Of a DNA stretch of 64,000 nucleotides, positions 1 through 64,000 are shown one piece after another. The position numbers and the translations under genes are program-made. Below the pieces are notes generated by a model. That model saw only the letters and a program-made list of their open reading frames with translations. It was not told the origin of the DNA and did no database searches. How positions within the stretch are numbered: position 1 is the first letter of the stretch; every line of letters starts with the position of its first letter. Origin of the DNA: Puniceicoccus vermicola (lineage in GTDB: Bacteria; Verrucomicrobiota; Verrucomicrobiia; Opitutales; Puniceicoccaceae); the NCBI RefSeq assembly GCF_014230055.1, contig NZ_JACHVA010000053.1, forward strand, positions 62,001-126,000, read 5' to 3'.

Positions 1-2
1 AC

Positions 3-86
3 GTCTCGCCTCCTCAAGCAATGCTCCAAATTAAAGAAAACATCGAACGCCTCCTTCAGGAAATGGGAGACGCTCCGCAACAATGA
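3..86 (+). CDS. C-terminal end of an unknown protein (partial)
   Basis: An open frame runs in from the left edge and stops at the TGA at 84-86. It ends in residues such as IKENIERLLQEMGDAPQQ. The stop overlaps the ATG of the NUDIX gene by four bases (ATGA), the usual spacing of coupled genes here. The visible part is too short to name. It is called only because of the overlap and the plausible amphipathic helical tail. Confidence 0.4.
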   Translation, partial: VSPPQAMLQIKENIERLLQEMGDAPQQ

Positions 87-544
87 AGTGGATTCGCCAT
101 GCATGCCGAGCCGTGATCGTTCGACGCAATCGACTCCTCGCCATCAAAATGTGTGACCGGAGCGGGGTCTTCTATGTCCTCCCCGGGGGCGGACAGCGTC
201 ACGGTGAGACGATGAAGGAAGGCCTCAAACGGGAATGTCTCGAGGAGATCAACCTCGAAGTGATCATTGGACCTTTGCTCTACGTCCGCGAATATATCGG
301 CCGAAATCACAACTTTTCCAAATACCACCGGGACTTTCATCAAGTGGAGACGGTATTTTCCTGCTCCATTGCCGAAGGCGCTGAGCCCGAGCCGGGCTCA
401 GAGACGGACCGAAAACAGATCGGAATCGAATGGCTCGACCTCAAGCAATTAGCCTCCGTGCGTTTTCTCCCTGCGGACGCGGTGCCGGTCATCCAGCGGC
501 AGATGGAGGAAGGCAGCGACCTTTACCTTGGCGATATCAACTAG
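83..544 (+). CDS. NUDIX hydrolase
   Basis: A 153-residue protein of single-domain NUDIX size. The NUDIX box lies at about residues 36-58: G-x5-E (GGQRHGE), then seven residues, then RECLEE, so the Mg2+-binding glutamates are all present. The glycine that usually follows the box is Asn (EEIN). The family cleaves nucleoside diphosphates linked to another group, and the substrate cannot be read from sequence. The start is the ATG at 83, which overlaps the upstream stop. It is separated by about 130 bases from the pilus genes that follow, so it probably belongs to the upstream operon. Confidence 0.85.
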   Translation: MKWIRHACRAVIVRRNRLLAIKMCDRSGVFYVLPGGGQRHGETMKEGLKRECLEEINLEVIIGPLLYVREYIGRNHNFSKYHRDFHQVETVFSCSIAEGAEPEPGSETDRKQIGIEWLDLKQLASVRFLPADAVPVIQRQMEEGSDLYLGDIN

Positions 545-673
545 CCCCTCAGAAATTGATCGTTATCTCGTAAATCCCTCGCTAAGAATATATTCAAGAA
601 TTTTTCAGGTTGCTCGGACAATGTAAACCGTATGTAACTTAATCGACAAGACTACCCTACCATCAAAGAGTTG

Positions 674-1702
674 ATGTTTCAGAAAAAAGCGAAAGGCCTT
701 TTTGCGGAAGTGTCTCACTATCAAGTAAGACTCGCCCGCGCCGACCGATCAACGGCTCCTCTCCAAATCGAGGCCTTGGAATCCATTCCTGTCACGACCA
801 CTGGCGAGACCCGTCGAGCGATTGAAGCCTTCGCGGGGAACCAGAAGGGAAACTACATCCAGGCTCACTGTGCGGTCTACCCGAAAGACCGCTTTGTCCA
901 CCGACACTATACCGAAAATGCAGCTCGATCGCGCCAAGAAGATTTCGCGGCCAAAACCTTAAAAGCTGAACTCAAGCTGGATCCGGACGAAGTAGCTTTT
1001 CGGATACTTCATCCCCTCACGGGCAAACGCTACAACCCGGACGAGGCTCTTTCCCGGGAGACCCTTTTCGTCGGAGCCAGCCGGGAGAGTCTTAAGGAAG
1101 AGCAGCGACGGTTGATCGAGTTGGGCCTTTACCCTGATCAACTGGAGATTGCCTCGATTCCTCTTTACGCCGGAATCAAGAGAGCCGTCGTCGAAGAGGA
1201 CATGGACAGCTCTGCGCTGATCATCGAATTCAGTGAGGGCTCCTCCTACGGGTATGTCGTCAACCTGAATGGCCTCGCCCTCTCCCATTCTCTCGAGTTC
1301 GGGATCTCGGCAATCGCCTCGAGCATTCAATCGGAGCTCGGCCTGCAAGACTCTCTTTCGGCCCGCAAAGTTATGCTTTCGAAGACATTCGATTTCAAGG
1401 ACATGGGCTCAACTCTTCTGAGAAGGCTGATCACTCAGGTACGAGCGTCCACGGGGCAGTTTGAAGTTCAGACCGGGAAATCCGTTCACTATCTATTTAT
1501 TCCGGGCTTACCCGACAGTTTATCCTGGATTGGAGAAGTTCTTGCAGAGGAGTTGGGGATGGAAAACTGGAAACCCAGCCTCGAGGAATGGTTGACTCAA
1601 GGCGGAATCACTCTTTCGCCTCAGGCAAAAGATCAACAGAATCTCACCGAATTCCTTCCCCTTTTCTGTCAAATGGCACGACTCGATACTCCCAACGCCT
1701 AA
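674..1702 (+). CDS. PilM/GspL-like actin-fold pilus assembly protein
   Basis: A 342-residue cytoplasmic protein, the first gene of a tight run that continues with PilN-like, PilO-like and secretin genes. In type IV pilus and type II secretion systems the PilM/GspL cytoplasmic domain has an actin-like fold and recruits PilN at the inner membrane. The region LIIEFSEGSSYGYVVNLNGLALSHSLEF (two short stretches, about residues 175-205) resembles the phosphate-2 strand-turn of that fold. Sequence identity to classical PilM looks low, so the call leans on gene order. A TTG at 671 is in frame, but the ATG at 674 is preferred because AAAGAG at 665-670 then has some spacing. The stop TAA abuts the next ATG. 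Confidence 0.65.
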   Translation: MFQKKAKGLFAEVSHYQVRLARADRSTAPLQIEALESIPVTTTGETRRAIEAFAGNQKGNYIQAHCAVYPKDRFVHRHYTENAARSRQEDFAAKTLKAELKLDPDEVAFRILHPLTGKRYNPDEALSRETLFVGASRESLKEEQRRLIELGLYPDQLEIASIPLYAGIKRAVVEEDMDSSALIIEFSEGSSYGYVVNLNGLALSHSLEFGISAIASSIQSELGLQDSLSARKVMLSKTFDFKDMGSTLLRRLITQVRASTGQFEVQTGKSVHYLFIPGLPDSLSWIGEVLAEELGMENWKPSLEEWLTQGGITLSPQAKDQQNLTEFLPLFCQMARLDTPNA

Positions 1703-2344
1703 ATGAGTGCCCTAAAAAAGAAGAAGAAGAAGGATTTCCCGGCTTGGCATCCCGATTTCCGCATTGGCGAGGATTTGCCGGACATCAAAGCCGTTCGTAC
1801 GGACTTTCTGATCAACATTGGATCCATCGTCCTCGCCCTCGCCCTCCTCTTCTGGATCGCCTATCGCGAAGCGACCATAAATAGCCTGCAGGGAGACTTG
1901 GAGGCATTGACCAGCGAGCAGAAACGGCTCGAACCCGAGAATCGTCAGTTGGTCTTGCTGAACTCCCGTTTCCTGAGACAAAAGCAACTCTACGACGATC
2001 TGGAAAAATTCTTTGATATTCCCGTCGATGTCCCCCGGCTCCTCGCCGATATCGCCGACTTCCGCCCGGAAGGCGTTTCATTCGAAGAGATCGCATTTCA
2101 GGAAATGGAGCAAGCCACCAAAGAGAACGTTGAGCGCAGTTACCGCATTTATCTTCGCGGAGAGACGAAGAACCTACAGGACGCGGCGGCCCTCAAGGAA
2201 TCGCTGGAAGGCCTTCCCTACCTCCAAGATATGGCGGCCGACTTCACCGAAGGCTCCAATCCACGTAATCCCGTTCTCAATACTTTTGGATTTACATTGG
2301 ATGTGCGCTTCGAACCCCAAAAGAACAAGGAGGCGAAGAAGTGA
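1703..2344 (+). CDS. PilN-like inner membrane pilus assembly protein
   Basis: A 213-residue bitopic protein: a basic lysine-rich cytoplasmic N-terminus, one transmembrane helix at about residues 35-53 (INIGSIVLALALLFWIAY), a coiled-coil stretch (residues 55-90) and a small alpha/beta periplasmic domain. This is the PilN/GspL layout. PilN binds PilM through its cytoplasmic N-terminus and pairs with PilO through the periplasmic part. The start follows the PilM stop with no gap, and the end overlaps the next gene's GTG. The N-terminus lacks the clear INLLP motif of proteobacterial PilN, so this is a remote homologue. Confidence 0.65.
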   Translation: MSALKKKKKKDFPAWHPDFRIGEDLPDIKAVRTDFLINIGSIVLALALLFWIAYREATINSLQGDLEALTSEQKRLEPENRQLVLLNSRFLRQKQLYDDLEKFFDIPVDVPRLLADIADFRPEGVSFEEIAFQEMEQATKENVERSYRIYLRGETKNLQDAAALKESLEGLPYLQDMAADFTEGSNPRNPVLNTFGFTLDVRFEPQKNKEAKK

Positions 2345-2916
2345 AACTGTCACTCCCTCCCCTCTTTCGTAAATTTGCGATTCCGGCAATCGCCGGAATC
2401 TTCGTACTGATCTGTCTGCTGATTTTCTTTCTTCGATTTTCCACCTTGAGCGACCTGAAAACCTCGATTTCAGAGGCGGAACGGGAAGTGCTCACCATGC
2501 GACGCAATATTAAGAGCTCGGAAAATCTCGAGTCACAGCTCGAAACCATTGAAGCTCTCACCGACAGGCTGCAGGAACGGACAATCGAGCCAGAAGACAC
2601 TGCGGTGAACACGGCTTACTTCTATCAATTTGAAACCGATCAGGTTCAAATCGAATCCGTTGAACAGCGCAACACGCCGGTACCGAAATCGTACAGCCCA
2701 TGGAAAATGAAAAATTTCGGAACAACGCTGTTCACCATTCGGGCTACCGGAAGTTTTCAGCAACTGCTTTATTTCATCTTCCAAATCCGGGGCGGAGAGA
2801 AAATCGTTCGTCTCATAAATTTCTCGATTATACCTGCAGATGGAGAAGGGGAAAAAATTCGACGAATCACGTTGACTCTGGAAGCTCTGACCTCTCCACC
2901 CCAAAAAAAGCAGTAA
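2341..2916 (+). CDS. PilO-like inner membrane pilus assembly protein
   Basis: A 191-residue protein starting at a GTG that overlaps the TGA of the preceding gene (GTGA). It has one transmembrane helix at about residues 14-34, a coiled coil up to residue about 85 (LKTSISEAEREVLTMRRNIKS and on), then a compact periplasmic domain containing FTIRATGSFQQLLYFIFQI, a pattern seen in PilO/GspM ferredoxin-like domains. PilO forms heterodimers with PilN and aligns the inner-membrane platform with the secretin. Order and topology (M-N-O-x-secretin) support the call more than similarity does. Confidence 0.65.
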   Translation: MKLSLPPLFRKFAIPAIAGIFVLICLLIFFLRFSTLSDLKTSISEAEREVLTMRRNIKSSENLESQLETIEALTDRLQERTIEPEDTAVNTAYFYQFETDQVQIESVEQRNTPVPKSYSPWKMKNFGTTLFTIRATGSFQQLLYFIFQIRGGEKIVRLINFSIIPADGEGEKIRRITLTLEALTSPPQKKQ

Positions 2917-2931
2917 CCTCAGGATCAAACG

Positions 2932-3429
2932 GTGAAAACTCGACTCTGCATACTCCTCCTCGCGCAAATCCATCTCTCGGCGGCAACGATGATTCTCCCG
3001 GAGGAACGTCGCGCCGACATCATCGAAGGTTTTGAAATTTCGATGTCTTACGATAACCCCACAATGGAAGAGCTCCGTCTGATTCCGGATCCGTTTGTCT
3101 TCGGAAGAGAGATCGCGACGGAGGAGCCGGAGTCCGTCGTCAACGGGATGAGTGATGAAGAATTACTCGAAACCTTTGCTTCCACCCTCCAGAATGCCGT
3201 GATCGGTTATCAAGAGTTTGGCGAACGTTCTTTCCTCGCCACGAAGAACTATGGGCTTCTTCGTGATGGAGACACCGTCACTCTTCCCGTCCCGGAAACT
3301 CCGAACCAGACTGCATCCGTAAAGATCATCAATCCATCGAGGCAAGGCATGACTCTCCAAATGGGAGAGTTGGAGACCTATGTTCCCCTTGATTCCAATC
3401 CTTCCGGCGTAACCAACTCCCGTCCTTAG
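2932..3429 (+). CDS. Small exported protein in the PilP position
   Basis: A 165-residue protein beginning at a GTG (2932) with a short signal-peptide-like N-terminus (MKTRLCILLLAQIHLSAAT). It lies between the PilO-like gene and the secretin, exactly where PilP or GspC sits in related operons. Those proteins link the inner-membrane platform to the secretin N-domains. The C-terminal half (residues 110-155, ending in MTLQMGELETYVPLD) could be a small beta-rich domain. No lipobox cysteine is visible, unlike proteobacterial PilP. The PilP role is inferred from position only. Confidence 0.5.
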   Translation: MKTRLCILLLAQIHLSAATMILPEERRADIIEGFEISMSYDNPTMEELRLIPDPFVFGREIATEEPESVVNGMSDEELLETFASTLQNAVIGYQEFGERSFLATKNYGLLRDGDTVTLPVPETPNQTASVKIINPSRQGMTLQMGELETYVPLDSNPSGVTNSRP

Positions 3430-3448
3430 TCATCCGCATTCCTACGCA

Positions 3449-6262
3449 ATGAGAATTCCAAGCATTCCCCTCACACTTCTCCTCCTCAATCTTGCTCTTG
3501 GTTCCACGGGATGGGGGCAGGAAGACGGAGACCCGAATCCCATCGATAAAACGATCGACGTCCAAGAGGCTGCCAATGCCTACATGGAGCAACTGAATCT
3601 CTTACTCGAGGACAACCCGTCTCCATCCTCTGCCCCCACCAGCATCGAAGAACCCCAAATTCCAGAACCCGAAATTTCCGGAACGGAGATCCCTGAACCC
3701 ACCATCCCTGAACCCGAAATCGCCGAACCGGAAATGGAGTCGATGGACGCACGCCCGGTCGACCAAACCCCCGTAACTCCGCCAGCCGTTTCCGAACCCT
3801 CGATTTCTCTGGAACGCTTCGACCTCGACTATACCGACACCCCAATCCGAACCATTCTTCGCAATGTTGCCGATGCCGCCGAGCTGAATGTCATCATTCC
3901 AGACAGTCTTGTCGGAAGTCTTTCCCTACAACTCAAGAATGTTACTTGGCCTCAGGTCTATGACATCGCCTTGGAGAGCACCGGCTTTGTCTGGACCCGC
4001 GCGGACTCCGGCATCATCCGCATTCAACGCGTCAGCGCCGATCAGGCAATTGAGGTCGGCGATAATGGACTGATTTCCGTCAATTTCCGCAACGAACCGA
4101 CCCGGACCGCGGTTCAAGCCTTGGCGGAAGTCGTGGGCTTGAACATTATCATTCCGGCGGAGCTCGAAGGGACCACCTCAGCCTCTCTGACCAATGTTGC
4201 CTGGGAGCGTGTCCTCACCACCATCCTCGAAGACAACGATTACCAATGGATGGAGAACGATGGAATCATCGGCATCCGCGCGATCGATTCTCGGGTCGTC
4301 TTGGATCCTCAAAACCGAACCCTGAACATCTCCGTGCAGGATACTCCTTTTCAGGAGGTAGCCACCTTGATTGGACAAACCCAGACCCCGGTGGTGAACG
4401 TCGTCAGCCCCCCGGAAATTGAAAACCTTCCCGTCTCGCTCGCAGTCGAAGGAGTGACTTTTGAACAAGCCCTCAATCTCGCTATCCTGAAACTTCCGAA
4501 AGTGGCCATCGGTTCCGCCAACGAAGGAGGGGCTCAGCAATATCAAGCTTACTCGACCTATGAAGCCGGTCCGAACCTCGTCCAGATTGTGGACCAGCAA
4601 TTTCTCAATAGCCTTCGCAACGAGCCTCCGGTTGTCCGCATCTATGACCTCCGTTATGCCAGTGCGGGCGATCTTCTCTTGAAAATCATGCCCAGCCCGT
4701 TGGATACCTCGGAAACTTCGAACGGCGCGATTCCCTCGTTCCGGCAAGCTGCCGATCTAGTACGCCCGGTGGTCGAGGGAGTCCAAAGCGTCGCCGCCGA
4801 CCACGCGAACAACCTTCTTCTTGTCACCGCCCGCCCCGCGGCGCTTGCCGAAGTCACCTCTCTGATTGAACGCCTTGACCAGCCTCTCAAACAGATCCTC
4901 ATCGAATCGAAATTCGTCGAAATCACCGGACAAGACGGCAAAAATCTCGGGGTTGACTGGTCGACCCTCCAAGGCTGGGGAATCAATATGGGGCCCTTTT
5001 CGCGGACCTGGACCCGGGACCGCTCGCAGACCGATACGGGCACGACCACCAATTCGAATAACCGCAACTTCTCGGACAGCACGACTCGCTCGATCATCGA
5101 TGGTCGAACCTTCAACAGCTCCGACAGTATTTCTCGAAGCAACTTGTCCAGCTCCAATTCATCATCAAACTTCAGCCGAACCACAGAAACATCGAACACT
5201 GGTGGCCCTACTTCCTTTACAAACGAAACGAGTAACTCCCTCACCAATTCCAGCAATCAGTCCAATACCAGCGACAATCAGTTCAATAGAACGAATGCCG
5301 TAAACCAATCGGACATCACCAATCGTGATATTACGAACTCTCGGTCGAACAGCAACAGCTTCACCAACACACTTGAGAACATTGCCTCCACCTCCCGCGC
5401 CGACACCGCGATCTTCTCGACCGACGAATTCCGGCTCATCCTTCGCGCCCTGGAGGAAGAAAGTGACGCGAAACTGATCACCAATCCGAATGTGGTCGCG
5501 ATCAACGGAAAGCAGGCCCGCGTCGAACTCACTGACTACTACTACAAGTCAGGCCCTACTGAGACGAACGATGGGGTCACCACAACAGGGGAGCCTGTTC
5601 CCCTCGAGCCGCGCCCTGGAACCACTCTTGTGGTCACCCCCACCGTGGTCGGCGGACAGTTGATTTCCCTCAATGTCATTCCCCAAGTGAACAGCATTGT
5701 TTCCAATCAGATCATCGACGGAAACGAGATTCCGATCGTCCGCCGCCGGGCAACCGATTCCGAAGTGCTCCTTCGTAGCGGATCGACTTTGGCGATTGGT
5801 GGATTGATTACGGACGAAAACGTCACGAACTCCAATAAGGTACCGGTCCTCGGAGACATTCCGATTCTAGGACGGCTCTTTTCCTCGGAAACGACGAGCG
5901 TGCAGACGACCAACCAGATCATCTTCATTACAGCCAGCCTCCTGAATCCGCAATCCAACACATACATGGACGTCGTTGGGATCGAACGCTTCAACTCCAT
6001 GGGACTCACCGATCGCGAAGTTCAAGGGGTCGGTGCACGAGAGCTCTCTGCCGAAGAATTGCAACTTCAGCAAGCTGTTCGCAAAGCGAGAAACGAGGCG
6101 GCTACCGAAGAGATCATGAAAGCTCTCCGGATGCGGGAAAAAATTGAAGAAACCGAAGAAGCCGTCCTCGACGGATCGGCTGCGGAGGAAGATATCGAAG
6201 AGCCCGAGGCGAAAGATGGCGACAATCAACCACGCAAGTATGGCCCCATCAGCCGCAAATAA
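3449..6262 (+). CDS. Secretin (PilQ/GspD family) with Ser/Asn/Thr-rich insert
   Basis: A 937-residue outer-membrane secretin, the gated pore of pili or type II secretion. Visible order: signal peptide (1-24); a Pro/Glu-rich linker with repeated IPEPEI-type units (about 70-95); STN/N-domain units marked by recurrent IRTILRNVADAAELNVII-type segments (residues 125-325); a larger N-domain (390-500, KQILIESKFVEITGQDGKNLG); a roughly 120-residue Ser/Asn/Thr-rich stretch (about 525-645); and the secretin core (650-830) with NPNVVAINGKQARV and VPVLGDIPILGRLFSS. The charged C-terminal tail is Glu/Lys-rich. Most secretins have only a short gap where the polar stretch sits. The gene belongs to the co-directional pilM-N-O operon. 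Confidence 0.9.
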   Translation: MRIPSIPLTLLLLNLALGSTGWGQEDGDPNPIDKTIDVQEAANAYMEQLNLLLEDNPSPSSAPTSIEEPQIPEPEISGTEIPEPTIPEPEIAEPEMESMDARPVDQTPVTPPAVSEPSISLERFDLDYTDTPIRTILRNVADAAELNVIIPDSLVGSLSLQLKNVTWPQVYDIALESTGFVWTRADSGIIRIQRVSADQAIEVGDNGLISVNFRNEPTRTAVQALAEVVGLNIIIPAELEGTTSASLTNVAWERVLTTILEDNDYQWMENDGIIGIRAIDSRVVLDPQNRTLNISVQDTPFQEVATLIGQTQTPVVNVVSPPEIENLPVSLAVEGVTFEQALNLAILKLPKVAIGSANEGGAQQYQAYSTYEAGPNLVQIVDQQFLNSLRNEPPVVRIYDLRYASAGDLLLKIMPSPLDTSETSNGAIPSFRQAADLVRPVVEGVQSVAADHANNLLLVTARPAALAEVTSLIERLDQPLKQILIESKFVEITGQDGKNLGVDWSTLQGWGINMGPFSRTWTRDRSQTDTGTTTNSNNRNFSDSTTRSIIDGRTFNSSDSISRSNLSSSNSSSNFSRTTETSNTGGPTSFTNETSNSLTNSSNQSNTSDNQFNRTNAVNQSDITNRDITNSRSNSNSFTNTLENIASTSRADTAIFSTDEFRLILRALEEESDAKLITNPNVVAINGKQARVELTDYYYKSGPTETNDGVTTTGEPVPLEPRPGTTLVVTPTVVGGQLISLNVIPQVNSIVSNQIIDGNEIPIVRRRATDSEVLLRSGSTLAIGGLITDENVTNSNKVPVLGDIPILGRLFSSETTSVQTTNQIIFITASLLNPQSNTYMDVVGIERFNSMGLTDREVQGVGARELSAEELQLQQAVRKARNEAATEEIMKALRMREKIEETEEAVLDGSAAEEDIEEPEAKDGDNQPRKYGPISRK

Positions 6263-6289
6263 TCTCATGCATCTCAAAGGAGCACATCC

Positions 6290-7057
6290 ATGAAATTTCT
6301 CGTTCCCGTTCTTTGCATTTCGCTTTGCGGTGGATTGTCGGCTCAGAATGGAGCGGATGATTTCCGGGCGGAAACCCGCTACTTTTCGGATTCGGGCGGC
6401 TCCTACCTCGTGGTTCGGCCAGAGGCCCCCACGGGCTCTTTTGCTGGAAGTCTGGAACTGCGCATCGAAGACGAAACGTTTTTCAATTCGCAACTTTCGG
6501 AATTTCAAAAGCGCGAGATTGCCACGATTCACGGTGGAGGGCTGAGTAATTTTGGTCTCCGTTTCTTCACCCAAGAATTGCGCAGCCAAGAAGAGTTTCT
6601 GCAGCTCTTGGAAGAATTCAAATTGAAGGTCGCTGCATTCCGGCGAAATCGATCCGAGATCGAAAAACTTGACGAAAAATGGATAGGCCAAGGCGAGGCC
6701 GCGCTCAGTCAGTCCCGAGAGATCACGACCATACAAACCGACTTCATTGATCGTCCATCGGTTGTCACCCTGAATTGGGATATGCAGGCCAACCGCATTT
6801 GGTTGAGCTTGGATGATTTCATCAACATCGACAGCTCACTCGCCGAACCGCTCTCGCGTCTAATCGAGAGGATTCCGATGTATTCCCGCAAACGGCAGGA
6901 ATACAAAAATGAAATCGAAGCCAAGAACGAGTGGATTAATCAAACTCTTTCCCTCCCGAAGGACGCCCAAGACGGACTGAAGGCCGATGACATCGATACC
7001 CCGACCGTGATTTCCGAGGAGCAGGAAAAGAAAGACGAAGGGAAGACCCAAGACTGA
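6290..7057 (+). CDS. Exported coiled-coil protein, unknown function
   Basis: A 255-residue protein with a clear signal peptide (MKFLVPVLCISLCGGLSAQ) and a good ribosome site (AAGGAG, about 8 bases before the ATG). The middle is helical and charged (QSQEEFLQLLEEFKLKV-type heptads, about residues 100-150). The end is Lys/Glu-rich and disordered. No family is recognised. It follows the secretin by 27 bases and is probably the last gene of the pilus operon, so an accessory periplasmic role is possible but unproven. Confidence 0.7.
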   Translation: MKFLVPVLCISLCGGLSAQNGADDFRAETRYFSDSGGSYLVVRPEAPTGSFAGSLELRIEDETFFNSQLSEFQKREIATIHGGGLSNFGLRFFTQELRSQEEFLQLLEEFKLKVAAFRRNRSEIEKLDEKWIGQGEAALSQSREITTIQTDFIDRPSVVTLNWDMQANRIWLSLDDFINIDSSLAEPLSRLIERIPMYSRKRQEYKNEIEAKNEWINQTLSLPKDAQDGLKADDIDTPTVISEEQEKKDEGKTQD

Positions 7058-7331
7058 GCTGGCTCGGGTTTTTGGAAAATAACGAACTCAACCGACTCGC
7101 CGGAGAGCATTGAAGGCGAAACCAGGAACCCGCAACACTCAGGTCATGCGAAAACGGATAGGCTCATTCCCGGTCCACATGAGTCGTTCGGTCGCAAGCA
7201 CGGAAACGAATAGCGGAATCCGAAACGAGATAGCCAGACAGTAGTTTCCTCTGCTTTCCAGATATCGATGGAGATGCTCCGAGGGATCCCACAACTCCAG
7301 TCACGTGAGGACGGAAAGTTCTCCCCCTACT
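7058..7331. other. Intergenic gap between convergent genes
   Basis: This 274-base stretch separates two converging genes. I see no supportable ORF, RNA or clear terminator. There is only a weak GAGC/GCTC pair just after 7055, followed by five T. Confidence 0.4.
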
Positions 7332-10300
7332 CTATTCCACTACTCGCACTCTGAGGAACATAGTTGAAGCTCCTGATGGAATCGAGAAATCGACTTGAAC
7401 GGAATTTCCGTCCACCGATTCGGCCAAACCATCCGCATTATCCCAAGCACCCGAAACCGGGTCGTAGCTGCGAATGGTGTCCCAAGAAACCATATCGCTG
7501 GATTCCTGAATTTGAATGGACACATCGGAAGTAAGTCGACGTTTGAAGCATAGCATAATTTCACCTCCAGAGTTCACCATCTGGACCAGAGAACCCGATT
7601 CTGGATTCACTGGATCTCCGAGCAGAGCGTATTCCAGCGCCACCGAATACCCATCGCCATCCGGATCGTCAGAACCAGTTACCGGTCCGACGGTTAGCGC
7701 CGAGAAATCATAGGAATCGATCCATTCGCTCAAGGTAATTGCCGCGACTTCCGGCAGGGAAATCAGAATGGTTCCGTTCTCGCCCACGGCTACAAATCGA
7801 TCGCCTCCGAAAATCACCTCGTTCAGAGTATTTATTCCGAGACTGATTTCCCGAATCCAACGGCTTGAACTGTCAGCTGGATTGATGGGTTCCAGAATCG
7901 CTTCCTTGGTCGCAGTGAGTACAGAGCCATTCGAGCCGACAACCTTGAATGTTGAGTTTCCAAAGGTAATCGACGAAAGAGTCGGGGAATCGGGGAGGAC
8001 CGATGATGGAATCTCTTTCTGGAACCAAGTAACCCCACCATCCTGAGAATAGAGATAATCGCCATAATTAGTGATTGCGACGAAGAGACCATCACCATAG
8101 GCCACGCTTTTCATCGAATAGGATAAAGTTCCCGTAGTTCGTCTTGTCCAATTCGTCCCAGTGTTAGAAGTCAAGACGGTCCCGGAAAACCCAACCGCAA
8201 CAAACAACGGATTACCACTCGTATTTTCTCCCAAAACCAGATCTGTGAGCGGGTTGGTGGTCGGTAGTGAGCGACGAGTCCAATTAACCCCATTGGCAGA
8301 CGTATGGTAGTTCCCCGAGGCCCCAGTTTCTATGGCCACGAAGAGACCCATACCATACTCGACGGCACCCAAGACGTTAATCGTTGATGCACTGGTTGAG
8401 TTCCAACTCACCCCATTATCTGTTGAATATTGCACGGCTCCATTGAAACCGACTGCAACGAACTTCTCCGCACCATAGGTAACATCATAGAAAATCGGGC
8501 TATTCGGCGCTGGCACCATCGCCTCCCAATTAGAAGGATCAGTAGAAGCTTCAACCGTCCTCGCGATACTTCCCCCTAATGCCACCGCGACAAACTGCCC
8601 GTCACCGTAAGCAGCTCCATAGAAGTTATCGGTCGTATTGACTGGGCCGCGACCGAAGTTTGAAACAGTAAAGGATTGCTCAACCGGATCGGCGGCGAAG
8701 ACATTCACATTTCCACCCTGAGTCGCTTGGACCTTGACGGTCCCGGATGTACCATTGAGCGTCAGCGTGCTTCCTGAAATGGACGCAATATCTGCACCCT
8801 CGACCACCGTGAATGAAATAGGATAGTCCGCCGAAGATGCGGGCGAATCGTTGTCACCAATATAAGTCCGAGCCACCAGCGGTATTGAGATAACACTTCC
8901 CTCAAACTGGTTGTCAATCTCCTCAAACTCTAAGGTCTGGCTCGCTTTTGAAACCGGAACACTCAGCTCTCCGGTCGCGGGTCCATAATCCCCATTTGGT
9001 TCGGCTTCGGCGGTGATTATGATGGTCCCTGAGGAAAGGATGGTCACCGTATTTCCATCGAGGCTCGCGACGGTACTATCCGCAAGAGAGAAGGTCACTT
9101 CGCCTCCACCGTCCGCCGAGGCGTTTAGGACAAACGGCGGATCTCCGAAGGTCTTTGATCCTGGGTCCGAGAAAGTAATGTTCTGCCTGTATCGGGAAAT
9201 GTAGAACGATTGGCGTACCGGTTCTGCCGTCACACCGGAACTCGGGAGAGCATAAGCCTCGAGAATCACTTCACCCTGGGAACCAATCGATCCTTCGATC
9301 GAAACCTCATGGACATAGGTTTCATTCCCATTTCCATCGCTTTGGTAGTAATTCCGCAAAGAGATCAAACTAGCGCCCTGGATAACTTGGATTCCCACAT
9401 CTTCACCATCGGAGGTTGCTGCCTGAATGAAGAAATTTTCATCGCTGAGAAGCTTGTCCGGTATCGCGTTGAAGACGATTTCCGTTTCCTCGGCGGTGAT
9501 GGAGTAAGTTACGGTTTCGGAGAGCGGCGAATAAGTCGCATCTCCAGAGTTGTAGAGCCGGACCACGACGTCACTTCCAACGGCCCCTGGATTCAGGGTC
9601 ATTGAGGTTCCGGAAATCGTCGCGTCTCCACTGACGATTTCGAATTGAACCCCCAATCCCGTCGGATCACTGGTCGTCGCATCAATGGAAGTCGCGGACA
9701 ATCCGATCGGAGACGACGAATAAGAAAGACCTCCTTCAGCAGGGAACAAGTTGGTGTAAGTTTGCGTCTCACCCACTACCGTAAACGACTGGTCGATCCC
9801 CGGCACGGCGAGGTATTCCTCATCCACAGGAAGCGAGGCCCGCACAACATATTCGCCGGGATATCCAGAGACTTCGAGCGTCGCGGTGGTAGAGCCGTCT
9901 CCCTGCAAGGTGCGATCGGTGATCGTTCCGGAACCCGAAACCAGGTTGAATTCGACGAGCTGGTCGGTTGGCGTTCCACCGGCTAGAGCCGTTGCCGTGA
10001 GGGTCGTAGTCAAACCACCCGACGGCGAGGATACCGCGGGAAAATCAAGGGTTCTCTCGATCTTGTTCGGGTTCGACAATCCCGAGGACAAGATGGTTCC
10101 TCCTTCACCCACGATGACAAAGATGGAGTCCCGGTAGGTAATGTCATGAAGATTCTGAGTAGTTCCGCTTTCACGAAGAATCCAAGTCTGACCGTTGTCG
10201 CTGCTGGTGTAAATTACACCGCCATCGCCAACGGTAATAAATCGCCCGCTTCCGTAGGTAGCGGCTTGGAAAGTAACCGGAGCCGGTGACGGCCGAACAC

Positions 10301-13300
10301 TCCAACTATCTCCGCCATTGGCTGAATAGAGAATTCGTCCTTCATTTCCGACCGCGAGAAGCCCTCCGGACGAGTCGACTGCCACAGCATTCAAAGACAT
10401 CGTTTCGCTTGCGAATGATGATACATTCCACGTGTCGCCAAAACTCTCACTGGACACGACCGAATTGCCACCCACTGCGACAAGAGTTCCGTCCGTGTAG
10501 ATGATGTCTTCAAGATCGATTGTTACTCCGCTGTCGAGCGCAGTCCATTCGTCTCCGTTCAAGGATTTCCAAATGGCTCCGCCATCTCCGACGGCGAAGA
10601 ATTCGCCCGCGGCATATACAATGCGATTCAAACTCGGCAAACCGGAATCCGGTAAGAGAAACCAATCTACACCGTTTTCCGAATACATGGGGATTCCCCC
10701 TTCACCCACAGCGAGATAGATGTCCGGGACACCGCCAAAAGCCAGATCCCTAAGTTGTCCGGAACCATTGGCTTGAAGAGCCCAATTTTGACCGTCGGAA
10801 GAGGAAACGACCGTTTCCGCATCACCGACGGCGTAGAAACGGGATCCGGCGAAAGCGACTCCATAGAAATCGTTTGCGGATCCGGAGGTGCGGGTTTGCC
10901 AGACATCTCCGGTCTCCGCAGATTCTACATTGATCTCATCCTCCACCGGAGGGGCTGCTTCGTAATCATCGTCACCGGATTGAGTGGCTTGGACCGTAAC
11001 CGTCCCGCTCCCGTTAAAGGAAAGCTGATCCCCGCCAGTGATCGAAGCCGGGCCACTAATCACGGAGAAAGTGACCTCGAGACCACTCGTCGCCGTTGCG
11101 GTGAGTGTCAAGGGAGGGTCCGCCTCGCCCGCTGACTCAGGCAATTCGAAATCAATCGTCTGGGAGGCCTTGGCTGCCGTGAAGGAGCGAACGGCTTCGG
11201 AGGCCGCTGCAAAGGTATCGTCACCTGATTGGTTTGCAGTGAGAGTTACGGAACCGGCTCCCGTGAGAGTCACGGTCGCGGTACCGTCTGTTTGATCAGA
11301 GATGATGGCAGGACCGGATTCGACGGCGATGAAGGGAACGAGACTCGAGGAGCTCTCGGCGGTCACCGTGAACGCACTCTGCCCGAAGGTCTTCGCCGAG
11401 ATCGATCCCGGTGCCGCCGACGCCGGCTCTCCAAAGAAGTCGATCGTCTGAGCGGAAAGGAGTACCTCAAAGGAGACCTCTACTGGGGTCGCCGCGTCGT
11501 AGCGAACACTCCCCGACTGAGTGGCGCGAACGACCACTGTGCCGGAAACTCCATCGAGAACAATTTCGTCTCCGGAGAGTGTGGCCGGGCCACTCACGAT
11601 CTCGAGAGTCACCGGCAAGCCGCTCGTCGCGATGACCTGAGGTTCAAAGGCGGGATCCGAAACGATCTTATCGCCGATCGGTAAGAAGATGATCTCCTGA
11701 GACTCCCGCTGTTCAATGCGACCCGAAGTTACAATTGTTTGGAAATCTCCGACCAAGGTAAAGACGCCGTTGAAGAAAGCTGCATCGTTGAGCTGATAGT
11801 CGGTGCCAACCGGACGGCTATACCAATCCGACGAGTTATTGGAGGAGAGAACGACCCCATCGGCTCCGGTGGTGATGAAGTTATTTTGCCCGAACGATAC
11901 CGTCCTGAGATCTGCGGAAGTGCCCGATGCGCGTGCAGTCCAGGAAACCCCTTCATCCACCGAAACGTAAATCGCTCCCGATTCTCCGGCGGCTGTCCAA
12001 TATCCGCCCGCCGTCAGGTCGCCGTAACCGATTGCCCAAAGATCTTCGCTGATTCCCGAAGTTTGCGCCGTCCAAGTTTTCCCATCCGGACTGGTAAGAA
12101 CGACACCTTGGTCGCCCACGGCCATGAATTGAGCGTCCGCAAAGAAGATTGAATTCAGATCCGCGACCACCCCATCAGCATCTTCGACCGTCCAAACGGA
12201 GGCTCCGGCGTTGAAGAGGATCGTCGCTTCATCCCCAACGGCGACCAAATTTCCGTTCCCGGATGCAATGCCATTCAGTTGTTTCAGAAGGGGTGGTTCT
12301 GCGGATTGCCACACATCGCCATCCTCCGACAGGAGAATCGTCCCAAAGCTACCGACCGCCGCGAAACCGTTGTCATAAGTCGTCACCGCGTTCAGATCAA
12401 CCTGCCCGGGCAGTTCCGGTATCTCACTCGGCGTCACCCAACGGATTGAATCGTCACTGCGTAAGATCGTACTCGCACCCCCGACGGCGACATACTGGCC
12501 CAAAGAATCCACCGCGACTCCGTTCAAGGGCTGGAGATTTTCCGTAGTGCGAAGCACCCAATATTCCGCATCGTCCGAATAGAGAATCCGCCCGTCGTCT
12601 CCGACCGCAACGTAACTTTGGTTTCCGAACGCCAGGCCATTGAGAGTTTCGGTGATTCCGGGAAAACTGAGAAAACTCGGATCGATTCCTGAAATCGCAC
12701 CATTTTCACCGGCATAGACGAATCCTCCGAATCCATTTCCTTCGGAATAGAGAGAGGCATAGGTGGTGAAACCGCCGACGGACCACGAACCCCATCCATC
12801 GGCGAGAAGATCGTAGACCACCCGCCCAGTTCCAAAGGCGCGGACCACATCATCTCCCGCAGATACGGTGAGGAGGTCTGCGGAGAAATAAACACCGGGC
12901 TCAACCTCCGGACTGATCTGCCTCGTCCAGGTCTGCCCGTCGGTCGAGAAGAACCACTGCGACATCAATTCCGGACCGTCTGGAAGTTCAAAGTTGGCGG
13001 CTTCTCCAACCGCGACCCAGAGCTCATATTCCGGATAGTAGACTGAATCCCACAAAGTCGCAGAGCCATTTACTCCATTGACTGATCCTCCGTCCCAACC
13101 GACTCCATCCGTAGAGTAAAAGATGCTTGAGGCTTCTCCCGTGACCACAAACAGGCCGTCTCCGAACGAAACACTGTTCACGGGAATCGTCCACGTTGTA
13201 ACGACAGTCCAATTCTCTGTATCTGTGGAACTAATCAATTTCTGCCCACCTACGGCGAGGTAAAGACCGTTCCCGTAAGCGACTCCCAACAGATTTTGAG

Positions 13301-15917
13301 TCAGGGGCGTTCCATTCGTTTCCTGAACCGCTCGTTCCTCCCAGTTCTGGCCGTCTTCGGAGACAAGGATTTGACCCGCGTCGCCAACGGCAACGAAACC
13401 GTTATTTCCGTAGACCACATCGTTGATGTTGTCCCCCGCTTCACCGGAGTAGCGGAAAGTCCACTCTTCGAGTCCGGTCGAGCCGGCAGTCGGCGTGGTT
13501 AGGATTCCCCCAAAGTCGGTGACCGCGACAAAGTTATCGCCGACTACGGTAGCTCCGTAAATCGTATTCTGAGTCGCTGCGACCTGAGATTCCCAACTGC
13601 CACTGTTGTCGGAGACGAGAAGAGCGAATCCCGTTCCGAACGCATAGAAAGTATCGTCGAAATACAAAGCCGCGAAAAGATCTCGGGTAACCGTAGAGAT
13701 GTGGCTCGTCCACGTCGTTCCGTTGGGCGAAGTCAAAATACTCCCGTTCTCGCCGACGGCCAGAAATTCCGAGTCTGAAACGGCTACGGCGTAAAGGTCT
13801 TCATCAACATTCGCAGACCCCTGAGACCAATCCTCGCCATCAAACGAGTAAGCGATTCTTCCCTGATCGCCAACCGCTACGAATTTTCCAGACCTACTGG
13901 AGACACCATTGAGATCAATACTCCCACCCGTGTGCTGTTCCCACACGTCCGCGTCACCTGAAGAAAGTGTCGTCAGCCCATCCCCGACCGCTACGTAGAC
14001 AGACGTGGTCTCATCGTAATGGACGGCATTCAAGTCGCCGGAAAAAGTTCCTCCAAAAATTCCGTTAATACTAGAGGCCAAGTTCCAAGTGGTTCCGTCG
14101 GTTGAATAGTAAATCGAACCACTGGTTCCGACGACGACAAAGTTTCCACCCCCGAAAGTCACGCCCCGGAGGTCTTCGGCTGAAATCGGACTCAGTTGGA
14201 TCCAAGTCGCGCCCTCGTTGCTAGAACGATAGACCTCGCCATCATCCCCGACCGCGACGGAGATGGTGCCATCGGAGGCGACAGATCGAAAGGAAAACGG
14301 GGTGGTCGAATCACGGAGAGTCCAGTCGAATCCGCTTCCGGACGATGCAATGGATTCGTTCTGCCCCACTGCCAAGAGGAGGCCATCGATAAACGCCATC
14401 CCTTGGACATCGAAGCGAAACGGAGTGACCGATTCAACCCATCGGTCGCCGTTGTCGCGGTTCGAACGGATGACTCTCCCGTTTTCCCCGGCGGCGACGA
14501 GATAACGGTCATTGAATTGAATCGAATCCAAATCGTAGTTGGCACCCGTGTTGACGGTGGTCCAAATCGAAGTGGAATTCACTCCAGTGCGGATTACCGT
14601 TCCCCCGTCGCCGACAATGTAGGTAATGCCTTCCGGGGTCGTCAGTCCGTCACGGTAATCCCCACTGAATCCGGCAGCATTCAAGCTCCAGGAACCTGGA
14701 TTCCCGACAAACCAACTTCCCGATTGCCCGACGACCTGCCACGCCCCAATGCCATCGGAGTAGAAAACCCCATTCGGGACGATCGGATAGGCAGGATAGC
14801 TCATGTCCTGGACCCATGCCAACCCGTCGGAAGATCGATAGAGAACGGACTGGCCCCCTGAGCCTGTTCCTACAGTAACGAATTCATTCGTATCGTCGGA
14901 GTATGCGACCGCGCGCAAATTCACCCCGGCAGCAATCCCACTGTTGCCATCGACCCAAGTCGATCCATCCAACGACATAAAGACCGCTGCATCGCTTCCG
15001 ACCGCCACGTAGCGATTACTCCCATAAGCGACCCCTAGCAGGTCACTGCTGACGCCCAAGGCAGGCTCCGTCCATGTGGAAGAGTCGGTCGGGTCGCTTC
15101 CTTCAATAAGGAGGGCTCCAGCACCTACGGCGACAAACTGGGTTCCCGCATCGTTCGCAACAACATCGTAAAGATAATCCGTGAGCGACAACTGGGGTTC
15201 CCGCCAAGTCCAAAGATCGAGAAAACCCGGCCCGCCAGCCGGTTCCTTGCCTCCGACAACGAGGGTTTTGTTCACAAAAGTTGCGGCGACGAGATCCGCT
15301 TCGGGATCGCCAGCATCGTAGCTTGTTTGGTCGGCGAAAGCCTGAAGCTGAATGCCTCCAGCACCATACACATTCACCTCACCGGTATCCCCGTCCACTT
15401 CACCCGGACCATCAATAATCCTAAATCCCCGTGCCTGGCCCACATCCGGGTCCACCTCTACGGTCACGGGAAATGAAGGATCTCCCAAATCGACCGCTGG
15501 AAGATCGACAAAAGAAACCTCCTGTGTGCGGCGGACGGTAAAGGTCCGAGTTTCAGTATCCACCACGGATCCCTCAACGGTGAGGGTGGCGAGAAGAGTC
15601 ACCTGAGCGGAATCGTCTTCACTCACCGAAATGGTCACCTCATTCTCGAGCAACCCAATGGGAACCACCGGCTGCCCACCCCGAGTCGAGGGTAAGACGG
15701 AATCGATGGTGTAGGATACCTCCCCTTCGGATGCAGCAGAGGTAATTTCAAAAGAATCGTCACCAATGACCCGATCAGCGATCGAACCCGAGCCTCCGGA
15801 GCCCTCTTCTCCGAAAAAGGTGATCTCCTGCCCTTGAAGGGCCGCCGTCCCGACGATCGTGAAGAAAAACAAAACAAGCAGTGAACGCCAGCGGCAGAAA
15901 CAGGGGGGATTGATCAT
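7332..15917 (-). CDS. Giant exported BNR-type beta-propeller / Ig-like repeat protein
   Basis: A 2861-residue protein. The ATG at 15917 is chosen over one 21 bases upstream because AAGGA (complement of 15923-15927) lies five bases before it and the signal peptide (MINPP...VLFFFTIVGTAALQGQ) then starts cleanly. Dozens of roughly 40-residue units of the type YGNGxYVAVGDxGxILxSxDGxxW fill residues about 230-1400, 1670-1940 and 2420-2720, as in Ycf48/BNR-like propellers. Between them lie Ig-like MBG-type units with KASQTIDF-like starts (about 1400-1670 and 1960-2400). The C-terminus has a DPDGDGYSVALEYALLGDP module common in Verrucomicrobia secreted proteins. No PEP-CTERM or LPXTG-type anchor is visible. 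A surface or adhesion role is only a guess. Confidence 0.85.
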   Translation of the reverse strand: MINPPCFCRWRSLLVLFFFTIVGTAALQGQEITFFGEEGSGGSGSIADRVIGDDSFEITSAASEGEVSYTIDSVLPSTRGGQPVVPIGLLENEVTISVSEDDSAQVTLLATLTVEGSVVDTETRTFTVRRTQEVSFVDLPAVDLGDPSFPVTVEVDPDVGQARGFRIIDGPGEVDGDTGEVNVYGAGGIQLQAFADQTSYDAGDPEADLVAATFVNKTLVVGGKEPAGGPGFLDLWTWREPQLSLTDYLYDVVANDAGTQFVAVGAGALLIEGSDPTDSSTWTEPALGVSSDLLGVAYGSNRYVAVGSDAAVFMSLDGSTWVDGNSGIAAGVNLRAVAYSDDTNEFVTVGTGSGGQSVLYRSSDGLAWVQDMSYPAYPIVPNGVFYSDGIGAWQVVGQSGSWFVGNPGSWSLNAAGFSGDYRDGLTTPEGITYIVGDGGTVIRTGVNSTSIWTTVNTGANYDLDSIQFNDRYLVAAGENGRVIRSNRDNGDRWVESVTPFRFDVQGMAFIDGLLLAVGQNESIASSGSGFDWTLRDSTTPFSFRSVASDGTISVAVGDDGEVYRSSNEGATWIQLSPISAEDLRGVTFGGGNFVVVGTSGSIYYSTDGTTWNLASSINGIFGGTFSGDLNAVHYDETTSVYVAVGDGLTTLSSGDADVWEQHTGGSIDLNGVSSRSGKFVAVGDQGRIAYSFDGEDWSQGSANVDEDLYAVAVSDSEFLAVGENGSILTSPNGTTWTSHISTVTRDLFAALYFDDTFYAFGTGFALLVSDNSGSWESQVAATQNTIYGATVVGDNFVAVTDFGGILTTPTAGSTGLEEWTFRYSGEAGDNINDVVYGNNGFVAVGDAGQILVSEDGQNWEERAVQETNGTPLTQNLLGVAYGNGLYLAVGGQKLISSTDTENWTVVTTWTIPVNSVSFGDGLFVVTGEASSIFYSTDGVGWDGGSVNGVNGSATLWDSVYYPEYELWVAVGEAANFELPDGPELMSQWFFSTDGQTWTRQISPEVEPGVYFSADLLTVSAGDDVVRAFGTGRVVYDLLADGWGSWSVGGFTTYASLYSEGNGFGGFVYAGENGAISGIDPSFLSFPGITETLNGLAFGNQSYVAVGDDGRILYSDDAEYWVLRTTENLQPLNGVAVDSLGQYVAVGGASTILRSDDSIRWVTPSEIPELPGQVDLNAVTTYDNGFAAVGSFGTILLSEDGDVWQSAEPPLLKQLNGIASGNGNLVAVGDEATILFNAGASVWTVEDADGVVADLNSIFFADAQFMAVGDQGVVLTSPDGKTWTAQTSGISEDLWAIGYGDLTAGGYWTAAGESGAIYVSVDEGVSWTARASGTSADLRTVSFGQNNFITTGADGVVLSSNNSSDWYSRPVGTDYQLNDAAFFNGVFTLVGDFQTIVTSGRIEQRESQEIIFLPIGDKIVSDPAFEPQVIATSGLPVTLEIVSGPATLSGDEIVLDGVSGTVVVRATQSGSVRYDAATPVEVSFEVLLSAQTIDFFGEPASAAPGSISAKTFGQSAFTVTAESSSSLVPFIAVESGPAIISDQTDGTATVTLTGAGSVTLTANQSGDDTFAAASEAVRSFTAAKASQTIDFELPESAGEADPPLTLTATATSGLEVTFSVISGPASITGGDQLSFNGSGTVTVQATQSGDDDYEAAPPVEDEINVESAETGDVWQTRTSGSANDFYGVAFAGSRFYAVGDAETVVSSSDGQNWALQANGSGQLRDLAFGGVPDIYLAVGEGGIPMYSENGVDWFLLPDSGLPSLNRIVYAAGEFFAVGDGGAIWKSLNGDEWTALDSGVTIDLEDIIYTDGTLVAVGGNSVVSSESFGDTWNVSSFASETMSLNAVAVDSSGGLLAVGNEGRILYSANGGDSWSVRPSPAPVTFQAATYGSGRFITVGDGGVIYTSSDNGQTWILRESGTTQNLHDITYRDSIFVIVGEGGTILSSGLSNPNKIERTLDFPAVSSPSGGLTTTLTATALAGGTPTDQLVEFNLVSGSGTITDRTLQGDGSTTATLEVSGYPGEYVVRASLPVDEEYLAVPGIDQSFTVVGETQTYTNLFPAEGGLSYSSSPIGLSATSIDATTSDPTGLGVQFEIVSGDATISGTSMTLNPGAVGSDVVVRLYNSGDATYSPLSETVTYSITAEETEIVFNAIPDKLLSDENFFIQAATSDGEDVGIQVIQGASLISLRNYYQSDGNGNETYVHEVSIEGSIGSQGEVILEAYALPSSGVTAEPVRQSFYISRYRQNITFSDPGSKTFGDPPFVLNASADGGGEVTFSLADSTVASLDGNTVTILSSGTIIITAEAEPNGDYGPATGELSVPVSKASQTLEFEEIDNQFEGSVISIPLVARTYIGDNDSPASSADYPISFTVVEGADIASISGSTLTLNGTSGTVKVQATQGGNVNVFAADPVEQSFTVSNFGRGPVNTTDNFYGAAYGDGQFVAVALGGSIARTVEASTDPSNWEAMVPAPNSPIFYDVTYGAEKFVAVGFNGAVQYSTDNGVSWNSTSASTINVLGAVEYGMGLFVAIETGASGNYHTSANGVNWTRRSLPTTNPLTDLVLGENTSGNPLFVAVGFSGTVLTSNTGTNWTRRTTGTLSYSMKSVAYGDGLFVAITNYGDYLYSQDGGVTWFQKEIPSSVLPDSPTLSSITFGNSTFKVVGSNGSVLTATKEAILEPINPADSSSRWIREISLGINTLNEVIFGGDRFVAVGENGTILISLPEVAAITLSEWIDSYDFSALTVGPVTGSDDPDGDGYSVALEYALLGDPVNPESGSLVQMVNSGGEIMLCFKRRLTSDVSIQIQESSDMVSWDTIRSYDPVSGAWDNADGLAESVDGNSVQVDFSIPSGASTMFLRVRVVE

Positions 15918-15922
15918 AATTT

Positions 15923-15927
15923 TCCTT
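15923..15927 (-). promoter_or_regulatory. Ribosome binding site deciding the giant gene's start
   Basis: AAGGA on the minus strand, five bases before the ATG at 15917. It lies inside the longer reading frame that would start at 15938, so it argues for the shorter protein. Confidence 0.6.
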
Positions 15928-16107
15928 AAGTCGCCCATCTAGAAGGAATTAAAGGCTCTAATTTCTTGCGAATCATACAACCCTCAAGCTCTGCTTCAAG
16001 CCAACAAAGGAGCACCGCGGGCGTTGACTCAAATTTTACATATACGGGTCAATTTCCTCTAACGCGGAGCTAGTCTCTCGCATTCACAAATCCCATTACC
16101 CTTCAAT

Positions 16108-17829
16108 TTGCGAACGGCATCCTTTTTGGACATTGACCGAATTTTAGAGCAACCATACCATTTCGGCTCAGTGACGCAAGCTCCGCCCCCTTCGCCTGAA
16201 AGAAATCTCATTCCGGAACCGGATCGTCTGGATTCTGGACTCAAGGACTTTCTCCGACTCTCTGGAGGGAATATCCTTTACTGCCTAAGTGCGCTTTCGG
16301 TCCTTTACGGGATCGCTGAGATCCTCGGCCCTCAACTGTTGAAGTCGACGGACTCCACTTCCGGTTTTCTGTGTGTCGGCGCGCTCAACGCCTACGAGCT
16401 GTCCGTGCTCGGGATCTTGATCTTCATCGTGGTGGTGCATCGGGTCATGGACGATGCCGTGACCTTGGTGTTGTTGATTCCTCCTTTTTTGGTGGGTAGC
16501 GCCGTAGCATTGGTGACAATCGCCTACAACAATCCTGAGCTGGCGCTTTCGATCGGGGCCGTCTGCGCGGCCGTCGGAATTGGGAAGATCGAAGCTCTCC
16601 GCCGTTGGATCGGTCTGAGGGTGAATTGGATCGCCTTCATCGGACTCGGCCTGGTCGTGGTCTGGAACTTTCTCACTGGAGTCCTTCTAGTCAAAGCTTC
16701 AGTTTCCGACAACGCACCCGATCTGGACACCCGCGGCTGGTGGCTCGCTTGCCTTCTCTTTCTCCTCCTTTCCGGCTTACTGGTCTTGAGCCAAATGATC
16801 CTGGCGGCTGATAAAGAAACAGACCCACGCACGCCCTTTCTCCGGCGCGCGTCTATGTTTCAATGCTTCTCCCTACTCCTTTTCAGCGCACTGGGAATTC
16901 ACCTTTATGCGCTGAGTTATATTTTCCACGTTCCGACCTCTCCAGGCGATTTCCTCCTCTTCGCGACACTATGCACCCTAATGCTCGTGGAAGTCATTTT
17001 CCAATCCACGGAGGATAACGGCGACGCGGCTGCGATCATTGCGGCGTTTCCGCTTTCGCTGGCAGTCGTCGGAGTTTTCAGCGGAGTCTTCTCTGCCCCG
17101 CGAGCACTCAATTTGGAAATTCTCGGTCATCCCCTGAGCTCGGCCATTTTGGGGAGCGTGGGGATGGTGTGGTTCGCCCTGAGAACCAGAAGTCAGGTGA
17201 GCGGATGGGTGGCCGGCGCGTATCTGCTCGGGGTGATATTTTTTATGGGCTACTCCCCCGGAAACCTGTCATCGCTTAACTGGATCTCGTCGGGAACCAC
17301 ACTCGTTATCGCTCTCTTCGTCGGAGGGCTCGTTTTCAAAAAGTCATCCCTGTGTCTCGTCGCCGTTGGGTTGGCGGCCGTCGGATCGACCGAGTTTCCC
17401 GCGTACCGGGACTTCTGGGCGCAACTGGACGTAGGAGCGGGCACCGGAATACTCTGGATTCTCGGACTCGGCTTTGTCTCCATCGCCCTCTGGTTCCGAG
17501 AGGACGACCTTCTCCCCCTCGGAGTCATCAGCGTCGTCATTCTGGTTTTCGCCGCGTTCACCACCTTCGAGCCGGTCCTACAGCCACGCGACTGGGTATC
17601 CATCGCTCTCCTAATCGGAGTCGGACTCGTCCTTTACATGCGCTTCCATCACTTGGCTCTCCCAGTGATTCTCCTGATCCCGATTCTGGAAAGGCTCTGG
17701 AAAGCTGTCGACTCACTTGGAAACTGGTGGTTTGTCATCCTCGGATTTGGCCTTCTCGTCTCCGGAGGCTGGTTTAGCAGCATCAAAGGTCGCCAGGCAA
17801 AGGCGGAAGAATTGCAAGATGAAGGCTGA
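16108..17829 (+). CDS. Polytopic membrane protein, unknown function
   Basis: A 573-residue protein with about 14-16 hydrophobic helices from residue 55 to the end, preceded by a roughly 50-residue soluble Pro-rich N-terminus and followed by a short charged tail. There is no transporter signature I recognise. The overall look (serial helices with few charged loops) resembles DUF2157/DUF2339-type predicted membrane proteins, but that is weak. The start is uncertain: the frame opens with TTG at 16108, and no ATG or clear ribosome site is near. Confidence 0.6.
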   Translation: MRTASFLDIDRILEQPYHFGSVTQAPPPSPERNLIPEPDRLDSGLKDFLRLSGGNILYCLSALSVLYGIAEILGPQLLKSTDSTSGFLCVGALNAYELSVLGILIFIVVVHRVMDDAVTLVLLIPPFLVGSAVALVTIAYNNPELALSIGAVCAAVGIGKIEALRRWIGLRVNWIAFIGLGLVVVWNFLTGVLLVKASVSDNAPDLDTRGWWLACLLFLLLSGLLVLSQMILAADKETDPRTPFLRRASMFQCFSLLLFSALGIHLYALSYIFHVPTSPGDFLLFATLCTLMLVEVIFQSTEDNGDAAAIIAAFPLSLAVVGVFSGVFSAPRALNLEILGHPLSSAILGSVGMVWFALRTRSQVSGWVAGAYLLGVIFFMGYSPGNLSSLNWISSGTTLVIALFVGGLVFKKSSLCLVAVGLAAVGSTEFPAYRDFWAQLDVGAGTGILWILGLGFVSIALWFREDDLLPLGVISVVILVFAAFTTFEPVLQPRDWVSIALLIGVGLVLYMRFHHLALPVILLIPILERLWKAVDSLGNWWFVILGFGLLVSGGWFSSIKGRQAKAEELQDEG

Positions 17830-17939
17830 GAAGCTCAGACCGGTATGGTGAAAAGAAAGGAGAAATGGGAGGTGGCGCAGCTGAACCAGAAGATTAGGCC
17901 ACGCACCGATTTTCTTTCGGCCCTCAGTTATCGAAGAAT

Positions 17940-18302
17940 ATGATGCCCGCTTTCCTCGTCGTTCTCACATTTTCGGTAACCACAGCCCTCAATGTTATCT
18001 ATTGGTATCATGGCGACGAACCGAATCCTTACTGGGAGAGTATTCTATTCTGCGTTTTAGCAGCCGTATGGGTAAAACTGGACTCGGAGCGGAGAAAAAT
18101 TCATTTCCCGACGGACTGGGTTTTGTTTTTCGGTGCAATCTACTTCCCCATCTACGTTTTTTATACCCGAGGCTGGAAAGGCGTATACACAATCCTGAGT
18201 CTCATCGGACTTTTTACCTGCTTCTCCATGCTCGAATACGGAATTGAGTCATTGATCTATATCTTTGTCTTCGATGGGGATATCTCGGAACTCTATCCAT
18301 AG
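17940..18302 (+). CDS. Small membrane protein, unknown function
   Basis: A 120-residue protein with three or four hydrophobic helices (about residues 2-18, 32-45, 55-75, 80-110), starting at ATG ATG (17940). There is no recognisable family. It stands alone downstream of the larger membrane protein, separated by 110 bases. Hydrophobicity and an intact frame are the main support. Confidence 0.5.
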   Translation: MMPAFLVVLTFSVTTALNVIYWYHGDEPNPYWESILFCVLAAVWVKLDSERRKIHFPTDWVLFFGAIYFPIYVFYTRGWKGVYTILSLIGLFTCFSMLEYGIESLIYIFVFDGDISELYP

Positions 18303-18466
18303 GGAACCATTGTTTTTGTTATTCGGTTCCTGGTTTTCATTTTCCTAATTTTCCGCGCCTCTGAATCGAGAGAAAAACCAGTCGAGCTGGTAACCGCTGA
18401 TGACCCCTTATTTCGTCCAGTGCGGGGAGTCTTGGAACGAAATGATCTGATTGTTCTCGGTGTTTC

Positions 18467-18541
18467 GGGAGCGCAGCGCTTCAGCCTGCGGGCGGAACCC
18501 GAAGAATGTACCGAAAACGCGGGCTGAAGCACCGCGCTCCC
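18467..18541. repeat. REP-like imperfect palindrome
   Basis: The arms 18467-18490 and 18518-18541 are reverse complements at 21 of 24 positions and enclose 27 bases. They contain GGGAGCGC and GCTTCAGCC. It lies in a 419-base gene-free gap (18303-18721) and resembles bacterial REP/BIME elements. No coding potential is seen across it. The rest of the gap shows nothing I can name. Confidence 0.6.
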
Positions 18542-18721
18542 TGAACCTCTGCGTGCTCTTCTCACAAAATGGCTGCAATTGCCAGGTGAAGTCCACGCAC
18601 TTCTAATTGCACCTCTTATTTCCGCTTATGGGAAAAATCCTAGGTTATTGACCATAAATGGAGCATCCGATAATGAAACCTCTGCGCATTCTAGACTGAA
18701 ACCTGCCTCTCCGTATCGATA

Positions 18722-19006
18722 ATGAAATACTACCCTCCCGTCCTTGTCGTCCTGCGGCTCGCTGCAGTGGTTATCATCCTTTTCTATCTCTACCGGCTCT
18801 TTGACACTTGGCTGACCCTCTCCCCTGGAGTCGGAGCCGTCAGATCTGATATAGGTAGTTTGGTCCGTTTTCAACGGGATCAAACCATGATGAAGAGTCT
18901 GATCACCGCTGTTGCGGGGGCGGTTCTATATGGAGTCGCGCCTTACCTCGCACGTCTTATCGTCTTGGGGGCAGAAACAAATCGATCTGAAGACGCGAAT
19001 CGTTGA
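18722..19006 (+). CDS. Small two-helix membrane protein
   Basis: A 94-residue protein with two hydrophobic segments (about residues 7-27 and 62-82) and a polar C-terminus. It starts at ATG 18722. No family is recognised. It could be a real small membrane protein, but the neighbourhood is sparse and rich in palindromes, so a chance ORF is not excluded. Confidence 0.4.
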   Translation: MKYYPPVLVVLRLAAVVIILFYLYRLFDTWLTLSPGVGAVRSDIGSLVRFQRDQTMMKSLITAVAGAVLYGVAPYLARLIVLGAETNRSEDANR

Positions 19007-19075
19007 GATCGGCAGAAAAAAGAATTCGCTCGGATTAACTGACATCTGCAGTCGCAGGATTTCTGAGGGGCTACC

Positions 19076-19098
19076 GTCGGGCGCTGAAGCGACCCGAC
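19076..19098. repeat. Short hairpin with REP-like core
   Basis: GTCGGG (19076-19081) pairs with CCCGAC (19093-19098), and the interior CGC-TGAA-GCG forms a nested stem with one bulged A. It carries the same GCTGAAGC core seen in the palindrome near 18.5 kb. It lies in the 256-base gap 19007-19262, which otherwise holds no gene. Confidence 0.45.
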
Positions 19099-19262
19099 CA
19101 CGATTTTCGGGGATGCGCCGTTGGCAACGCTTTCGGATTATCTATTAAAAACCGTGTAATTCTCAGGTCTCGAGCGGCGCTCTCACACCTTTTGCGGATT
19201 CTGCGCCTATTCGCAGCCGACGGTTCTTTCTTCGGGACGAACTGCCCGGTAGCGAGCTTCGC

Positions 19263-19865
19263 CTACCAGGTGAGATATCCCTGAAAACCTTTAACGGCCC
19301 AGACAGAGAAGTTTGAAACCCCGTGAGCGATGAAGCAGGGCAGAAGAGAGTGGCTTCGATTGCCGAAGGAGAAGCGCACGGCGTAAAACCAGAGGCTGTT
19401 CACGAGGACGAAAACGGTGCTGAAGACGCCTTTAGTGGTCCACTCAATCGAGAGGGTGCCGTCTTCCCACGACCAGAGGTAGGGATGAATCAGGGCAAAG
19501 AGGAGGGAAAAGCCGACAACACTCCCGACGAGCCAAGCCTTTCCTTTGTGGTCTACGACAAGATATCCACGGAAAACAATCTCTTCAATGATGGCGGCGG
19601 CGAGGATAGGAATGACGGCGATGGCCGCCATCTCGGTCTGCTCCGCGGTGAGGCCGAGGGCCGATTCGCCCCAGGTTTCCAGTAGCGTAAGAACGAGTCC
19701 ACCGATGCCGGCGATGATAAGAGTGCGAACTGGCGCGGTACTCGCTCCGGGAAATCCTCCCGTTCGTCCACTGCGACAATCCGAAATCCAAAACCACAGA
19801 ACGACAAATGCGATTCCACCGTAAATGAGACCACTCATCCACCCATCCGACTGGAGAAAATTCAT
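19263..19865 (-). CDS. CPBP (CAAX-like) intramembrane metalloprotease
   Basis: A 200-residue membrane protein. The three CPBP/Abi motifs are intact: EEIVFRG (about residue 95, the catalytic Glu pair and Arg), FALIHPYLW (FxxxH) and CFIAHGVSN (HxxxN). About six hydrophobic helices are visible. Family members are intramembrane proteases, some acting in CAAX processing and others in bacteriocin self-immunity; the substrate is unknown here. The start is set at the ATG at 19865. The frame can be extended to 20087, but that would run antisense through the RelE-like gene and gives an unlikely N-terminus. Confidence 0.8.
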   Translation of the reverse strand: MNFLQSDGWMSGLIYGGIAFVVLWFWISDCRSGRTGGFPGASTAPVRTLIIAGIGGLVLTLLETWGESALGLTAEQTEMAAIAVIPILAAAIIEEIVFRGYLVVDHKGKAWLVGSVVGFSLLFALIHPYLWSWEDGTLSIEWTTKGVFSTVFVLVNSLWFYAVRFSFGNRSHSLLPCFIAHGVSNFSVWAVKGFQGYLTW

Positions 19866-19962
19866 GCCCGGAGTCAAAAAGCCCCTTTTGCAGAAGGGAA
19901 GACTTTTCGGCTCTGAGTGCGCTTTGGATTTGCCAGTCTGGCTCCGAGGTCCATTCTCAAAG

Positions 19963-20325
19963 ATGACGAACCCCATGTTCCAAGTAAATTTCAGCGAACA
20001 GAGCATCCGCCAACTGGACGAACTCGATAAGTTCATCCAGATGGGCCTGGTTGAACAGATCAGCTCCCTAACGGCAGAAAGACTCAAACAACTCGACGAG
20101 ACTCTCGGGCGATTCCATCGAAACGGCCGGACACTCTACCGGCTGCGTGCGGGCGAGTACCGCCTCTATTTCGAGCGCCAGGAAGGCATGCTCTTCTGCC
20201 ACTATGTCCTCCACAAGAATACCCTGACCGATTTTATCTACCGGTTTAAGCTCCCGATCTCGGAGGAACAGATGCTCGAACAGCACGATTCCTTCTGGAA
20301 ATATCTCGAGACCCTGAAGAAGTGA
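19963..20325 (+). CDS. RelE/ParE-like small protein
   Basis: A 120-residue protein (ATG 19963; a second ATG at 19975). The central part RTLYRLRAGEYRLYFER, then CHYVLHKN and FIYR, follows the beta-strand pattern of the RelE/ParE fold, where a basic surface contacts RNA or a partner. An N-terminal helix and a longer C-terminal helix flank it. No antitoxin gene is adjacent: the next genes are a divergent protease and dnaN. A stand-alone role is therefore possible, and the toxin label should not be taken as shown. It ends eight bases before a DnaA-box sequence. Confidence 0.5.
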   Translation: MTNPMFQVNFSEQSIRQLDELDKFIQMGLVEQISSLTAERLKQLDETLGRFHRNGRTLYRLRAGEYRLYFERQEGMLFCHYVLHKNTLTDFIYRFKLPISEEQMLEQHDSFWKYLETLKK

Positions 20326-20596
20326 TCCCTGTTGTGAATAACCTCGGAATAACCTTGTTCAGAAAACCGGAAGCGGTCCCGACAACTTTCTTTTCTTCCC
20401 ATTCGGTCCGGTTCGTTCGCGCTGGAATCGCCAACTTCTTCCGACCTCTGATCCAGTCGAAATTTTTTCCTGTCAACGACTTGGAGACTTGTTCACGCTC
20501 TTCCCAGACCATAATAAGAAGAATAGAGAACTATTTATTTTCTTCCTATTATTCCCCTGATTCGTTTTCTTCCGTTCTTTCAACACCAGCCAGCAC
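20326..20596. other. Putative chromosomal replication origin (oriC)
   Basis: A 271-base gene-free region directly before dnaN. It holds a perfect DnaA-box consensus on the minus strand (TTATTCACA, 20333-20341), a two-mismatch box (TTGTTCACG, 20489-20497) and an AT-rich stretch (20511-20556) that could be the unwinding element. Hand-counted samples show the plus strand changing from C-rich to G-rich across the surrounding few kilobases, as at an origin. dnaA itself is not in the window, and only one perfect box is seen, so this stays a prediction. Confidence 0.55.
20333..20341 (-). promoter_or_regulatory. DnaA box
   Basis: TGTGAATAA on the plus strand, i.e. TTATTCACA on the minus strand, an exact match to the TTATNCACA consensus. 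It sits in the gap before dnaN. Confidence 0.5.
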
Positions 20597-21727
20597 ATGA
20601 AATTTAAAGTAAACCGAGACCACTTCAGCAATGGATTGAATCAGGTGCTTAACGTAGTCAGCACCCGCCCCACCATGCCGATCCTGAGGAACGTTCTGGT
20701 GGAGGCATCGAACGGCGTCGTGACCTTCAAGACGACCAATCTCGATCTGGCCATCCGCTGCTCGATCAAAGCCGAGGTGGAGGAAGAAGGCGGTCTGACC
20801 CTTCCGGTGCGGAAGCTCTCGTCGATCGTCCGCGAATTGCCGAATTTGGAAGTTTTCGTGGAAACGGACTCCAAGCCATCCGCCAAAATCAAGAGCGGCG
20901 GATCGAAATATCAGATCGTCGGCATTGCTGCGGACGAGTTCCCTCCCCTGCCGACTTTCGACGACCAGCACGAGTTCACCCTCCCGCAGGAGGACGTCTC
21001 CTCGATGCTGCGGAGTGTTTCCTACGCCCAGTCCACGGACGAGACCCGCTACATCCTGAACGGGGTGTTCTTCAATTTTGCCGACGACAAGCTGACGATG
21101 GTGGCCACGGATGGTCGCCGTTTGGCAATGGTCGGTTTCGACGTTCCGGTCGACGACGGTCAGGCGGGGCATCTCATTCTCCCAGCGAAAACGGTAGCCG
21201 AGCTCGAGCGTTTGCTGGGTCAGGGGGACTCGGTCAAAATCTCCTTCAACGATCGTCAGGTCGCTTTCGAAGTGGAGTTGAGCGATTCCTCGAAGGAGAG
21301 CGGCTTGGTGGAAAATCTTTATCTCGTCTCGAAGACGGTCGAAGGACGTTACCCGGACTACCAGCAGGTGATTCCGAAGGAAACGGAGCATCGGGTCCGG
21401 ATTGAACGGGAACTCTTGCAGGAATGCGTTCACCGTGCGGCTCTCGTCATCAGCGAAAAGAGCAACTCGGTGAAGTTGAAGATTTCGGAGAACCTCTTGG
21501 AAATCAGCGGACGCAGTGCGGAATACGGGGAATCCCACGAGTCGATGGCGATCAAGTATGACGGGCCGGAAGTGCAAATCGCCTTCAACCCGCAGTTCCT
21601 TCTCGATCCCCTCAAAGCGGTTCATCAAGACGAGGTTTACCTCGAATTCAAGGACGAGCTGAGCCCGGGTGTCTTCAAGACACTGGAGAATTTCCTCTGC
21701 GTGGTGATGCCGTTGCGCCTGAATTGA
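20597..21727 (+). CDS. dnaN: DNA polymerase III subunit beta (sliding clamp)
   Basis: A 376-residue protein of normal length for the bacterial clamp, with three similar domains of about 120 residues. Recognisable stretches include the N-terminal [20 protein letters not shown], the domain-1 ending [26 protein letters not shown] with [11 protein letters not shown] (domain 2), and the C-terminal VVMPLRLN, which matches the conserved MPxRL hydrophobic-cleft tail. The clamp forms a dimeric ring that tethers polymerase to DNA. The start ATG at 20597 has no clear ribosome site. A gene for a membrane-anchored protein and hisC follow on the same strand. Its location beside the putative origin fits the common link between oriC and dnaN. 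Confidence 0.97.
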
Positions 21728-21787
21728 TTCACCTCTGCGAACAGATTGGGTCGGCTGGCTTCCACACAAGCCAGAGGCGGTCGGAGA

Positions 21788-22678
21788 ATGAGTAACCTGA
21801 TCGCCGGATATTTGGTGATGGGGTTGGCTGCGATGCTGTTCCTCATCTCCTTTCGGATCCGCAAATCGCCGACCTTTCCGCTGGTTCTTCTGAACCGTTG
21901 GCTGCGTTGGGTTCTTTTCGGTCTGGGCATGGCCTATGTCCTCCGGGAATGGGGAGTGAGCGGGCGACCATTCTGGTCGTTGGCTCCAACGTTCATGCTC
22001 CTGTGGATCCTCGTTGAGAGCATCTACGCGTGGTTGGCAGTGCGGGCGTTGAGCCTGAGTAATCTGCCGGTCTTCCCCTCGTACCGAGCTGCCTCGGGAG
22101 ATGTGAACTGGCCGGTGGAGGACAGCTATCTCAAGGTGAAGGAGGAGATTCGCAGTGAAGGGTTTACCCTGCAGGAAAAGCTGAGTGCAAAGCTCGGCGA
22201 ACACATGACTCTCCAGTCGCTTCTCTACACCGATGAGTCCAAGCAGATCCGTCTCCAGGTGATTTTTGCGCCGCGCTCCACCGGGCGACCCGCGTTGTTT
22301 TTCATCTTCACCAGCAAGGTGGGCGAACAGCGCTGGGCCACTGACAACGTCTGGCTGCCCTTTGGCGGGGTTTTCCCGGCTCATTGGTCCGTGGACCGCC
22401 GTCCCTTCATTAGCTCGCCGAGAACGCTGCTTCAGAGGCATCGGAGGAAGTTGTCGAAAAGCGGCGTCGAGCCGGAACTTTTCGAGGAGGATTTGGTCGA
22501 TGAGTTGAACGACGAGCAGGAGGTGCTGGACCGGGTGAGCACGGAGCATGGAATCTTGGTGCCCCGGGGCCAACGGCCGGAGTTTGGGAAGTTGACCGGA
22601 GACGGCCGTTACCGTGTCTGGAAGCAGATCCTGCTCCTCAACTATTTTGGAAAAGCCGGCCGGAAGGATGTCAGATGA
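21788..22678 (+). CDS. Membrane-anchored protein, unknown function
   Basis: A 296-residue protein with three hydrophobic helices in the first 90 residues and a soluble C-terminal domain of about 200 residues (polar, with FTLQEKLSAKLGE and LFFIFTSKVGEQRWATDNVW segments). No family is recognised. The ATG at 21788 is preferred over a TTG at 21746 because it opens directly with the first helix. The stop overlaps the hisC ATG by four bases, so the two are probably translationally coupled, although no functional link is evident. Confidence 0.7.
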   Translation: MSNLIAGYLVMGLAAMLFLISFRIRKSPTFPLVLLNRWLRWVLFGLGMAYVLREWGVSGRPFWSLAPTFMLLWILVESIYAWLAVRALSLSNLPVFPSYRAASGDVNWPVEDSYLKVKEEIRSEGFTLQEKLSAKLGEHMTLQSLLYTDESKQIRLQVIFAPRSTGRPALFFIFTSKVGEQRWATDNVWLPFGGVFPAHWSVDRRPFISSPRTLLQRHRRKLSKSGVEPELFEEDLVDELNDEQEVLDRVSTEHGILVPRGQRPEFGKLTGDGRYRVWKQILLLNYFGKAGRKDVR

Positions 22679-23775
22679 GGGAAGAAGAATGGCTAGATGA
22701 GAAGATCCGGGCCTGCCCGATCTATGAACCGGGTCTTCCGATCGAAACGGTAGCACGAAATCTTGGTCTCGATCCGGCCAAAATCGTCAAGCTCGCTTCG
22801 AATGAAAACCCATTGGGGCCCTCACCCCGAGCGGTCGAGGCGGTTTCGAGATGTTTACAGAGCCTCCATGATTATCCGGATGGCGGGACTTTCCGTTTTC
22901 GGGAGAAATTGTCGCAAAAGCTAGGCTTGGATCCGTCCCAGATTTTGCCGGGCAATGGTTCCAATGAAATTTTGGAGATGCTGGCTACGGCTTATCTCAA
23001 GCCCGGGCAGAATGCGGTTTTCGGACAATACGGATTTGTCGTCTATCGTCTTGCGACTCTTCACGCAAAAGCGGAAATGCGTCCGGCGGCGATGCCCGAT
23101 TTGGTGCACGACCTCGACAAGATGCGGGAGCTGATTGATGAGGATACGCGGTTGGTCTTCCTCGCGAACCCAAATAACCCGACGGGTGATTTTCTTGAGC
23201 CCGAGAAAATCATCTCCTTTGTCAAGAGCCTCCCGGAGCAGGTTCTTTTCTGTCTCGATGAGGCCTATGTCGATTATTCGGAGGATCCGGTTGATCTTCG
23301 TCCTTTGATCCGGGAAGGCCGACGAGTGATCTGCATGAGAACTTTCTCGAAGATTCACGGGCTGGCTGGGTTGCGGATCGGCTATGCCTATTCCACCCCC
23401 GAGGTGATTGCGAATCTGCAACGAGTGCGCCAGCCGTTTAATGTGAGTTCGGCGGCCCAAGCTGGTGCTTTGGGCGCACTGGATGATGAAGAGCATCAAA
23501 TCAAAACCCGTAAGCTCAATCGGGAATCTTTGGATTATCTGGAAGGCGCCTTGCAATCTCTTGGCGTGCCGGTTCGAAGAACTCAGGCCAACTTTGTCCT
23601 GATCGAAGTTCCCTCCGGAAAGGATTGTTTTGATTCGTTGCTTCGGGAGGGAGTGATTGTCCGTCCTCTCGGTGGCTACGGTTTGCCCAAACATATTCGG
23701 GTTTCGACGGGGACTATGGAACAGAACCAGCTGTTCATGGAGGTATTTAGCCGTTGGTTTCATAATCTCAAATGA
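22675..23775 (+). CDS. hisC: Histidinol-phosphate aminotransferase
   Basis: A 366-residue PLP enzyme of fold type I. It converts histidinol phosphate and 2-oxoglutarate to imidazole acetol phosphate and glutamate (reversible; the biosynthetic direction is the reverse), in histidine synthesis. Visible are LASNENPLGPSP near the N-terminus (substrate lid), NPNNPTG (about residues 165-171), LDEAYVDY (Asp binding the PLP pyridine) and TFSKIHGLAGLRIGY with the PLP lysine at 226. The terminal RVSTGTMEQN segment carries the conserved carboxylate-binding Arg. No other his genes are nearby. Some relatives act on aromatic amino acids, so substrate is the main uncertainty. It overlaps both neighbours by four bases. 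Confidence 0.9.
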   Translation: MREEEWLDEKIRACPIYEPGLPIETVARNLGLDPAKIVKLASNENPLGPSPRAVEAVSRCLQSLHDYPDGGTFRFREKLSQKLGLDPSQILPGNGSNEILEMLATAYLKPGQNAVFGQYGFVVYRLATLHAKAEMRPAAMPDLVHDLDKMRELIDEDTRLVFLANPNNPTGDFLEPEKIISFVKSLPEQVLFCLDEAYVDYSEDPVDLRPLIREGRRVICMRTFSKIHGLAGLRIGYAYSTPEVIANLQRVRQPFNVSSAAQAGALGALDDEEHQIKTRKLNRESLDYLEGALQSLGVPVRRTQANFVLIEVPSGKDCFDSLLREGVIVRPLGGYGLPKHIRVSTGTMEQNQLFMEVFSRWFHNLK

Positions 23776-25076
23776 TGATCAGTCTGATTACACTTTTCGT
23801 TCTGCTGGTCGTTTATTCGCTTTTTGTGACCGTGGAATTTTCACTGGTGCGTATCCGGTATTCCCACATCACACCGGAGGTCTACGATCGTCTCATCCGG
23901 CCGCGGATGATCCGGTGGTTGGTCCAAGACCCGGATCGGACGGCGAGGGCCCTTCGTTTTGGCCGAGTCTTGCTCATTCTCTTTTGGAGTGGTGCCTTTT
24001 TCACCCTCTCCCATCCCCTCTGGCGTTCCCTGTTATCTTCTCTGGGGCCATTTATTTCCGGGGCTGTTTTTCTCCTCTACTGCTTTGTCTCGGCCTCGAT
24101 CTTTTATGTTCTGGCCGAACTTCTACCACGTGCTCTGGCCATTCGGGCGCCGGAAAAGATTTTGCGCAGGGTTGGGAGTCTGGTCGCGGTATGTTTGGTG
24201 ACGCTGATACCGAATCTCTGGCTCATCGGACGCATTAAGGAAAAGGTCTATCAGGTGCTCCGGCTGGATCTGGACAATGACCTCAATCCTCTCGATATCG
24301 AGGTCCAGTTGCGGGCCATGGGCGAAGATCATGTGGTTTTGTCTCCGGTGGTGCGCAAAATTATCGATAAAGCGATCCAGATGCCGGAACTGGATGTTTC
24401 GGATATCCTGCTTCCCCGGAATCAGGTCAACTGGATCGACCTCCATGAGGACCCGAAGAAGAGTCTAGCCTTGGCGCGGAAGATGGGACACACGCGTTTC
24501 CCCCTTTGCGAGGGAGATCTCGACCGTTGCCTGGGAATTATTCACATCAAAGACATTTTTCGGGATCCGGCGACCGATGAACAAATCGATTTCCGGAAGT
24601 TGCGACGTCCCATCGCCACCTTGAATCTGGAAGACAAGCTCATGGAAGCCTTACAGCGTTTGCTGGGGTTGAAGGTGCACATGGCCTTGGTTCTGGACGA
24701 GTTTGGGGGTGCCGTCGGTGTCGTTACTTTAGAGCGTATTCTTGAAGAGCTGGTCGGAGAAATTCAGGACGAGTTCGACATGGAGGACGAAGAAATCGTT
24801 CCCTTGGGCATCAACCGCTACACCGTGGCTGGGTTGACTCCGATTCACGAACTGGAGGAGCGTCTCGATATCGATATTGATCGGGACGATGTCTCGACCT
24901 TCTCCGGGTTGATCACTTCCGAACTGGGGCGCATCCCCGAGAAAGGGGAAAAGCTCGACTACGGCACCCTTGAAATCACGGTCACCGAGGTGGATGAAAA
25001 ACGGATCATCGGCACCGAGGTATCAGTGACTCCCGAGGAGTTGGAAGAGGACACGCTTGAGGAGTCCGCTTCCTGA
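23772..25076 (+). CDS. CNNM/CorC-type transporter with CBS pair
   Basis: A 434-residue protein: a DUF21/CNNM membrane domain with about four helices (residues 1-150), a paired CBS module (about 205-330, including HTRFPLCEGDLDRCLGIIHIKD and MALVLDEFGGAVGVVTLERILEELVGEI) and a C-terminal CorC_HlyC domain (340-425). This layout is shared by hemolysin-C-like and Mg2+/Co2+ efflux-associated proteins, where CBS domains sense nucleotides. The start at ATG ATG (23772) overlaps the hisC stop. Whether it moves Mg2+ or another cation cannot be told. Confidence 0.88.
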   Translation: MMISLITLFVLLVVYSLFVTVEFSLVRIRYSHITPEVYDRLIRPRMIRWLVQDPDRTARALRFGRVLLILFWSGAFFTLSHPLWRSLLSSLGPFISGAVFLLYCFVSASIFYVLAELLPRALAIRAPEKILRRVGSLVAVCLVTLIPNLWLIGRIKEKVYQVLRLDLDNDLNPLDIEVQLRAMGEDHVVLSPVVRKIIDKAIQMPELDVSDILLPRNQVNWIDLHEDPKKSLALARKMGHTRFPLCEGDLDRCLGIIHIKDIFRDPATDEQIDFRKLRRPIATLNLEDKLMEALQRLLGLKVHMALVLDEFGGAVGVVTLERILEELVGEIQDEFDMEDEEIVPLGINRYTVAGLTPIHELEERLDIDIDRDDVSTFSGLITSELGRIPEKGEKLDYGTLEITVTEVDEKRIIGTEVSVTPEELEEDTLEESAS

Positions 25077-25079
25077 AGA

Positions 25080-26720
25080 TCAGCTCGGGCGGACGATGAG
25101 CTCCTCGATCCTGGAGAGGAGAATTTCCCGATCGGCGAGGAACAGGTGGCGATCGCTGCCAAGTTCTTCATAAGCTTCGGCGAGAACCTCTTGGTCGGGC
25201 ACTCGCATGCGAAGAAGATCCCGCAAGTGCACGACAAAATCACGGTTGCGACCGAGTTCGATATCATTGAGGACCAGAGCAGAGAGTAAGGGCTGGTCGC
25301 TGGAATTCCGAGAGTAGCTTTCCGAGAGAATTTTGTGGGCGGTTTCCGGGGCACCGAGTTCGGAGAACATGCGAGCGACGGCGATATGAGTCTTGGGCCG
25401 GATCCGGTCCGACTTCATGAATTCGCGCACGAAAATCTCCGAGTCGAGATTGCGGCCGAGGCCTTGGAGAGCCAGTGCTCGGAATCCATTTTCCAGGGAT
25501 TGGAGACGGATGAGCCAATCGGGACGCTCTTCGCGCAGTTGGTCGGAGAATTGGATCGCTGCTTCATACTCCCCTCCCCTCACCAGAGATTCCTGGAGCA
25601 AGAGAGTGAAAGGAGCGATGTTCAGACCTGCTTCCAGCGCTTGGTCATAGGCAATGCGGGCGACGTCCGTTCGACCGGTCGCGGCGGCAAACTGGGCGAG
25701 TGGTAGAGCGCTTTCGCTGATCGGAAAATTGGCGACGATCTCTTCGACGTTGGGGAGAACCACGTCCTCATCCTCGGTTGCATCAAGAGCATAGAGAAGA
25801 TCGATCTTGGGCCCGACCTTTTCCGGGAAACGGATCGAGCGGAGGATGGAGTAGCGGCGAATGAGATCCCATTCCTCTTGATCGCGGTAGAATCGCATGA
25901 GGACGCTGAATACGTCGTCCCGGTCCGGGTAGCGGTTGAGAGCGCGGTGAAGAATGGCAATTGCCCGGTCCCGAAGACCGCGATTCCATCGAATCTGGGC
26001 GAGAAGGATTTGACCTTGTGGACTCTGGACGAGACCAAACTCGTCGAGCAGTCGCTCGGCCTCTTGATAGTTGCCCCGGTAAACGTTCGCTTGAATGGTG
26101 GCGAAAGCGATGAGGATCGCCTCTTCGCTGTTCTTGGGAAGGATGGGAAGGAGGCGTTCCGAAAGTTCAACGATGCGATCATCGTATTGGTGAAGAAGGA
26201 GAAGACGAAAGAGAGGCTGCAGGTAATCTTTTTGGAGAAACTTCGGATTCTCCGTCGCCTGATCCAGGCCATCTTCAAGAATCGTTGCCGCCATGTCAGG
26301 GCGCTGAAGTCCCGATTCGAAGATCTGGGCGAGAACCATACGGCCCTCGGCATTCGACTTGGAGCGGGCGACGCCAATTCGGAGGAGGTGCAGGGCGGAG
26401 CGAATGTCCTGATTCTGCAGCGCTTCCAGTCCCTTCTGGACATGATAATCGCCCATCTCGATTCGGTGTTGATCGAGGCGGAAAGGAAGCACGAGCATCT
26501 TGGAGTAGCTCACATCCTCGTATCCATGGCGGTACTTGAAAAAGTAGAAAAGGAGCCCGGCGACAGCAAACCACCCGGCGACTAGAAGAGTGATTCCCGC
26601 GAGGAGGATCCGTCCCCAGAGAATCTTCAGATGAACGGGGCGGCTCGGTTCGCGGTAGATTCGGCCGAATCCGAGAAGAGCGGATTCCTCAAAAGAAGTT
26701 TTACGGGATTTTGATACCAT
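25080..26720 (-). CDS. Membrane-anchored TPR-repeat protein
   Basis: A 546-residue protein with a basic cytoplasmic N-terminus, one transmembrane helix (about residues 36-60), and then helical repeats across residues 95-530. Repeat-like stretches such as GLEALQNQDIRSALHLLRIGVA, RMVLAQIFESG and AIAILHRALNRYPDRDDVFSVLMRFY follow the TPR spacing. It is divergent from the exopolysaccharide cassette, and TPR proteins often scaffold polysaccharide or exosortase machinery, so a role there is plausible but unproven. It converges on the CorC-like gene with only three bases between the stops. Confidence 0.75.
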   Translation of the reverse strand: MVSKSRKTSFEESALLGFGRIYREPSRPVHLKILWGRILLAGITLLVAGWFAVAGLLFYFFKYRHGYEDVSYSKMLVLPFRLDQHRIEMGDYHVQKGLEALQNQDIRSALHLLRIGVARSKSNAEGRMVLAQIFESGLQRPDMAATILEDGLDQATENPKFLQKDYLQPLFRLLLLHQYDDRIVELSERLLPILPKNSEEAILIAFATIQANVYRGNYQEAERLLDEFGLVQSPQGQILLAQIRWNRGLRDRAIAILHRALNRYPDRDDVFSVLMRFYRDQEEWDLIRRYSILRSIRFPEKVGPKIDLLYALDATEDEDVVLPNVEEIVANFPISESALPLAQFAAATGRTDVARIAYDQALEAGLNIAPFTLLLQESLVRGGEYEAAIQFSDQLREERPDWLIRLQSLENGFRALALQGLGRNLDSEIFVREFMKSDRIRPKTHIAVARMFSELGAPETAHKILSESYSRNSSDQPLLSALVLNDIELGRNRDFVVHLRDLLRMRVPDQEVLAEAYEELGSDRHLFLADREILLSRIEELIVRPS

Positions 26721-26765
26721 GAGGAGTTGCAGTGATCCTAAATGTGCGGCTGAATTTATTGGGAT

Positions 26766-26788
26766 TCAAGCTTGGAGAACAAGCTTGA
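26766..26788. promoter_or_regulatory. Perfect dyad in a divergent promoter region
   Basis: TCAAGCTTG (26766-26774), a five-base spacer GAGAA, then CAAGCTTGA (26780-26788). It sits between the divergent TPR and exopolysaccharide genes and overlaps a -35-like TTGACC (26785-26790). The layout fits an operator for a dimeric regulator. Confidence 0.45.
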
Positions 26789-26836
26789 CCCTCATTATCA
26801 CTATAGCATGCTTTCGTTGCTGTCCTCTTAAATATT

Positions 26837-27961
26837 ATGAAAATTCCATTACTAGCGACTTTTTCCGTTCTTTCTGCGAGCTCAGCTCTATATGCTTCTC
26901 CTCTTTTGTCTGTCGGTGATCACGCCGACCTCTACGCCCAAGTTTCTGGGTCTGTAGCCTATACTGACAATTTGACTTTGGATGAAAACAACACTCTGGA
27001 CGATGTTCGTTTTATCGTCACGCCGGGCGCTGTTCTTGAAGTGGGCCGAGGACTGACCAACCTTAATGGAAGTCTTAGTGTGAATTACGGTTTTGTTCGT
27101 TATGCAGACAACACCGTGTTTGATACCGAACTTTGGAACGTAGTCGGCAATCTTGATTTTAACGGTCCCCGCTATACTGCAGGAGTGAATGGCGGTTATG
27201 TTGAGAAACAGCAGAACGAGTCGGACGTAAACGCCGATAAAACCCTGATCCTCCAGAAGACTGGTTTTGCCGGGGGTAACATCAGATATCGGATCTCCGA
27301 AAAATTCTCGCTGGGAGCCAAAGGTCGTTTCGACAACATCACCTATGACGGTGGTAACAATGTTGACCGCGATATTTATTCGGTCCCTGTTGATGTTTAC
27401 TACGAGGTGACTCCCCTACTGGATGCGACTGCTGGTTTACGTTACCGTCAGACCGATGTTCAAAACGGTCAGGATTATGACGACTACTTCTACAACGTAG
27501 GTTTGACCGGTGAAGTTACCGAAAAACTCACGACCACCTTTAAGGTGGGTTACCAAACCCGGGATTTGACCGGTGGAGGATCGAATGAGGGTACCATTAC
27601 CTTGAATTCGGCAACGACTTACGATGCGACCGAGCGTGGATCTCTTCGTTTGTTCCTGAATCGTGATTTTGTCACTGGTGGTGCTGGCAGTTCGATCGAG
27701 CGTACCGGAGTCCGGGCCTCTTACATCTACATCATCTCTCCTCGTTTGACCGCCGACGTTACTGGCTCTTACGATTTCAACGATTACCAGGATTCTTCCC
27801 GCGAGGACAACACCTACTTGGCACGGGTCGGAGCTAGCTATCGCTTCAACTCCCTCTGGTCGGTGAATTCCTTCTATACCTTCCGGGACAACGATTCCAA
27901 TTTCGACGGTGCTAGTTACACCGAAAACATGGTCCAAGTCGGAGCAAATTTCCGTTACTGA
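26837..27961 (+). CDS. Outer-membrane beta-barrel protein of the exopolysaccharide cassette
   Basis: A 374-residue protein with a signal peptide (MKIPLLATFSVLSASSALYA) and alternating polar/hydrophobic strands with Tyr/Asp-rich turns throughout (DNLTLDENNT, RYADNTVFDTELWNVVGNLDF). It ends in VQVGANFRY, close to the terminal aromatic signal used by the BAM complex. This resembles the beta-barrel protein found with Wza/Wzc genes and in PEP-CTERM/exosortase-linked EPS loci (TIGR03016-like), which may export polysaccharide. It is the first gene of the cassette and is followed by a strong terminator hairpin. Confidence 0.78.
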   Translation: MKIPLLATFSVLSASSALYASPLLSVGDHADLYAQVSGSVAYTDNLTLDENNTLDDVRFIVTPGAVLEVGRGLTNLNGSLSVNYGFVRYADNTVFDTELWNVVGNLDFNGPRYTAGVNGGYVEKQQNESDVNADKTLILQKTGFAGGNIRYRISEKFSLGAKGRFDNITYDGGNNVDRDIYSVPVDVYYEVTPLLDATAGLRYRQTDVQNGQDYDDYFYNVGLTGEVTEKLTTTFKVGYQTRDLTGGGSNEGTITLNSATTYDATERGSLRLFLNRDFVTGGAGSSIERTGVRASYIYIISPRLTADVTGSYDFNDYQDSSREDNTYLARVGASYRFNSLWSVNSFYTFRDNDSNFDGASYTENMVQVGANFRY

Positions 27962-27989
27962 TTTCGACCAGAAACCGCTTTCTTTGATT

Positions 27990-28023
27990 GAGTCCAACCT
28001 GAAAAGGTTGGACTCTTTCTTTC
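27990..28023 (+). terminator. Intrinsic terminator or attenuator
   Basis: A perfect 11-bp stem (27990-28000 with 28005-28015), a GAAA tetraloop and the T-rich tail TTTCTTTC. It ends five bases before the ATG of the Wza-like gene, so it either limits read-through or moderates expression of that gene. Confidence 0.85.
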
Positions 28024-28028
28024 GATTC

Positions 28029-28691
28029 ATGAAACCACTATCCCTCTGCCTCCTCGCTTTTGCTCTCTCTCTCAATTCCCTCGTGGCACAGACCGATTCC
28101 GGAGATTCTGGAGGGAGCTCGTCGTCGGATTCCGGTTCCGCCGGAAACGATGGCATGATTAATGATCGGGATGCCATGGTCGCTCCGGTCAATTACCGGA
28201 TTCAGCCTTCCGATATTCTGAGCGTGCAGATCTATCAGCAAATGGATCTGGATAAGGAGACCCGCGTCGAAGCGGACGGAACGATCAGCTTACACTTGGT
28301 AGGGCGCGTCAATGTGGAGGGTCTGACGATTTCTGAAGCCCGGGAGAAGATCACGGAACTCTATGATCGTGATTATTTGGTGAATCCTCAGGTCGATCTT
28401 CAGGTCATCCAATTTAACCTCGATGAGGTTCAGGTGCTCGGCCAAGTCCGGACACCGGGGACGATTGCAATTCCGCCGGACCAGGATTTGACCCTTCTTC
28501 AAGCGATTTCGCGGGCGGGGGGATTTACTCGTCTGGCCCGAAAAGGATCAGTGAAAATCCGACGGGAGATGGAAGATGGTGAAAAGAAAGTTTTTGCCAT
28601 CAATGCCTCCGATTTGATCAGTGATCCAGACTCTCAGGACTTTGTTCTTCAAGATGGTGATATCGTCTTCGTGGACGAACGCCTTATTTAA
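28029..28691 (+). CDS. Polysaccharide export protein (Wza-like)
   Basis: A 220-residue exported protein: signal peptide (MKPLSLCLLAFALSLNSLVAQ), a Ser/Gly/Asp-rich linker (24-48), a Poly_export domain (about 57-130, starting YRIQPSDILSVQIY), and an SLBB-like domain (135-215, with VQVLGQVRTPGTIAIPPDQDLTLLQAISRAGGF). It is shorter than the roughly 380-residue E. coli Wza and has no lipobox Cys. The start ATG lies immediately after the terminator hairpin without a ribosome site. Partner genes are the barrel protein upstream and the Wzc-like kinase 24 bases downstream. Confidence 0.9.
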   Translation: MKPLSLCLLAFALSLNSLVAQTDSGDSGGSSSSDSGSAGNDGMINDRDAMVAPVNYRIQPSDILSVQIYQQMDLDKETRVEADGTISLHLVGRVNVEGLTISEAREKITELYDRDYLVNPQVDLQVIQFNLDEVQVLGQVRTPGTIAIPPDQDLTLLQAISRAGGFTRLARKGSVKIRREMEDGEKKVFAINASDLISDPDSQDFVLQDGDIVFVDERLI

Positions 28692-28715
28692 CAAACCCCA
28701 ACTACACAAATTCTC

Positions 28716-31010
28716 ATGGCAAAGCAGGAAAAGCGAAATTCCTATGGCGACGGTTACGGCGGATATGGGAACTATGGAGGTGGAGATTATGGCTACGAAG
28801 TGGGCCAGTCTCACCGCAGCCTGTCAGATTACCTCATCCTCCTTCGGGAACGGATTTGGTACATCGTGATTATCTTCCTCGTCGTGGCGACGGGGACGAC
28901 TCTCTATACCTTTCGGAAGACCAAGATTTATACTTCCGGGGCAATGGTTGAGATTCTTCGTACCGATCCGAAGCCCATGGCGAGGATGGCGGGAGACCTA
29001 GATAATAACCAGATTCGAACGGCCGAGGATTTGAACACCGAAATCAACTTCCTTAATAGTGGTAAGCTGATTGAGGCGGTGAACAAGCGCCTGACCGGTG
29101 CAGAGCGGCAGGCTTTCATGGAGCCCTATCAGGACACAATTACGTTTTCCGGTCCGCTTACCCCTTTGGAAGTTCTGGGTCGCAACCGGGAGATTAAGCC
29201 GGCTCGGATGTCACTCAATGTTTACATCAGCTACAGCCACCCCTCGGCAGCGATTGCTGCGGACGTGGCGAACATGTTTGCGGAAGAGTACGTGGCCTAT
29301 AGCTTGAATCGAGGTCTGGAGCGGACGATTAAAGCCGTTGAAGACCTTCGCCGTGAAGCGGAGACGAAGAAGCAAAAGGTTGACGAATTGGAAGCTGAGC
29401 TCGCCCAATATCGGCGTGAGAACAACGCGGTATCCATCGAACAGAGCGAGAATGTAGCCCTCTCCGAATTGCAGTCGATCACGGCTCGGTTGAATGCAGC
29501 CGAAGCGGAGTATTCCAGTGTCGAAGCGCAGTGGGAGTTGGTTCAACAGTATCGTGAAGAGGGCCGACCTCTTTGGGATTTGGACTTCATCTCTGCTCGG
29601 CCCCTCGTTCAGGATTTGTTGGCCCGTCGGGCCAACGCTCTCATCAATCTCTCAACCTTGGCCAAACGTTACCGGGAAAAGCACCCGGTCATGATCGAAG
29701 CAGCTCAAAACCTGAATCAGGTAAATGCCGAATTGATGCGGGCTGTGGAAACCGCCACTGCGAGTATCGAGGCGAACTATCAGCGGGCTCGCAAGAACTT
29801 GGTTTCTGCGGAAAAGGCATTGGATAAGAGCAACGAGAAGATGCTCGACCTCGCTGAGATCCGCACCGGTTACAATTCCATTTTGCGTGACTTCGAAGTC
29901 GCCCAAATGAATTACCAGCAATTGATCAGTCAGTTGGCTGCCCGCGAGGCGGAAACGAGTTGGAAGACCGCTCAGGCGGAAATTGTCGACAGAGCCCCTA
30001 TTCCGATGAATCCGAGCTCGCCGAATATTCCCCTGAATCTGGCTCTTGGAGTCGTCGGAGGTCTCGGCTTGGGTGTTGGTTTCGCTCTGGGATTGGCCTT
30101 CCTCGATAATCGAGTGAAGAGTGCCTACGATGTGGAAGAAATGGTGGGCATTCCACTTCTCGGTATCGTCCCGAAAATCGATCGCCGTCTCTCTTCGGCC
30201 GATCGGGCTAGGGCTGTGGCTACGAATTTGGATAGTAAGGTCACGGAATCGTTCCGAACCATCCACTCCTCCATTTCGTTGAGTGACGAAGGAAAGTTGG
30301 CGCAGGTGATCGCGGTTACCAGCACACTTCCGGCGGAAGGGAAATCTTTCATCGCCACCAATCTGGCACTCACTTTTGCCGGACAAGGTCAGCGGACCCT
30401 GATTGTGGACTGCGACATGCGCCTCCCCAATGTGGCCAAATCCTTTGGAATAAAGCCGAAGTCGGGAATGTACGATTTCTTCTTTGGCGATAAGACTCTC
30501 GATGATGTCATCATCAAGGAAGTCACGCCGAACTGCGACATCCTGCCGACGGAGCGCGCACCTGACAATCCAACCCAGGTTTTGAATAGCGTTGAATTCG
30601 AGCAGCTCTTGATTCAACTCCGTCACCGATATCACAAGATTGTGATCGACTCTCCACCCGTGGGGGCGGTAAGTGACACCCTTTGTCTGCTGCCTCTCAT
30701 TGACGGTGTGGTTTTCGTTCTCAAGTTCAACGACGTGAAGAAGAAGGCTGCGAAATCGGCAGTGAAGCATCTCAACGAATCGGAAACCCCGGTTTTCGGC
30801 GCGGTGATGAATGCAATCAGCGCGAAGATGTCGAATTACTACTATTCGCACTACTACGACTACAGCTACCACGACTACTACTACACGAAGGGGCCGGGTG
30901 AGCGTCAGACGTTGTCGGAAAAAACGGGAGCCAGTGCTCCCACTCCGAGCGGACAGGCACCGATCGGAGACCCGGAAGAACAAGGGGAGAAACAGTCCGA
31001 AAGAGTTTAA
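28716..31010 (+). CDS. Wzc-like polysaccharide co-polymerase with BY-kinase
   Basis: A 764-residue protein. The N-terminal 35 residues are Gly/Tyr-rich. A Wzz domain starts at about residue 35, with a first transmembrane helix (about 48-65), a long periplasmic coiled coil (185-410) and a second helix (about 437-460). The tyrosine-kinase domain (500-720) carries the Walker A variant LPAEGKS (about 536), Walker A' LIVDCDMR, and Walker B KIVIDSPP. The C-terminus has a cluster of more than ten tyrosines (SNYYYSHYYDYSYHDYYYT) for autophosphorylation. It controls chain length and export of exopolysaccharide. It is followed by a bidirectional terminator. Confidence 0.93.
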   Translation: MAKQEKRNSYGDGYGGYGNYGGGDYGYEVGQSHRSLSDYLILLRERIWYIVIIFLVVATGTTLYTFRKTKIYTSGAMVEILRTDPKPMARMAGDLDNNQIRTAEDLNTEINFLNSGKLIEAVNKRLTGAERQAFMEPYQDTITFSGPLTPLEVLGRNREIKPARMSLNVYISYSHPSAAIAADVANMFAEEYVAYSLNRGLERTIKAVEDLRREAETKKQKVDELEAELAQYRRENNAVSIEQSENVALSELQSITARLNAAEAEYSSVEAQWELVQQYREEGRPLWDLDFISARPLVQDLLARRANALINLSTLAKRYREKHPVMIEAAQNLNQVNAELMRAVETATASIEANYQRARKNLVSAEKALDKSNEKMLDLAEIRTGYNSILRDFEVAQMNYQQLISQLAAREAETSWKTAQAEIVDRAPIPMNPSSPNIPLNLALGVVGGLGLGVGFALGLAFLDNRVKSAYDVEEMVGIPLLGIVPKIDRRLSSADRARAVATNLDSKVTESFRTIHSSISLSDEGKLAQVIAVTSTLPAEGKSFIATNLALTFAGQGQRTLIVDCDMRLPNVAKSFGIKPKSGMYDFFFGDKTLDDVIIKEVTPNCDILPTERAPDNPTQVLNSVEFEQLLIQLRHRYHKIVIDSPPVGAVSDTLCLLPLIDGVVFVLKFNDVKKKAAKSAVKHLNESETPVFGAVMNAISAKMSNYYYSHYYDYSYHDYYYTKGPGERQTLSEKTGASAPTPSGQAPIGDPEEQGEKQSERV

Positions 31011-31049
31011 GAAAATCTTGGGGGAGTCGAAAGGCTCCCCCAAATTTTT
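31011..31049. terminator. Bidirectional terminator between wzc-like gene and gmk
   Basis: Stem TTGGGGGAG (31018-31026) with CTCCCCCAA (31035-31043), then ATTTTT (31044-31049). On the other strand the tail is GATTTTC. It lies between convergent genes. Confidence 0.85.
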
Positions 31050-31106
31050 GGTATAAACCTCTTGGTATCGGTTGATTCCCGATAGAGCTTTTCCCGAGGC
31101 AGAGCC

Positions 31107-31706
31107 TCAGCGAACTCGCATTTTCTCGGATAAATAGATCGAACGAATTCGATCAAAATCTTCTTCACGGGTGCCGGTATCCAGAATGTAGTCGAATTCA
31201 CTGACGGCCTGAATTTCCTTTCGGGCTGATTCGATCCTACGTTCGATTTCCTCTTCGTCATCGGATCCCCTTCTTCGGAGACGCTCCCGGAGTTCGTCCA
31301 GTGATGGAGGATTGATAAATACAGTGACAAGACGCCCCGAAAGCCAATCGAAGTCCGAAGCACGCTCCCGAATTTGACGCATTCCCTGAACGTCAATGCT
31401 CAGGAGGACATCTTCCTTTTTCTGGAAGTGCTGTATAACTTCCTCGGACAGAGTGCCATAGGCCCGTCCATGGACTAATGCAGATTCCAAAAAATCACCT
31501 GCAGCGTACCTCGCATCAAATTCCTCCCGGGAAAAGAAATAGTAATCCCTTCCGTCCTTCTCCCCTTCTCGAGGAGCGCGTGTAGTCACGGTCACTGCAC
31601 GGCTGAGGTTTTGGAACTCACTTAAGAGTCGATGACAGAGAGTGGTTTTCCCACTTCCCGCTGGACCCGAGATAATGAAGAGTAAGGATTTTCCTGTGAC
31701 GAACAT
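31107..31706 (-). CDS. gmk: Guanylate kinase
   Basis: A 199-residue enzyme phosphorylating GMP to GDP with ATP. The P-loop is GPAGSGKTT (residues 14-22). The GMP-binding region includes TTRAPREGEKDGRDYYFFSREEF, where conserved Arg, Tyr and Ser/Glu contact the base and phosphate. LSIDVQGMRQI contains the Asp of Walker B, and RLRRRGSDDEEEIERRI is the lid. Length is normal. It is the last gene of an overlapping run with the SDR, miaB and a membrane-protein gene. It starts 24 bases after the upstream stop. Confidence 0.95.
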   Translation of the reverse strand: MFVTGKSLLFIISGPAGSGKTTLCHRLLSEFQNLSRAVTVTTRAPREGEKDGRDYYFFSREEFDARYAAGDFLESALVHGRAYGTLSEEVIQHFQKKEDVLLSIDVQGMRQIRERASDFDWLSGRLVTVFINPPSLDELRERLRRRGSDDEEEIERRIESARKEIQAVSEFDYILDTGTREEDFDRIRSIYLSEKMRVR

Positions 31707-31730
31707 TTGAGTCTCGAAAAGCTGAACGAT

Positions 31731-32276
31731 TCAAGATTGGCCGTAGGTCAAAGGCAGCAGACAGAGGAGCAGCCCATAGAGAGCAAATAGACCTCCAGCG
31801 ATTTTGCGTAGCCCTCCTGATCGATCGAGCTTGGTAACCGCATCGCGGAAGCGGTATGGAACCGCTGCGAGATAGAGGCTCGCTAGAATGAGTAGGTAGC
31901 TCAGCACGACGAGGAAAAGACGGGTCTTCGGTGCCTCTAAGTAGGCTGCGTCCAAAAACTGGCCGGAAAGAAGAAGAGTGAGAACCGAGAGGGCACGGAT
32001 TCCAAGGAAGTCAGGGACACGAAACCAAGAACCTACTGCGATGACCGCAAAGAACACGAAAAGGATGTTTTTATATTTTCCGAAATCGGCTTCACCCAGT
32101 TGGAGGACATGAATCAAGACGAAGGCTGTTGCAGCAATCAAAAGGACCAGGGCGGCTGGGCGCGACCGTGGAAATCCGGTGAGGCCGCGGCGAATCGGTT
32201 CGGGGTAAAGAAAGATGGAAAGCCCAACGACCAAGGTGAGGACTCCTGCAAGAAGGGTGGCGATAACGAGGCTCAT
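31731..32276 (-). CDS. Membrane protein, unknown function
   Basis: A 181-residue protein with about six hydrophobic helices (for example residues 2-23, 41-60, 68-84, 92-110, 119-139, 157-176). No family is recognised. Its ATG (32276) overlaps the miaB stop by four bases, so it is co-transcribed and probably co-translated with miaB. Nothing in the sequence ties it to tRNA modification. Confidence 0.7.
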   Translation of the reverse strand: MSLVIATLLAGVLTLVVGLSIFLYPEPIRRGLTGFPRSRPAALVLLIAATAFVLIHVLQLGEADFGKYKNILFVFFAVIAVGSWFRVPDFLGIRALSVLTLLLSGQFLDAAYLEAPKTRLFLVVLSYLLILASLYLAAVPYRFRDAVTKLDRSGGLRKIAGGLFALYGLLLCLLPLTYGQS

Positions 32277-33661
32277 ACGGCAAGAAGATTGCGGTCGATA
32301 GTTTCGAGTCCCGCGAGAACGGGCTGACCGAATAAAGTACTGACAGTAGCGGATTCGATGGTCACCGGAATGAGTTCGCCGATCTGGCGCTCCTTTCCGG
32401 GAAAAACGACTTTGCGGAAACCGCGGGTTCTGCCCATGAACATACCCTCCCCTTTTCGGGCTGGGCCTTCGACGAGAATCTCTACGGTTTTGCCGATTAG
32501 ACCTTGGTTGCGTTCCAATGAGTGGCGTCCGAGGATTTCGAGGAGGACCTGATTGCGGCGTTCCTTTTCTTCCTGGGGAACTTGGTCTTCCATCTCCGCT
32601 GCGGGGGTTCCCGTTCGTGGGCTGTATTTGAAAATGAAGGCCATATCGAATCGGAGCTCTTCAAAGAGCTGGCGGGTCGCTTCAAAATCTTCCTCCGTCT
32701 CTCCGGGGAAGCCAACGATGACGTCTGTAGAAAAATACATATCGGGAGCAGCTTCCCGAAGGGATTCGACGATGCGACGATAGCGTTCGACGCTGTACGG
32801 ACGCTTCATCTGCTTGAGAATCGGATCGGATCCACTTTGCAGCGGAAGGTGGACGTATTCGCACAGTTTCGGAAGATCACGATAGGCCTGGACGAGATCT
32901 TCGCGGAATCCCCTCGGATGTGGAGAGGTAAAACGGATGCGCTCGATTCCATCAATGTCATTGATTTTCTCCAACAATTGAACGAACGGAGTTTTGCCGC
33001 CGATTTTTGGGAACTCACGTTGGCCGTAGCTGGTAACGATTTGGCCGAGAAGGGTGATCTCTTTCGTGCCGGTGTCGGCGAGTCGCTTCGCTTCTTCGAC
33101 AATATCATCCATGGGTCGAGCCCGCTCCTCACCGCGGGTTTTGGGGACAATGCAAAAACTGCAACGCATGTTGCATCCTTGCATGATGGATACAAAGGCT
33201 GAAATCTTACGCGTGGATTCGTCGTGGTGACGGATCTCGTTTTGGGAAGATTTTTCTTCATCCAGATCTACCAATGTGGAGGGTCTGGGTCCCTGCCCTT
33301 CCATCGACTGAATCAAGTTGTCGAGAAGGTCCGGAACGCGGTGGAACTTCTGGGTGCCGACAAGAAGATCGAGGTCGGGGAGTTTGTCGAGGAGGTCTGT
33401 GCCTCGATTTTGGGCCATGCAGCCCATAACCCCGAGAAGGAAGTTGGGGTTACTCTTCTTTCGCTTGCGGAGGTAGCCCGCTTTGCCAATGGCTTTCTGT
33501 TCAGCTTGATCACGGACACTACAGGTGTTCAGGAGAACGGTGTCCGCTTCATGCTCGTCATGGACGATTGAATACCCACGAGCACGCAAGAGCTCCGCGA
33601 CTGCCTCCGAGTCGCGTTCGTTCATTTGGCACCCGTAGGTCTTGATGTATACGCGGTTCAT
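32273..33661 (-). CDS. miaB: tRNA-2-methylthio-N6-dimethylallyladenosine synthase
   Basis: A 462-residue methylthiotransferase, normal length. The UPF0004 N-terminal domain starts KTYGCQMNERDSEAV with the first cluster cysteine; NTCSVRDQAEQKA and GCMAQN supply the others. The radical-SAM cluster motif is CNMRCSFCIVPKTRG (about residues 165-180), and a TRAM domain forms the C-terminus (about 385-455). The enzyme adds the methylthio group to i6A37 in tRNA. It overlaps both the SDR-tail gene upstream and the membrane gene downstream by four bases. Confidence 0.95.
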   Translation of the reverse strand: MNRVYIKTYGCQMNERDSEAVAELLRARGYSIVHDEHEADTVLLNTCSVRDQAEQKAIGKAGYLRKRKKSNPNFLLGVMGCMAQNRGTDLLDKLPDLDLLVGTQKFHRVPDLLDNLIQSMEGQGPRPSTLVDLDEEKSSQNEIRHHDESTRKISAFVSIMQGCNMRCSFCIVPKTRGEERARPMDDIVEEAKRLADTGTKEITLLGQIVTSYGQREFPKIGGKTPFVQLLEKINDIDGIERIRFTSPHPRGFREDLVQAYRDLPKLCEYVHLPLQSGSDPILKQMKRPYSVERYRRIVESLREAAPDMYFSTDVIVGFPGETEEDFEATRQLFEELRFDMAFIFKYSPRTGTPAAEMEDQVPQEEKERRNQVLLEILGRHSLERNQGLIGKTVEILVEGPARKGEGMFMGRTRGFRKVVFPGKERQIGELIPVTIESATVSTLFGQPVLAGLETIDRNLLAV

Positions 33662-35073
33662 TCTGGGTCGGGAGAAGGCGGAGGTGTGGTTTCAGGTGGC
33701 GGAGTTGAATCGTCTCCGGATTTAGCGGTTTTGCGGGGAGCGCGTTTCCGGGCGGGTGCCGCTTTCTTACGAGTGGTCTTTCGGGTTGTTCGCTTCTTGG
33801 GTTTAGTGGGTTCAACGTCATCCGAAGATGAATCCACTGGGGCCCGAGTGGCCGTTTCGTCTGTGGTGGCTTCCGCTTGTTTGGATTCGTTTTCCGGTTT
33901 CCGGGTGCGGTTGTGACGGGGCCGTGGTTTCTGCTTTGGCTTGTCCTGAGTTTCCTCTGGCTTCGACTCTTCTCGCGACTCGTTTTTCGCCGGTTCGGAA
34001 TTTTCTTCCGGAGATTCTTTCTGAGGCCGACTCTTTTTGTTGCTTTCCTTTGGGGAGGATTCTTCGTCGCTCTTGGGCTGTTGATCCTTATTGGTTTCGG
34101 AGTCCGAGTCTCTGGAATCTCCATCTCCTTTTCGACGGCGGGATCTACCGCGAGAGCGGCGGCGGCGGCGGGAAGGTTTTTGATCTTGGGAAGAATCTCT
34201 GGAATCCCGGCGATCGAGTTCGTCCTCTTCCTCATCGGCGTAGTGTTCGTCGACTTCGACATCCCCATCGGTGATATCCTTGACCTCGGCAATTTGGATG
34301 TAATGCCGGGGTTTTTCCGTCGGGATCAGGATGGGCTCTTCTTCTTCGGTTCCACCTTCGGGGAGTACGGTGGTCTGGTAGGGATCCATCCCGGAAACCA
34401 GGTTTGGGAAGACGCCGACGGGCCCGAGGCTGCGCGGAGTGATGTGCATCTCGCGGACGATGCAGGTTTCTTTCTGGCGCAGGATGATCTCGAAGGCGCG
34501 GGAAACGGAATCGGCTACGTCCTGATAGACAGTGCTGTCTTCGTTTTCCTCTTCGGGGTAGGCGTAAAGAATTCGAGCCGAACGGAGTCCGGCTGCGGCG
34601 TTGCGAATAAACAGATCGTCGTAGGCCTTCCGCATGGAATCTTCGAAATAGCCGGGGGCTACCGAGAGATCCTTGGCGACGGGACGGCGATGGCCGTGGA
34701 TGAGGAACCCTTTGCTCTTTTTCAGCGCTCCGAGACAGACGCTCGCGGCGAGCAGCGGCTCGGTAAGACATCCGTGGAGTCGTCGAACCAATGCCTCTGG
34801 GGAACTGTTTTCCCACCCGGTGGTGATTTCTGGCCCACCCAAGCCGACGAGAAGGTCGAGACGACCTTCGGCCGCAAGGGCTTCTTCCAGCGCTCCTTTC
34901 AGTTCGGCCAATTTGCCGGGACCGTAAGAGTGGGGAATATAATACCGGCTGTCATAGCCAGCGGGGTCGGGGTTTTGGCCTAGCGCGTGAATTCGGAACC
35001 CCATTTTGAGGAGTGTCCGGCATACGGCGTCGCCGAATCGAGTATCGGCACCTGTGACTATCGCAACATCCAT
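33658..35073 (-). CDS. Degenerate SDR-fold protein with long charged tail
   Basis: A 471-residue fusion-like protein. Residues 1-270 form an SDR/Rossmann domain: MDVAIVTGADTRFGDAVCR corresponds to the TGxxxGxG loop (here TGADTRFG), and a central LDLLVGLGGPE stretch follows. The catalytic YxxxK is not seen where expected (GYFEDSMRKAYDDL), so dehydrogenase activity is doubtful. From about residue 281 the protein is low-complexity: acidic first, then Arg-rich (SRRRRRSRGRSRRRKG), then Glu/Lys/Pro/Ser/Thr-rich to the end, with KRTTRKTTRKKAAPARKRAPRK recalling RNA/DNA-binding tails. It overlaps miaB by four bases. Confidence 0.75.
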   Translation of the reverse strand: MDVAIVTGADTRFGDAVCRTLLKMGFRIHALGQNPDPAGYDSRYYIPHSYGPGKLAELKGALEEALAAEGRLDLLVGLGGPEITTGWENSSPEALVRRLHGCLTEPLLAASVCLGALKKSKGFLIHGHRRPVAKDLSVAPGYFEDSMRKAYDDLFIRNAAAGLRSARILYAYPEEENEDSTVYQDVADSVSRAFEIILRQKETCIVREMHITPRSLGPVGVFPNLVSGMDPYQTTVLPEGGTEEEEPILIPTEKPRHYIQIAEVKDITDGDVEVDEHYADEEEDELDRRDSRDSSQDQKPSRRRRRSRGRSRRRKGDGDSRDSDSETNKDQQPKSDEESSPKESNKKSRPQKESPEENSEPAKNESREESKPEETQDKPKQKPRPRHNRTRKPENESKQAEATTDETATRAPVDSSSDDVEPTKPKKRTTRKTTRKKAAPARKRAPRKTAKSGDDSTPPPETTPPPSPDPE

Positions 35074-35259
35074 ATAAGTATCGGAAAACGATCAAGAATA
35101 GGGAGGAAGAGGTCAACAGGGGAAACAGGCTTGGGGCGGATCGGGATTTTCGGAGATTCGGGCGGGAGGCCCTTGGTTTAGGGGAGATTCGGCCGAAATC
35201 GGAGTGTTTTGGCGGAGTTTGTTTGCGACGGGAGGGTTTCTCGACTGTTTTTCCCCAAG

Positions 35260-36192
35260 GTGAAGGCGTTTTACCATGAGGATTACTATTTTCGGTTGCC
35301 GGAGGGACATCCGTTTCAGATGGAGAAATTTCCGGGTGGCAGAGATATCGTTTCGCGAGAATCTTCTTCGGTTGAAATTTGTCCCTCAAGGGAGGCGGAT
35401 GACAGTGAGTTGATGGCGGTTCACTCGTCGGAGTACCTGGATAAGGTGCGCCGAGGAGGGTGGTCTTCAGTAGAACGGGTTAGGATGGGTCTCCCGGTTG
35501 ATCCCCGACTGTATCGCCGCTGCGCTTTGGAAGCGGGTGGGTCGATCCTCGCCGGTCGTGCGGCCCTGGAGGATGGGTTGGCTGCAAATCTGGGAGGAGG
35601 AACCCACCATGCTTCGGCAGACCGGGCCTCTGGCTACTGCATTTTTAACGATGTCGCCGTTGCCGTGCGCTCGCTCAGAAGGGATTTGCCGGATCTCTGG
35701 GTCATGGTGATCGATACGGATGCGCACCAAGGGGATGGAACCCATGCTCTTTTTTCGAACGACAGGAAGACGTTTACCTATTCGATTCACGTGGGAAAAA
35801 ACTTTCCGGCCAAGAAATTTTCGGGGGACCTGGATGTTCCCCTGGATCGATGGGTCGGAGGTCGTGCCTATCAGGATGCGTTTTGTCGCTCGGTGGAACG
35901 TTCGTTCCTAGAGTTCGAGCCGGATCTGGTGTTTTGGGTAGCGGGTGCGGATATTCATGAAGACGACCGCTTTGGGCAGATGAAGCTGAAGGTTGAGGAG
36001 ATTCGGAATCGGAATCAGTTCGTCCTCGATCTGGTTCGGGGGTGGAACGTCCCCTTGGCGGTCGTCTATGGAGGGGGCTATAATCGAAATGTGGAGCTCA
36101 CCAATCAGCTGCACGCTCTTCCCGTTTTGCAGGCCTCGAACGATGACAGGAGTCAGAGGAAGATCTCGCCCGCAGCAGGGCTTTCGCAGTAG
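35260..36192 (+). CDS. Histone-deacetylase-family (AcuC-like) deacetylase
   Basis: A 310-residue Zn-dependent amidohydrolase. The active-site motifs are present: GGGTHHA (tandem His), GYCIFNDVAVA, DTDAHQGDGTH (Zn-binding Asp and His), GADIHEDDRFG (third Zn ligand Asp) and GGGYN in place of the GGGY tyrosine loop. Bacterial members deacetylate small molecules, polyamines or lysines; the substrate is unknown. The GTG at 35260 is chosen because the family usually begins around KAFYHEDY. A TTG at 35209 would add 17 residues. It is divergent from the SDR/miaB operon. Confidence 0.88.
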   Translation: MKAFYHEDYYFRLPEGHPFQMEKFPGGRDIVSRESSSVEICPSREADDSELMAVHSSEYLDKVRRGGWSSVERVRMGLPVDPRLYRRCALEAGGSILAGRAALEDGLAANLGGGTHHASADRASGYCIFNDVAVAVRSLRRDLPDLWVMVIDTDAHQGDGTHALFSNDRKTFTYSIHVGKNFPAKKFSGDLDVPLDRWVGGRAYQDAFCRSVERSFLEFEPDLVFWVAGADIHEDDRFGQMKLKVEEIRNRNQFVLDLVRGWNVPLAVVYGGGYNRNVELTNQLHALPVLQASNDDRSQRKISPAAGLSQ

Positions 36193-36250
36193 AGCAGATA
36201 ATGTTATGCGAAAGATTGGCTGATAGAGATCTATTCCTTCTTCTAATGAG

Positions 36251-36280
36251 TTGACCTAGTTTAATTAGGGAAACTTAACT
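36251..36280 (+). promoter_or_regulatory. Weak candidate promoter before the DUF2490-like gene
   Basis: TTGACC (36251-36256) and TTAACT (36275-36280) with 18 bases between, in an AT-rich gap. The -10 matches only half of the consensus. Confidence 0.25.
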
Positions 36281-36371
36281 TGCTAAACTGGGCCGGTGAT
36301 TGGCCAGGGCTGAATTGTCGGAATGGGTATCCGGCAGAGGGCTTTGCAAGGCAGTCGACTCAGTAGGCGTT

Positions 36372-37070
36372 ATGAAGAAGAGGAAAATCGGTATTGGATG
36401 GATTTGCTGCGTGCTGGCGAGTTGCTGTGCGGGGTCGCTGCTGGCCTGGGATTCCTATCAAAATGAGATCCAGTTGACTGCGGGTGTTCAGACTTCCATT
36501 ACGGAAAATGTGGGATTAAAGGTCACCGAAGAATGGAGGACGATGAAGGACTTCCTCGGTGAGAGTGGATACAGTAGTTATTATTGGCATACGGAAGTGG
36601 TTGCTCCACTGACTTATATTAAAGGAATTTCGATCGAGCCCGGCTTTCGCTGGATTCAGGTAAGAAATAGTTCGGGATGGCAGACTGACTATTTGTTCCT
36701 GTTGAGCGGGACAAAGGTGTTCGGTCTAGGAGCTAAATTCAGTCTCGCGGCTCGTGCTCGCTTTTGTCTGAACGAGAATGATAGTAAGCCGGTCGATCAT
36801 CATCTTCATGATGCCTGGGAGTTTCGGCCGATGCTGACCTTGAGGTATGGTGGGTTTGATAGGATCACGCCCTACTTCGCCTACGAACTGTATTATAATA
36901 TGTCTGACGACTTCTGGTTTCTCAACCGGTTGTACACGGGCCTATCCTATCGGTTTACTTCTGCTTTCTCCGCGTATGGAGATGTGGTCAAGCAAGATGG
37001 ACGCGCCTATCGGGATGAGCACTGGGAAGGAAAATGGATCTTCCGCGCTGGGGTGAAGTTTCGGTTTTGA
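36372..37070 (+). CDS. DUF2490-like outer-membrane protein
   Basis: A 232-residue exported protein. The signal peptide runs to about residue 24 (IGIGWICCVLASCCAGSLLA) and the rest is a run of amphipathic strands ending in WIFRAGVKFRF, a typical outer-membrane terminal signal. Stretches such as VGLKVTEEWR, RWIQVRN and TPYFAYELYYNMSD resemble DUF2490, a small beta-barrel family of unknown function. The ATG at 36372 is preferred to a TTG at 36300, since the signal peptide begins there. Two cysteines in the signal region could suggest a lipoprotein, but no lipobox is convincing. Confidence 0.7.
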   Translation: MKKRKIGIGWICCVLASCCAGSLLAWDSYQNEIQLTAGVQTSITENVGLKVTEEWRTMKDFLGESGYSSYYWHTEVVAPLTYIKGISIEPGFRWIQVRNSSGWQTDYLFLLSGTKVFGLGAKFSLAARARFCLNENDSKPVDHHLHDAWEFRPMLTLRYGGFDRITPYFAYELYYNMSDDFWFLNRLYTGLSYRFTSAFSAYGDVVKQDGRAYRDEHWEGKWIFRAGVKFRF

Positions 37071-37250
37071 AGGTGTATATCTGGCTTGGTGGAACCGGGT
37101 TTTTTCCGTTTTAACTTCCGGGTTGATCTCACACGAGCTTGGATGGTTGTCGAATGTGAGGTGCCGGGTTGAGGCCGGGCGACATACTTCTAAAACCCTT
37201 TTTTCTCAGGAATTTTCGCGTTCTGATTCGCTTCCTTGGCGACGTCGGAA

Positions 37251-37288
37251 AAAGGTAGAACGACTATCCTATCGTGGTTCTACCCTTT
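37251..37288. repeat. Stem-loop in an intergenic gap
   Basis: AAAGGTAGAAC (37251-37261) pairs with GTTCTACCCTTT (37277-37288), with one bulged C. No T-run follows, so it is not a standard terminator. The 325-base gap 37071-37395 between convergent genes holds no other structure I can support. Confidence 0.4.
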
Positions 37289-37395
37289 CAAATCAATGGA
37301 AGGACTCGGACCAGTTTCTGTGGGGTGGATCCAATCATTTCGCCGACGGGGAGGAGGAGATTTATCACGACCCGAAGCCTTCGCCTGCGAATCGT

Positions 37396-38208
37396 CTATC
37401 CATTGTTTTCGGATGAATTGTCCTCTGAGGGCATACCGATGTTCCCATGCCCGGAGCGGACAAAAGCGTAAACACTATAAGCCATGAGTCCGAGGCCGAC
37501 TGCCGAAATGAGCCACCGTCCGAAAGCCTGATCGTGGATCGTGTCGAGAGCCCCTCCAATGCCCTGCGCTTCATCTGGATCCAGGAACCAGACGGCTCGA
37601 AATAGGTAGGCGGCGATGAGGAGGATGAGGATGCTCCGGGTCATGTAGCCTACGGTGCAGGTCCAGAGGATTAGGCTGCGAACCTTCTTGGAGTAAGAGC
37701 TGAGATCGAGTTGATCGGCAAAAGTTTTCGCGATGCCACAGTAGGCTTGATAGGCTCCGATGCCGAGAACCACAACAAAGACGACACCGAGAAGCCACCT
37801 TCCCAGTGGAAAAGACAAAATCAGCGAACTCCAGCTCTCCGCGCTATCATCGCTCGATTCGGCGCTGCCTGAGAGGGCTTTGATGGCGAGAAAAGTGATC
37901 CCAAGAAAGGTGACGCCGATGACAAAATAGGCCACCCTCATCGGCCACTTCTCATCCTCGGTGTTCAGAAACGCCTGGGTCATTCGCCAAACGACAAAGC
38001 ATATGAGCCCAAGGATCAGGACACAGAGAAGAACTTTACCGAAAGGTTGCTCTACGATGAATAATAGGACTCCGGCTGAGTCCTTTTCGTCGGAGGTGGT
38101 AAGTCCTGCAGCGATCGCAAAGCCGCCGATGAGAAGATAAATGAGTCCATGCGAGATGTACCCAGCGGTCGATGTGATTCGGACCAGTTGGTCGACTTTG
38201 TTTTTCAC
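37396..38208 (-). CDS. DUF1206 membrane protein
   Basis: A 270-residue protein with about six helices arranged as three two-helix repeats, each starting with a GYISHGLIYLLIG-like or GYMTRSILILLIA-like motif. This triplicated pattern is typical of DUF1206, a membrane family of unknown function. The C-terminus is polar and Ser/Asn-rich. It starts 30 bases after the stop of the LigD-PE-like gene on the same strand, so the two form a probable pair. Confidence 0.8.
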   Translation of the reverse strand: MKNKVDQLVRITSTAGYISHGLIYLLIGGFAIAAGLTTSDEKDSAGVLLFIVEQPFGKVLLCVLILGLICFVVWRMTQAFLNTEDEKWPMRVAYFVIGVTFLGITFLAIKALSGSAESSDDSAESWSSLILSFPLGRWLLGVVFVVVLGIGAYQAYCGIAKTFADQLDLSSYSKKVRSLILWTCTVGYMTRSILILLIAAYLFRAVWFLDPDEAQGIGGALDTIHDQAFGRWLISAVGLGLMAYSVYAFVRSGHGNIGMPSEDNSSENNG

Positions 38209-38238
38209 GGATGTGTGGTGTGCGAAGCTCGCTGTCGG

Positions 38239-39225
38239 TTATCGACTGTTTCGAATATTTTGGAAAGAAGCGTGGCGTAGGAGCCCGCTGGGAGTTTTCG
38301 CGGTGAAGCGAATCTCGGCGATCTGAGAGGGGCGCACCCATTGGGCATCGTCCGGAACCAGTTCGCTTTCTTCTCCGAGGGGAGATGTTTTGCGTTGGAG
38401 CCGTTGTAAGCGCTTCCCGATTGTTTCCAAATTCTCATCGGTGAACCCGACGCCGACTTTGCCAACGTACTGAAGAGAGCCGTCTTTTTGCGGAGTGGCG
38501 AGAAGGAGTGAGCGAAAGCTTCCTCGATTCTCGCTGGGAATCCACCCGACGACGGTGAATTCTTCCTGCCCTCCGGAAGGCTTTTCAAGATCGGCTGGGT
38601 TTCGGGTCGGTTTTTCCTCTGGCGACTGGGTTGGAGTCGGAGTTTGTTTATCTTCGATGGTCTCCCCGCTGAGAATGCTTTCGGGCTTGGCCGAAGTGAC
38701 GGTCTTGCGACGTCCGTCTGTCTCGGCGTATTCGTCGTCGACTTTCGTCAGGACCCATTGATCTTCATGGTCTCCTTTGCCTTTCTGGGTGCGGACTAAA
38801 TCGAACGCTCCGCGAAGCTTCTTCCCTTTCAGGCGAAGGCGGAGTTTTCCTTTTTTCAGCGATTTCTTGGTCTTGCCCTCGACCTTGATGCGCCCTTGGT
38901 CCCAGATAATTATCTCCCCTTCTCCGTACTGGCCGCTGGGAATAGGACCTTCGAAAAAGGCGTACTCAACCGGATGATCTTCGGTAGCGACCGCGACCCG
39001 TTTTTTGGAGGGGTTCAGGGAAGGACCTTTCGGGAGGATCCAGCTCTTCAGGACTTTTTTGTGAGAAAAGCGGAAATCATAGTGAAGCGTGCTGGAGGCG
39101 TGCTTCTGGACAACGAAGAGTCGGTGCGCGGGTTTGCGCCCTTTCTTTTTGCCTTTGGGCTCGTTGGTAATCGTGAAATCCCGCTTGGAGCGGTAAGGTC
39201 TAAGTTTGGCTTTTGCGTTTCCCAT
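38239..39225 (-). CDS. LigD-type 3'-phosphoesterase fused to a ligase OB domain, no ligase core
   Basis: A 328-residue protein. Residues 1-165 are a LigD phosphoesterase domain with its catalytic set visible (His42, His48, Asp50, Arg52, His84, Tyr88), which in LigD trims 3' ends during repair. A Ser/Thr/Pro-rich linker (about 170-222) leads to residues 224-325, which match the C-terminal OB domain of ATP-dependent ligases (FTVVGW, YVGKVGVGF, IAEIRFTAKT, LLRHASF). The adenylation domain and its KxDG lysine motif are absent, so it cannot ligate DNA alone. No Ku or polymerase module is nearby. It pairs with the DUF1206 gene. Confidence 0.85.
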   Translation of the reverse strand: MGNAKAKLRPYRSKRDFTITNEPKGKKKGRKPAHRLFVVQKHASSTLHYDFRFSHKKVLKSWILPKGPSLNPSKKRVAVATEDHPVEYAFFEGPIPSGQYGEGEIIIWDQGRIKVEGKTKKSLKKGKLRLRLKGKKLRGAFDLVRTQKGKGDHEDQWVLTKVDDEYAETDGRRKTVTSAKPESILSGETIEDKQTPTPTQSPEEKPTRNPADLEKPSGGQEEFTVVGWIPSENRGSFRSLLLATPQKDGSLQYVGKVGVGFTDENLETIGKRLQRLQRKTSPLGEESELVPDDAQWVRPSQIAEIRFTAKTPSGLLRHASFQNIRNSR

Positions 39226-39347
39226 TTCGATCCTAGGTTGAGTGTGATCTTTTCGGCGATGGCTTCTATCATCGGACAGGAGGGGCCAGGAGGGCCAAGG
39301 GGAAACCCTCGTTCGAAAGGACTACCCGTCGCGCGAGGCCGGAAAGC

Positions 39348-40676
39348 TTAATGCTGGTGGGGAACTCGACGTAATCGTATTCGGGCCACCACTCCGAGGA
39401 CGACTAGCGTGAGCAGGAACCAGGGGGCGAAGTAGCTGAGGGCTTCGCGGAAGGCTTGGTCTCCGGTGGCTCCGTTGGCTTTGAGGGACTGGATCAATCC
39501 TCCGTAAAGGAGTGAGATGGAGCCATAGCCAAGGTTCATGGCGAGTCCGCGGAAGCTGAGGACGGTTGCCCGGTGTCGCGAATCGACTTCGCGGTTTAGA
39601 TAGTGGCTCAGGAAGAAGTCGGTGAACCGCATCGCGACCATGGTGGTTACCCCAAAGATGATCCCCCACCCCGGCAAGAGGAAGGAGAGGCCGAATAGGG
39701 ATCCGGTGAGCCAAATGGCGAGGATCGTGGTATTGGTTGGAAGAGATAGGCTCTCGACCATCTTTCGCGCTACCCGAGGTAAGAGGAGCCCGAGAAGGGC
39801 GATCCCGGCACCAATCAGACCATAATAGGCCTCGGGAACCCCGATGTTCCGAAAGTATTCACTGGTGAGGGTCGCGAAGACTCGTCCAATGCTGTCATAG
39901 AAGAGACCTCCCAAGATGAGAAGAAAAGGAATGGGAGAACGGAGGATCCACTTTCCCGTGCGGAGAGTGTCTCTCCAAGGATCCATCGGTTCGGCTGGGG
40001 TCTCTTCGCTGGAAATGGTGCCATGGCTCTCGGTCATACGCCATGCGCACCAAAAGGCTCCGACGGAGGTGACCAGTGTGAGGTAGAGTGGCCAGTGAAG
40101 GGTATCCTCTTGGGTCCACTCCCGTGAGATTCCCAGCCACCCGGAGATCCGAGCAGCAAAATTGGGATCATAGACCGCAGCCCCCGCAACCATGGCGACG
40201 AAGAATCCGACGCTCTGCAATTTCATCAGCGCCTCCAGAACCCGGGGCCACTCCCCTTCCCTGCCGATTTCACTGAGTGAATCGTAGGCGAGAGACTCGT
40301 CCGCTCCACTCGCCGCGGCCTCGGCTACGCCGGATAGAATACGGTTCAGGAGGAATATCCAGAAGAGCCATGGGGTGACCCCGGCGGGAGTCAGGCAGAT
40401 CAAGAGCATCTCCAGAAACATGAAGATACCAGCGAGGCGGACCAGGCGTCGCCGACCCCATCGATCAGCCAGAGCCCCAGAGGGCACCTCGGCCAGGAGA
40501 ATGGTTGCAGCCCAGGCCGCATTGAGGATGGAAAACTGCTCGAGCGTTAATCCGAAATCCAAAAAGAGGATGGTGAAGATCGGATAATAGAAGCGCGCGT
40601 TGAAGAGAACACGAAAGCCGATGAAAAGCCGGATATTCGGGATGCGGAGTACGCTGTTCGACTCCGGGGAACTCAT
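39348..40676 (-). CDS. Major facilitator superfamily transporter
   Basis: A 442-residue protein with 11-12 transmembrane helices and the inter-helix loop-2 motif of MFS (GALADRWGRRRLVRLAG, about residues 65-80). The central loop is charged. The substrate is unknown, and no sugar or drug signature stands out. The start is the ATG at 40676, which overlaps the stop of the HAD gene by four bases; a longer frame to 40778 gives an Arg/Pro-rich N-terminus that runs inside the HAD gene and is unlikely. Confidence 0.88.
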   Translation of the reverse strand: MSSPESNSVLRIPNIRLFIGFRVLFNARFYYPIFTILFLDFGLTLEQFSILNAAWAATILLAEVPSGALADRWGRRRLVRLAGIFMFLEMLLICLTPAGVTPWLFWIFLLNRILSGVAEAAASGADESLAYDSLSEIGREGEWPRVLEALMKLQSVGFFVAMVAGAAVYDPNFAARISGWLGISREWTQEDTLHWPLYLTLVTSVGAFWCAWRMTESHGTISSEETPAEPMDPWRDTLRTGKWILRSPIPFLLILGGLFYDSIGRVFATLTSEYFRNIGVPEAYYGLIGAGIALLGLLLPRVARKMVESLSLPTNTTILAIWLTGSLFGLSFLLPGWGIIFGVTTMVAMRFTDFFLSHYLNREVDSRHRATVLSFRGLAMNLGYGSISLLYGGLIQSLKANGATGDQAFREALSYFAPWFLLTLVVLGVVARIRLRRVPHQH

Positions 40677-41320
40677 GAATGGAGCCAATCCCCGAGCTCC
40701 GCGAAGCCGTTTACGACGGGGCAGCCGGCTCGGCCCAGTCGCTCCGGGGAATGATGGCCGTGGGCCACGAGAAGGCATTGGATTCCCATCGCCTCGGCGA
40801 CCTTATGGTCGTGGAGGGTGTCCCCAATGAGGACGACCTTTTGCGGATCGAGTCCTGAGGCGTTGATCCAGTCGATGCCCCTCTCCTCCTTTCCGTGCGC
40901 GAAGATATCCTTGGCTCCCAGGAGCCTGTCAAAACACTCCTCGAAGCCGTAGATTTTGACGGCGAGCTCGAGGGCTGACTGTTGGGCCGCCGAGAGGACG
41001 GACTGGGGTTGGTTTTCACGGGCCAAATCGTGGATTAAGTCATAAGCCCCCGGATGGAGGGGGCAGGATTCGGCCAACTCATTGTAGCGCGAGATGAACT
41101 GATGGGAGGTGGCCTCGAAGTCGGTTTTCTCGGTGGGAAAGCCCAGCGAACGATAGAATTCGATGACGGGGAAATCGAAAGTCTCCCGATAGTGGTCGTG
41201 GGAGATTGGGTTCAGCCCCCTCTCCTTCATCAGTTCATTGAGAACATCGACGCAGATCGTAGTGTCTGCGAGAAGGGTTCCGTTCCAATCCCAGAGGATA
41301 TGTTGCCAATCGCGTCTCAC
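40673..41320 (-). CDS. HAD-family phosphatase (phosphoglycolate phosphatase-like)
   Basis: A 215-residue HAD hydrolase. Motif I is DWNGTLL instead of DxDGT (nucleophile Asp kept, second acid Asn). Motif II Ser and motif III Lys lie in VLSAAQQS and HGKEER. Motif IV is VVLIGDTLHDHKVA. The size and cap region fit class I, phosphoglycolate-phosphatase-like enzymes. The replaced second aspartate normally acts as general acid, so phosphatase activity may be altered. The start is GTG at 41320, with an AAGG just upstream. It is coupled to the MFS gene. Confidence 0.82.
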   Translation of the reverse strand: MRRDWQHILWDWNGTLLADTTICVDVLNELMKERGLNPISHDHYRETFDFPVIEFYRSLGFPTEKTDFEATSHQFISRYNELAESCPLHPGAYDLIHDLARENQPQSVLSAAQQSALELAVKIYGFEECFDRLLGAKDIFAHGKEERGIDWINASGLDPQKVVLIGDTLHDHKVAEAMGIQCLLVAHGHHSPERLGRAGCPVVNGFAELGDWLHS

Positions 41321-41415
41321 CCTTTTCTTGGAACGCGGAAGCGCGAGGATGTCAAAGCCGGGAGAGGCGTTGGTGTCAGTTCGCTCCTACTTCCGAACGG
41401 AGTTTAGGTGTTCCG

Positions 41416-41452
41416 ATGCCGGGATCCGCGAATCGAACCGGCGTCCCGGCAT
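41416..41452. terminator. Hairpin downstream of the Nif11-like gene
   Basis: ATGCCGGGA (41416-41424) and TCCCGGCAT (41444-41452) form a perfect 9-bp stem around a 19-base loop. It lies 28 bases after the stop of the Nif11-like gene. No T-run follows on either strand, so it may be a weak terminator or processing site. Confidence 0.4.
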
Positions 41453-41479
41453 TGGAGATTAAAGAGACTGGACGCGAGG

Positions 41480-41701
41480 TTATCGCAGCCAGATCTGGCG
41501 TGTGCGCGGATTGCCGGAGCTCTCGAAATCGAAGTCTTCTTCTTTGAGAACGGCTTCAAGTTCCTCGACGGTGAACTCGTATCCATCCTCGGCGGCGGTC
41601 TCGACGAACTTCTCCTTCGTTTCGATCGCGTTATACCGATAGCGGACTTGCTTGTCAGCTCCCCCTGCAAAAAGCAGCTTTTCGACGTTTTCTTTGGACA
41701 T
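41480..41701 (-). CDS. Nif11-like leader-type peptide
   Basis: A 73-residue peptide starting at the ATG at 41701. The segment KFVETAAEDGYEFTVEELEAVLKEED matches the helical Nif11 pattern (ALAxEAGFxFTxEEL) used as leader in several RiPP precursor families, and also found in small stand-alone proteins of unknown role. The C-terminal part (FESSGNPRTRQIWLR) has no Cys, Gly-Gly or Ser/Thr-rich core, and no modifying enzyme or transporter lies nearby. An orphan peptide or regulator is as likely as a natural-product precursor. It is divergent from recA. Confidence 0.6.
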   Translation of the reverse strand: MSKENVEKLLFAGGADKQVRYRYNAIETKEKFVETAAEDGYEFTVEELEAVLKEEDFDFESSGNPRTRQIWLR

Positions 41702-41887
41702 AGGTTTCTTTTGGTTGCAGCTGGAAAGGGAGCACGGGAGGTGCCAGAGGCGTGATCTATCACGAGTTCGCGGACGGTATACGCCAATCTGATTGGGTCG
41801 ATTACGGTTGCTGCTGGAGAGGCCCGAAGAACAGAAATCAACGGAGATCCTGGGGGGCACGAGTTTACTGCGAAAACAGAAAGTAGT

Positions 41888-41902
41888 GAACATACGAACA
41901 TA
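41888..41902. promoter_or_regulatory. GAACATA direct repeat upstream of recA
   Basis: GAACATA at 41888-41894 and 41896-41902, separated by one C, in the 254-base gap between the Nif11-like gene and recA. The GAACA half-site recalls the reported verrucomicrobial LexA motif TGTTC-N4-GAACA as I remember it, but here it is a direct repeat with a different spacing. Confidence 0.3.
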
Positions 41903-41955
41903 TTACTTGCCATTTTCCGCGAGCTGTCCTCAATGGGTTTCAAAAGGATACTACC

Positions 41956-43044
41956 ATGGCGAAACAATCATCTGCAAAAGACAGCCCCAAGACGGGCAAC
42001 CGCGACCTCGATCTGGCAATTTCCAGCATCAACCGGCAGTTCGGCGAGAACTCCCTGATTCGTCTCGGAGAGGCGAAGAACATGAACATCTCGACGATCT
42101 CGACGGGATCGATCGCCCTTGACCTCGCTCTCGGGGTCGGAGGTCTGCCCAAGGGCCGGATCTGTGAAGTCTACGGGCCGGAGTCTTCCGGTAAGACGAC
42201 TCTCTGTCTCAGTGTCATCGCCGAGACCCAACGCAAAGGAGGCAACGCTGTCTTCATCGATGTGGAGCACGCTCTCGATCCTCGCTATGCGAAGACCGTC
42301 GGAGTCGACCTCGACAAGCTGATGGTCTCTCAGCCGGAATCCGGTGAAGATGCCCTGAACATTACCGAAACCCTCATCCGCTCGGGTGCGATCGATATCG
42401 TCGTCATCGACTCGGTGGCCGCTCTCGTATCGAAGAGTGAGCTTGATGGTCAGATGGGGGATGCCACGGTTGGGGTTCAGGCGCGTTTGATGAGTCAGGC
42501 CATGCGCCGTCTCACTGCAGCGATTAGTAAGACCAGTTGCATCTGCTTGTTTACCAACCAGATCCGTGAAAAAATTGGGGTGATGTTTGGTAGCCCGGAA
42601 ACGCAACCGGGGGGTCGAGCCCTTAAGTTCTTTGCCTCCGTCCGGATGGACATTCGCCGGATCGGCCAGATTAAAGACCCCTCCAGTAAGGTGGTCGGGA
42701 ACCGCACCCGTGTGAAAATCGTGAAGAACAAGGTCGCTGCCCCGTTTACCGAGTGCGAGTTCGACATCGTTTATGACGAAGGAATCTCTCGGACCGGTTC
42801 GATCATCGACCTCGGCGTCGAACAGAAGATCCTCGATAAGAAGGGTGCTTGGATTTCCTACAATGGAGATTTGATCGGACAGGGCCGCGAAGCAGCGAAG
42901 TCTCACCTCCGCGAGAACCCAGAGCTCATGGATGAGCTGACGGAGAAGATCCTTCAGAATGTTCGGGTGGAGGTCGGCGCCGTTCTCGCCGGAGGCAAGG
43001 AGAAGGAAGACGACAGCGAAGATTCCGCCGAGAAAAGCAAGTAA
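41956..43044 (+). CDS. recA: Recombinase RecA
   Basis: A 362-residue RecA of normal length. Walker A is GPESSGKTT (residues 74-82), Walker B is [10 protein letters not shown], and loop L1 includes [39 protein letters not shown] is loop L2. The protein drives strand exchange and, with LexA where present, the SOS response. The C-terminus is the usual acidic tail ([14 protein letters not shown]). AGGA about nine bases before the ATG is a weak ribosome site. It is monocistronic, followed by a 702-base gap. Confidence 0.98.
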
Positions 43045-43746
43045 GGCTCAGGTCGTTTTACGAAGTATCTGGACGGGCCCTGTTCAGAAGTTGGGAGACA
43101 TCCGGTTCGGAAGCGCTTAAATTTGGTGCAGAAGCGGCAAAATTAGCGTTGCTCAGGCTCATTCCTCGCCCGTTCGGGGGGGGGGTTGGATTGAAGGTCG
43201 CGGTGCTGCAGGAATCGGAGGGTCTCTCGATACGAATCCGATCCATGCGCCTTGCACTGCTTCGATTCTGCGCAGCACCATGACGGTCAAAACTTACTAA
43301 ATTCGGTATAAGGTCTGCCCACTTCGTTGCGCCGACTTATCATCGACCTAGTTCTTTTCTAATTGAAGTGGGCAAGTAGCACTTTTCGGAGCGCGGAATT
43401 TATTCCGCCCCGTTGGAGCGGTTTCGAAGGAGAAGAGCATCTTCGGACTTCCCGAGAATCGATCTGGGTATATGTCGGGCCAATTGAACCCTGCGCTCCA
43501 TTCGTATGTTTACCGAGACGATTTAGGCGAATAAATCTGCACCAACGGACATTCGCCTCTGGAGGGTCTGTTTCTTAAAATGGAGTCGAATAGAAGAAAA
43601 TCGAAGTTTGGATGGTTCTCTTTCACCACTCTCCTTCCCTCCCCTCTCCTCTCCTCTCCTCTCCTCTCCGGTCTGGGTTTCAGCATGAGAACGCATCAGC
43701 GTTTCGACTGGACCCTTTCGAGGGGAACCGAAAAGGTGGTTTCGAC
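43045..43746. other. 702-base gap with simple repeats before mnmE
   Basis: No convincing gene: the short frames here overlap each other and have no family features. It contains ten consecutive G (43176-43185), a 7-bp palindrome GCGGAAT-TT-ATTCCGC (43393-43408) and five copies of TCTCC (43645-43669). The last lie about 80 bases before the mnmE start. Confidence 0.5.
43645..43669. repeat. Pentanucleotide simple repeat (TCTCC)x5
   Basis: Five exact tandem copies of TCTCC, preceded by further CT-rich sequence. It is upstream of mnmE, in the transcript leader if a promoter lies before it. Such repeats can slip. Confidence 0.9.
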
Positions 43747-45102
43747 ATGATCGATACTTTTTATGCCTTGGCAACGCCCCCTGGAAGCTCGGCTCTGGCC
43801 GTGGTCCGGGTTTCGGGTCCGGCTGTCCCCTCTTTGATTCAGGATGTCTTTGGGAGGAAGCCGGAGGAGGCAGACTTTCGGAAAGCCGTCCTTGGCTATT
43901 ACCGCTCAATGGGTGGAGAAAAAGTAGACCAAGTACTCTATGCTCATTTTCCGGCTGCGACCTCCTATACTGGCCGCGAGCTTCTCGAAATCTCACTCCA
44001 CGGCAATATGTTCCTCGTGGAACAAATTCTCGAAGACCTCGGTTGTCGGGGATGCCGAATGGCTGATCCTGGAGAATTTACCCGGACCGCCTTTTTGGAG
44101 GGAAGAATGGATCTCTCTCAGGCTGAGGCGGTTGCAGATCTGATTGAGGCCCGGAGCGCGGCCGCACTCGAGGCGGCTCATCGTCAACTGGCGGGCGGAT
44201 TGGGGAAGGAAATTCAGTCCAGGGTCGATGAATTGTTGGCAATTCGTGCTCACGTAGAGGCCTTTATCGACTTTCCAGAGGAAGATCTCCCGGATGAAAA
44301 TCAGGAGGGTCCGATCGCGGAAATCGATCATACGTTGCGACAGTTGGATTCAATGTTGTCGACGGGGCGTCAACGGGAGCTTTTGCACCGGGGGGTTCGC
44401 ACGGTCCTCTTGGGTGTCGTGAATGCTGGTAAAAGTAGTCTTTTGAATCAACTCCTCGGAGAAGATCGAGCGATTGTCAGTGAAACCGAGGGTACGACCC
44501 GCGACTATTTACAGGACGTTCTTCAGTTGGGTCCTTATTGTATTCAAATATTCGATACAGCAGGGTTTCGAAAATCTACGGATGTTATTGAATTGGAGGG
44601 GCTTAGGAGAACTGAAAAGGTTGCTGGGGGTGCGGATTTTCTCTTGCTTGTCCTCGATGGTTCCGCCCCCTCCCCCACTCTCCCCGACGAGTTGCTGGAG
44701 CGAATGACCCCGGAAAATTCCCTTTTGGTTTGGAATAAATCGGATCAAGCCGACTTCGCGCCCGATCCGGAATTCTTGCCGAATCTACCGCGTGTGACGA
44801 TCTCCGCCAAGGCTGGTACGGGGATTCATGAGTTGCGGGAGATCTGGGAGTCGCGAATCCGTTCGGAACTACTCGAAGGAGCCGAGAATCGGGTCCTCTA
44901 CAATCGTCGCCATATTGGACACTTGCAGTCCTGCAGGGATTCCTTGGTTCGTGCTCGGGAGGCCTTGGTGTCCGGAATCTCAACCGAGTGTGTGGCTCCT
45001 GATCTTCGGGATGCCTTGGATGAACTCGGGGCCATTGTGGGCACCATTGACAATGAGGACATGTTGGATGTTCTCTTTGGGGACTTTTGCATCGGAAAAT
45101 GA
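43747..45102 (+). CDS. mnmE: tRNA modification GTPase MnmE
   Basis: A 451-residue protein. The N-terminal TrmE domain opens with [23 protein letters not shown]. The G domain has [11 protein letters not shown] (P-loop, about residue 221), switch-II DTAGF (about 269) and NKSD (about 335). The C-terminus ends in the conserved CIGK. With MnmG it forms the wobble-uridine modification enzyme (cmnm5/nm5U34), using FAD and methylene-THF. The ATG at 43747 is chosen on homology; a frame to 43612 would include the CT repeat. A parS-like site lies within it at 44009-44024. Confidence 0.96.
44009..44024. promoter_or_regulatory. parS-like site, one mismatch
   Basis: TGTTCCTCGTGGAACA inside mnmE. It differs at one position from the perfect parS palindrome TGTTCCACGTGGAACA found 1.8 kb downstream in mnmG. 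Confidence 0.4.
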
Positions 45103-46973
45103 GTCTTTCACTACGATACGGGTCGGATCACCCCTACGAGGTCATCGTCTGCGGAGCCGGTCATGCTGGCTGTGAAGCCGGGTTGGCAGCGGCACGCCGG
45201 GGCGCGGACACCTTGGTGTTAACCGGAAATCTGGATACAGTCGCTCAAATGAGCTGCAATCCCGCTATTGGCGGCCAGGCTAAGGGGCACATTGTCCGGG
45301 AAATCGACGCTCTGGGCGGTGAGATGGCGGTGAATGCTGATACCACCTCGATTCAGTTTCGCCTTTTGAATTCCTCCAAAGGACCTGCGGTGCGAGCCGC
45401 ACGGGCCCAATGCGATAAAAAGGCCTACCAATTGCGAATGAAGCAGACTCTCGAGTGGCAGAAGGATCTGACTCTCTTTCAGGCCATGGTCACCGGGTTG
45501 ATCTACGAAGGGGATCGCGTCGTCGGCGTGCAAACCTCCTTGGGGATCGATTTCTACGGCAAAACCGTAATTGTGACCACCGGAACCTTTCTCCGTGGTT
45601 TGATGCACATTGGGGAGAATCAGAATAAAGGAGGGCGCTTGGGCGATTTTTCGGCGGAAGGACTCTCTGGAAGCTTTTTGGAGGCTGGGATCGAGCTGGA
45701 AAGGCTGAAAACGGGCACACCGCCGCGGATTTTAGGGAAATCGTTGGATTTTTCGCAGATGAAGGAGCAGCCAGGTGATGAGAAGCCGGTTTTCTTCGCT
45801 TTTTACGATACCCGTGGAAATGAAGACTTGTTCCACGTGGAACAGTCGGGGGAAAATCGACCGGGATGGAAGCCGGGCTCTCAATCCGTTTCTTGCTGGA
45901 TGACTCAAACGTCGCCGGCGACGGAAAAACTGATTCGGGACAATCTCCATCGCTCACCGCTCTATGGCGGAAAGATTCAAGGGGTAGGGCCGCGTTATTG
46001 TCCGAGTATTGAGGATAAATTCGTCAAGTTCGCCGATAAGGACACGCATCGGCTTTTTCTGGAGCCGGAGGGGATTCAAACCAACGAGTGGTACGTGAAT
46101 GGGCTTTCTACCAGTTTGCCCTTTGATGTGCAGGCGGAAATGCTCCGGACGATCCCTGGAATGGAATCCGTCGAGATGCTGCGTCCCGCTTACGCGGTAG
46201 AATATGATTTCGCGCCACCGACCCAGCTCTTCTCGAGTCTGGAGTCAAAGAAAGTCGAAAACCTCTTTTTCGCTGGCCAGATTAATGGAACCTCAGGTTA
46301 TGAGGAAGCGGCGGGGCAGGGGCTTCTCGCCGGAGTTAATGCAGTCGCCAAGGTCCGGGGCGAGGAGCCGTTGGTTTTGTCGCGTCAGGATGCCTACTTG
46401 GGGGTCCTTGTCGATGACCTCGTCACCAAGGGCACGAAGGAGCCGTACCGAATGTTTACCAGCCGGGCGGAATTCCGGCTTCTTCTCAACATGGATTCTG
46501 CGGAGATCCGTTTGGCAGAAGCATCTCGTAAATATGGACTTTTGCCTCCCGAACGTCTCCAGCGGGTCGAAGCCAAGAAGGAACGCATTTTAAACAATGT
46601 TGTAACATTCGAGAAGACTCGCGATGCGAATGGGACCTGGGCCGAGCAGATGAGAAGGGGAGTTCCCCTGGAAGAATTGGTCGATGCTTCGGACTGGAGT
46701 GAGAGCGAGCGTATCGAGTTGGACTACCGGATCCGCTACAAGGGTTACCTTGAAAGAGAAGTGCGGGAAGTCGAAAAATTCCGAAATCTTGATTCTGTTA
46801 AGATTCCGAAAGGCATTGAATATGAAGAGGTTAGGGGGATGAAAAACGAGAGCGCCCAGAAGCTCGCGGAGGTTCGTCCGAGTACTTTAGGTCAGGCTTT
46901 GCGGATTAGTGGGGTCAGTCCCGCCGACATTTCGATCCTGCAAGTATTCCTCAAACGTCGCGCAAAGTCGTAG
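45099..46973 (+). CDS. mnmG: tRNA uridine 5-carboxymethylaminomethyl modification enzyme MnmG
   Basis: A 624-residue FAD enzyme, the partner of Mnm[11 protein letters not shown] (about residue 19) binds [16 protein letters not shown] and [11 protein letters not shown] are hallmark family stretches, as is [13 protein letters not shown]. The C-terminal helical domain (about 470-624) contacts MnmE. The ATG at 45099 overlaps the mnmE stop; a TTG at 45087 would add four residues. A segment of about 20 residues ([20 protein letters not shown]) looks inserted relative to the E. coli protein and encodes a perfect parS palindrome. A terminator follows immediately. Confidence 0.96.
45829..45844. promoter_or_regulatory. 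parS centromere site (ParB binding)
   Basis: TGTTCCACGTGGAACA is a perfect 16-bp palindrome equal to the chromosomal parS consensus (TGTTNCACGTGNAACA). It lies inside mnmG, in a region encoding LFHVEQ, about 25 kb from the putative origin. parA and parB are not in the window. Confidence 0.8.
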
Positions 46974-47002
46974 GCGATTTCCCGCGGAAATTGCCATTTT
47001 TC
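46973..47002 (+). terminator. Intrinsic terminator after mnmG
   Basis: GGCGATTTCC (46973-46982), loop CGC, and GGAAATTGCC (46986-46995) form a 10-bp stem with one G-T pair, followed by ATTTTT. It begins at the last base of the mnmG stop. Confidence 0.85.
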
Positions 47003-47088
47003 CCGACCGTTGATAGATTCTGATCGAGAGAGGCTTCCGGATATGGTCTTGCCTTTATCGGCCTCTCAGAGTTTTAGAAAAGGCAAAA

Positions 47089-47811
47089 ATGGGAAGAATG
47101 AAAATCGAAGAAGCAGCTCGAATTCTGGTCGTCGACGACGAGAAAGACACCACGGATCTTTTGACGTTTCAGCTCGAGAGCGCTGGCTTCGTTCCCAAGG
47201 TGACCAACATCCCTCAGAAGGCTTTGGGCCTGGTCCGGGAATTTCGTCCCGATCTCATTCTGCTCGATGTGATGATGCCGGATTTGAATGGGTATCAGAT
47301 TTGCCATACCTTGAAGGCGGACCGTGAGTTGCAGAGCATTCCGGTTATCTTTTTAACCGCCCGGGGTGAGCCCGAGGACCGTATCAAGGGTCTTGAAACG
47401 GGGGTCGATGATTATCTCGGCAAACCTTTTGATTCGAGGGAACTGATTCTACGGATACGCGCGGTTCTGAAGCGTGCGGTGGAGGCTAAAAATGCGTCTT
47501 CTCGACAGTTGGAGATGGGTAACCTTCGTGCTGATAGGGACTTGCATCAGGTTTATGTCGATGACGAGACGATGATGCTGACTCTGACGGAGTTCAAATT
47601 GCTCCAACTGTTGATGGAAAATCCGAATCAGGTGCTGTCTCGGGAGACTCTTCTAGCGCGGGTGTGGAATTACGAGAGCGATACGGAGACGCGGACTGTC
47701 GATACCCATGTCCGGCGCCTTCGTGAAAAGTTGGGCTCTTGCTCGGGAATGATTGAAACTGTGCGCGGCGTAGGCTATCGCATGGTGGAGCTCTCGAATT
47801 CCGAGAGCTAG
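47089..47811 (+). CDS. OmpR/PhoB-type response regulator
   Basis: A 240-residue regulator. The receiver domain (1-125) has acidic residues in VVDDE (about 15-18), the phospho-acceptor Asp60 (LLDVMMPD), a Thr/Ser site in FLTARG and Lys in GKPF. The winged-helix DNA-binding domain (about 140-235) has TLTEFKLLQLL and VDTHVRRLREKLG, then RGVGYRM. A ribosome site AAAGG lies five bases before the ATG. It pairs with the sensor kinase 26 bases downstream, so a PhoB/PhoR-like phosphate or envelope response is likely; the signal is unknown. Confidence 0.93.
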   Translation: MGRMKIEEAARILVVDDEKDTTDLLTFQLESAGFVPKVTNIPQKALGLVREFRPDLILLDVMMPDLNGYQICHTLKADRELQSIPVIFLTARGEPEDRIKGLETGVDDYLGKPFDSRELILRIRAVLKRAVEAKNASSRQLEMGNLRADRDLHQVYVDDETMMLTLTEFKLLQLLMENPNQVLSRETLLARVWNYESDTETRTVDTHVRRLREKLGSCSGMIETVRGVGYRMVELSNSES

Positions 47812-47836
47812 ATCTCTTTCTTTTCGGAGACCCCCG

Positions 47837-49129
47837 TTGTTCGCTTTCCTCCTTATTATTGTTCTGATTCTCGTCACCAGCTTTTATGAGCTGCGGTGGA
47901 GGAAGGCTCGTCGGCTGATTCGTGATCTGGAACAATCGGTCGAGGCGGATCAGCAGTTGCTGCTCGATTCGGAGGCCAAATTAGCGGCGAAAATTGGTTT
48001 GGATAAGCTGCTAATCTCCGTGCGGGACATGATGGAGGAGAGGAGTCGGGTTCGAGCGAAGAATGCGTCCCAAATGGAGCAAATCCAGACGACTTTCCGA
48101 AATATGAGGGAGGGCGCTCTCCTCATCGATTGGGAAAATCGCATCGTGGTCTCCAATCCTTCCGCGGATCGATTGCTCCATGAAGGAAAATCGTTGGTCG
48201 GGAAGCGGGTGGAGAAGTTTATCCACCACCCAGTGTTTTTGGATTTTGTCCATCAGGTGCGAAACTCCGGCGTTTATGGACGGCGTCAGATCCGAGTAGA
48301 TCTCTTGGGGAGGACCGCATGGCTGGAGATTTCAGGTTCGGCAATGGATCCTCTCGCAGGGGATGCGAAAAAGCGCCTGAGCTTGTTTCTGGTGAACGAT
48401 ATTACCCGGTTGAAGAGGTTGGAAGGGATCCGGAAGGATTTCGCCGCGAATGTATCTCACGAATTGAGGACTCCGATTACGATCATCAAGGGGTTTGCTG
48501 AGACGCTACACGAGAGTGGGGATCAGCTCAGCGACGAGCAGCGGCGCTCCTTTACCGAAAAGGTCTTTCGGAACACGGGGCGGTTGCACGCGCTGGTTGA
48601 GGATTTACTGAGTCTGTCGCGGTTGGAATCCCGCTCACTGGAGTTGAAGCGAGAACGCTGCAGCCTGCAGGGGGCGATCCGCGATTTTGTCGCTGACTTC
48701 CGGGCTGGTCAGAATGAGGAAGTGGATCTCCGGCTTTCATTGCCGGAAGAACCCATTGAGGTGGATTTGGATCGACTGTTTTTCGCGAGGATTCTGACGA
48801 ATCTGGTGGAGAATGCCATCAAGCATGGGAAAACCCTGACTTTCGTCGAGATTCTGGTCCGCTACGATCAAGAGAATGGTCTGGTGGATATGGTGGTGGC
48901 CGATGATGGGGCGGGCATCCCGGAACCGGCGCGAGATCGGATTTTTCAACGCTTTTATCGGGTCGATGTCGGCCACTCGCGCATGACGGGGGGTACCGGT
49001 CTTGGCTTGAGTATTGTCAGACACGCGATGTTTGCTCATGGGGGTAATGTGAGAGTTGAAGCAAGAATACCAAAAGGCACCCAATTCATCTGCGTCTTTC
49101 CGGTTGCATCCAATGTCGAGGAGCGATGA
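47837..49129 (+). CDS. PhoR-like sensor histidine kinase
   Basis: A 430-residue kinase starting at TTG (47837), supported by GGAG at 47826-47829 seven bases upstream. It has one N-terminal helix (1-18), a coiled coil (20-75), a PAS domain (about 80-185), an HisKA dimerisation domain with NVSHELRTP (His about 210) and an HATPase_c domain with N-box NLVENAIKHG, G1 DDGAGIP and G2 GTGLGLSIV. With no periplasmic domain, the signal is probably sensed in the membrane or cytoplasm. The stop overlaps trmB. Confidence 0.92.
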   Translation: MFAFLLIIVLILVTSFYELRWRKARRLIRDLEQSVEADQQLLLDSEAKLAAKIGLDKLLISVRDMMEERSRVRAKNASQMEQIQTTFRNMREGALLIDWENRIVVSNPSADRLLHEGKSLVGKRVEKFIHHPVFLDFVHQVRNSGVYGRRQIRVDLLGRTAWLEISGSAMDPLAGDAKKRLSLFLVNDITRLKRLEGIRKDFAANVSHELRTPITIIKGFAETLHESGDQLSDEQRRSFTEKVFRNTGRLHALVEDLLSLSRLESRSLELKRERCSLQGAIRDFVADFRAGQNEEVDLRLSLPEEPIEVDLDRLFFARILTNLVENAIKHGKTLTFVEILVRYDQENGLVDMVVADDGAGIPEPARDRIFQRFYRVDVGHSRMTGGTGLGLSIVRHAMFAHGGNVRVEARIPKGTQFICVFPVASNVEER

Positions 49130-49722
49130 TGGAGCAGTCAGGACGAGCGATCGCCGAAGCGAGGCGGGCGGAGAGGATCCGTCAACTGTCGGAGCGAATG
49201 GCAGAGTTTTTAGGGGAGGGCGGTACTCGCGTCTCGCTGGAGATTGGATGTGGCCACGGCCACTGGCTGACTTCCTTGGCGGAAAATTCACCCGAGGAGC
49301 GCTTGATCGGCGTCGACCTCATTTCCCGCAGGATCCGCCTGGCCGAAGCAAAGGTCGCGAAGAGGGATCTGACGAACACGCTGTTTCTCAAGGCGGAGGC
49401 CACAGAAACCCTCGAAGCCTGGCCTGAAACAGTCGCCCTGAAGCGGATTTTTCTCCTGCACCCCGATCCTTGGCCGAAGAAGCGGCACGCCAAGAATCGC
49501 ATGACAGGACCTGCCTTTCTGGATCGGATGGCAGCTGCGGCTTCTCCGGGTTGCGAGTTTTATTTTCGGACCGATGATGCGCCTTTCTTTGAATGGAGCC
49601 GTGAGAGTTTGGAGGCTCATCCCGCTTGGAAATCCGTGGAACTGCCCTGGCCGCATGAGGCGGGAAGCTACTTCAAGGACATGTTGGGAGTGCACGGGGC
49701 CTTGACGGCCGTTCGCGTCTAG
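49126..49722 (+). CDS. trmB: tRNA (guanine-N7-)-methyltransferase
   Basis: A 198-residue SAM-dependent enzyme methylating G46 in tRNA. The SAM-binding motif is LEIGCGHGHWL (about residues 38-48), followed by IGVDLISRRIRLAE. The family signature is HPDPWPKKRHAKNR (about 111-124), with the catalytic Asp in PDPWP. The C-terminal part is conserved (YFKDMLGVHGA). It starts at ATG ATG 49126, overlapping the kinase stop by four bases. It converges on mrdA. Confidence 0.92.
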   Translation: MMEQSGRAIAEARRAERIRQLSERMAEFLGEGGTRVSLEIGCGHGHWLTSLAENSPEERLIGVDLISRRIRLAEAKVAKRDLTNTLFLKAEATETLEAWPETVALKRIFLLHPDPWPKKRHAKNRMTGPAFLDRMAAAASPGCEFYFRTDDAPFFEWSRESLEAHPAWKSVELPWPHEAGSYFKDMLGVHGALTAVRV

Positions 49723-49774
49723 AGCGAGCTCAACCGGATCCGAGGGGAGCCTTCTTCAGGCCCAGATCGGGCTA

Positions 49775-51721
49775 TCAGCGGATGGGGCGTGTCGTCTGCC
49801 AGGCTTGAAAAATCTCTCGAGCGACGGGGGCGGCAGTGGTTCCTCCGTGATATTGGTCATCGGCGGAGACTCCTTCGACGACTACGGCAACGGCGATTTC
49901 GGGGTCTTCGACCGGGGCGAAGCCGATGAACCAAGCCAGGGTCAGAGCTTTCCCGTCCGGGTAGACTTGAGCGGTTCCGGTTTTTCCCGCCACGGTGAGA
50001 TCGGTAAATCGGGTTCTGCGGGCCGTTCCTTCTTCAACCGCTCGGATCATCCCCTCGACGATGCTGCCGTATTCTTCCTGGGTTAGGGGGAGGGGCTTCA
50101 GTTCGTAGTCGGGGGTCCATCCATCATCGCGGCGGACGAGGGTGGGGCGGATCCCGGTTTTTCCGGAAGCCAGACCAGCGGCGACGACGGCCATATTCAG
50201 TGGGGTCACCCGGAGAAAACCTTGCCCGATGGACGTATTCGCTGTGTCGCCGGGGAACCAGGAAGTGCCTTGTGTCTCTTTCTTCCACTGCCGGTCGGGA
50301 ACGATCTCGCGGGAGGTTTCGAAGGGAAGCTCGATGCCCGTCGGCTTGTCCATCCCGAAGAGGCGGGCCGTATCGGCGATCCAGTCGATGCCGGCCCGAA
50401 GGCCGATTTGGTAGAAAAAGACGTTGGAGCTCACGGCAAGAGCGCGGGGGAGGGCGATCTCGCCGAATCCGGGATTGGAGTGTTCGGGGAAGTTGCGATT
50501 GCCCACCCGGTAGCTGGAGCCACAGAAGAGGATCTCGTACGGCTCAAGTACCCCTTTGCGAAAGGCGGCGATGGCGGTGACGGGTTTGAAGGTGGAGCCG
50601 GGAGGGTAGAGTCCCTGAATCGCGCGGTTGAGCCATCCCCCCGCTTGATCGATCTCGCGGTATACGTCGCTGGGGATGTAGGGAGTGAGGTCGTTGAGGT
50701 CGTAGGTCGGGCTGCTCGCCAAGGCAAGAACCTCACCGGTTTTCGGATTCATGGCGACCGCGGCACCGACTTTCCCCTCAAGCCCGCGCTGCGCCGCTTG
50801 TTGGATGGCAACATCGATGCTCAGATTCAGATCCTCTCCCTGTTCCGGCCGAATGAGGGATAGGCGCTCGTACTGAAAGCCCTGGGGATCGACCCGCCAG
50901 ACCTCCTGACCGCTTTTCCCGTCGAGGAGTTCCTCGAAAGAGCGTTCCACTCCAGCTTTCCCGACCTTGCCGTAGTAGCTGAAGGTCATGAGCTCGCTAT
51001 TATCCTCTTCGTCTTCGGGGAGGTTCACCTCCCGGCTGACGACATAGCCGAGGGTATGCGCCGCGAGATTGCCGTAGGGATAGTAGCGGGCACTCTCGGT
51101 CCAAACGTGGACGGGGGAGTTGGGCGGGAGCTGGTCGACAAGGCGTGCGTATTCTTCCTCGCTGAGGTCGGAAACCAGCTTTAGCGGAAGGAGAATGCGG
51201 TTGTTGAAATGGCTTTCCAGTTCGCGGCGGGTAATCGAGACCGGGCGCCCGAGGATCCGGCTAATCTCGTCGAGGTGATACTGGATGACCGCCATCCGGG
51301 AGTTCCAGATCAAGTCATTGTTGGAGATGTCGACCTCTTCGCCGGTTTCCGCTTCCTGCCGCTTGATGGCCCCGGCGCGCGAAAGATACTCGGTGCGAAA
51401 CTCCTTGCGGAGGGAATTCAGAAAGACGGCCGCGGAGAATCGGGCCCGGTTGCCGACGAGGAGATCGCCATTGCGGTCGAGAATATTGCCACGGGGACCC
51501 GGGAGCAGGATGCGCCGCATGGTTTGTTGCTTCTCCCTTTCCAGGTGTTCCTCTCGATTCACCAGTTGTTCCATGAACAGCTGGCTGATGAGGATCGAGA
51601 AGCCGACGAGAGTGATGACAACAAAGGGGATCAGTCGACGGTTGCGACGGGTTTGAAAATCAAATGGCTGCGGCTTGCCTGGGGGCGGTGCCGTTTCGTT
51701 ACCTTTTTTGTGGGTCGCCAT
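49775..51721 (-). CDS. mrdA: Penicillin-binding protein 2 (MrdA)
   Basis: A 648-residue peptidoglycan transpeptidase. It has one N-terminal helix (about 30-50), a pedestal dimerisation domain (60-250) and a transpeptidase domain with the active serine in YPPGSTFKP (about residue 380), the second motif SSN (SSNVFFYQ) and KTGTAQ. It cross-links cell wall along the side wall with RodA and MreBCD. The N-terminal MATHKKGNETAPPPGKP is cytoplasmic. It is the last gene of the mreB-mreC-mreD-mrdA operon, and rodA is not visible here. AGGA-type spacing before the ATG is weak. Confidence 0.93.
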   Translation of the reverse strand: MATHKKGNETAPPPGKPQPFDFQTRRNRRLIPFVVITLVGFSILISQLFMEQLVNREEHLEREKQQTMRRILLPGPRGNILDRNGDLLVGNRARFSAAVFLNSLRKEFRTEYLSRAGAIKRQEAETGEEVDISNNDLIWNSRMAVIQYHLDEISRILGRPVSITRRELESHFNNRILLPLKLVSDLSEEEYARLVDQLPPNSPVHVWTESARYYPYGNLAAHTLGYVVSREVNLPEDEEDNSELMTFSYYGKVGKAGVERSFEELLDGKSGQEVWRVDPQGFQYERLSLIRPEQGEDLNLSIDVAIQQAAQRGLEGKVGAAVAMNPKTGEVLALASSPTYDLNDLTPYIPSDVYREIDQAGGWLNRAIQGLYPPGSTFKPVTAIAAFRKGVLEPYEILFCGSSYRVGNRNFPEHSNPGFGEIALPRALAVSSNVFFYQIGLRAGIDWIADTARLFGMDKPTGIELPFETSREIVPDRQWKKETQGTSWFPGDTANTSIGQGFLRVTPLNMAVVAAGLASGKTGIRPTLVRRDDGWTPDYELKPLPLTQEEYGSIVEGMIRAVEEGTARRTRFTDLTVAGKTGTAQVYPDGKALTLAWFIGFAPVEDPEIAVAVVVEGVSADDQYHGGTTAAPVAREIFQAWQTTRPIR

Positions 51722-51724
51722 GAT

Positions 51725-52246
51725 TTAGGTCATCTCATCGGGAGTAGGTTGAGCTCCCAGAAGGTCAACACAACGTTCCTGAAGGTCAAATATCCAGAAA
51801 GAGAGAAGGAAAACGGCGGCTTCCGACAATAGAGTTTCCAGGAGGAAGCGGATGAGGTAGGGGCTCCATCCCGAGGAGGGGAAAAACCAGATTCCGAGGA
51901 AAATGAGGAGAAGGAGGTTGGACCCTGTCGCCACCGTGGCGAGGTGGAATGTGCGCCGGCTGCGAAATCGGTTACGCATTCGAAAGAGCCCGGCGTAGAT
52001 GACTCCCAGAGCGAAAGGGAGAACTCCCAGTGGGAGAGGAAGGGTCGCACCCCACATAAACCCGGTGATTAAGACAACGGGCATCCCCGCAACCGGAGAA
52101 AGACTGAAGGCGGGATAGACCACGAGGATGCCGCCAATGGTTAGATAGATTCCCAGAGGAGAAATCGACGAGTTCAGCTCCAGCACGAGAAAAAGCACCA
52201 AGAGGTTGGTGAGGAGAGCGACAAGAGCCTGACGGAGCAGTTTCAT
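51725..52246 (-). CDS. MreD-like rod-shape membrane protein
   Basis: A 173-residue protein with five or six helices, located between mreC and mrdA in the order mreB-C-D-mrdA. MreD bridges MreC and the elongasome in rod-shaped cells. Similarity of MreD is always low, and this one is called from topology and gene order. It is separated from mrdA by only three bases and from mreC by 27. Confidence 0.75.
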   Translation of the reverse strand: MKLLRQALVALLTNLLVLFLVLELNSSISPLGIYLTIGGILVVYPAFSLSPVAGMPVVLITGFMWGATLPLPLGVLPFALGVIYAGLFRMRNRFRSRRTFHLATVATGSNLLLLIFLGIWFFPSSGWSPYLIRFLLETLLSEAAVFLLSFWIFDLQERCVDLLGAQPTPDEMT

Positions 52247-52273
52247 GCAGGAGCAAGTGGTTCCACCCAGAGT

Positions 52274-53131
52274 CTAGGGGGCTTCGTTAAAGATCTCTTT
52301 GGCGGCGGGTCCGGCAGGGATGAGGACCGATACTTCATTCAGATTCAATAGATCCTCGCTGAGCTGAACGATTCCTCTTTGGAAGAGACCACTCGAATCT
52401 GTCTCCAGAAAGCGCACTTCGCCGATGCGCAGACCGTCCGGAAAGACGCCCCCAAGGCGCGAAGAGACGAGGACTAGCGGCTCCTCGGGTGAAGCGTAGA
52501 GGTCCGAGGGGACATCGCGCACCGTTCCTTTGGGATTCCGGAGCGAAGGGACTTGGCTTCCCTCATAGCGGACTGGGCGGGTATCCCCGGAAAAGTGGGC
52601 CGCCATGCGAAAGGTGCGGCTACTGAGGAGATCCACGGTAGAGGTATAGGCGTGCACTTCACGCACGCGGCCGACGACTCCGCCAGCGAAAACGACCCCG
52701 GCCCCAGGGACGATGCCCGCGTCGCGCCCCTTGCGGATGATTAGTTGTTGCCACCAGTTGCTGAGGTCGCGTCGGACGACTTGGGCCACCTCATAGCGAA
52801 AATCCGGAGGGGAGGGGATCTTCAGAAGCTCCTGAAGTCTTAGATTGTAATTGCGGAGGGCGGTGGTTTCTCCGGCTTGAATCCGGTAGAGGGCGTTGAG
52901 GCGGGAGAGCTCCTTTCCAGTTTCGATGAGATCCCGCTTCGAGCGGGTGCGGATTGACCAGTAGGTTCCCAAATCCTCCATGTGAGAGGCGAGAATCGCC
53001 GAAGGAGCCTGAAACTCGTAGAGAGAGTTGCGGCTGAAGCGTTTGATCGCCGGTGGGATCAAGAGCCATGCCAGCAAGAGCAGTCCCAGAATGAGGAAAG
53101 GTTTGCTGGCCTGAGATCGTAAGCGGAGCAA
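52274..53131 (-). CDS. mreC: Rod-shape-determining protein MreC
   Basis: A 285-residue bitopic periplasmic protein. One N-terminal helix (about 10-28) is followed by a coiled coil (60-100) and paired beta-barrel domains (about 110-275), with VVGRVREVHAYTSTVDLLSSRTFRMA and GLRIGEVRFLETDSSGLFQRGIVQ as characteristic stretches. It organises wall synthesis with MreB and PBP2. The start is TTG at 53131, supported by GGAG about nine bases upstream. It lies 32 bases from the mreB stop. Confidence 0.9.
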   Translation of the reverse strand: MLRLRSQASKPFLILGLLLLAWLLIPPAIKRFSRNSLYEFQAPSAILASHMEDLGTYWSIRTRSKRDLIETGKELSRLNALYRIQAGETTALRNYNLRLQELLKIPSPPDFRYEVAQVVRRDLSNWWQQLIIRKGRDAGIVPGAGVVFAGGVVGRVREVHAYTSTVDLLSSRTFRMAAHFSGDTRPVRYEGSQVPSLRNPKGTVRDVPSDLYASPEEPLVLVSSRLGGVFPDGLRIGEVRFLETDSSGLFQRGIVQLSEDLLNLNEVSVLIPAGPAAKEIFNEAP

Positions 53132-53163
53132 GAGAAGATTCTCCGGGAGAGGACCCCCGCGGG

Positions 53164-54186
53164 TCAGTCTTTACGATGGATCGCGATTTCTTTGATGAGC
53201 CATTCGAGCTCTTCCAGAACCTTGCCGGTGCCCATGGCGACGGCGCTGAGCGGATCGTCTGCCGCGAACACGGGGAGACCGGTTCCGTCGCTGAGCATAC
53301 GGTCGAGGCCGCGGATGAGGGCACCCCCACCAGCGAGAACAAAGCCTCGGTCTACCAGATCGGCCGAAAGTTCTGGCGGACAACGCTCCAGAGCATTGCG
53401 AACCAGCTCCAGAATGGCGCCGATGGTATCGGCCAGAGCTTCACGGATCTCCTGAGAGGAGATGTGAATGGTCTTCGGGAGGCCCGCGACCGAATCGCGG
53501 CCCTTCACTTCCATGGTCAGCTCCTTCTCCAGCGGAAACGCGGATCCGAGCTTCAATTTAATTTCTTCAGCGGTTCGCTCCCCAATGGTGAGGTTGTAGG
53601 CCCGCTTCATGTAATTGACGATGGAGCTATCGAGCTCATCCCCTCCGACGCGGATACTCTTCGTATAAACCACCCCGGCGAGCGAGATCAGGGCGACCTC
53701 GGTCGTGCCGCCACCGATATCGACGATCATGTTCGCAGTCGGTTCCTGAATTGGAAGTCCGACCCCGATTGCTGCCGCCATCGGTTCTTCAATCAAAATT
53801 ACGTCGCGGGCACCTGCGTTGATCGCGGATTCCTTCACCGCCCGGCGTTCGACTTCGGTAATGCCCGAGGGAACTGCCACCACGACCCGCGGTGGAACAA
53901 ACTTCATGCTCTTCTGCACCTTGCGGATAAAGTGCCGGAGCATGGCCTCCGTGATCTCAAAATCAGCGATGACCCCGTCTTTCATCGGCCGCAGTGCGGT
54001 GATGGTGCCCGGGGTTCTTCCCAGCATTCGTTTCGCTTCTTCCCCGACGGCGCATACCTTGCGTGAGGAGGAATAGACGGCGACAACGCTCGGCTCCCGC
54101 AGAACGATTCCTTTATCCTTGGCGAAAACTAGGCAGTTGGCGGTACCTAGGTCGATGCCGATGTCATTGGAGAGGAGTCCGAACAC
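53164..54186 (-). CDS. mreB: Rod-shape-determining actin-like protein MreB
   Basis: A 340-residue actin homologue. Phosphate-1 is [13 protein letters not shown] (about residues 9-21), phosphate-2 [16 protein letters not shown], and adenosine motif [12 protein letters not shown]. The short hydrophobic N-terminus ([10 protein letters not shown]) may help membrane binding. It forms membrane-bound filaments that guide elongation of the side wall, implying a rod-shaped cell. It heads the operon, divergent from the PEGA lipoprotein across 67 bases. Confidence 0.97.
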
Positions 54187-54253
54187 GGGAATTTACGAAT
54201 GAAGAAATGATAGATGAGTCTAGTCGAACCGAAGATCGAAGAGCACGGAAATA

Positions 54254-54835
54254 ATGAAGAAAAGAGCGAAAAATGTTGTCGCTCAGTCAGTTGTTTTGAA
54301 TGTTGCTGGTCCCATGTCAATTCGTTTCAGGCGTTGTGAAGTTCTTTCCCCCGGTCGCCTCGGGGCAATTGTGTCGTTGTTGGCGTCCCTTTTCCTGGGA
54401 GGATGCGGAATCGGTTCCAATCAGACGGTCGATGTGGACACCCGTCCAACCGGCGCTTACGTCTACGTGGACGGCAAATTTATTGGCAACAGCCCCGTTG
54501 ATGTGAGCCTCAATCGGCAGGTGCCCCACCGGGTCGAAGTCCGCAAAGTCGGTTTTGTCTCCGAAGAGGTCATGGTCTTTCCCTCAGTCACCGAGGGCGG
54601 AGAGCCCAAAGTCGTCTTCGGTCCCCTGCGGGAATCCGGCTACTACCGAGACCTGGATCCCAATCCGGTTTCAGTGGATATGACTTATGAAGGCCTCATG
54701 GGGTACGGCAGCACTCTGACCGAGGAGGAGGCTGACAAGTTGATCCAACGCATCCAGAAAGAACGCGAAGCGGGAGAATTGACGGATGGCGAAGCGGCCA
54801 TCGCCCTGACTCAGGTTCAGGAGCGAATGAAATAA
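54254..54835 (+). CDS. PEGA-domain lipoprotein
   Basis: A 193-residue protein with a lipobox-like LFLGGC (about residues 46-51) and a PEGA domain (about 57-105: VDVDTRPTGAYVYVDGKFIGNSPVDVSLN). PEGA domains occur on surface and wall-associated proteins. A downstream ATG at 54314 gives a shorter, more standard signal (31 residues before the cysteine), so the real start is unsettled. The C-terminal half is a charged helix (EEADKLIQRIQKEREAGELTDGEAAIAL). Confidence 0.75.
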   Translation: MKKRAKNVVAQSVVLNVAGPMSIRFRRCEVLSPGRLGAIVSLLASLFLGGCGIGSNQTVDVDTRPTGAYVYVDGKFIGNSPVDVSLNRQVPHRVEVRKVGFVSEEVMVFPSVTEGGEPKVVFGPLRESGYYRDLDPNPVSVDMTYEGLMGYGSTLTEEEADKLIQRIQKEREAGELTDGEAAIALTQVQERMK

Positions 54836-54888
54836 CCCTCCGGCTGAGTTTCTTCGATCTGCGCTCCCAAGTAGGGACGTGAAGAGGG

Positions 54889-54916
54889 TTGCCAAAGACT
54901 ACGGTCAGCGTAGGCT
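54889..54916 (+). promoter_or_regulatory. Candidate promoter of rnpB
   Basis: TTGCCA (54889-54894), 16 bases, then TAGGCT (54911-54916), eight bases before the first base of the P1 helix at 54924. The -35 matches five of six positions, the -10 three of six. Confidence 0.45.
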
Positions 54917-54923
54917 ACGGGCC

Positions 54924-55305
54924 GATCTTTGAAGCACGGGCATTCGCTTTTCCCTCCGGGGGAGAGAGGAAAGTCCGGACACCACAGGGTAGGATTCCCT
55001 TTGAAAGGAGGGGCGCATTGTTGAAAAAGGGTGCGACGGATAGTGTCACAGAAAATATACCGCCTCGAAAGAGGTAAGGTTGAAATGGTGGGGTAAGAGC
55101 CCACCGCCCGAAGGGTAACCGACGGGGCAGGATAAACCCAATCCGGTGCAAGGCGAATAGGGGATCGGGCGACCCGTCCATTGGTCCCGGGTTTAGCTGC
55201 ATCCCGCGCAAGCGGGAACGTCGATCTCGGTCGGCGTAGATGAATGAATGCCCTCCATGGCTTCGGCAATGGAGACAAAATCCGGCTTATAGTGCTTCAA
55301 AGATC
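54924..55305 (+). ncRNA. rnpB: RNase P RNA (type A)
   Basis: About 382 nt of catalytic RNA that removes 5' leaders from tRNA precursors. The conserved core is present: GAGGAAAGTCCGGAC and ACCACAGGG (about 54965-54990), the ACAGAAAATATACCGCC region (P10-P11 side, about 55049), and the closing ACAAAATCCGGCTTAT (55275-55290). The ends are set by a perfect 14-bp P1 helix: GATCTTTGAAGCAC (54924-54937) with GTGCTTCAAAGATC (55292-55305). A CTCTTTTTCTC tract follows and can serve as terminator. No ORF is expected here. Confidence 0.95.
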
Positions 55306-55315
55306 TCTTTTTCTC
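55306..55315 (+). terminator. T-rich tract after RNase P RNA
   Basis: TCTTTTTCTC directly follows the P1 helix, which provides the stem, so the 3' end of rnpB and termination may coincide. Confidence 0.5.
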
Positions 55316-55494
55316 AATAGTAGGCCAGGTTCCAATTCGTTGACTCGGGAACCTCGCAAAAGGCCTTCGGCGGCTGGTTTTTCATGCATTGGCCGTAGGA
55401 TGGGCCCGGTTTCTTCTCATTGAAAGCGGCGAGAGGGCGGGACGATTTGCGATTTCGTTTTGCGCTTCTCGCAAGGAGTGCGAATGTAGACCCC

Positions 55495-56055
55495 ATGCGT
55501 TATTTAATCGTGAGTTGCAGCCTTCGTGGGAAGAGCCGAAGCCGAGTGATGGCGGAATTGGCCCGAAACGACTTGGAGGAGGTGGGCCAATCGGTGGATT
55601 GGCTCGACTTGTGTGAGCACTCGCTTCCGTTTTGCGATGGAGGTGCCGCTTATGGAGATGAGCGGGTGGGACCGGTTGCGGAAAAAGTGAGCAATGCTGA
55701 CGGGGTCATCCTCGCTGGACCCATTTATAACTATGATTTTAATGCGGCCTCCAAGAATCTGATCGAGATGACGGGATCGGGTTGTTGGGCGGGCAAGGTC
55801 GTCGGGTTCATTGCCGCGGCGGGTGGGTCTTCGAGCTATATGTCCGTGCTGCCACTGGCCAACAGCCTCATGATCGATTTTCGCTGCGTGATCATTCCCC
55901 GATTTGTCTACACCGATGGCAGTGCTTTCGGGGAGAATGGGGAGCTGGAGAATGCCGAGGTGCGGGAGCGGATTCGGCGTTTGGGCTCCGATTTAATCGG
56001 GTTTACCGAGGGCTTGGCCACTACGCTTCAAGCCGAACGGGGAACGCCGAGCTGA
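55495..56055 (+). CDS. NAD(P)H-dependent FMN reductase
   Basis: A 186-residue flavodoxin-fold protein. SCSLRGKSRSRVMAELA (about residues 7-23) is the phosphate loop for FMN. AGPIYNYDFNAASKNLIE (about 74-91) is the family signature for NADPH-dependent FMN reductases, and AAAGGSSSYMS holds the second flavin loop. Such enzymes supply reduced flavin or reduce chromate and quinones in vitro. The ATG at 55495 is chosen by homology. The strong AAGGAG lies 16 bases upstream, nearer to an ATG-TAG pair. Confidence 0.88.
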   Translation: MRYLIVSCSLRGKSRSRVMAELARNDLEEVGQSVDWLDLCEHSLPFCDGGAAYGDERVGPVAEKVSNADGVILAGPIYNYDFNAASKNLIEMTGSGCWAGKVVGFIAAAGGSSSYMSVLPLANSLMIDFRCVIIPRFVYTDGSAFGENGELENAEVRERIRRLGSDLIGFTEGLATTLQAERGTPS

Positions 56056-56076
56056 TCCGAACCCTGGCGGAATGAG

Positions 56077-57189
56077 CTATTTCGCCTCGTAGCGTTCTTC
56101 ATTGAGCGGGAGTAAGAGCGAAACGCTGGTTCCTTTGCTGGGTCCCGATTCGATCTTGAGCTCTAGGTCGAACACTTCGGCGATCAGCCGGACGAGACAG
56201 AGACCGAGGCCGACTCCCTGTTGCTCCAGATCCTCTCGGTCGAATTGGGTAAATGGGGCGACATTTTCGATCTGCTCAGACGTCATCCCCAATCCGTTGT
56301 CGATGACGGTGATGACGTATTGCCCGCGCTCCTCGTAGCCGGTGACGTGAACGGATTCGTGTGGATCCGAGAATTTCAGGGAATTGTCGACCAGCTCGGA
56401 AATAATTTTCAGGAAAAGTTCGGTGCCGATGGGAAGGGTGGCCGGGGTCATATTGATCCGGACATCGTTCGGTCTCTTGTGCCGTTTACAGAGTTCCCCG
56501 AAAAAGGAGGCCGGGATCGGAACTTCGGCGGGTTGATTTAGGTAGAGATCGATGCGACGAGGATTTCCGGTGGCGAGTCGGAGTTCGTAGTAAAGGAGGT
56601 AGTTCTCAATGAGTCGGAAGAGACGGAGGCCCGATTCGTGAAGGATTTCGACGTTTTCTTCCAACTCCGATGGACTTGGGATGCGGCCTCGCCGGATTCC
56701 GTCGATCATCAGATCAGTGATCCCGAGAATACCATTCAAGGGGGTGCGCAGTTCGTGCGGCAGGGAGAGCAGGTGCCTTTGGTCGAAGGCGGCCGACGCT
56801 TTTGAACGACGCTCGACTTTTTCGAGCTGACTGCGAATCGCAAGCTCGAGCTCATCCAGATTGAAGGGCTTGGTAATGTAGTCGTCCGCGCCGAGAGCCA
56901 TACCCTTCCGCATGTCGGTGCGGGAACCCCGGGCGGTGACGAAGATGAAGGGGATGAGGTGAGTGGCTGGATGGCGCTTGAGGTTCTCGAGAAGATAAAG
57001 CCCGTTTCCATTCTGCATCATGATATCACTTACGATGATATCGGGTTGTACCTTCTTGGCTTTCTCCAAGGCTTCCTGTCCCGAGCGTGCAGAGTTCACC
57101 TCATATCCGATCTCACGGAGATAGTCGGTCGCCACCTCTAGTAAATAGGTGTCGTCCTCTACGAGCAGGACCAATGTCTTCGCTTCCAT
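56077..57189 (-). CDS. Response-regulator/histidine-kinase hybrid (REC-HisKA-HATPase)
   Basis: A 370-residue cytoplasmic protein. The receiver domain (1-125) has Asp55 as phospho-acceptor (VSDIMM), a TARG loop and KPFNLDE. A HisKA domain follows with LSLPHELRTPLNGI (His145). An HATPase_c domain (about 250-365) has ELVDNSLKFSD, DNGLGMT and GVGLGLCLV. There is no membrane segment, so it must be fed by another kinase or by its own receiver. The order REC then kinase is typical of relay proteins acting on diffusible partners. It is divergent from def. Confidence 0.9.
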   Translation of the reverse strand: MEAKTLVLLVEDDTYLLEVATDYLREIGYEVNSARSGQEALEKAKKVQPDIIVSDIMMQNGNGLYLLENLKRHPATHLIPFIFVTARGSRTDMRKGMALGADDYITKPFNLDELELAIRSQLEKVERRSKASAAFDQRHLLSLPHELRTPLNGILGITDLMIDGIRRGRIPSPSELEENVEILHESGLRLFRLIENYLLYYELRLATGNPRRIDLYLNQPAEVPIPASFFGELCKRHKRPNDVRINMTPATLPIGTELFLKIISELVDNSLKFSDPHESVHVTGYEERGQYVITVIDNGLGMTSEQIENVAPFTQFDREDLEQQGVGLGLCLVRLIAEVFDLELKIESGPSKGTSVSLLLPLNEERYEAK

Positions 57190-57419
57190 GTCTTAGGGTA
57201 ATTCCAATTAGCGGATTTTATAGATTATTGCTATGGATCGCGGGATAGCCAGAACTTTGATTGCCGACTCAGTGAAGGCATTGGTTTTCGAGGCCATGAG
57301 GCTTCTGCAAATTTCCCCGATCCTACCTCCTGAAGCAGACGATTTCCGAGATCGTGAGGACTTGGAGGACAAGCTTGTTTCGACGAGCGGGATGTGTAAC
57401 GGTTTTGAAGAATAAGAAA

Positions 57420-58004
57420 ATGGGATTGCGCGTAACACAGTATGGCGAGGGAGTTCTTCACGAAAAGGGGGAGAAAATCACCCAATTTGATGGGGAGCTG
57501 AAGGCTCTGGCGGAAGAAATGCTGGAGACGATGCACAAACACGAAGGCATCGGACTCGCGGCGCAACAAATTGGAAAAGCGATTCGTCTCTGCGTGGTTG
57601 AGCTCGGGGAAGCCGCTCATGATACGGGCGAAGCCGTTCTGGACGGGCGGAGGATCCCACCGGCGATTTTGATGCCGCTGGTTTTGGTCAATCCCCGAAT
57701 CGAACTGCCAACACCGGTGGAAATGGAGGTGATGGAAGAGGGCTGTCTTTCATTTCGCCAAGTGCGGGGGAACGTGACGCGCCCGATTGTCATCGAAGTT
57801 TTTTATCAGGATCTGGAGGGAGTGGAGCACCATCTCGTTTGCGAAGGTTTGCTTTCGCGGTGCATTCAGCACGAGGTGGACCACTTAAATGGCATTCTCT
57901 TTATCGACCGGATGGAGAAAGCAGATTTTGCCCGGATAAGGAGCAAGGTGCGTAAGCTTAAACGCCTCGGCCAGGCGGACGATCCCCTGCGAGCCAATTC
58001 CTGA
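57420..58004 (+). CDS. def: Peptide deformylase
   Basis: A 194-residue metal-dependent enzyme that removes the N-formyl group from nascent proteins. Motif 1 is GIGLAAQQIG (residues 43-52), motif 2 EEGCLSF (Cys109 is a metal ligand) and motif 3 QHEVDHLNG (His151 and His155 ligands, Glu152 catalytic). An insert (AAHDTGEAVLDGRRIPPA, about 65-82) lengthens the region before motif 2 relative to E. coli. The last 47 bases overlap the convergent phosphorylase-like gene. Confidence 0.95.
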   Translation: MGLRVTQYGEGVLHEKGEKITQFDGELKALAEEMLETMHKHEGIGLAAQQIGKAIRLCVVELGEAAHDTGEAVLDGRRIPPAILMPLVLVNPRIELPTPVEMEVMEEGCLSFRQVRGNVTRPIVIEVFYQDLEGVEHHLVCEGLLSRCIQHEVDHLNGILFIDRMEKADFARIRSKVRKLKRLGQADDPLRANS

Positions 58005-58932
58005 TCAATTTTTCTCCAACCCGGAAGCCATTCTCGAGGGCGAGCGAAAATCCGGGAAAATGGGCTTCGCCCTCCTCCGCGATCAGAGTCGAAACTGCCG
58101 GTTCCCCTTGCGGTGGGCGGGTGAAATTGCTGACAGTCCGGATCAGTAGAACCTGATCGGCGTTGGCCAATCCCTGCCGATGAAGGAATCGAATGGCGAA
58201 GAGGGTCCCGCTGTCCTCCATGTTTGAGCTCTGGAATTGGCCCTGGCCGGAGGTAAATAGTTCGACCCACCGGTTTGCCCATTCATTCATGAGGTGGCCG
58301 TGCCAGAAACGAACGGCCGAGAGGGTCGCTCCTACTTGAAGGCAGGGCTCGCTGGCCGCCGCAGGATTTTCAGAATAACGCTCTCCCTCCTTGCGAGCCT
58401 CATCGCTCTGGGCGAGAGGGACGGAGGCCGCGAGTTTTTGAGCCCAATTGAGAACGTCCTTGGGCAGCGGAGTGGATTCGTAGCGGGAACCGAATACGCC
58501 CCCATCAGTGGCCGGAGGAGAGTAGGGTGCTTTGGCCCCGAGGGGTAGCAGGCCCGTAGGCCAATCCTCTGGCAATTCGCGGGCATCGATTTCCCAGGCG
58601 AGGTCTCCGTCGACACACCAGTCTGTCAGGATTGGAGAGCCGAGGGCGGAACGGGCAGGGTCACCCCCGGCGATTCCGGAGATCAGCCAGAGAGAATCGG
58701 AAAGGTCGAAGCGGGAAAACATCCCGAGGGCAGTGATGACGGAGGCGGTCTGAACCGCACCGACTCCTGCTATGATTCCCAGGATGCTCCCGTCGGAGTT
58801 GGTATAGAGGAGATTGGGAAGCGGGGAATCTGGAATCGGTTCGAGGGAAAATGCCTCCCGAAATCGGCTAAACTCTCCAGTTTGGCCATTGGTCGGTTCG
58901 AACTGGGTGACGAGAACGACCGCGGGCTTCAT
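57958..58932 (-). CDS. Purine nucleoside permease/phosphorylase-like protein
   Basis: A 324-residue protein with the fold and motif order of the purine nucleoside permease (NUP) family, related to nucleoside phosphorylases: ILGIIAGVGAVQTASVITALG (about 47-68), then LISGIAGGDPARSALGSP and a C-terminal LLIRTVSNFTRPP. Despite the name, homologues are soluble or secreted nucleoside-binding enzymes; activity is unknown here. The ATG at 58932 overlaps the exosortase stop. A frame to 58992 is less likely. Its 3' end overlaps def. Confidence 0.72.
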   Translation of the reverse strand: MKPAVVLVTQFEPTNGQTGEFSRFREAFSLEPIPDSPLPNLLYTNSDGSILGIIAGVGAVQTASVITALGMFSRFDLSDSLWLISGIAGGDPARSALGSPILTDWCVDGDLAWEIDARELPEDWPTGLLPLGAKAPYSPPATDGGVFGSRYESTPLPKDVLNWAQKLAASVPLAQSDEARKEGERYSENPAAASEPCLQVGATLSAVRFWHGHLMNEWANRWVELFTSGQGQFQSSNMEDSGTLFAIRFLHRQGLANADQVLLIRTVSNFTRPPQGEPAVSTLIAEEGEAHFPGFSLALENGFRVGEKLIRNWLAGDRPPGRGV

Positions 58933-59828
58933 GCAGGCTCTTCGGTTGATTTGGGCCGAGGAGTTCGTCCAAATCCGGAAACCAACCACCACTGCAGGCC
59001 AAGGAAAGCATAGAACGTGATGGTGCCGACGATCTCATGCATGAGCAGGTAGTGATCCCCTACCTTGGGAGCGAGGCTTACGATGATGAAAATGCGAACC
59101 AGATTTCCAACGACCGCGACGAAGACCGCGGCAATGAGGAGAAGAAACGAATCGAGGAACGGAACCTTTCGGTAAAAGATAAAGGCACAGGTGAAGACCA
59201 AACAGGTCCCCAAAAGACCAAAGCCATTACACTCGGCCGCGACGTGAAACGGACGTCCGTTTACGACGAGGAGGAGCATGGGCACTCCCTCTTTAGTGAT
59301 GAATCCGAGTTCCGTATCGTGCTGAAGCCAGGTGAAAATCTGGGCAGACCATCGTCCAGTGATGATCCGGAGCGGCATATCGAGGAGCGGTAGGCTGACC
59401 AGAAGCGCCCCGAAGAGGGTGAATGCGATGAAGAGGGAGTTCAGCAGACGCCGACTCGAGGCCTCGAGAAGGACGCCGCCCGCCGCCCGGGTAAAACAAC
59501 AGACAGAGAGAAAGAGGAGAAAAACCTTCGCAATCGGCTGGGGCAGGAAGGTCCCCGAAATGGCGCAGACCAGACCGACGGCGGCCCAGGCATAGGTCCC
59601 CGTCGATTTTTGATCGGGTGGGGCGAAGAGAGGCCGGAAATCGAAAATCAGGTAGATACAGAGAAGACCAAGAAGGATCGCCGTATTGATGATTTGATCG
59701 GCATGCCGTAGGGCATCCGGCAGGTTTGCGTAGAACCAACCGAGGAGCCCAAACGCCAGAATGGCGAAAAGGATGAACTCGGGCCGCCTCATCCGGGCGG
59801 CTACAGCCTGACGATTCGGGTCGCTCAA
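58929..59828 (-). CDS. Exosortase-family membrane protease/transpeptidase
   Basis: A 299-residue protein with about eight transmembrane helices. The catalytic triad is visible: Cys200 in AAECNGFGLL, Arg245 in GNLVRIFIIV and His264 in LMHEIVG. Exosortases cut C-terminal PEP-CTERM-type signals and attach proteins to the surface or link them to EPS. No substrate with a PEP-CTERM tail was found in this window. The start is TTG at 59828, overlapping the stop of the dehydrogenase gene (TTGA); an ATG at 59792 is an alternative. It is coupled to the phosphorylase-like gene too. Confidence 0.88.
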   Translation of the reverse strand: MSDPNRQAVAARMRRPEFILFAILAFGLLGWFYANLPDALRHADQIINTAILLGLLCIYLIFDFRPLFAPPDQKSTGTYAWAAVGLVCAISGTFLPQPIAKVFLLFLSVCCFTRAAGGVLLEASSRRLLNSLFIAFTLFGALLVSLPLLDMPLRIITGRWSAQIFTWLQHDTELGFITKEGVPMLLLVVNGRPFHVAAECNGFGLLGTCLVFTCAFIFYRKVPFLDSFLLLIAAVFVAVVGNLVRIFIIVSLAPKVGDHYLLMHEIVGTITFYAFLGLQWWLVSGFGRTPRPKSTEEPA

Positions 59829-62800
59829 TCCGCGATATCGAAGTTCTCCAGGTTATTCTTCACTTCACTGAGGAAGGAAGCGGAACCGGCTCCATTGATC
59901 CAGCGGTGGTCGAAGGTGAGCACTAGGCGCACGACCTCCCGCGACTTCTGGCCTTGGCTCTCGGGGTCGAGCTCGTAGTGAGCAGACCCGACGAAGAGGG
60001 TGGCGATCGATGGGGGAACAACAATAGGGGTTGCCGACTGGACATCGTATTGACCCATGGTCGACAGCAAAATCGGGATCCGCGTCTTCGGCTGGAATCG
60101 GCCCTTACGGGTGTCATCGACCGCTTTACGGAAGAGATCGGCAAACTCGGGCCATTCGCGGCGGTTGACGTCGGGAACAATCGCGGTGCCGAGGCGGTCG
60201 TCTGGAAGAGAGACCGCGACACCCAGGTCAAAGTCGCCGATCGCCCGCGGCATCTTCCCCATCAACAGCGTGTGGGTGAAGCGGCGGTGCTTCTTCATCG
60301 CCTGAACCAGAGACCAGGCGACGATCGCGGAGGGGCTGGGGGCCTTTTGGTTCTTGGCCTTGATCCGTTCGCGCAGGAGCCGGATCGGTTCCCACTTGGC
60401 TTTGACCATAATGGTCGCCGGGACCAATCCCTGCATCTGCTGGATGATCTCGGCCGAAAGCCCAGAGGTCTTGGCAATCTCGCCGTTGGCGGCTTCGTAT
60501 TGCTTAAATTTGCGGATGTTCGCCGCTTCATCGCCTTTGACCGGAGCGCTTGTTTCCTCTTCGGCGCGCGTATGTGAGGCGAAAGTGCATCGGGCAATAT
60601 CATCTCCGACGCCAACGTCGTCGCCCTCCTCGAAGAGCCACTCGACGAGCGTTCCCTTTTCCGGAGCCTCAATCGGGAAGACTGCCTTATCCGTTTCGAC
60701 CTCGCAAATGGATTCGTCCGGTTCGAAGGACTCTCCCTTTTTCTTAAATTGGGTCAGAAGTCGGGCTCGGGTGATCCCTTCGCCCAGCACCGGAACCTTG
60801 ATCAGGTTGGCAGACGGGGGAGGGGGAGGAGCTTCCTCCTCCATAATCATTTCGGGAGCCGGAGGAGTCGGTAGAGCCGCTGCGGGTTCCGCGACCGAGG
60901 GAGATGCCTGCGTCGCGACGAGCGAGCGGATCGCTTCAAGAACCGTATCGGAATCCGGCAAAGCCGTATACTCATAGGTCGGATGGAAACCGATCGGAGT
61001 GTTCTGGCGGGAAATGATCTGGGGAGAGGCTTGGAGTCGTGGCCAGATGTCCGGCACGTCAATGACCTCGGAGACGATGGCCTGACCCACACTGCAAGGA
61101 TCAGAATCTTCCTGCACGATCAGGAGACGCCCAGTCTTGCGGACAGAGTTCATCACCGTTTCGCGGTCCCAAGGGACGATCGTGCGCAGATCGATGAGCT
61201 CCACTTGGGTGTCGTCGCCGAGCTTTTCGATACTCTCCTCGATTAATTCGATGCAGTTGCCCCAGCCGACTACGGTGACCATGTGGCCAGTGCGGCGAAC
61301 GCGGGCGCGTCCGATGGGGGCGGAGCGGATTTTTTCGGGAAGCTTCTGTTCATCCCACATCAAGTGCTTGGGCAGGAGAAGAAGAACCGGGTCGGTCGAT
61401 TGGTTGGCGCTCCAGATGAGACCCGCAGCGTCTTCCGGAGTGCTGGGGACGGCGATCGTCAGCCCGGGAAGATTTGCGAAAAGTCCTTCACCCGACGAAC
61501 TGTGCCAGATAGCACCACCAGGGAGGTAGGCTCCATAGGGGGCGTAGATGACGGCTGGGCAGTTCCATTCGCCGAAGCTTCTCCAGCGAAGGTTGGCCAG
61601 GTTGTTGGCGAGCTGATTCCAGCCAGGTCCAATAAAGTCGATGAATTGGATCTCGAAAAACGGCTTCTTTCCGTAGCAGGCGAGACCGCAAGCGAGACCG
61701 ATGATCGTCGATTCCGCGATCGGAGAATTGCCCACGCGATCCGGGTCGGTTGTTGAGAGGCCGGCAGTGAGGCGGAAAACGCCTCCCTTCGGATCGGCGA
61801 TGTCCTGACCGTAGAAGATCGAGTCCTCGTTGCGCTTCAGGACTTCCTTGAGTGTCGAGTTTACCGCATCCAGCATCCGTGTCCGTTCACCGAGTTGCAC
61901 CGGTGGGCGCTGGGCGATTGGAGGAGCGGGATCGGTGAGGTGAAGAGAGTTTTCGGATTCCTCGGGATCATCGGCTTTGCGAGCCTCCAAGTAGACCTGC
62001 CGGGCGTTCTCTTTGGCCTCCGCCTCGATTTCGGAAATTTCTTCTTCCGTAAGAATTTTCTCGGCGAGGAGTTCTTCCCGGAGCAATTTGATCGGGTCGC
62101 GTTCCTCGGTTTTTTCGAGTTCTTTTTTGCAGCGGTAGAGACGGTGGTCATCGGCGCTGGAGTGGCTGGTGCCGCGCTCGAGATCCAGCCAGAGGAAGCT
62201 CGGTCCACCGCCGGAGCGGGCTTTGGCGACTGCCTCGGCACCCGCGTGGTAGACATCTGCGACCTTAGTGCCATCGACTTGGACCCAGCGCTCTTTGTCC
62301 ATGACTCCGAGGGCCAGTGGGTTCGCGTTGCGATTGGGCGTGCTGATGGCGATGCCATTGTCTTCGACGACGAAGACTACGGGAAGTTGCTTCTCGATCG
62401 CGACGCAGGCGGCTTCGAAAAAGTCACCTTGGCGTGAGGCGCCCTCACCGGTCGAGGCGACGACGACGTTGTTTTTGCCGTCGAGCTTAATGCCCCAGGC
62501 GATCCCGCAGGCAGGCAGGAGATGGGAGCCTACCGGTGATGGATGCGACCAGATGTTGTTCTTCCGGGAGCTAAAGTGCCCGGGAAGCTGACGCCCGCCA
62601 CTGGAGGAAGAGCGTTTGCCGAAAAAGGTGAGCGCGATGTCGTGGGTCGTCATCCCGCGAGCGAGGACGAGAGCACGGTCGCGATAATAGGGGGCGACGA
62701 AGTCGTCTTTCTCGAGGTGAGAAGCGATGGCCGAGACGGCTTCGTGTCCGATTCCGCCGACGTGAAACCATCCGTGCCCTTGCCGTAGAAGACTCTGTTC

Positions 62801-62914
62801 GCGATGGTCCCCCATCCGGCTCTCGATCATGAGCCGGAAAAAACGCAATTTGGTGTCGCGATCTAAGTCGCGGTGGCTGGTTGGGTTTGGCGATGCCATG
62901 AAGTTCGGGATCAT
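59825..62914 (-). CDS. Fused 2-oxoacid dehydrogenase E1alpha-E1beta-lipoyl-E2
   Basis: A 1029-residue three-part fusion. E1alpha (about 20-335) carries the TPP motif GEGASRQGDFFEAA...EDNGIAIS. E1beta (about 341-680) has GVFRLTAGL and EIQFIDFIGPGWNQL. A lipoyl domain (about 705-780) has the Lys in EVETDKAVFPIEAP. The E2 acyltransferase domain (about 828-1029) ends with FDHRWINGAG, where His (about 1003) is kept but the usual Asp is Asn (about 1007). No peripheral subunit-binding domain is seen before E2. E1alpha-beta fusions are known; joining E2 too is unusual. The substrate (pyruvate, 2-oxoglutarate or branched-chain) is open. ATG 62914 is one of several possible starts. Confidence 0.88.
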   Translation of the reverse strand: MIPNFMASPNPTSHRDLDRDTKLRFFRLMIESRMGDHREQSLLRQGHGWFHVGGIGHEAVSAIASHLEKDDFVAPYYRDRALVLARGMTTHDIALTFFGKRSSSSGGRQLPGHFSSRKNNIWSHPSPVGSHLLPACGIAWGIKLDGKNNVVVASTGEGASRQGDFFEAACVAIEKQLPVVFVVEDNGIAISTPNRNANPLALGVMDKERWVQVDGTKVADVYHAGAEAVAKARSGGGPSFLWLDLERGTSHSSADDHRLYRCKKELEKTEERDPIKLLREELLAEKILTEEEISEIEAEAKENARQVYLEARKADDPEESENSLHLTDPAPPIAQRPPVQLGERTRMLDAVNSTLKEVLKRNEDSIFYGQDIADPKGGVFRLTAGLSTTDPDRVGNSPIAESTIIGLACGLACYGKKPFFEIQFIDFIGPGWNQLANNLANLRWRSFGEWNCPAVIYAPYGAYLPGGAIWHSSSGEGLFANLPGLTIAVPSTPEDAAGLIWSANQSTDPVLLLLPKHLMWDEQKLPEKIRSAPIGRARVRRTGHMVTVVGWGNCIELIEESIEKLGDDTQVELIDLRTIVPWDRETVMNSVRKTGRLLIVQEDSDPCSVGQAIVSEVIDVPDIWPRLQASPQIISRQNTPIGFHPTYEYTALPDSDTVLEAIRSLVATQASPSVAEPAAALPTPPAPEMIMEEEAPPPPPSANLIKVPVLGEGITRARLLTQFKKKGESFEPDESICEVETDKAVFPIEAPEKGTLVEWLFEEGDDVGVGDDIARCTFASHTRAEEETSAPVKGDEAANIRKFKQYEAANGEIAKTSGLSAEIIQQMQGLVPATIMVKAKWEPIRLLRERIKAKNQKAPSPSAIVAWSLVQAMKKHRRFTHTLLMGKMPRAIGDFDLGVAVSLPDDRLGTAIVPDVNRREWPEFADLFRKAVDDTRKGRFQPKTRIPILLSTMGQYDVQSATPIVVPPSIATLFVGSAHYELDPESQGQKSREVVRLVLTFDHRWINGAGSASFLSEVKNNLENFDIAD

Positions 62915-62987
62915 CGTAGCTGCGTCGACTGAACTCAAGCGGTTTTCTGCTCCTGCAGACTAGAATATAAAGAGCTACTTTTTGTTA

Positions 62988-64000
62988 TCAGACATCGTCA
63001 AGTCGAGCCCGGAAATCTTCGATGAACTCTTGACGTGCCTCTTCGTCGGCGAGGGGTTCGGCCCAGGAGAGAGAGCGTTGATAGGAAATGAGATCCTGGA
63101 AGAAGCGGTAGAGGTCGATCGAAGCCGTGAGTTTCTGGACCAGCGCATTATTCTGGGCGTCGAGGAGATCGACGATGGAAACGCTGCCCTGCTCGTATTT
63201 TTCCTGAACGATTTCGAGATTGGCGTCGGCCCGCTCGGAAGCGATGCGGGAGAGCCGGATGGATTGCCAGGAGCTGGCCATGGCCGCGAGGGAATTGCTC
63301 ACATTGACCGATACGGCTTGGCGTGTCTGTGCGTCCTGCCATTGGATCGAGCGGAGACCGGCCCGGGCTTGGCGAATATTGCCAAATCGGGCCCCGCCTT
63401 CGAAAAGAGGGAGAGAGGCCGAGATAAGAAAAGTCCAAGTATCGTCCTCCTCGGGGGTGCTGATCGAAGACGGATATTCCGAATCGAGGATATGGCTATA
63501 TTGAAAAGAGGCTTCTACATCAGGAACGAAGAAACTGCGGCGGTTCTCATCGAGCTGGAGCTGCTGGGCCGCTGCAGAATAGCCGAGGGAGGCGACCTCC
63601 GGTGAGCGGGAGAGTGCGTAGGCGATACTCGCCATGCGAAAGCGATCCGACGATTTTTGGGAACTGGCCAACGGAATGAGAGTCGAAAGGCTCGTATTGA
63701 AGACGGCCGATTCGAGGGTGATGTCCTCCAAGTTCCAGGATCGGTCGGGGGATTCGCCGAGAACTTGGTTCAGGTCGTTCATCGCACTGTGGAGGCGATT
63801 CCTTTGCGACCAGAGTTCGCTCTCCTGCTGGGCCTCTTCGGACTCGAAGCGGAGGATTTCTTCCGGGCCCGAGGTTCCGACGGAGCGACGGATGCGCGCG
63901 ATCTCAAGATTTTCCCGAGTGATCCGCAAATTGTCCTCGGCAATCTCCAGGTTGGAAAGGATGGAGAGGACCTTGATGTAGGCGAGCCCCGCTTGGGAGG
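62988..64000 (-). CDS. TolC-like outer-membrane efflux protein (C-terminal part)
   Basis: The 3' end of an outer membrane efflux protein, open to the right edge of the window. Repeated helical stretches such as EIARIRRSVGTSGPEEILRFESEEAQQ and VEEKYEQGSVSIVDLLDAQNNALVQ, with the G(S/T)xxxxDLLDAQ motif, are typical of the TolC alpha-barrel. Its ending lies 73 bases from the dehydrogenase start. The frame stays open upstream of 63929 (QAGLAYIKVLSILSNLEIAEDNL), so the apparent start there is only the window edge. Confidence 0.85.
   Translation of the reverse strand, partial: SQAGLAYIKVLSILSNLEIAEDNLRITRENLEIARIRRSVGTSGPEEILRFESEEAQQESELWSQRNRLHSAMNDLNQVLGESPDRSWNLEDITLESAVFNTSLSTLIPLASSQKSSDRFRMASIAYALSRSPEVASLGYSAAAQQLQLDENRRSFFVPDVEASFQYSHILDSEYPSSISTPEEDDTWTFLISASLPLFEGGARFGNIRQARAGLRSIQWQDAQTRQAVSVNVSNSLAAMASSWQSIRLSRIASERADANLEIVQEKYEQGSVSIVDLLDAQNNALVQKLTASIDLYRFFQDLISYQRSLSWAEPLADEEARQEFIEDFRARLDDV

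Follow-up and report, generated by a model that had tools for sequence, protein, structure and literature searches.

The 271-base intergenic gap directly upstream of dnaN (positions 20326–20596 of the window, the whole 64,000-nucleotide stretch analysed) is very probably the chromosomal replication origin, oriC, of this Opitutales genome, with dnaA located elsewhere; we put the probability of this reading at roughly 0.92. In most bacteria the origin is at dnaA, and dnaA is the usual neighbour of dnaN. The genome is a 5.2-Mb draft of 143 unordered contigs (part of which was read for skew) with 96% completeness, in which dnaN lies on the 312-kb contig that holds the window (C53; contig position 83056 is window position 21056) and the single dnaA lies on another, C38. 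Beyond the strand-composition switch, independent support for the assignment comes from a conserved unwinding module, the single clear site for this module in the genome, the proximity of parS-like sequences and synteny across the phylum.

The gap upstream of dnaN and its unwinding module

The original prediction described a 271-base gap with an exact DnaA box, a degenerate box and an AT-rich stretch, and the size of the gap and all three elements were recovered, with the window's least stable 50-mer falling in the AT-rich stretch. The ORF on the far side of the gap from dnaN matched no Pfam or NCBIfam family. The features of the region are as follows.

20326–20596, unstranded: proposed oriC, the entire intergenic gap between a 166-aa ORF and dnaN (from the skew change point and the DnaA-box enrichment upstream of dnaN in 57 loci)
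20333–20341, minus strand: exact DnaA box TTATTCACA (box scan; minus-facing boxes of relatives cluster mostly at −280 to −200 of dnaN)
20344–20352, minus strand: degenerate DnaA box TTATTCCGA, 2 mismatches, read by eye
20489–20497, plus strand: the unwinding module's first tandem DnaA box, TTGTTCACG, which differs from TTATNCACA at 2 positions
20498–20506, plus strand: second tandem DnaA box, degenerate, CTCTTCCCA, 3 mismatches to TTATNCACA by eye
20507–20511, plus strand: spacer GACCA
20512–20526, plus strand: five DnaA-trios, TAA TAA GAA GAA TAG
20505–20554, unstranded: putative DNA unwinding element, 74% AT
20597–21727, plus strand: dnaN, sliding clamp (Pfam PF00712, PF02767, PF02768)

An oriC is expected to place AT-rich, easily opened DNA next to its DnaA boxes, and the putative unwinding element adjoins the tandem boxes and ranks first of 63951 50-mers in the window and 73rd of 312309 on the contig. 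The published BUS definition calls for three or more NAN trios no further than 16 bases from a DnaA box; here there are five, at a spacer of 14 from the first box. In relatives the consensus of the second tandem box is TTATTCACA, and all 44 of their aligned sites have A in the middle of the first trio. Where an oriC is expected to hold a cluster of DnaA boxes, this copy has weak ones, one exact and the others degenerate, but across 57 loci boxes are clearly enriched at this position. Over the window as a whole there is no excess of boxes with at most one mismatch (14 found, 18.9 expected), and the exact boxes number 2 against 0.40 expected, a count equalled in 10 of 100 shuffles.

The site is distinctive on the scale of the genome. 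A score matrix built without the site's own family gives it 33.5 bits, with the next best site in the 354 kb scanned at 19.3. Model R1, also trained without its own family (44 sites, with 4 sites of the own family and 9 loci lacking the module in place set aside), returns E 1.6e-6 here and E 0.56 and 1.04 for the next sites in 5.2 Mb. This single clear model site in a 96%-complete draft is what is expected of an element present once per chromosome. A simpler rule, a box with at most 2 mismatches plus five trios, picks out a single additional position on C53 and nothing on C38. The second-best model match, a box pair on C80 (3173 and 3272), was considered as a rival origin and rejected: it lies in positive skew, and by eye from translations the neighbouring ORFs resemble an IS110-type transposase, a HerA-like protein and an integrase.

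Relatives and the dnaA locus

Of 84 dnaN loci, 64 were analysed after exclusion of seven that are cut by a contig end or have short upstream sequence (L026, L062, L067, L075, L078, L081, L094) and 13 distant ones, mostly from other phyla (L100–L112); dropping 7 duplicates left 57. DnaA boxes with at most one mismatch reach 5.9 per kb over the 300 bases that precede dnaN, against 0.59 within dnaN and 0.62 further upstream. They are present upstream of dnaN in 49 of the 57 loci, and their total of 101 compares with at most 29 in Markov resamples. The module lies upstream of dnaN in 28 of the 34 genomes of the order, with no module at dnaN in the other 6, and dnaA is adjacent to dnaN in none of the 34. 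In other classes of the phylum the module occupies the dnaA–dnaN gap (16 genomes). Together, these three observations lead us to propose that the ancestral order was dnaA-oriC-dnaN, and that in Opitutales dnaA probably departed while the origin stayed with dnaN. Seven model matches with E <1e-3 lie away from dnaN in other relatives, so the module is not bound to dnaN in every lineage. One genome, G051, has a second strong module, and in G223 and its kin the module is apart from both dnaA and dnaN.

The region upstream of dnaA carries conserved boxes of its own. Among the 25 of 30 dnaA loci of the order that have full flanks, a minus-facing box with at most one mismatch is found at −380 to −320 of dnaA in all 25, and a second, exact box at −94 to −37 in 21. 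Exact boxes in the 300 bases upstream are more frequent at dnaA (23 in 25 loci) than at dnaN (18 in 57). In these 25 loci no conserved ORF lies between the two boxes, ORFs occurring only further up, and a search for known RNAs upstream of dnaA (15 of the 30 loci searched) returned just tRNAs, also further up. It is possible, but in our view unlikely, that the origin is a split bipartite one: the ancestral boxes would have flanked dnaA, which left the origin of the Opitutales ancestor together with its upstream boxes, and these may still control initiation from a distance. The distance between such an array and the origin would now vary widely. In the three single-contig relatives dnaA is 0.27–1.94 Mb from dnaN (0.06 of the circle from the origin in G034, 0.39 in G007 and 0.45 in G037), and in G023, the one case with both box sets read on a single contig, they are 249 kb apart. 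In four closed chromosomes (G034, G133, G144, G180) dnaA falls within the first 41 bases, yet the module and dnaN are located elsewhere, in G133 at 2.1 Mb from it.

The conserved boxes could also mean that the origin is at dnaA itself, with the skew switch at dnaN the scar of an old inversion or rearrangement, and the cumulative skew of C38 does reach its minimum just behind dnaA, though 1.1 kb from the contig end. Against this, all three single-contig relatives (G007, G037, G034) show the same skew sign in the samples on both sides of dnaA, and in all three the sampled negative-to-positive turn falls in the interval holding dnaN, roughly opposite the positive-to-negative turn. In addition, a search of 30 dnaA loci did not find the unwinding module (best E 0.34), and the parS-like sites sit on C53, not C38. 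On skew, the absent module and the location of parS we therefore reject an origin at dnaA, which we judge very improbable. The parS-like sites and the genes that contain them are listed below.

43612–45102, plus strand: mnmE (trmE)
44009–44024, unstranded: parS-like palindrome TGTTCCTCGTGGAACA, one mismatch, inside mnmE
45087–46973, plus strand: mnmG (gidA)
45829–45844, unstranded: parS-like palindrome TGTTCCACGTGGAACA, exact, inside mnmG

These two palindromes are the only ones in the genome and lie 23–25 kb from the proposed origin. No parAB-parS cluster is seen there, because the genome's one ParB_N match sits on C130.

Strand composition around dnaN

All 14 of the hand counts of G and C behind the original prediction were exact on recount, and the switch they suggested is real. 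The 2-kb skew profile of the window changes sign at roughly 19–22 kb, being negative before and positive after, a least-squares change point falls at 21000 (95% interval 20243–22000), and the cumulative GC skew of the whole 312-kb contig has its minimum at window position 21056, within dnaN. The original prediction proposed as its test a skew minimum no more than a few kb from 20.4 kb, and on the contig the minimum is that close. Along C53, about 70 kb of negative skew lie left of the site and 230 kb of positive skew right of it. Applied to the entire contig, a cruder mean-centred statistic sets the change at about window 32000. The turn from C-rich to G-rich expected at an oriC is thus present in the window, on C53 and in the sampled relatives. 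Four relatives turn near dnaN, their local minima being offset by 1 kb (one), about 8 kb (two) and 39 kb (one), and G038 has neither module nor skew turn at dnaN. C47 and C126 also begin with weak turns from near zero or negative to positive skew.

The width of the skew interval leaves room for an origin elsewhere within a few kb, and the element lies at a fairly constant, promoter-like position (about −110 of dnaN) in most relatives, as might be the case if it were a DnaA-regulated dnaN promoter. We judge this reading very improbable: the order of boxes, spacer and trios is that of the published unwinding module (PMC8287927), the element falls on the window's least stable DNA, the same element lies in the dnaA–dnaN gap in other classes, and nearby intergenic gaps have lower matrix and model scores than this one. 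That the switch reflects chance or coding bias we regard as refuted. The 60-base samples are individually noisy and some are neutral, but the change statistic of 1360 far exceeds the maximum of 643 in 5000 block shuffles and, in line with the original prediction, both gene orientations and DNA uncovered by genes shift. Third-position plus-strand skew goes from −0.20 left of the switch to +0.09 right of it in plus-strand genes and from +0.03 to +0.27 in minus-strand genes (longest ORFs of at least 150 aa, the first 10 kb of C53 excluded), and uncovered DNA from −0.07 to +0.13.

Predicted mechanism and relation to known origins

For an origin in the gap beside dnaN, we predict that DnaA made from the separately located dnaA gene would bind the minus-facing boxes at 20333–20352 and the plus-facing tandem boxes at 20489–20506. 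The tandem boxes would guide DnaA onto the trios at 20512–20526, leading to opening of the AT-rich DNA before dnaN. Forks firing from the gap would depart bidirectionally and over time would leave the plus strand G-rich to the right of the site and C-rich to the left. If this is correct, coverage-based growth-rate estimates and replichore analyses in Opitutales should be anchored at dnaN. Since the distance between dnaA and the origin varies strongly among relatives, the order could also serve as a natural experiment on whether the position of dnaA, and so its dosage, matters for initiation timing.

Among the matches listed in a literature search that covered few subscription journals and had the DoriC tables outside its scope, none was a published Opitutales or Verrucomicrobia origin beside dnaN. 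The origin of Methylacidiphilum infernorum V4, from the same phylum and assigned by GC skew, is reported 250 nt upstream of dnaA (PMC2474590). In 12 strains of gut bacteria including Akkermansia muciniphila, origins were located by parS cluster and skew, and dnaA was not always a marker; the passages concerned leave the mismatching species unnamed and mention neither dnaN nor Opitutales (PMC10197239). Bipartite origins flanking dnaA, as in Bacillus subtilis and Helicobacter pylori (PMC4285127), resemble the present case in that boxes are conserved upstream of both dnaA and dnaN, but here the two sets are far apart and the unwinding module is on the dnaN side only. The BUS of B. subtilis and of most predicted bacterial origins shares the often-tandem DnaA boxes, short spacer and middle-A trios (PMC8287927). 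It differs in that dnaA is not adjacent here, and in the boxes. BUS prediction takes the E. coli box TTATCCACA as default with a limit of 2 mismatches to the species box (PMC8287927); measured against the clade box TTATNCACA the better box of the window has 2 mismatches, but against TTATCCACA it has 3 by eye, above that limit.

An origin linked to dnaN with a separate dnaA is a layout already known from cyanobacteria. In Synechococcus elongatus PCC 7942 the oriC adjoins dnaN at the GC-skew turn, dnaA is separate, and DnaA binds the oriC (PMC7198777, PMC6323995). The present locus has the same layout, yet its boxes suggest that it is not a member of that group: the cyanobacterial box is TTTTCCACA (PMC6323995), which is not the box found here, where the tandem-box consensus is TTATTCACA. 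Cyanobacteria are moreover an unrelated phylum, and in other classes of the phylum considered here the order dnaA-oriC-dnaN persists.

Strand composition around dnaN

We conclude, with a probability of about 0.92, that P. vermicola has a DnaA-dependent oriC at dnaN, the sliding clamp gene (window 20597-21727, plus strand), and that dnaA has been displaced from it. The draft genome comprises 5,204,456 bases in 143 contigs, and, judged by dnaN, its closest relative with a name is 'Opitutia bacterium UBA4506' (96% identity). The original prediction placed a switch in strand composition around dnaN from 14 hand counts of G and C, all of which were reproduced exactly on recounting. Along the whole contig that carries the window at 62001-126000 (C53, 312,358 bases), GC skew per 10 kb is +0.02 in the first 10 kb, -0.04 to -0.12 across 10-80 kb and +0.04 to +0.20 across 80-310 kb, and the cumulative minimum at C53:83056 (window 21056) bears the switch out. 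A two-mean change point within the window falls at 21000 (95% interval 20243-22000), with a change statistic of 1360, whereas the largest value among 5000 block shuffles is 643. When all of C53 is analysed with a mean-centred statistic, the change falls near window 32000, which we take as an effect of unequal arms. The further claim that the switch is not simply coding bias also holds: third-position skew shifts by +0.29 in plus-strand and by +0.24 in minus-strand genes, so gene orientation is not the cause.

Outside C53, skew was sampled in 20 stretches on nine other contigs. It is positive on C101 (4/4 stretches) and C80 (2/2), and negative on C127 (3/3) and on C33, C40, C81 and C143 (2/2 each). 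Contig C126 gives +0.16, 0.00, -0.04 and -0.01 over its first 20 kb and a positive stretch at 101 kb, and C47 gives -0.04, +0.19 and +0.24 per block over its first 12 kb; among the stretches sampled there are therefore two weak candidate turns, at contig starts.

A tandem-box module upstream of dnaN

The proposed oriC is the gap at window 20326-20596, which holds the following features.

Features of the proposed origin (window positions)
20489-20526: module, TTGTTCACG CTCTTCCCA GACCA TAATAAGAAGAATAG, that is box, box, spacer and DnaA-trios
20505-20554: least stable 50-mer of the window, overlapping the module

Across 57 distinct dnaN loci, exact DnaA boxes (TTATNCACA) number 18 in the 300 bases upstream of dnaN, 1 in dnaN and 2 at -1500 to -301. 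Allowing one mismatch raises the counts to 101, 37 and 41 (5.9, 0.59 and 0.62 per kb). Markov resampling of these 300 bases, repeated 100 times, never yields more than 29 boxes versus the 101 observed. At least one such box lies upstream of dnaN in 49/57 loci; most minus-facing boxes fall at -280 to -200, and most of those facing the other way at -220 to -81. The conserved module, about 110 bases upstream of dnaN (consensus TTgTTccAg-TTaTTCACA-gccCA-TAATAATAaGA), combines a tandem pair of boxes with a short spacer and with trios whose middle A is conserved in 44, 38 and 41 of 44 aligned sites for the first, second and third trio.

A score matrix made without the species' own family gives 33.5 bits at this site and 19.3 at the next best site in 354 kb, both strands considered. 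Leave-one-out best matches fall at -160..-70 in 48/57 loci versus 0.44 expected, the sites having originally been chosen within -150..-20. A sequence-only model built from 44 sites, own family again excluded, returns E = 1.6e-6 at the dnaN gap, the next two matches in the genome having E = 0.56 and 1.04.

The second-best of these matches, on C80 (locus L239:3173-3281), has a pair of exact boxes, 99 bases apart, flanked by a HerA-like and an integrase-like ORF, with a transposase-like ORF nearby. Left of the window, some 50 kb away from the candidate origin, two exact boxes face opposite ways 220 bases apart (C53:32755-32983). Directly upstream of the origin, a 166-aa ORF (window 19825-20325) matches no Pfam or NCBIfam family, and its end looks alike by eye in the three nearest relatives. 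A 2868-aa ORF at window 7332-15938, rich in 'AVGDNGTILTSSDG'-type repeats, is perhaps a secreted repeat protein.

Separation of dnaA and dnaN among relatives

Both genes were found in 50 of 52 genomes of the order and were adjacent in none, the closest pairs being those of the reduced genomes G028 (~12 kb) and G036 (~22 kb). A survey of the phylum searched 193 genomes with the module model, DnaN and DnaA at an E cut-off of 0.1 per genome, at which, provided the rough E-values are right, ~19 matches would arise by chance. In the own order 28/34 genomes have the module at most 400 bases upstream of dnaN; ten of the 34 had fed the model (nine by locus, G185 as judged from its matching dnaN place), and outside its sources the count is 18/24. 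Here dnaA and dnaN are adjacent in 0/34, sharing a contig in 8 (0.25-3.7 Mb apart along it) and lying on different contigs in 26. For other orders of the class (32 genomes searched), the module is at dnaN in 0/27 with dnaN among the matches listed, and the genes are adjacent in 3/25 with both among the matches listed. For other classes (127 searched) the corresponding figures, again among the matches listed, are 18/89, with 16 of the 18 modules between dnaA and dnaN, and 37/66. In two PVC loci, L097 and L099, both part of the model, dnaA is followed by a module-bearing gap of 261 bases and then by dnaN. The simplest history would be an ancestral dnaA-oriC-dnaN arrangement from which dnaA was lost in Opitutales; because neither arrangement stands out in the class's remaining orders, we infer this history.

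Seven matches away from dnaN have E < 1e-3: G159 (7.0e-7), G051 (2.6e-6), G177 (9.7e-6) and, from a single family, G071, G138, G226 and G223 (8.1e-5 to 4.0e-4). If real, they would place the module apart from dnaN in their lineages, save in G051, which carries one at dnaN as well; its second strong match (C1:1490458-1490514), at neither dnaN nor dnaA, possibly marks a second replicon or a duplicate. The matches of the family, which belongs to another class (G223:C1:531290-531343, G071:C34, G138:C75, G226:C96), and of G159 (C9) lie away from both genes (E 7e-7 to 4e-4), and the origin may have left both there.

Chromosome skew was sampled in twenty 20-kb stretches in each of three single-contig relatives, G007, G037 and G034. 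Each divides into a negative and a positive arm, although the negative arm of G037 includes two positive samples (2.59 and 3.89 Mb). The turn from negative to positive falls in the between-sample interval that bears dnaN (G007, 2.24-2.38 Mb; G037, 4.10 Mb to the record end; G034, 4.32-4.68 Mb), with the reverse turn about opposite. By the shorter path dnaA is 1.02, 1.94 and 0.27 Mb from dnaN in G007, G037 and G034, and the samples flanking it have the same sign on both sides. When the 80 kb around dnaN are examined, G007 has its cumulative minimum 1 kb from the dnaN midpoint, G034 and a fourth relative, G023, have theirs 8 kb away, and G037, with only weakly positive skew on the right side, has its own 39 kb away. 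At the dnaN of G038, another order relative (C1, ~1445000), the module is missing and skew does not turn over 80 kb, so its origin is probably elsewhere.

Boxes at dnaA, parS-like palindromes and known systems

A different reading is a split bipartite origin, in which the departed dnaA (single copy, contig C38) took upstream boxes along that still control initiation at dnaN from afar. Among 25 order loci with full flanks (from 30, L113-L142), all 25 have a minus-facing box (one mismatch at most, exact in 18) at -380..-320 of dnaA, surrounded by the conserved block GTGAATAAcTTGTGnnnAAgTTnnnCTTG, and an exact minus-facing box lies at -94..-37 in 21. The two conserved boxes face the same way, ~270-300 bases apart. 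Over the 25 loci, 23 exact boxes fall within 300 bases upstream of dnaA, a higher density than upstream of dnaN. The exact second box is absent from the own family, and the best match of the module model at the 30 dnaA loci has E = 0.34. We take the boxes to reflect probable autoregulation of dnaA, and we regard a split origin resting on them as improbable.

Near the origin proposed at dnaN, the palindrome TGTTNCACGTGNAACA with up to one mismatch has two sites genome-wide, both on C53 (reversed control 0).

parS-like palindromes
C53:106009 (window 44009): in mnmE
C53:107829 (window 45829): in mnmG

The two genes are adjacent (window 43612-46973), with one palindrome in each. mnmE-mnmG-parAB is a familiar gene grouping, and it looks broken up here because the sole ParB_N match of the genome is on C130. 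Scanning relatives with the consensus TGTTTCACGTGAAACA (up to two mismatches) gave one palindrome each in G007 and G037 (480 kb scanned), 18 and 4 kb from dnaN respectively, three in G023, 22-32 kb from dnaN (80 kb scanned), and none in G034 (480 kb) or G038 (80 kb). PMC10197239 places an origin by nearby parS and cautions that dnaA is no constant origin marker.

We found no report of an Opitutales origin beside dnaN in the literature searched, a body outside which most subscription journals lie. The dnaN-linked layout with dnaA elsewhere is already known from cyanobacteria, as described in PMC7198777 and PMC6323995, and the module upstream of dnaN has the same layout as the basal unwinding system set out in PMC8287927.

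Follow-up and report, generated by a model that had tools for sequence, protein, structure and literature searches.

A LigD-type protein of Verrucomicrobiota that keeps the phosphoesterase and OB domains and lacks the ligase core

Architecture of the PE-OB locus

The stretch of DNA analyzed here (64 kb, hereafter the window) encodes on its minus strand a protein that joins an N-terminal 3'-phosphoesterase (PE) domain to a C-terminal ligase-type OB domain, which we refer to as PE-OB. The features of this gene and of the one that follows it are listed below, with the evidence for each in brackets.

38239..39225, minus strand: PE-linker-OB protein, 328 aa, ATG start (ORF call, Pfam, ortholog L002)
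38731..39225, minus strand: 3'-phosphoesterase domain and N-terminal arm, residues 1-165 (Pfam, NCBIfam, Foldseek match of the AlphaFold2 model)
38572..38730, minus strand: C-terminal edge of the PE domain and Pro/Ser/Thr/Glu-rich linker that replaces the NTase, residues 166-218 (AlphaFold2 pLDDT, spacing comparison)
38242..38571, minus strand: ligase-type OB domain ending in a degenerate motif VI, residues 219-328 (Pfam, motif VI comparison, fold match)
37396..38208, minus strand: DUF1206 membrane-protein gene, 30 bp downstream of PE-OB (Pfam, presence/absence, synteny)

Pfam profiles placed LigD_N (PF13298) at residues 40-145 (E 8e-38, over the full profile length) and DNA_ligase_A_C (PF04679) at residues 234-326 (85 bits against a cut-off of 27.5; E 5e-24), with no match to DNA_ligase_A_M (PF01068) in the 328-aa protein and nothing between the PE and OB matches. 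An earlier reading, made from the sequence only, had described this frame as a LigD-like protein lacking the ligase core, with a ligase OB domain in its last 100 or so residues, and the profiles bear out both statements. Similarly, the NCBIfam model of the LigD PE domain (TIGR02777) scored 199 bits (cut-off 144), and the scores of the full-length LigD models fell far under their cut-offs. For each half of the protein, LigD-type models were the best, over those of other ligase types, as expected if the middle domain had been lost. In the AlphaFold2 model (mean pLDDT 85.5, pTM 0.59), the PE and OB domains are confident and the linker is disordered.

The sequence-only reading had further proposed that a linker replaces the adenylation (NTase) domain, and this also proved correct: the linker is short, rich in Pro, Ser, Thr and Glu, and predicted by AlphaFold2 to be disordered between residues 196 and 216 (pLDDT <50). 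The spacing from PE to OB amounts to 54 aa in the window protein and in its ortholog (see below) versus 202-321 aa in the full LigDs compared. None of the frames in the 64 kb window matched a 192-aa LigD NTase core in a tblastn search. Alignment with the LigD of genome G042, which adjoins Ku, puts the cut between the post-PE linker and the OB start (RQEFVIVGY), so that NTase motifs I, III, IIIa, IV and V are all removed, including KxDG and the KxK of motif V. We infer that the NTase was removed by in-frame loss from a LigD-type ancestor.

A complete phosphoesterase site and a ligase OB domain without motif VI

The six phosphoesterase residues named in the earlier reading (His42, His48, Asp50, Arg52, His84 and Tyr88) were all found at exactly these numbers, which renders the His-His-Asp metal site and the Arg-His-Tyr phosphate site of the LigD 3'-phosphoesterase superfamily complete in PE-OB. 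Both orthologs additionally have Q40, K66 and E82, as well as K14-R15-D16 and E22 in the N-terminal part. The roles of the six residues, and of Gln40 and Glu82, have been reviewed for the PE domain of P. aeruginosa LigD, which, according to that review, is inactivated by mutation of these catalytic residues (PMC8656161). The PE half of the AlphaFold2 model fits PDB 3n9b with a TM-score of 0.92 by target (Foldseek), and of the 58 PE columns with a conservation of 85% or more among LigDs, 47 are kept by both orthologs. Some non-catalytic columns are altered (e.g., E54 to S and G57 to K), and these substitutions could change the specificity. As far as sequence can tell, 3'-end cleaning by PE-OB fits the complete set of catalytic residues.

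The OB half of the model fits the OB domain of M. tuberculosis LigD (1vs0) with an rmsd of 1.7 A over 112 columns (Foldseek), and most OB blocks reach an AlphaFold2 confidence of around 90 or higher. Sixteen of the 24 OB columns with at least 85% conservation in LigDs are unchanged in both species, including structural Gly, Phe and Trp residues. Motif VI (RxDK), kept in all 32 LigD and ligase sequences compared, reads RNSR in the window protein and RYRK in the ortholog, with the stop codon directly after this degenerate motif in both. This loss of motif VI from the OB domain had been overlooked in the earlier reading. A C-terminal frameshift masking the motif was rejected, since the three frames beyond the stop hold no DKPAREV-like continuation in either genome. 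With the NTase lost and motif VI degenerate, the OB domain stands outside any ligase active site.

Comparison with known systems sets PE-OB apart from each of them. LigD (PE-NTase-OB or PE-NTase-OB-POL, e.g., that of G042 beside Ku or that of P. aeruginosa) likewise begins with a PE domain bearing these catalytic residues, and the G042 protein shares about 48% identity with PE-OB over the PE domain and 40-42% over the OB domain; however, PE-OB lacks the NTase and POL domains, has a degenerate motif VI and is encoded in a genome without Ku. Of the features of LigD, PE-OB has the PE domain, which is an optional module there, and an OB domain; the KxDG NTase core, the RxDK of motif VI and a Ku partner are missing. 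Stand-alone PEs (the Methanocella, Methanosarcina and Korarchaeum structures 5dmp, 3p43 and 3p4h, and L038 and L039 of Halomonas) display the same fold and active site unattached to a ligase, but are devoid of the linker and OB domain of PE-OB. LigC and the core ATP ligases (NTase-OB) carry an OB domain of the same family (PF04679) and an NTase, in place of which PE-OB has a PE domain. As a side observation, the short frames L038 and L039 (Halomonas) and L040 (Methanothrix) match the PE domain and not the OB domain, and apparently encode stand-alone PEs.

An ortholog under purifying selection and a narrow distribution

An ortholog (L002) was found in genome G002 (record DGMY01000085.1, Opitutia bacterium UBA4506, Verrucomicrobiota), which belongs to the same genus. 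The two proteins are 65% identical and share domain order, the 54-aa spacing and neighboring genes. Synonymous sites are saturated across the pair (overall pS 0.77) and pN is low (0.25 overall), which indicates purifying selection on PE-OB.

We surveyed two overlapping sets of 388 genomes of the phylum and 373 genomes of the order. PE and OB occur together in one short frame only in G000, the window's genome, and in G002; the other sampled genomes have a full PE-NTase-OB, a PE domain otherwise arranged, a PE domain alone, or an OB domain within an ordinary ligase. The search for PE-linker-OB proteins without KxDG in other genomes, which the sequence-only reading had put forward, was thus rewarded by the ortholog in G002 and by no other protein in the phylum and order samples. 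No relative was found in IMG/VR with the few, narrow patterns used; the scans of genome contigs were of the same kind and in-depth sampling covered Verrucomicrobiota, so that the rarity of PE-OB holds within this phylum. The open-access literature yielded no description of a PE-OB protein, and trees of the PE and OB domains did not resolve the parent LigD clade.

A phage or plasmid origin was also considered and discarded, given that no phage record matches both halves (the matches are to the OB half of ordinary ligases) and that, among the plasmid matches listed, the two halves span at least about 1.5 kb, as in a full LigD.

Genomic neighborhood

The DUF1206 gene downstream of PE-OB is probably co-transcribed with it. 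Among the four family genomes examined (G000-G003), both genes are present in G000 and G002, and both are absent from G001 and G003. The flanking genes (SDR, deacetylase-like, MFS, HAD and RecA) are conserved in G001, with different genes filling the slot that separates the deacetylase gene from the MFS gene. Shared presence and absence within conserved flanks indicate that PE-OB and DUF1206 were acquired or lost jointly; that they are also linked in function is only a suggestion. DUF1206 is rare, scoring above cut-off in 7 of the 388 phylum genomes. A general linkage of DUF1206 to LigD was not supported, as its above-cut-off co-occurrence with a PE domain in the phylum sample is confined to the two PE-OB genomes, and its plasmid matches did not point to linkage either.

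Several further observations concern this region. In G001, the slot (L078 2183-6947, G001:C10) holds a sigma-54-type regulator, a VIT/VWA-like protein and a small membrane protein (all named by eye) in place of DUF2490-DUF1206-PE-OB, and is therefore variable within the genus. The MFS (39348-40778) and HAD-hydrolase (40673-41320) frames of the window, both on the minus strand, overlap by 106 bp; the MFS start probably lies further downstream, as the shorter G001 and G002 orthologs suggest. The SDR-like protein (33658-35073, minus strand) carries a long, charged, K/R/E-rich low-complexity C-terminal tail; it is conserved in G002, and G001 matches its first 300 residues only.

Ligases, Ku and the function of PE-OB

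We then compared the ligase and Ku complements of the four family genomes. The single ATP ligase of G000 is of the TIGR04120 'cisplatin damage response' type and lies beside a TIGR04122 exonuclease.

G000:C101:17043-20579 (locus L011): ligase-associated DNA damage-response genes (TIGR04120 ligase and TIGR04122 exonuclease), separate from PE-OB

The TIGR04120 ligase is also found in G001 and G003, and no ATP ligase of any kind was found in G002, nor any LigD-type ligase in the window's genome. All four genomes encode the NAD-dependent LigA, which is hence the only ligase common to the two with PE-OB. Profile searches for Ku (PF02735), a possible companion raised by the earlier reading, gave no match in G000, G001, G002 or G003, whereas the same search recovered Ku in G042 and in the B. 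subtilis control. The four family genomes are MAGs of 96-99% completeness, and gaps in the assemblies could account for the absence of a Ku or ligase gene. The absence of Ku from both PE-OB genomes argues against a role in NHEJ.

Taking these data together, we consider it probable that PE-OB is a functional stand-alone 3'-end-healing enzyme derived from a LigD-type protein, which would act independently of Ku with its OB domain docking and LigA sealing. In this account, the catalysis, what the OB domain does and which ligase seals are inferences. Characterized PE relatives use Mn2+ as divalent metal. The PE domain, using a divalent metal, would first take off a 3'-terminal ribonucleoside and next the 3'-phosphate, so that a 3'-OH is left; the OB domain, as a tethered module, would dock the enzyme on nicks or ends, or on a repair partner; and NAD-dependent LigA would seal in trans. 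The function would then be single-strand-break or gap repair without Ku, outside NHEJ. A further-reaching version, in which the ligase OB was exapted as a nick- or end-docking or LigA-binding module and forms with the co-inherited DUF1206 protein a previously undescribed Ku-independent end-repair module, is speculative and seems to us rather unlikely.

The main rival explanation, to which we also give a minor share of probability, is that the PE domain alone is functional, working like the archaeal and Halomonas PE-only enzymes, while the OB domain, left over from the LigD ancestor, is in decay and tolerated as it folds by itself. In the ortholog pair, the OB domain indeed diverges faster than the PE domain (55% versus 77% identity; pN 0.33 versus 0.17, and 0.35 for the linker). 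This identity gap of 22 points is high and within the range of LigD pairs (9.4 +/- 8.0, maximum 25.6). The loss of motif VI, where the protein ends, and the existence of PE-only proteins (L038-L040) point the same way, as does an OB net charge that is not consistently positive and not conserved between the orthologs (pI 9.3 in the window protein versus 6.9). However, the OB domain is constrained, with a dN of about 0.43 and a dS of about 3.7 (near saturation) yielding a ratio near 0.12, and it retains two-thirds of its highly conserved columns and a confidently predicted fold, which speaks against a mere remnant.

An OB domain working in trans with the NTase of the TIGR04120 ATP ligase, which would add 3'-end healing to that pathway, is improbable. 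The earlier suggestion that PE-OB works with a separate ligase stood insofar as G000 does encode this ligase next to its exonuclease. However, the ligase has its own OB domain, the Asp of motif VI is absent from that of PE-OB, and the two genes do not travel together: G002 has PE-OB and lacks an ATP ligase, and G001 and G003 have the ligase and lack PE-OB. An ATP-ligase partner cannot therefore be a general requirement of PE-OB.

A role of PE-OB within NHEJ, with Ku, polymerase and ligase components encoded elsewhere and missed in incomplete MAGs, is about as improbable. Both of its domains are LigD-type, and some species encode LigD domains as separate operonic genes (PMC5663958); nonetheless, we rejected an NHEJ module with a distant Ku because none of the four nearly complete family genomes has Ku, in the face of positive searches in G042 and B. 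subtilis, and the window's genome has no LigD-type ligase.

Finally, although the architecture resembles a LigD with its middle cut out, misassembly or a pseudogene (a LigD gene that collapsed or suffered a deletion, with the adenylation domain in a neighboring frame) is refuted to near certainty by the ortholog in an independent MAG, with which the open, stop-free frame under purifying selection and the tblastn search for the NTase agree.

Discussion

LigD is generally portrayed as a tool of NHEJ with cooperating parts. PE-OB is an unusual variant within this well-known family, in which the end-cleaning and DNA-holding parts have been kept and the joining part has been lost. Its reach is limited to two genomes of one genus. 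Lacking the NTase, Ku and, in G002, any ATP ligase, PE-OB would allow a direct test of whether LigD-type end healing serves repair outside NHEJ, and of what a ligase OB domain can do once freed from ligation.
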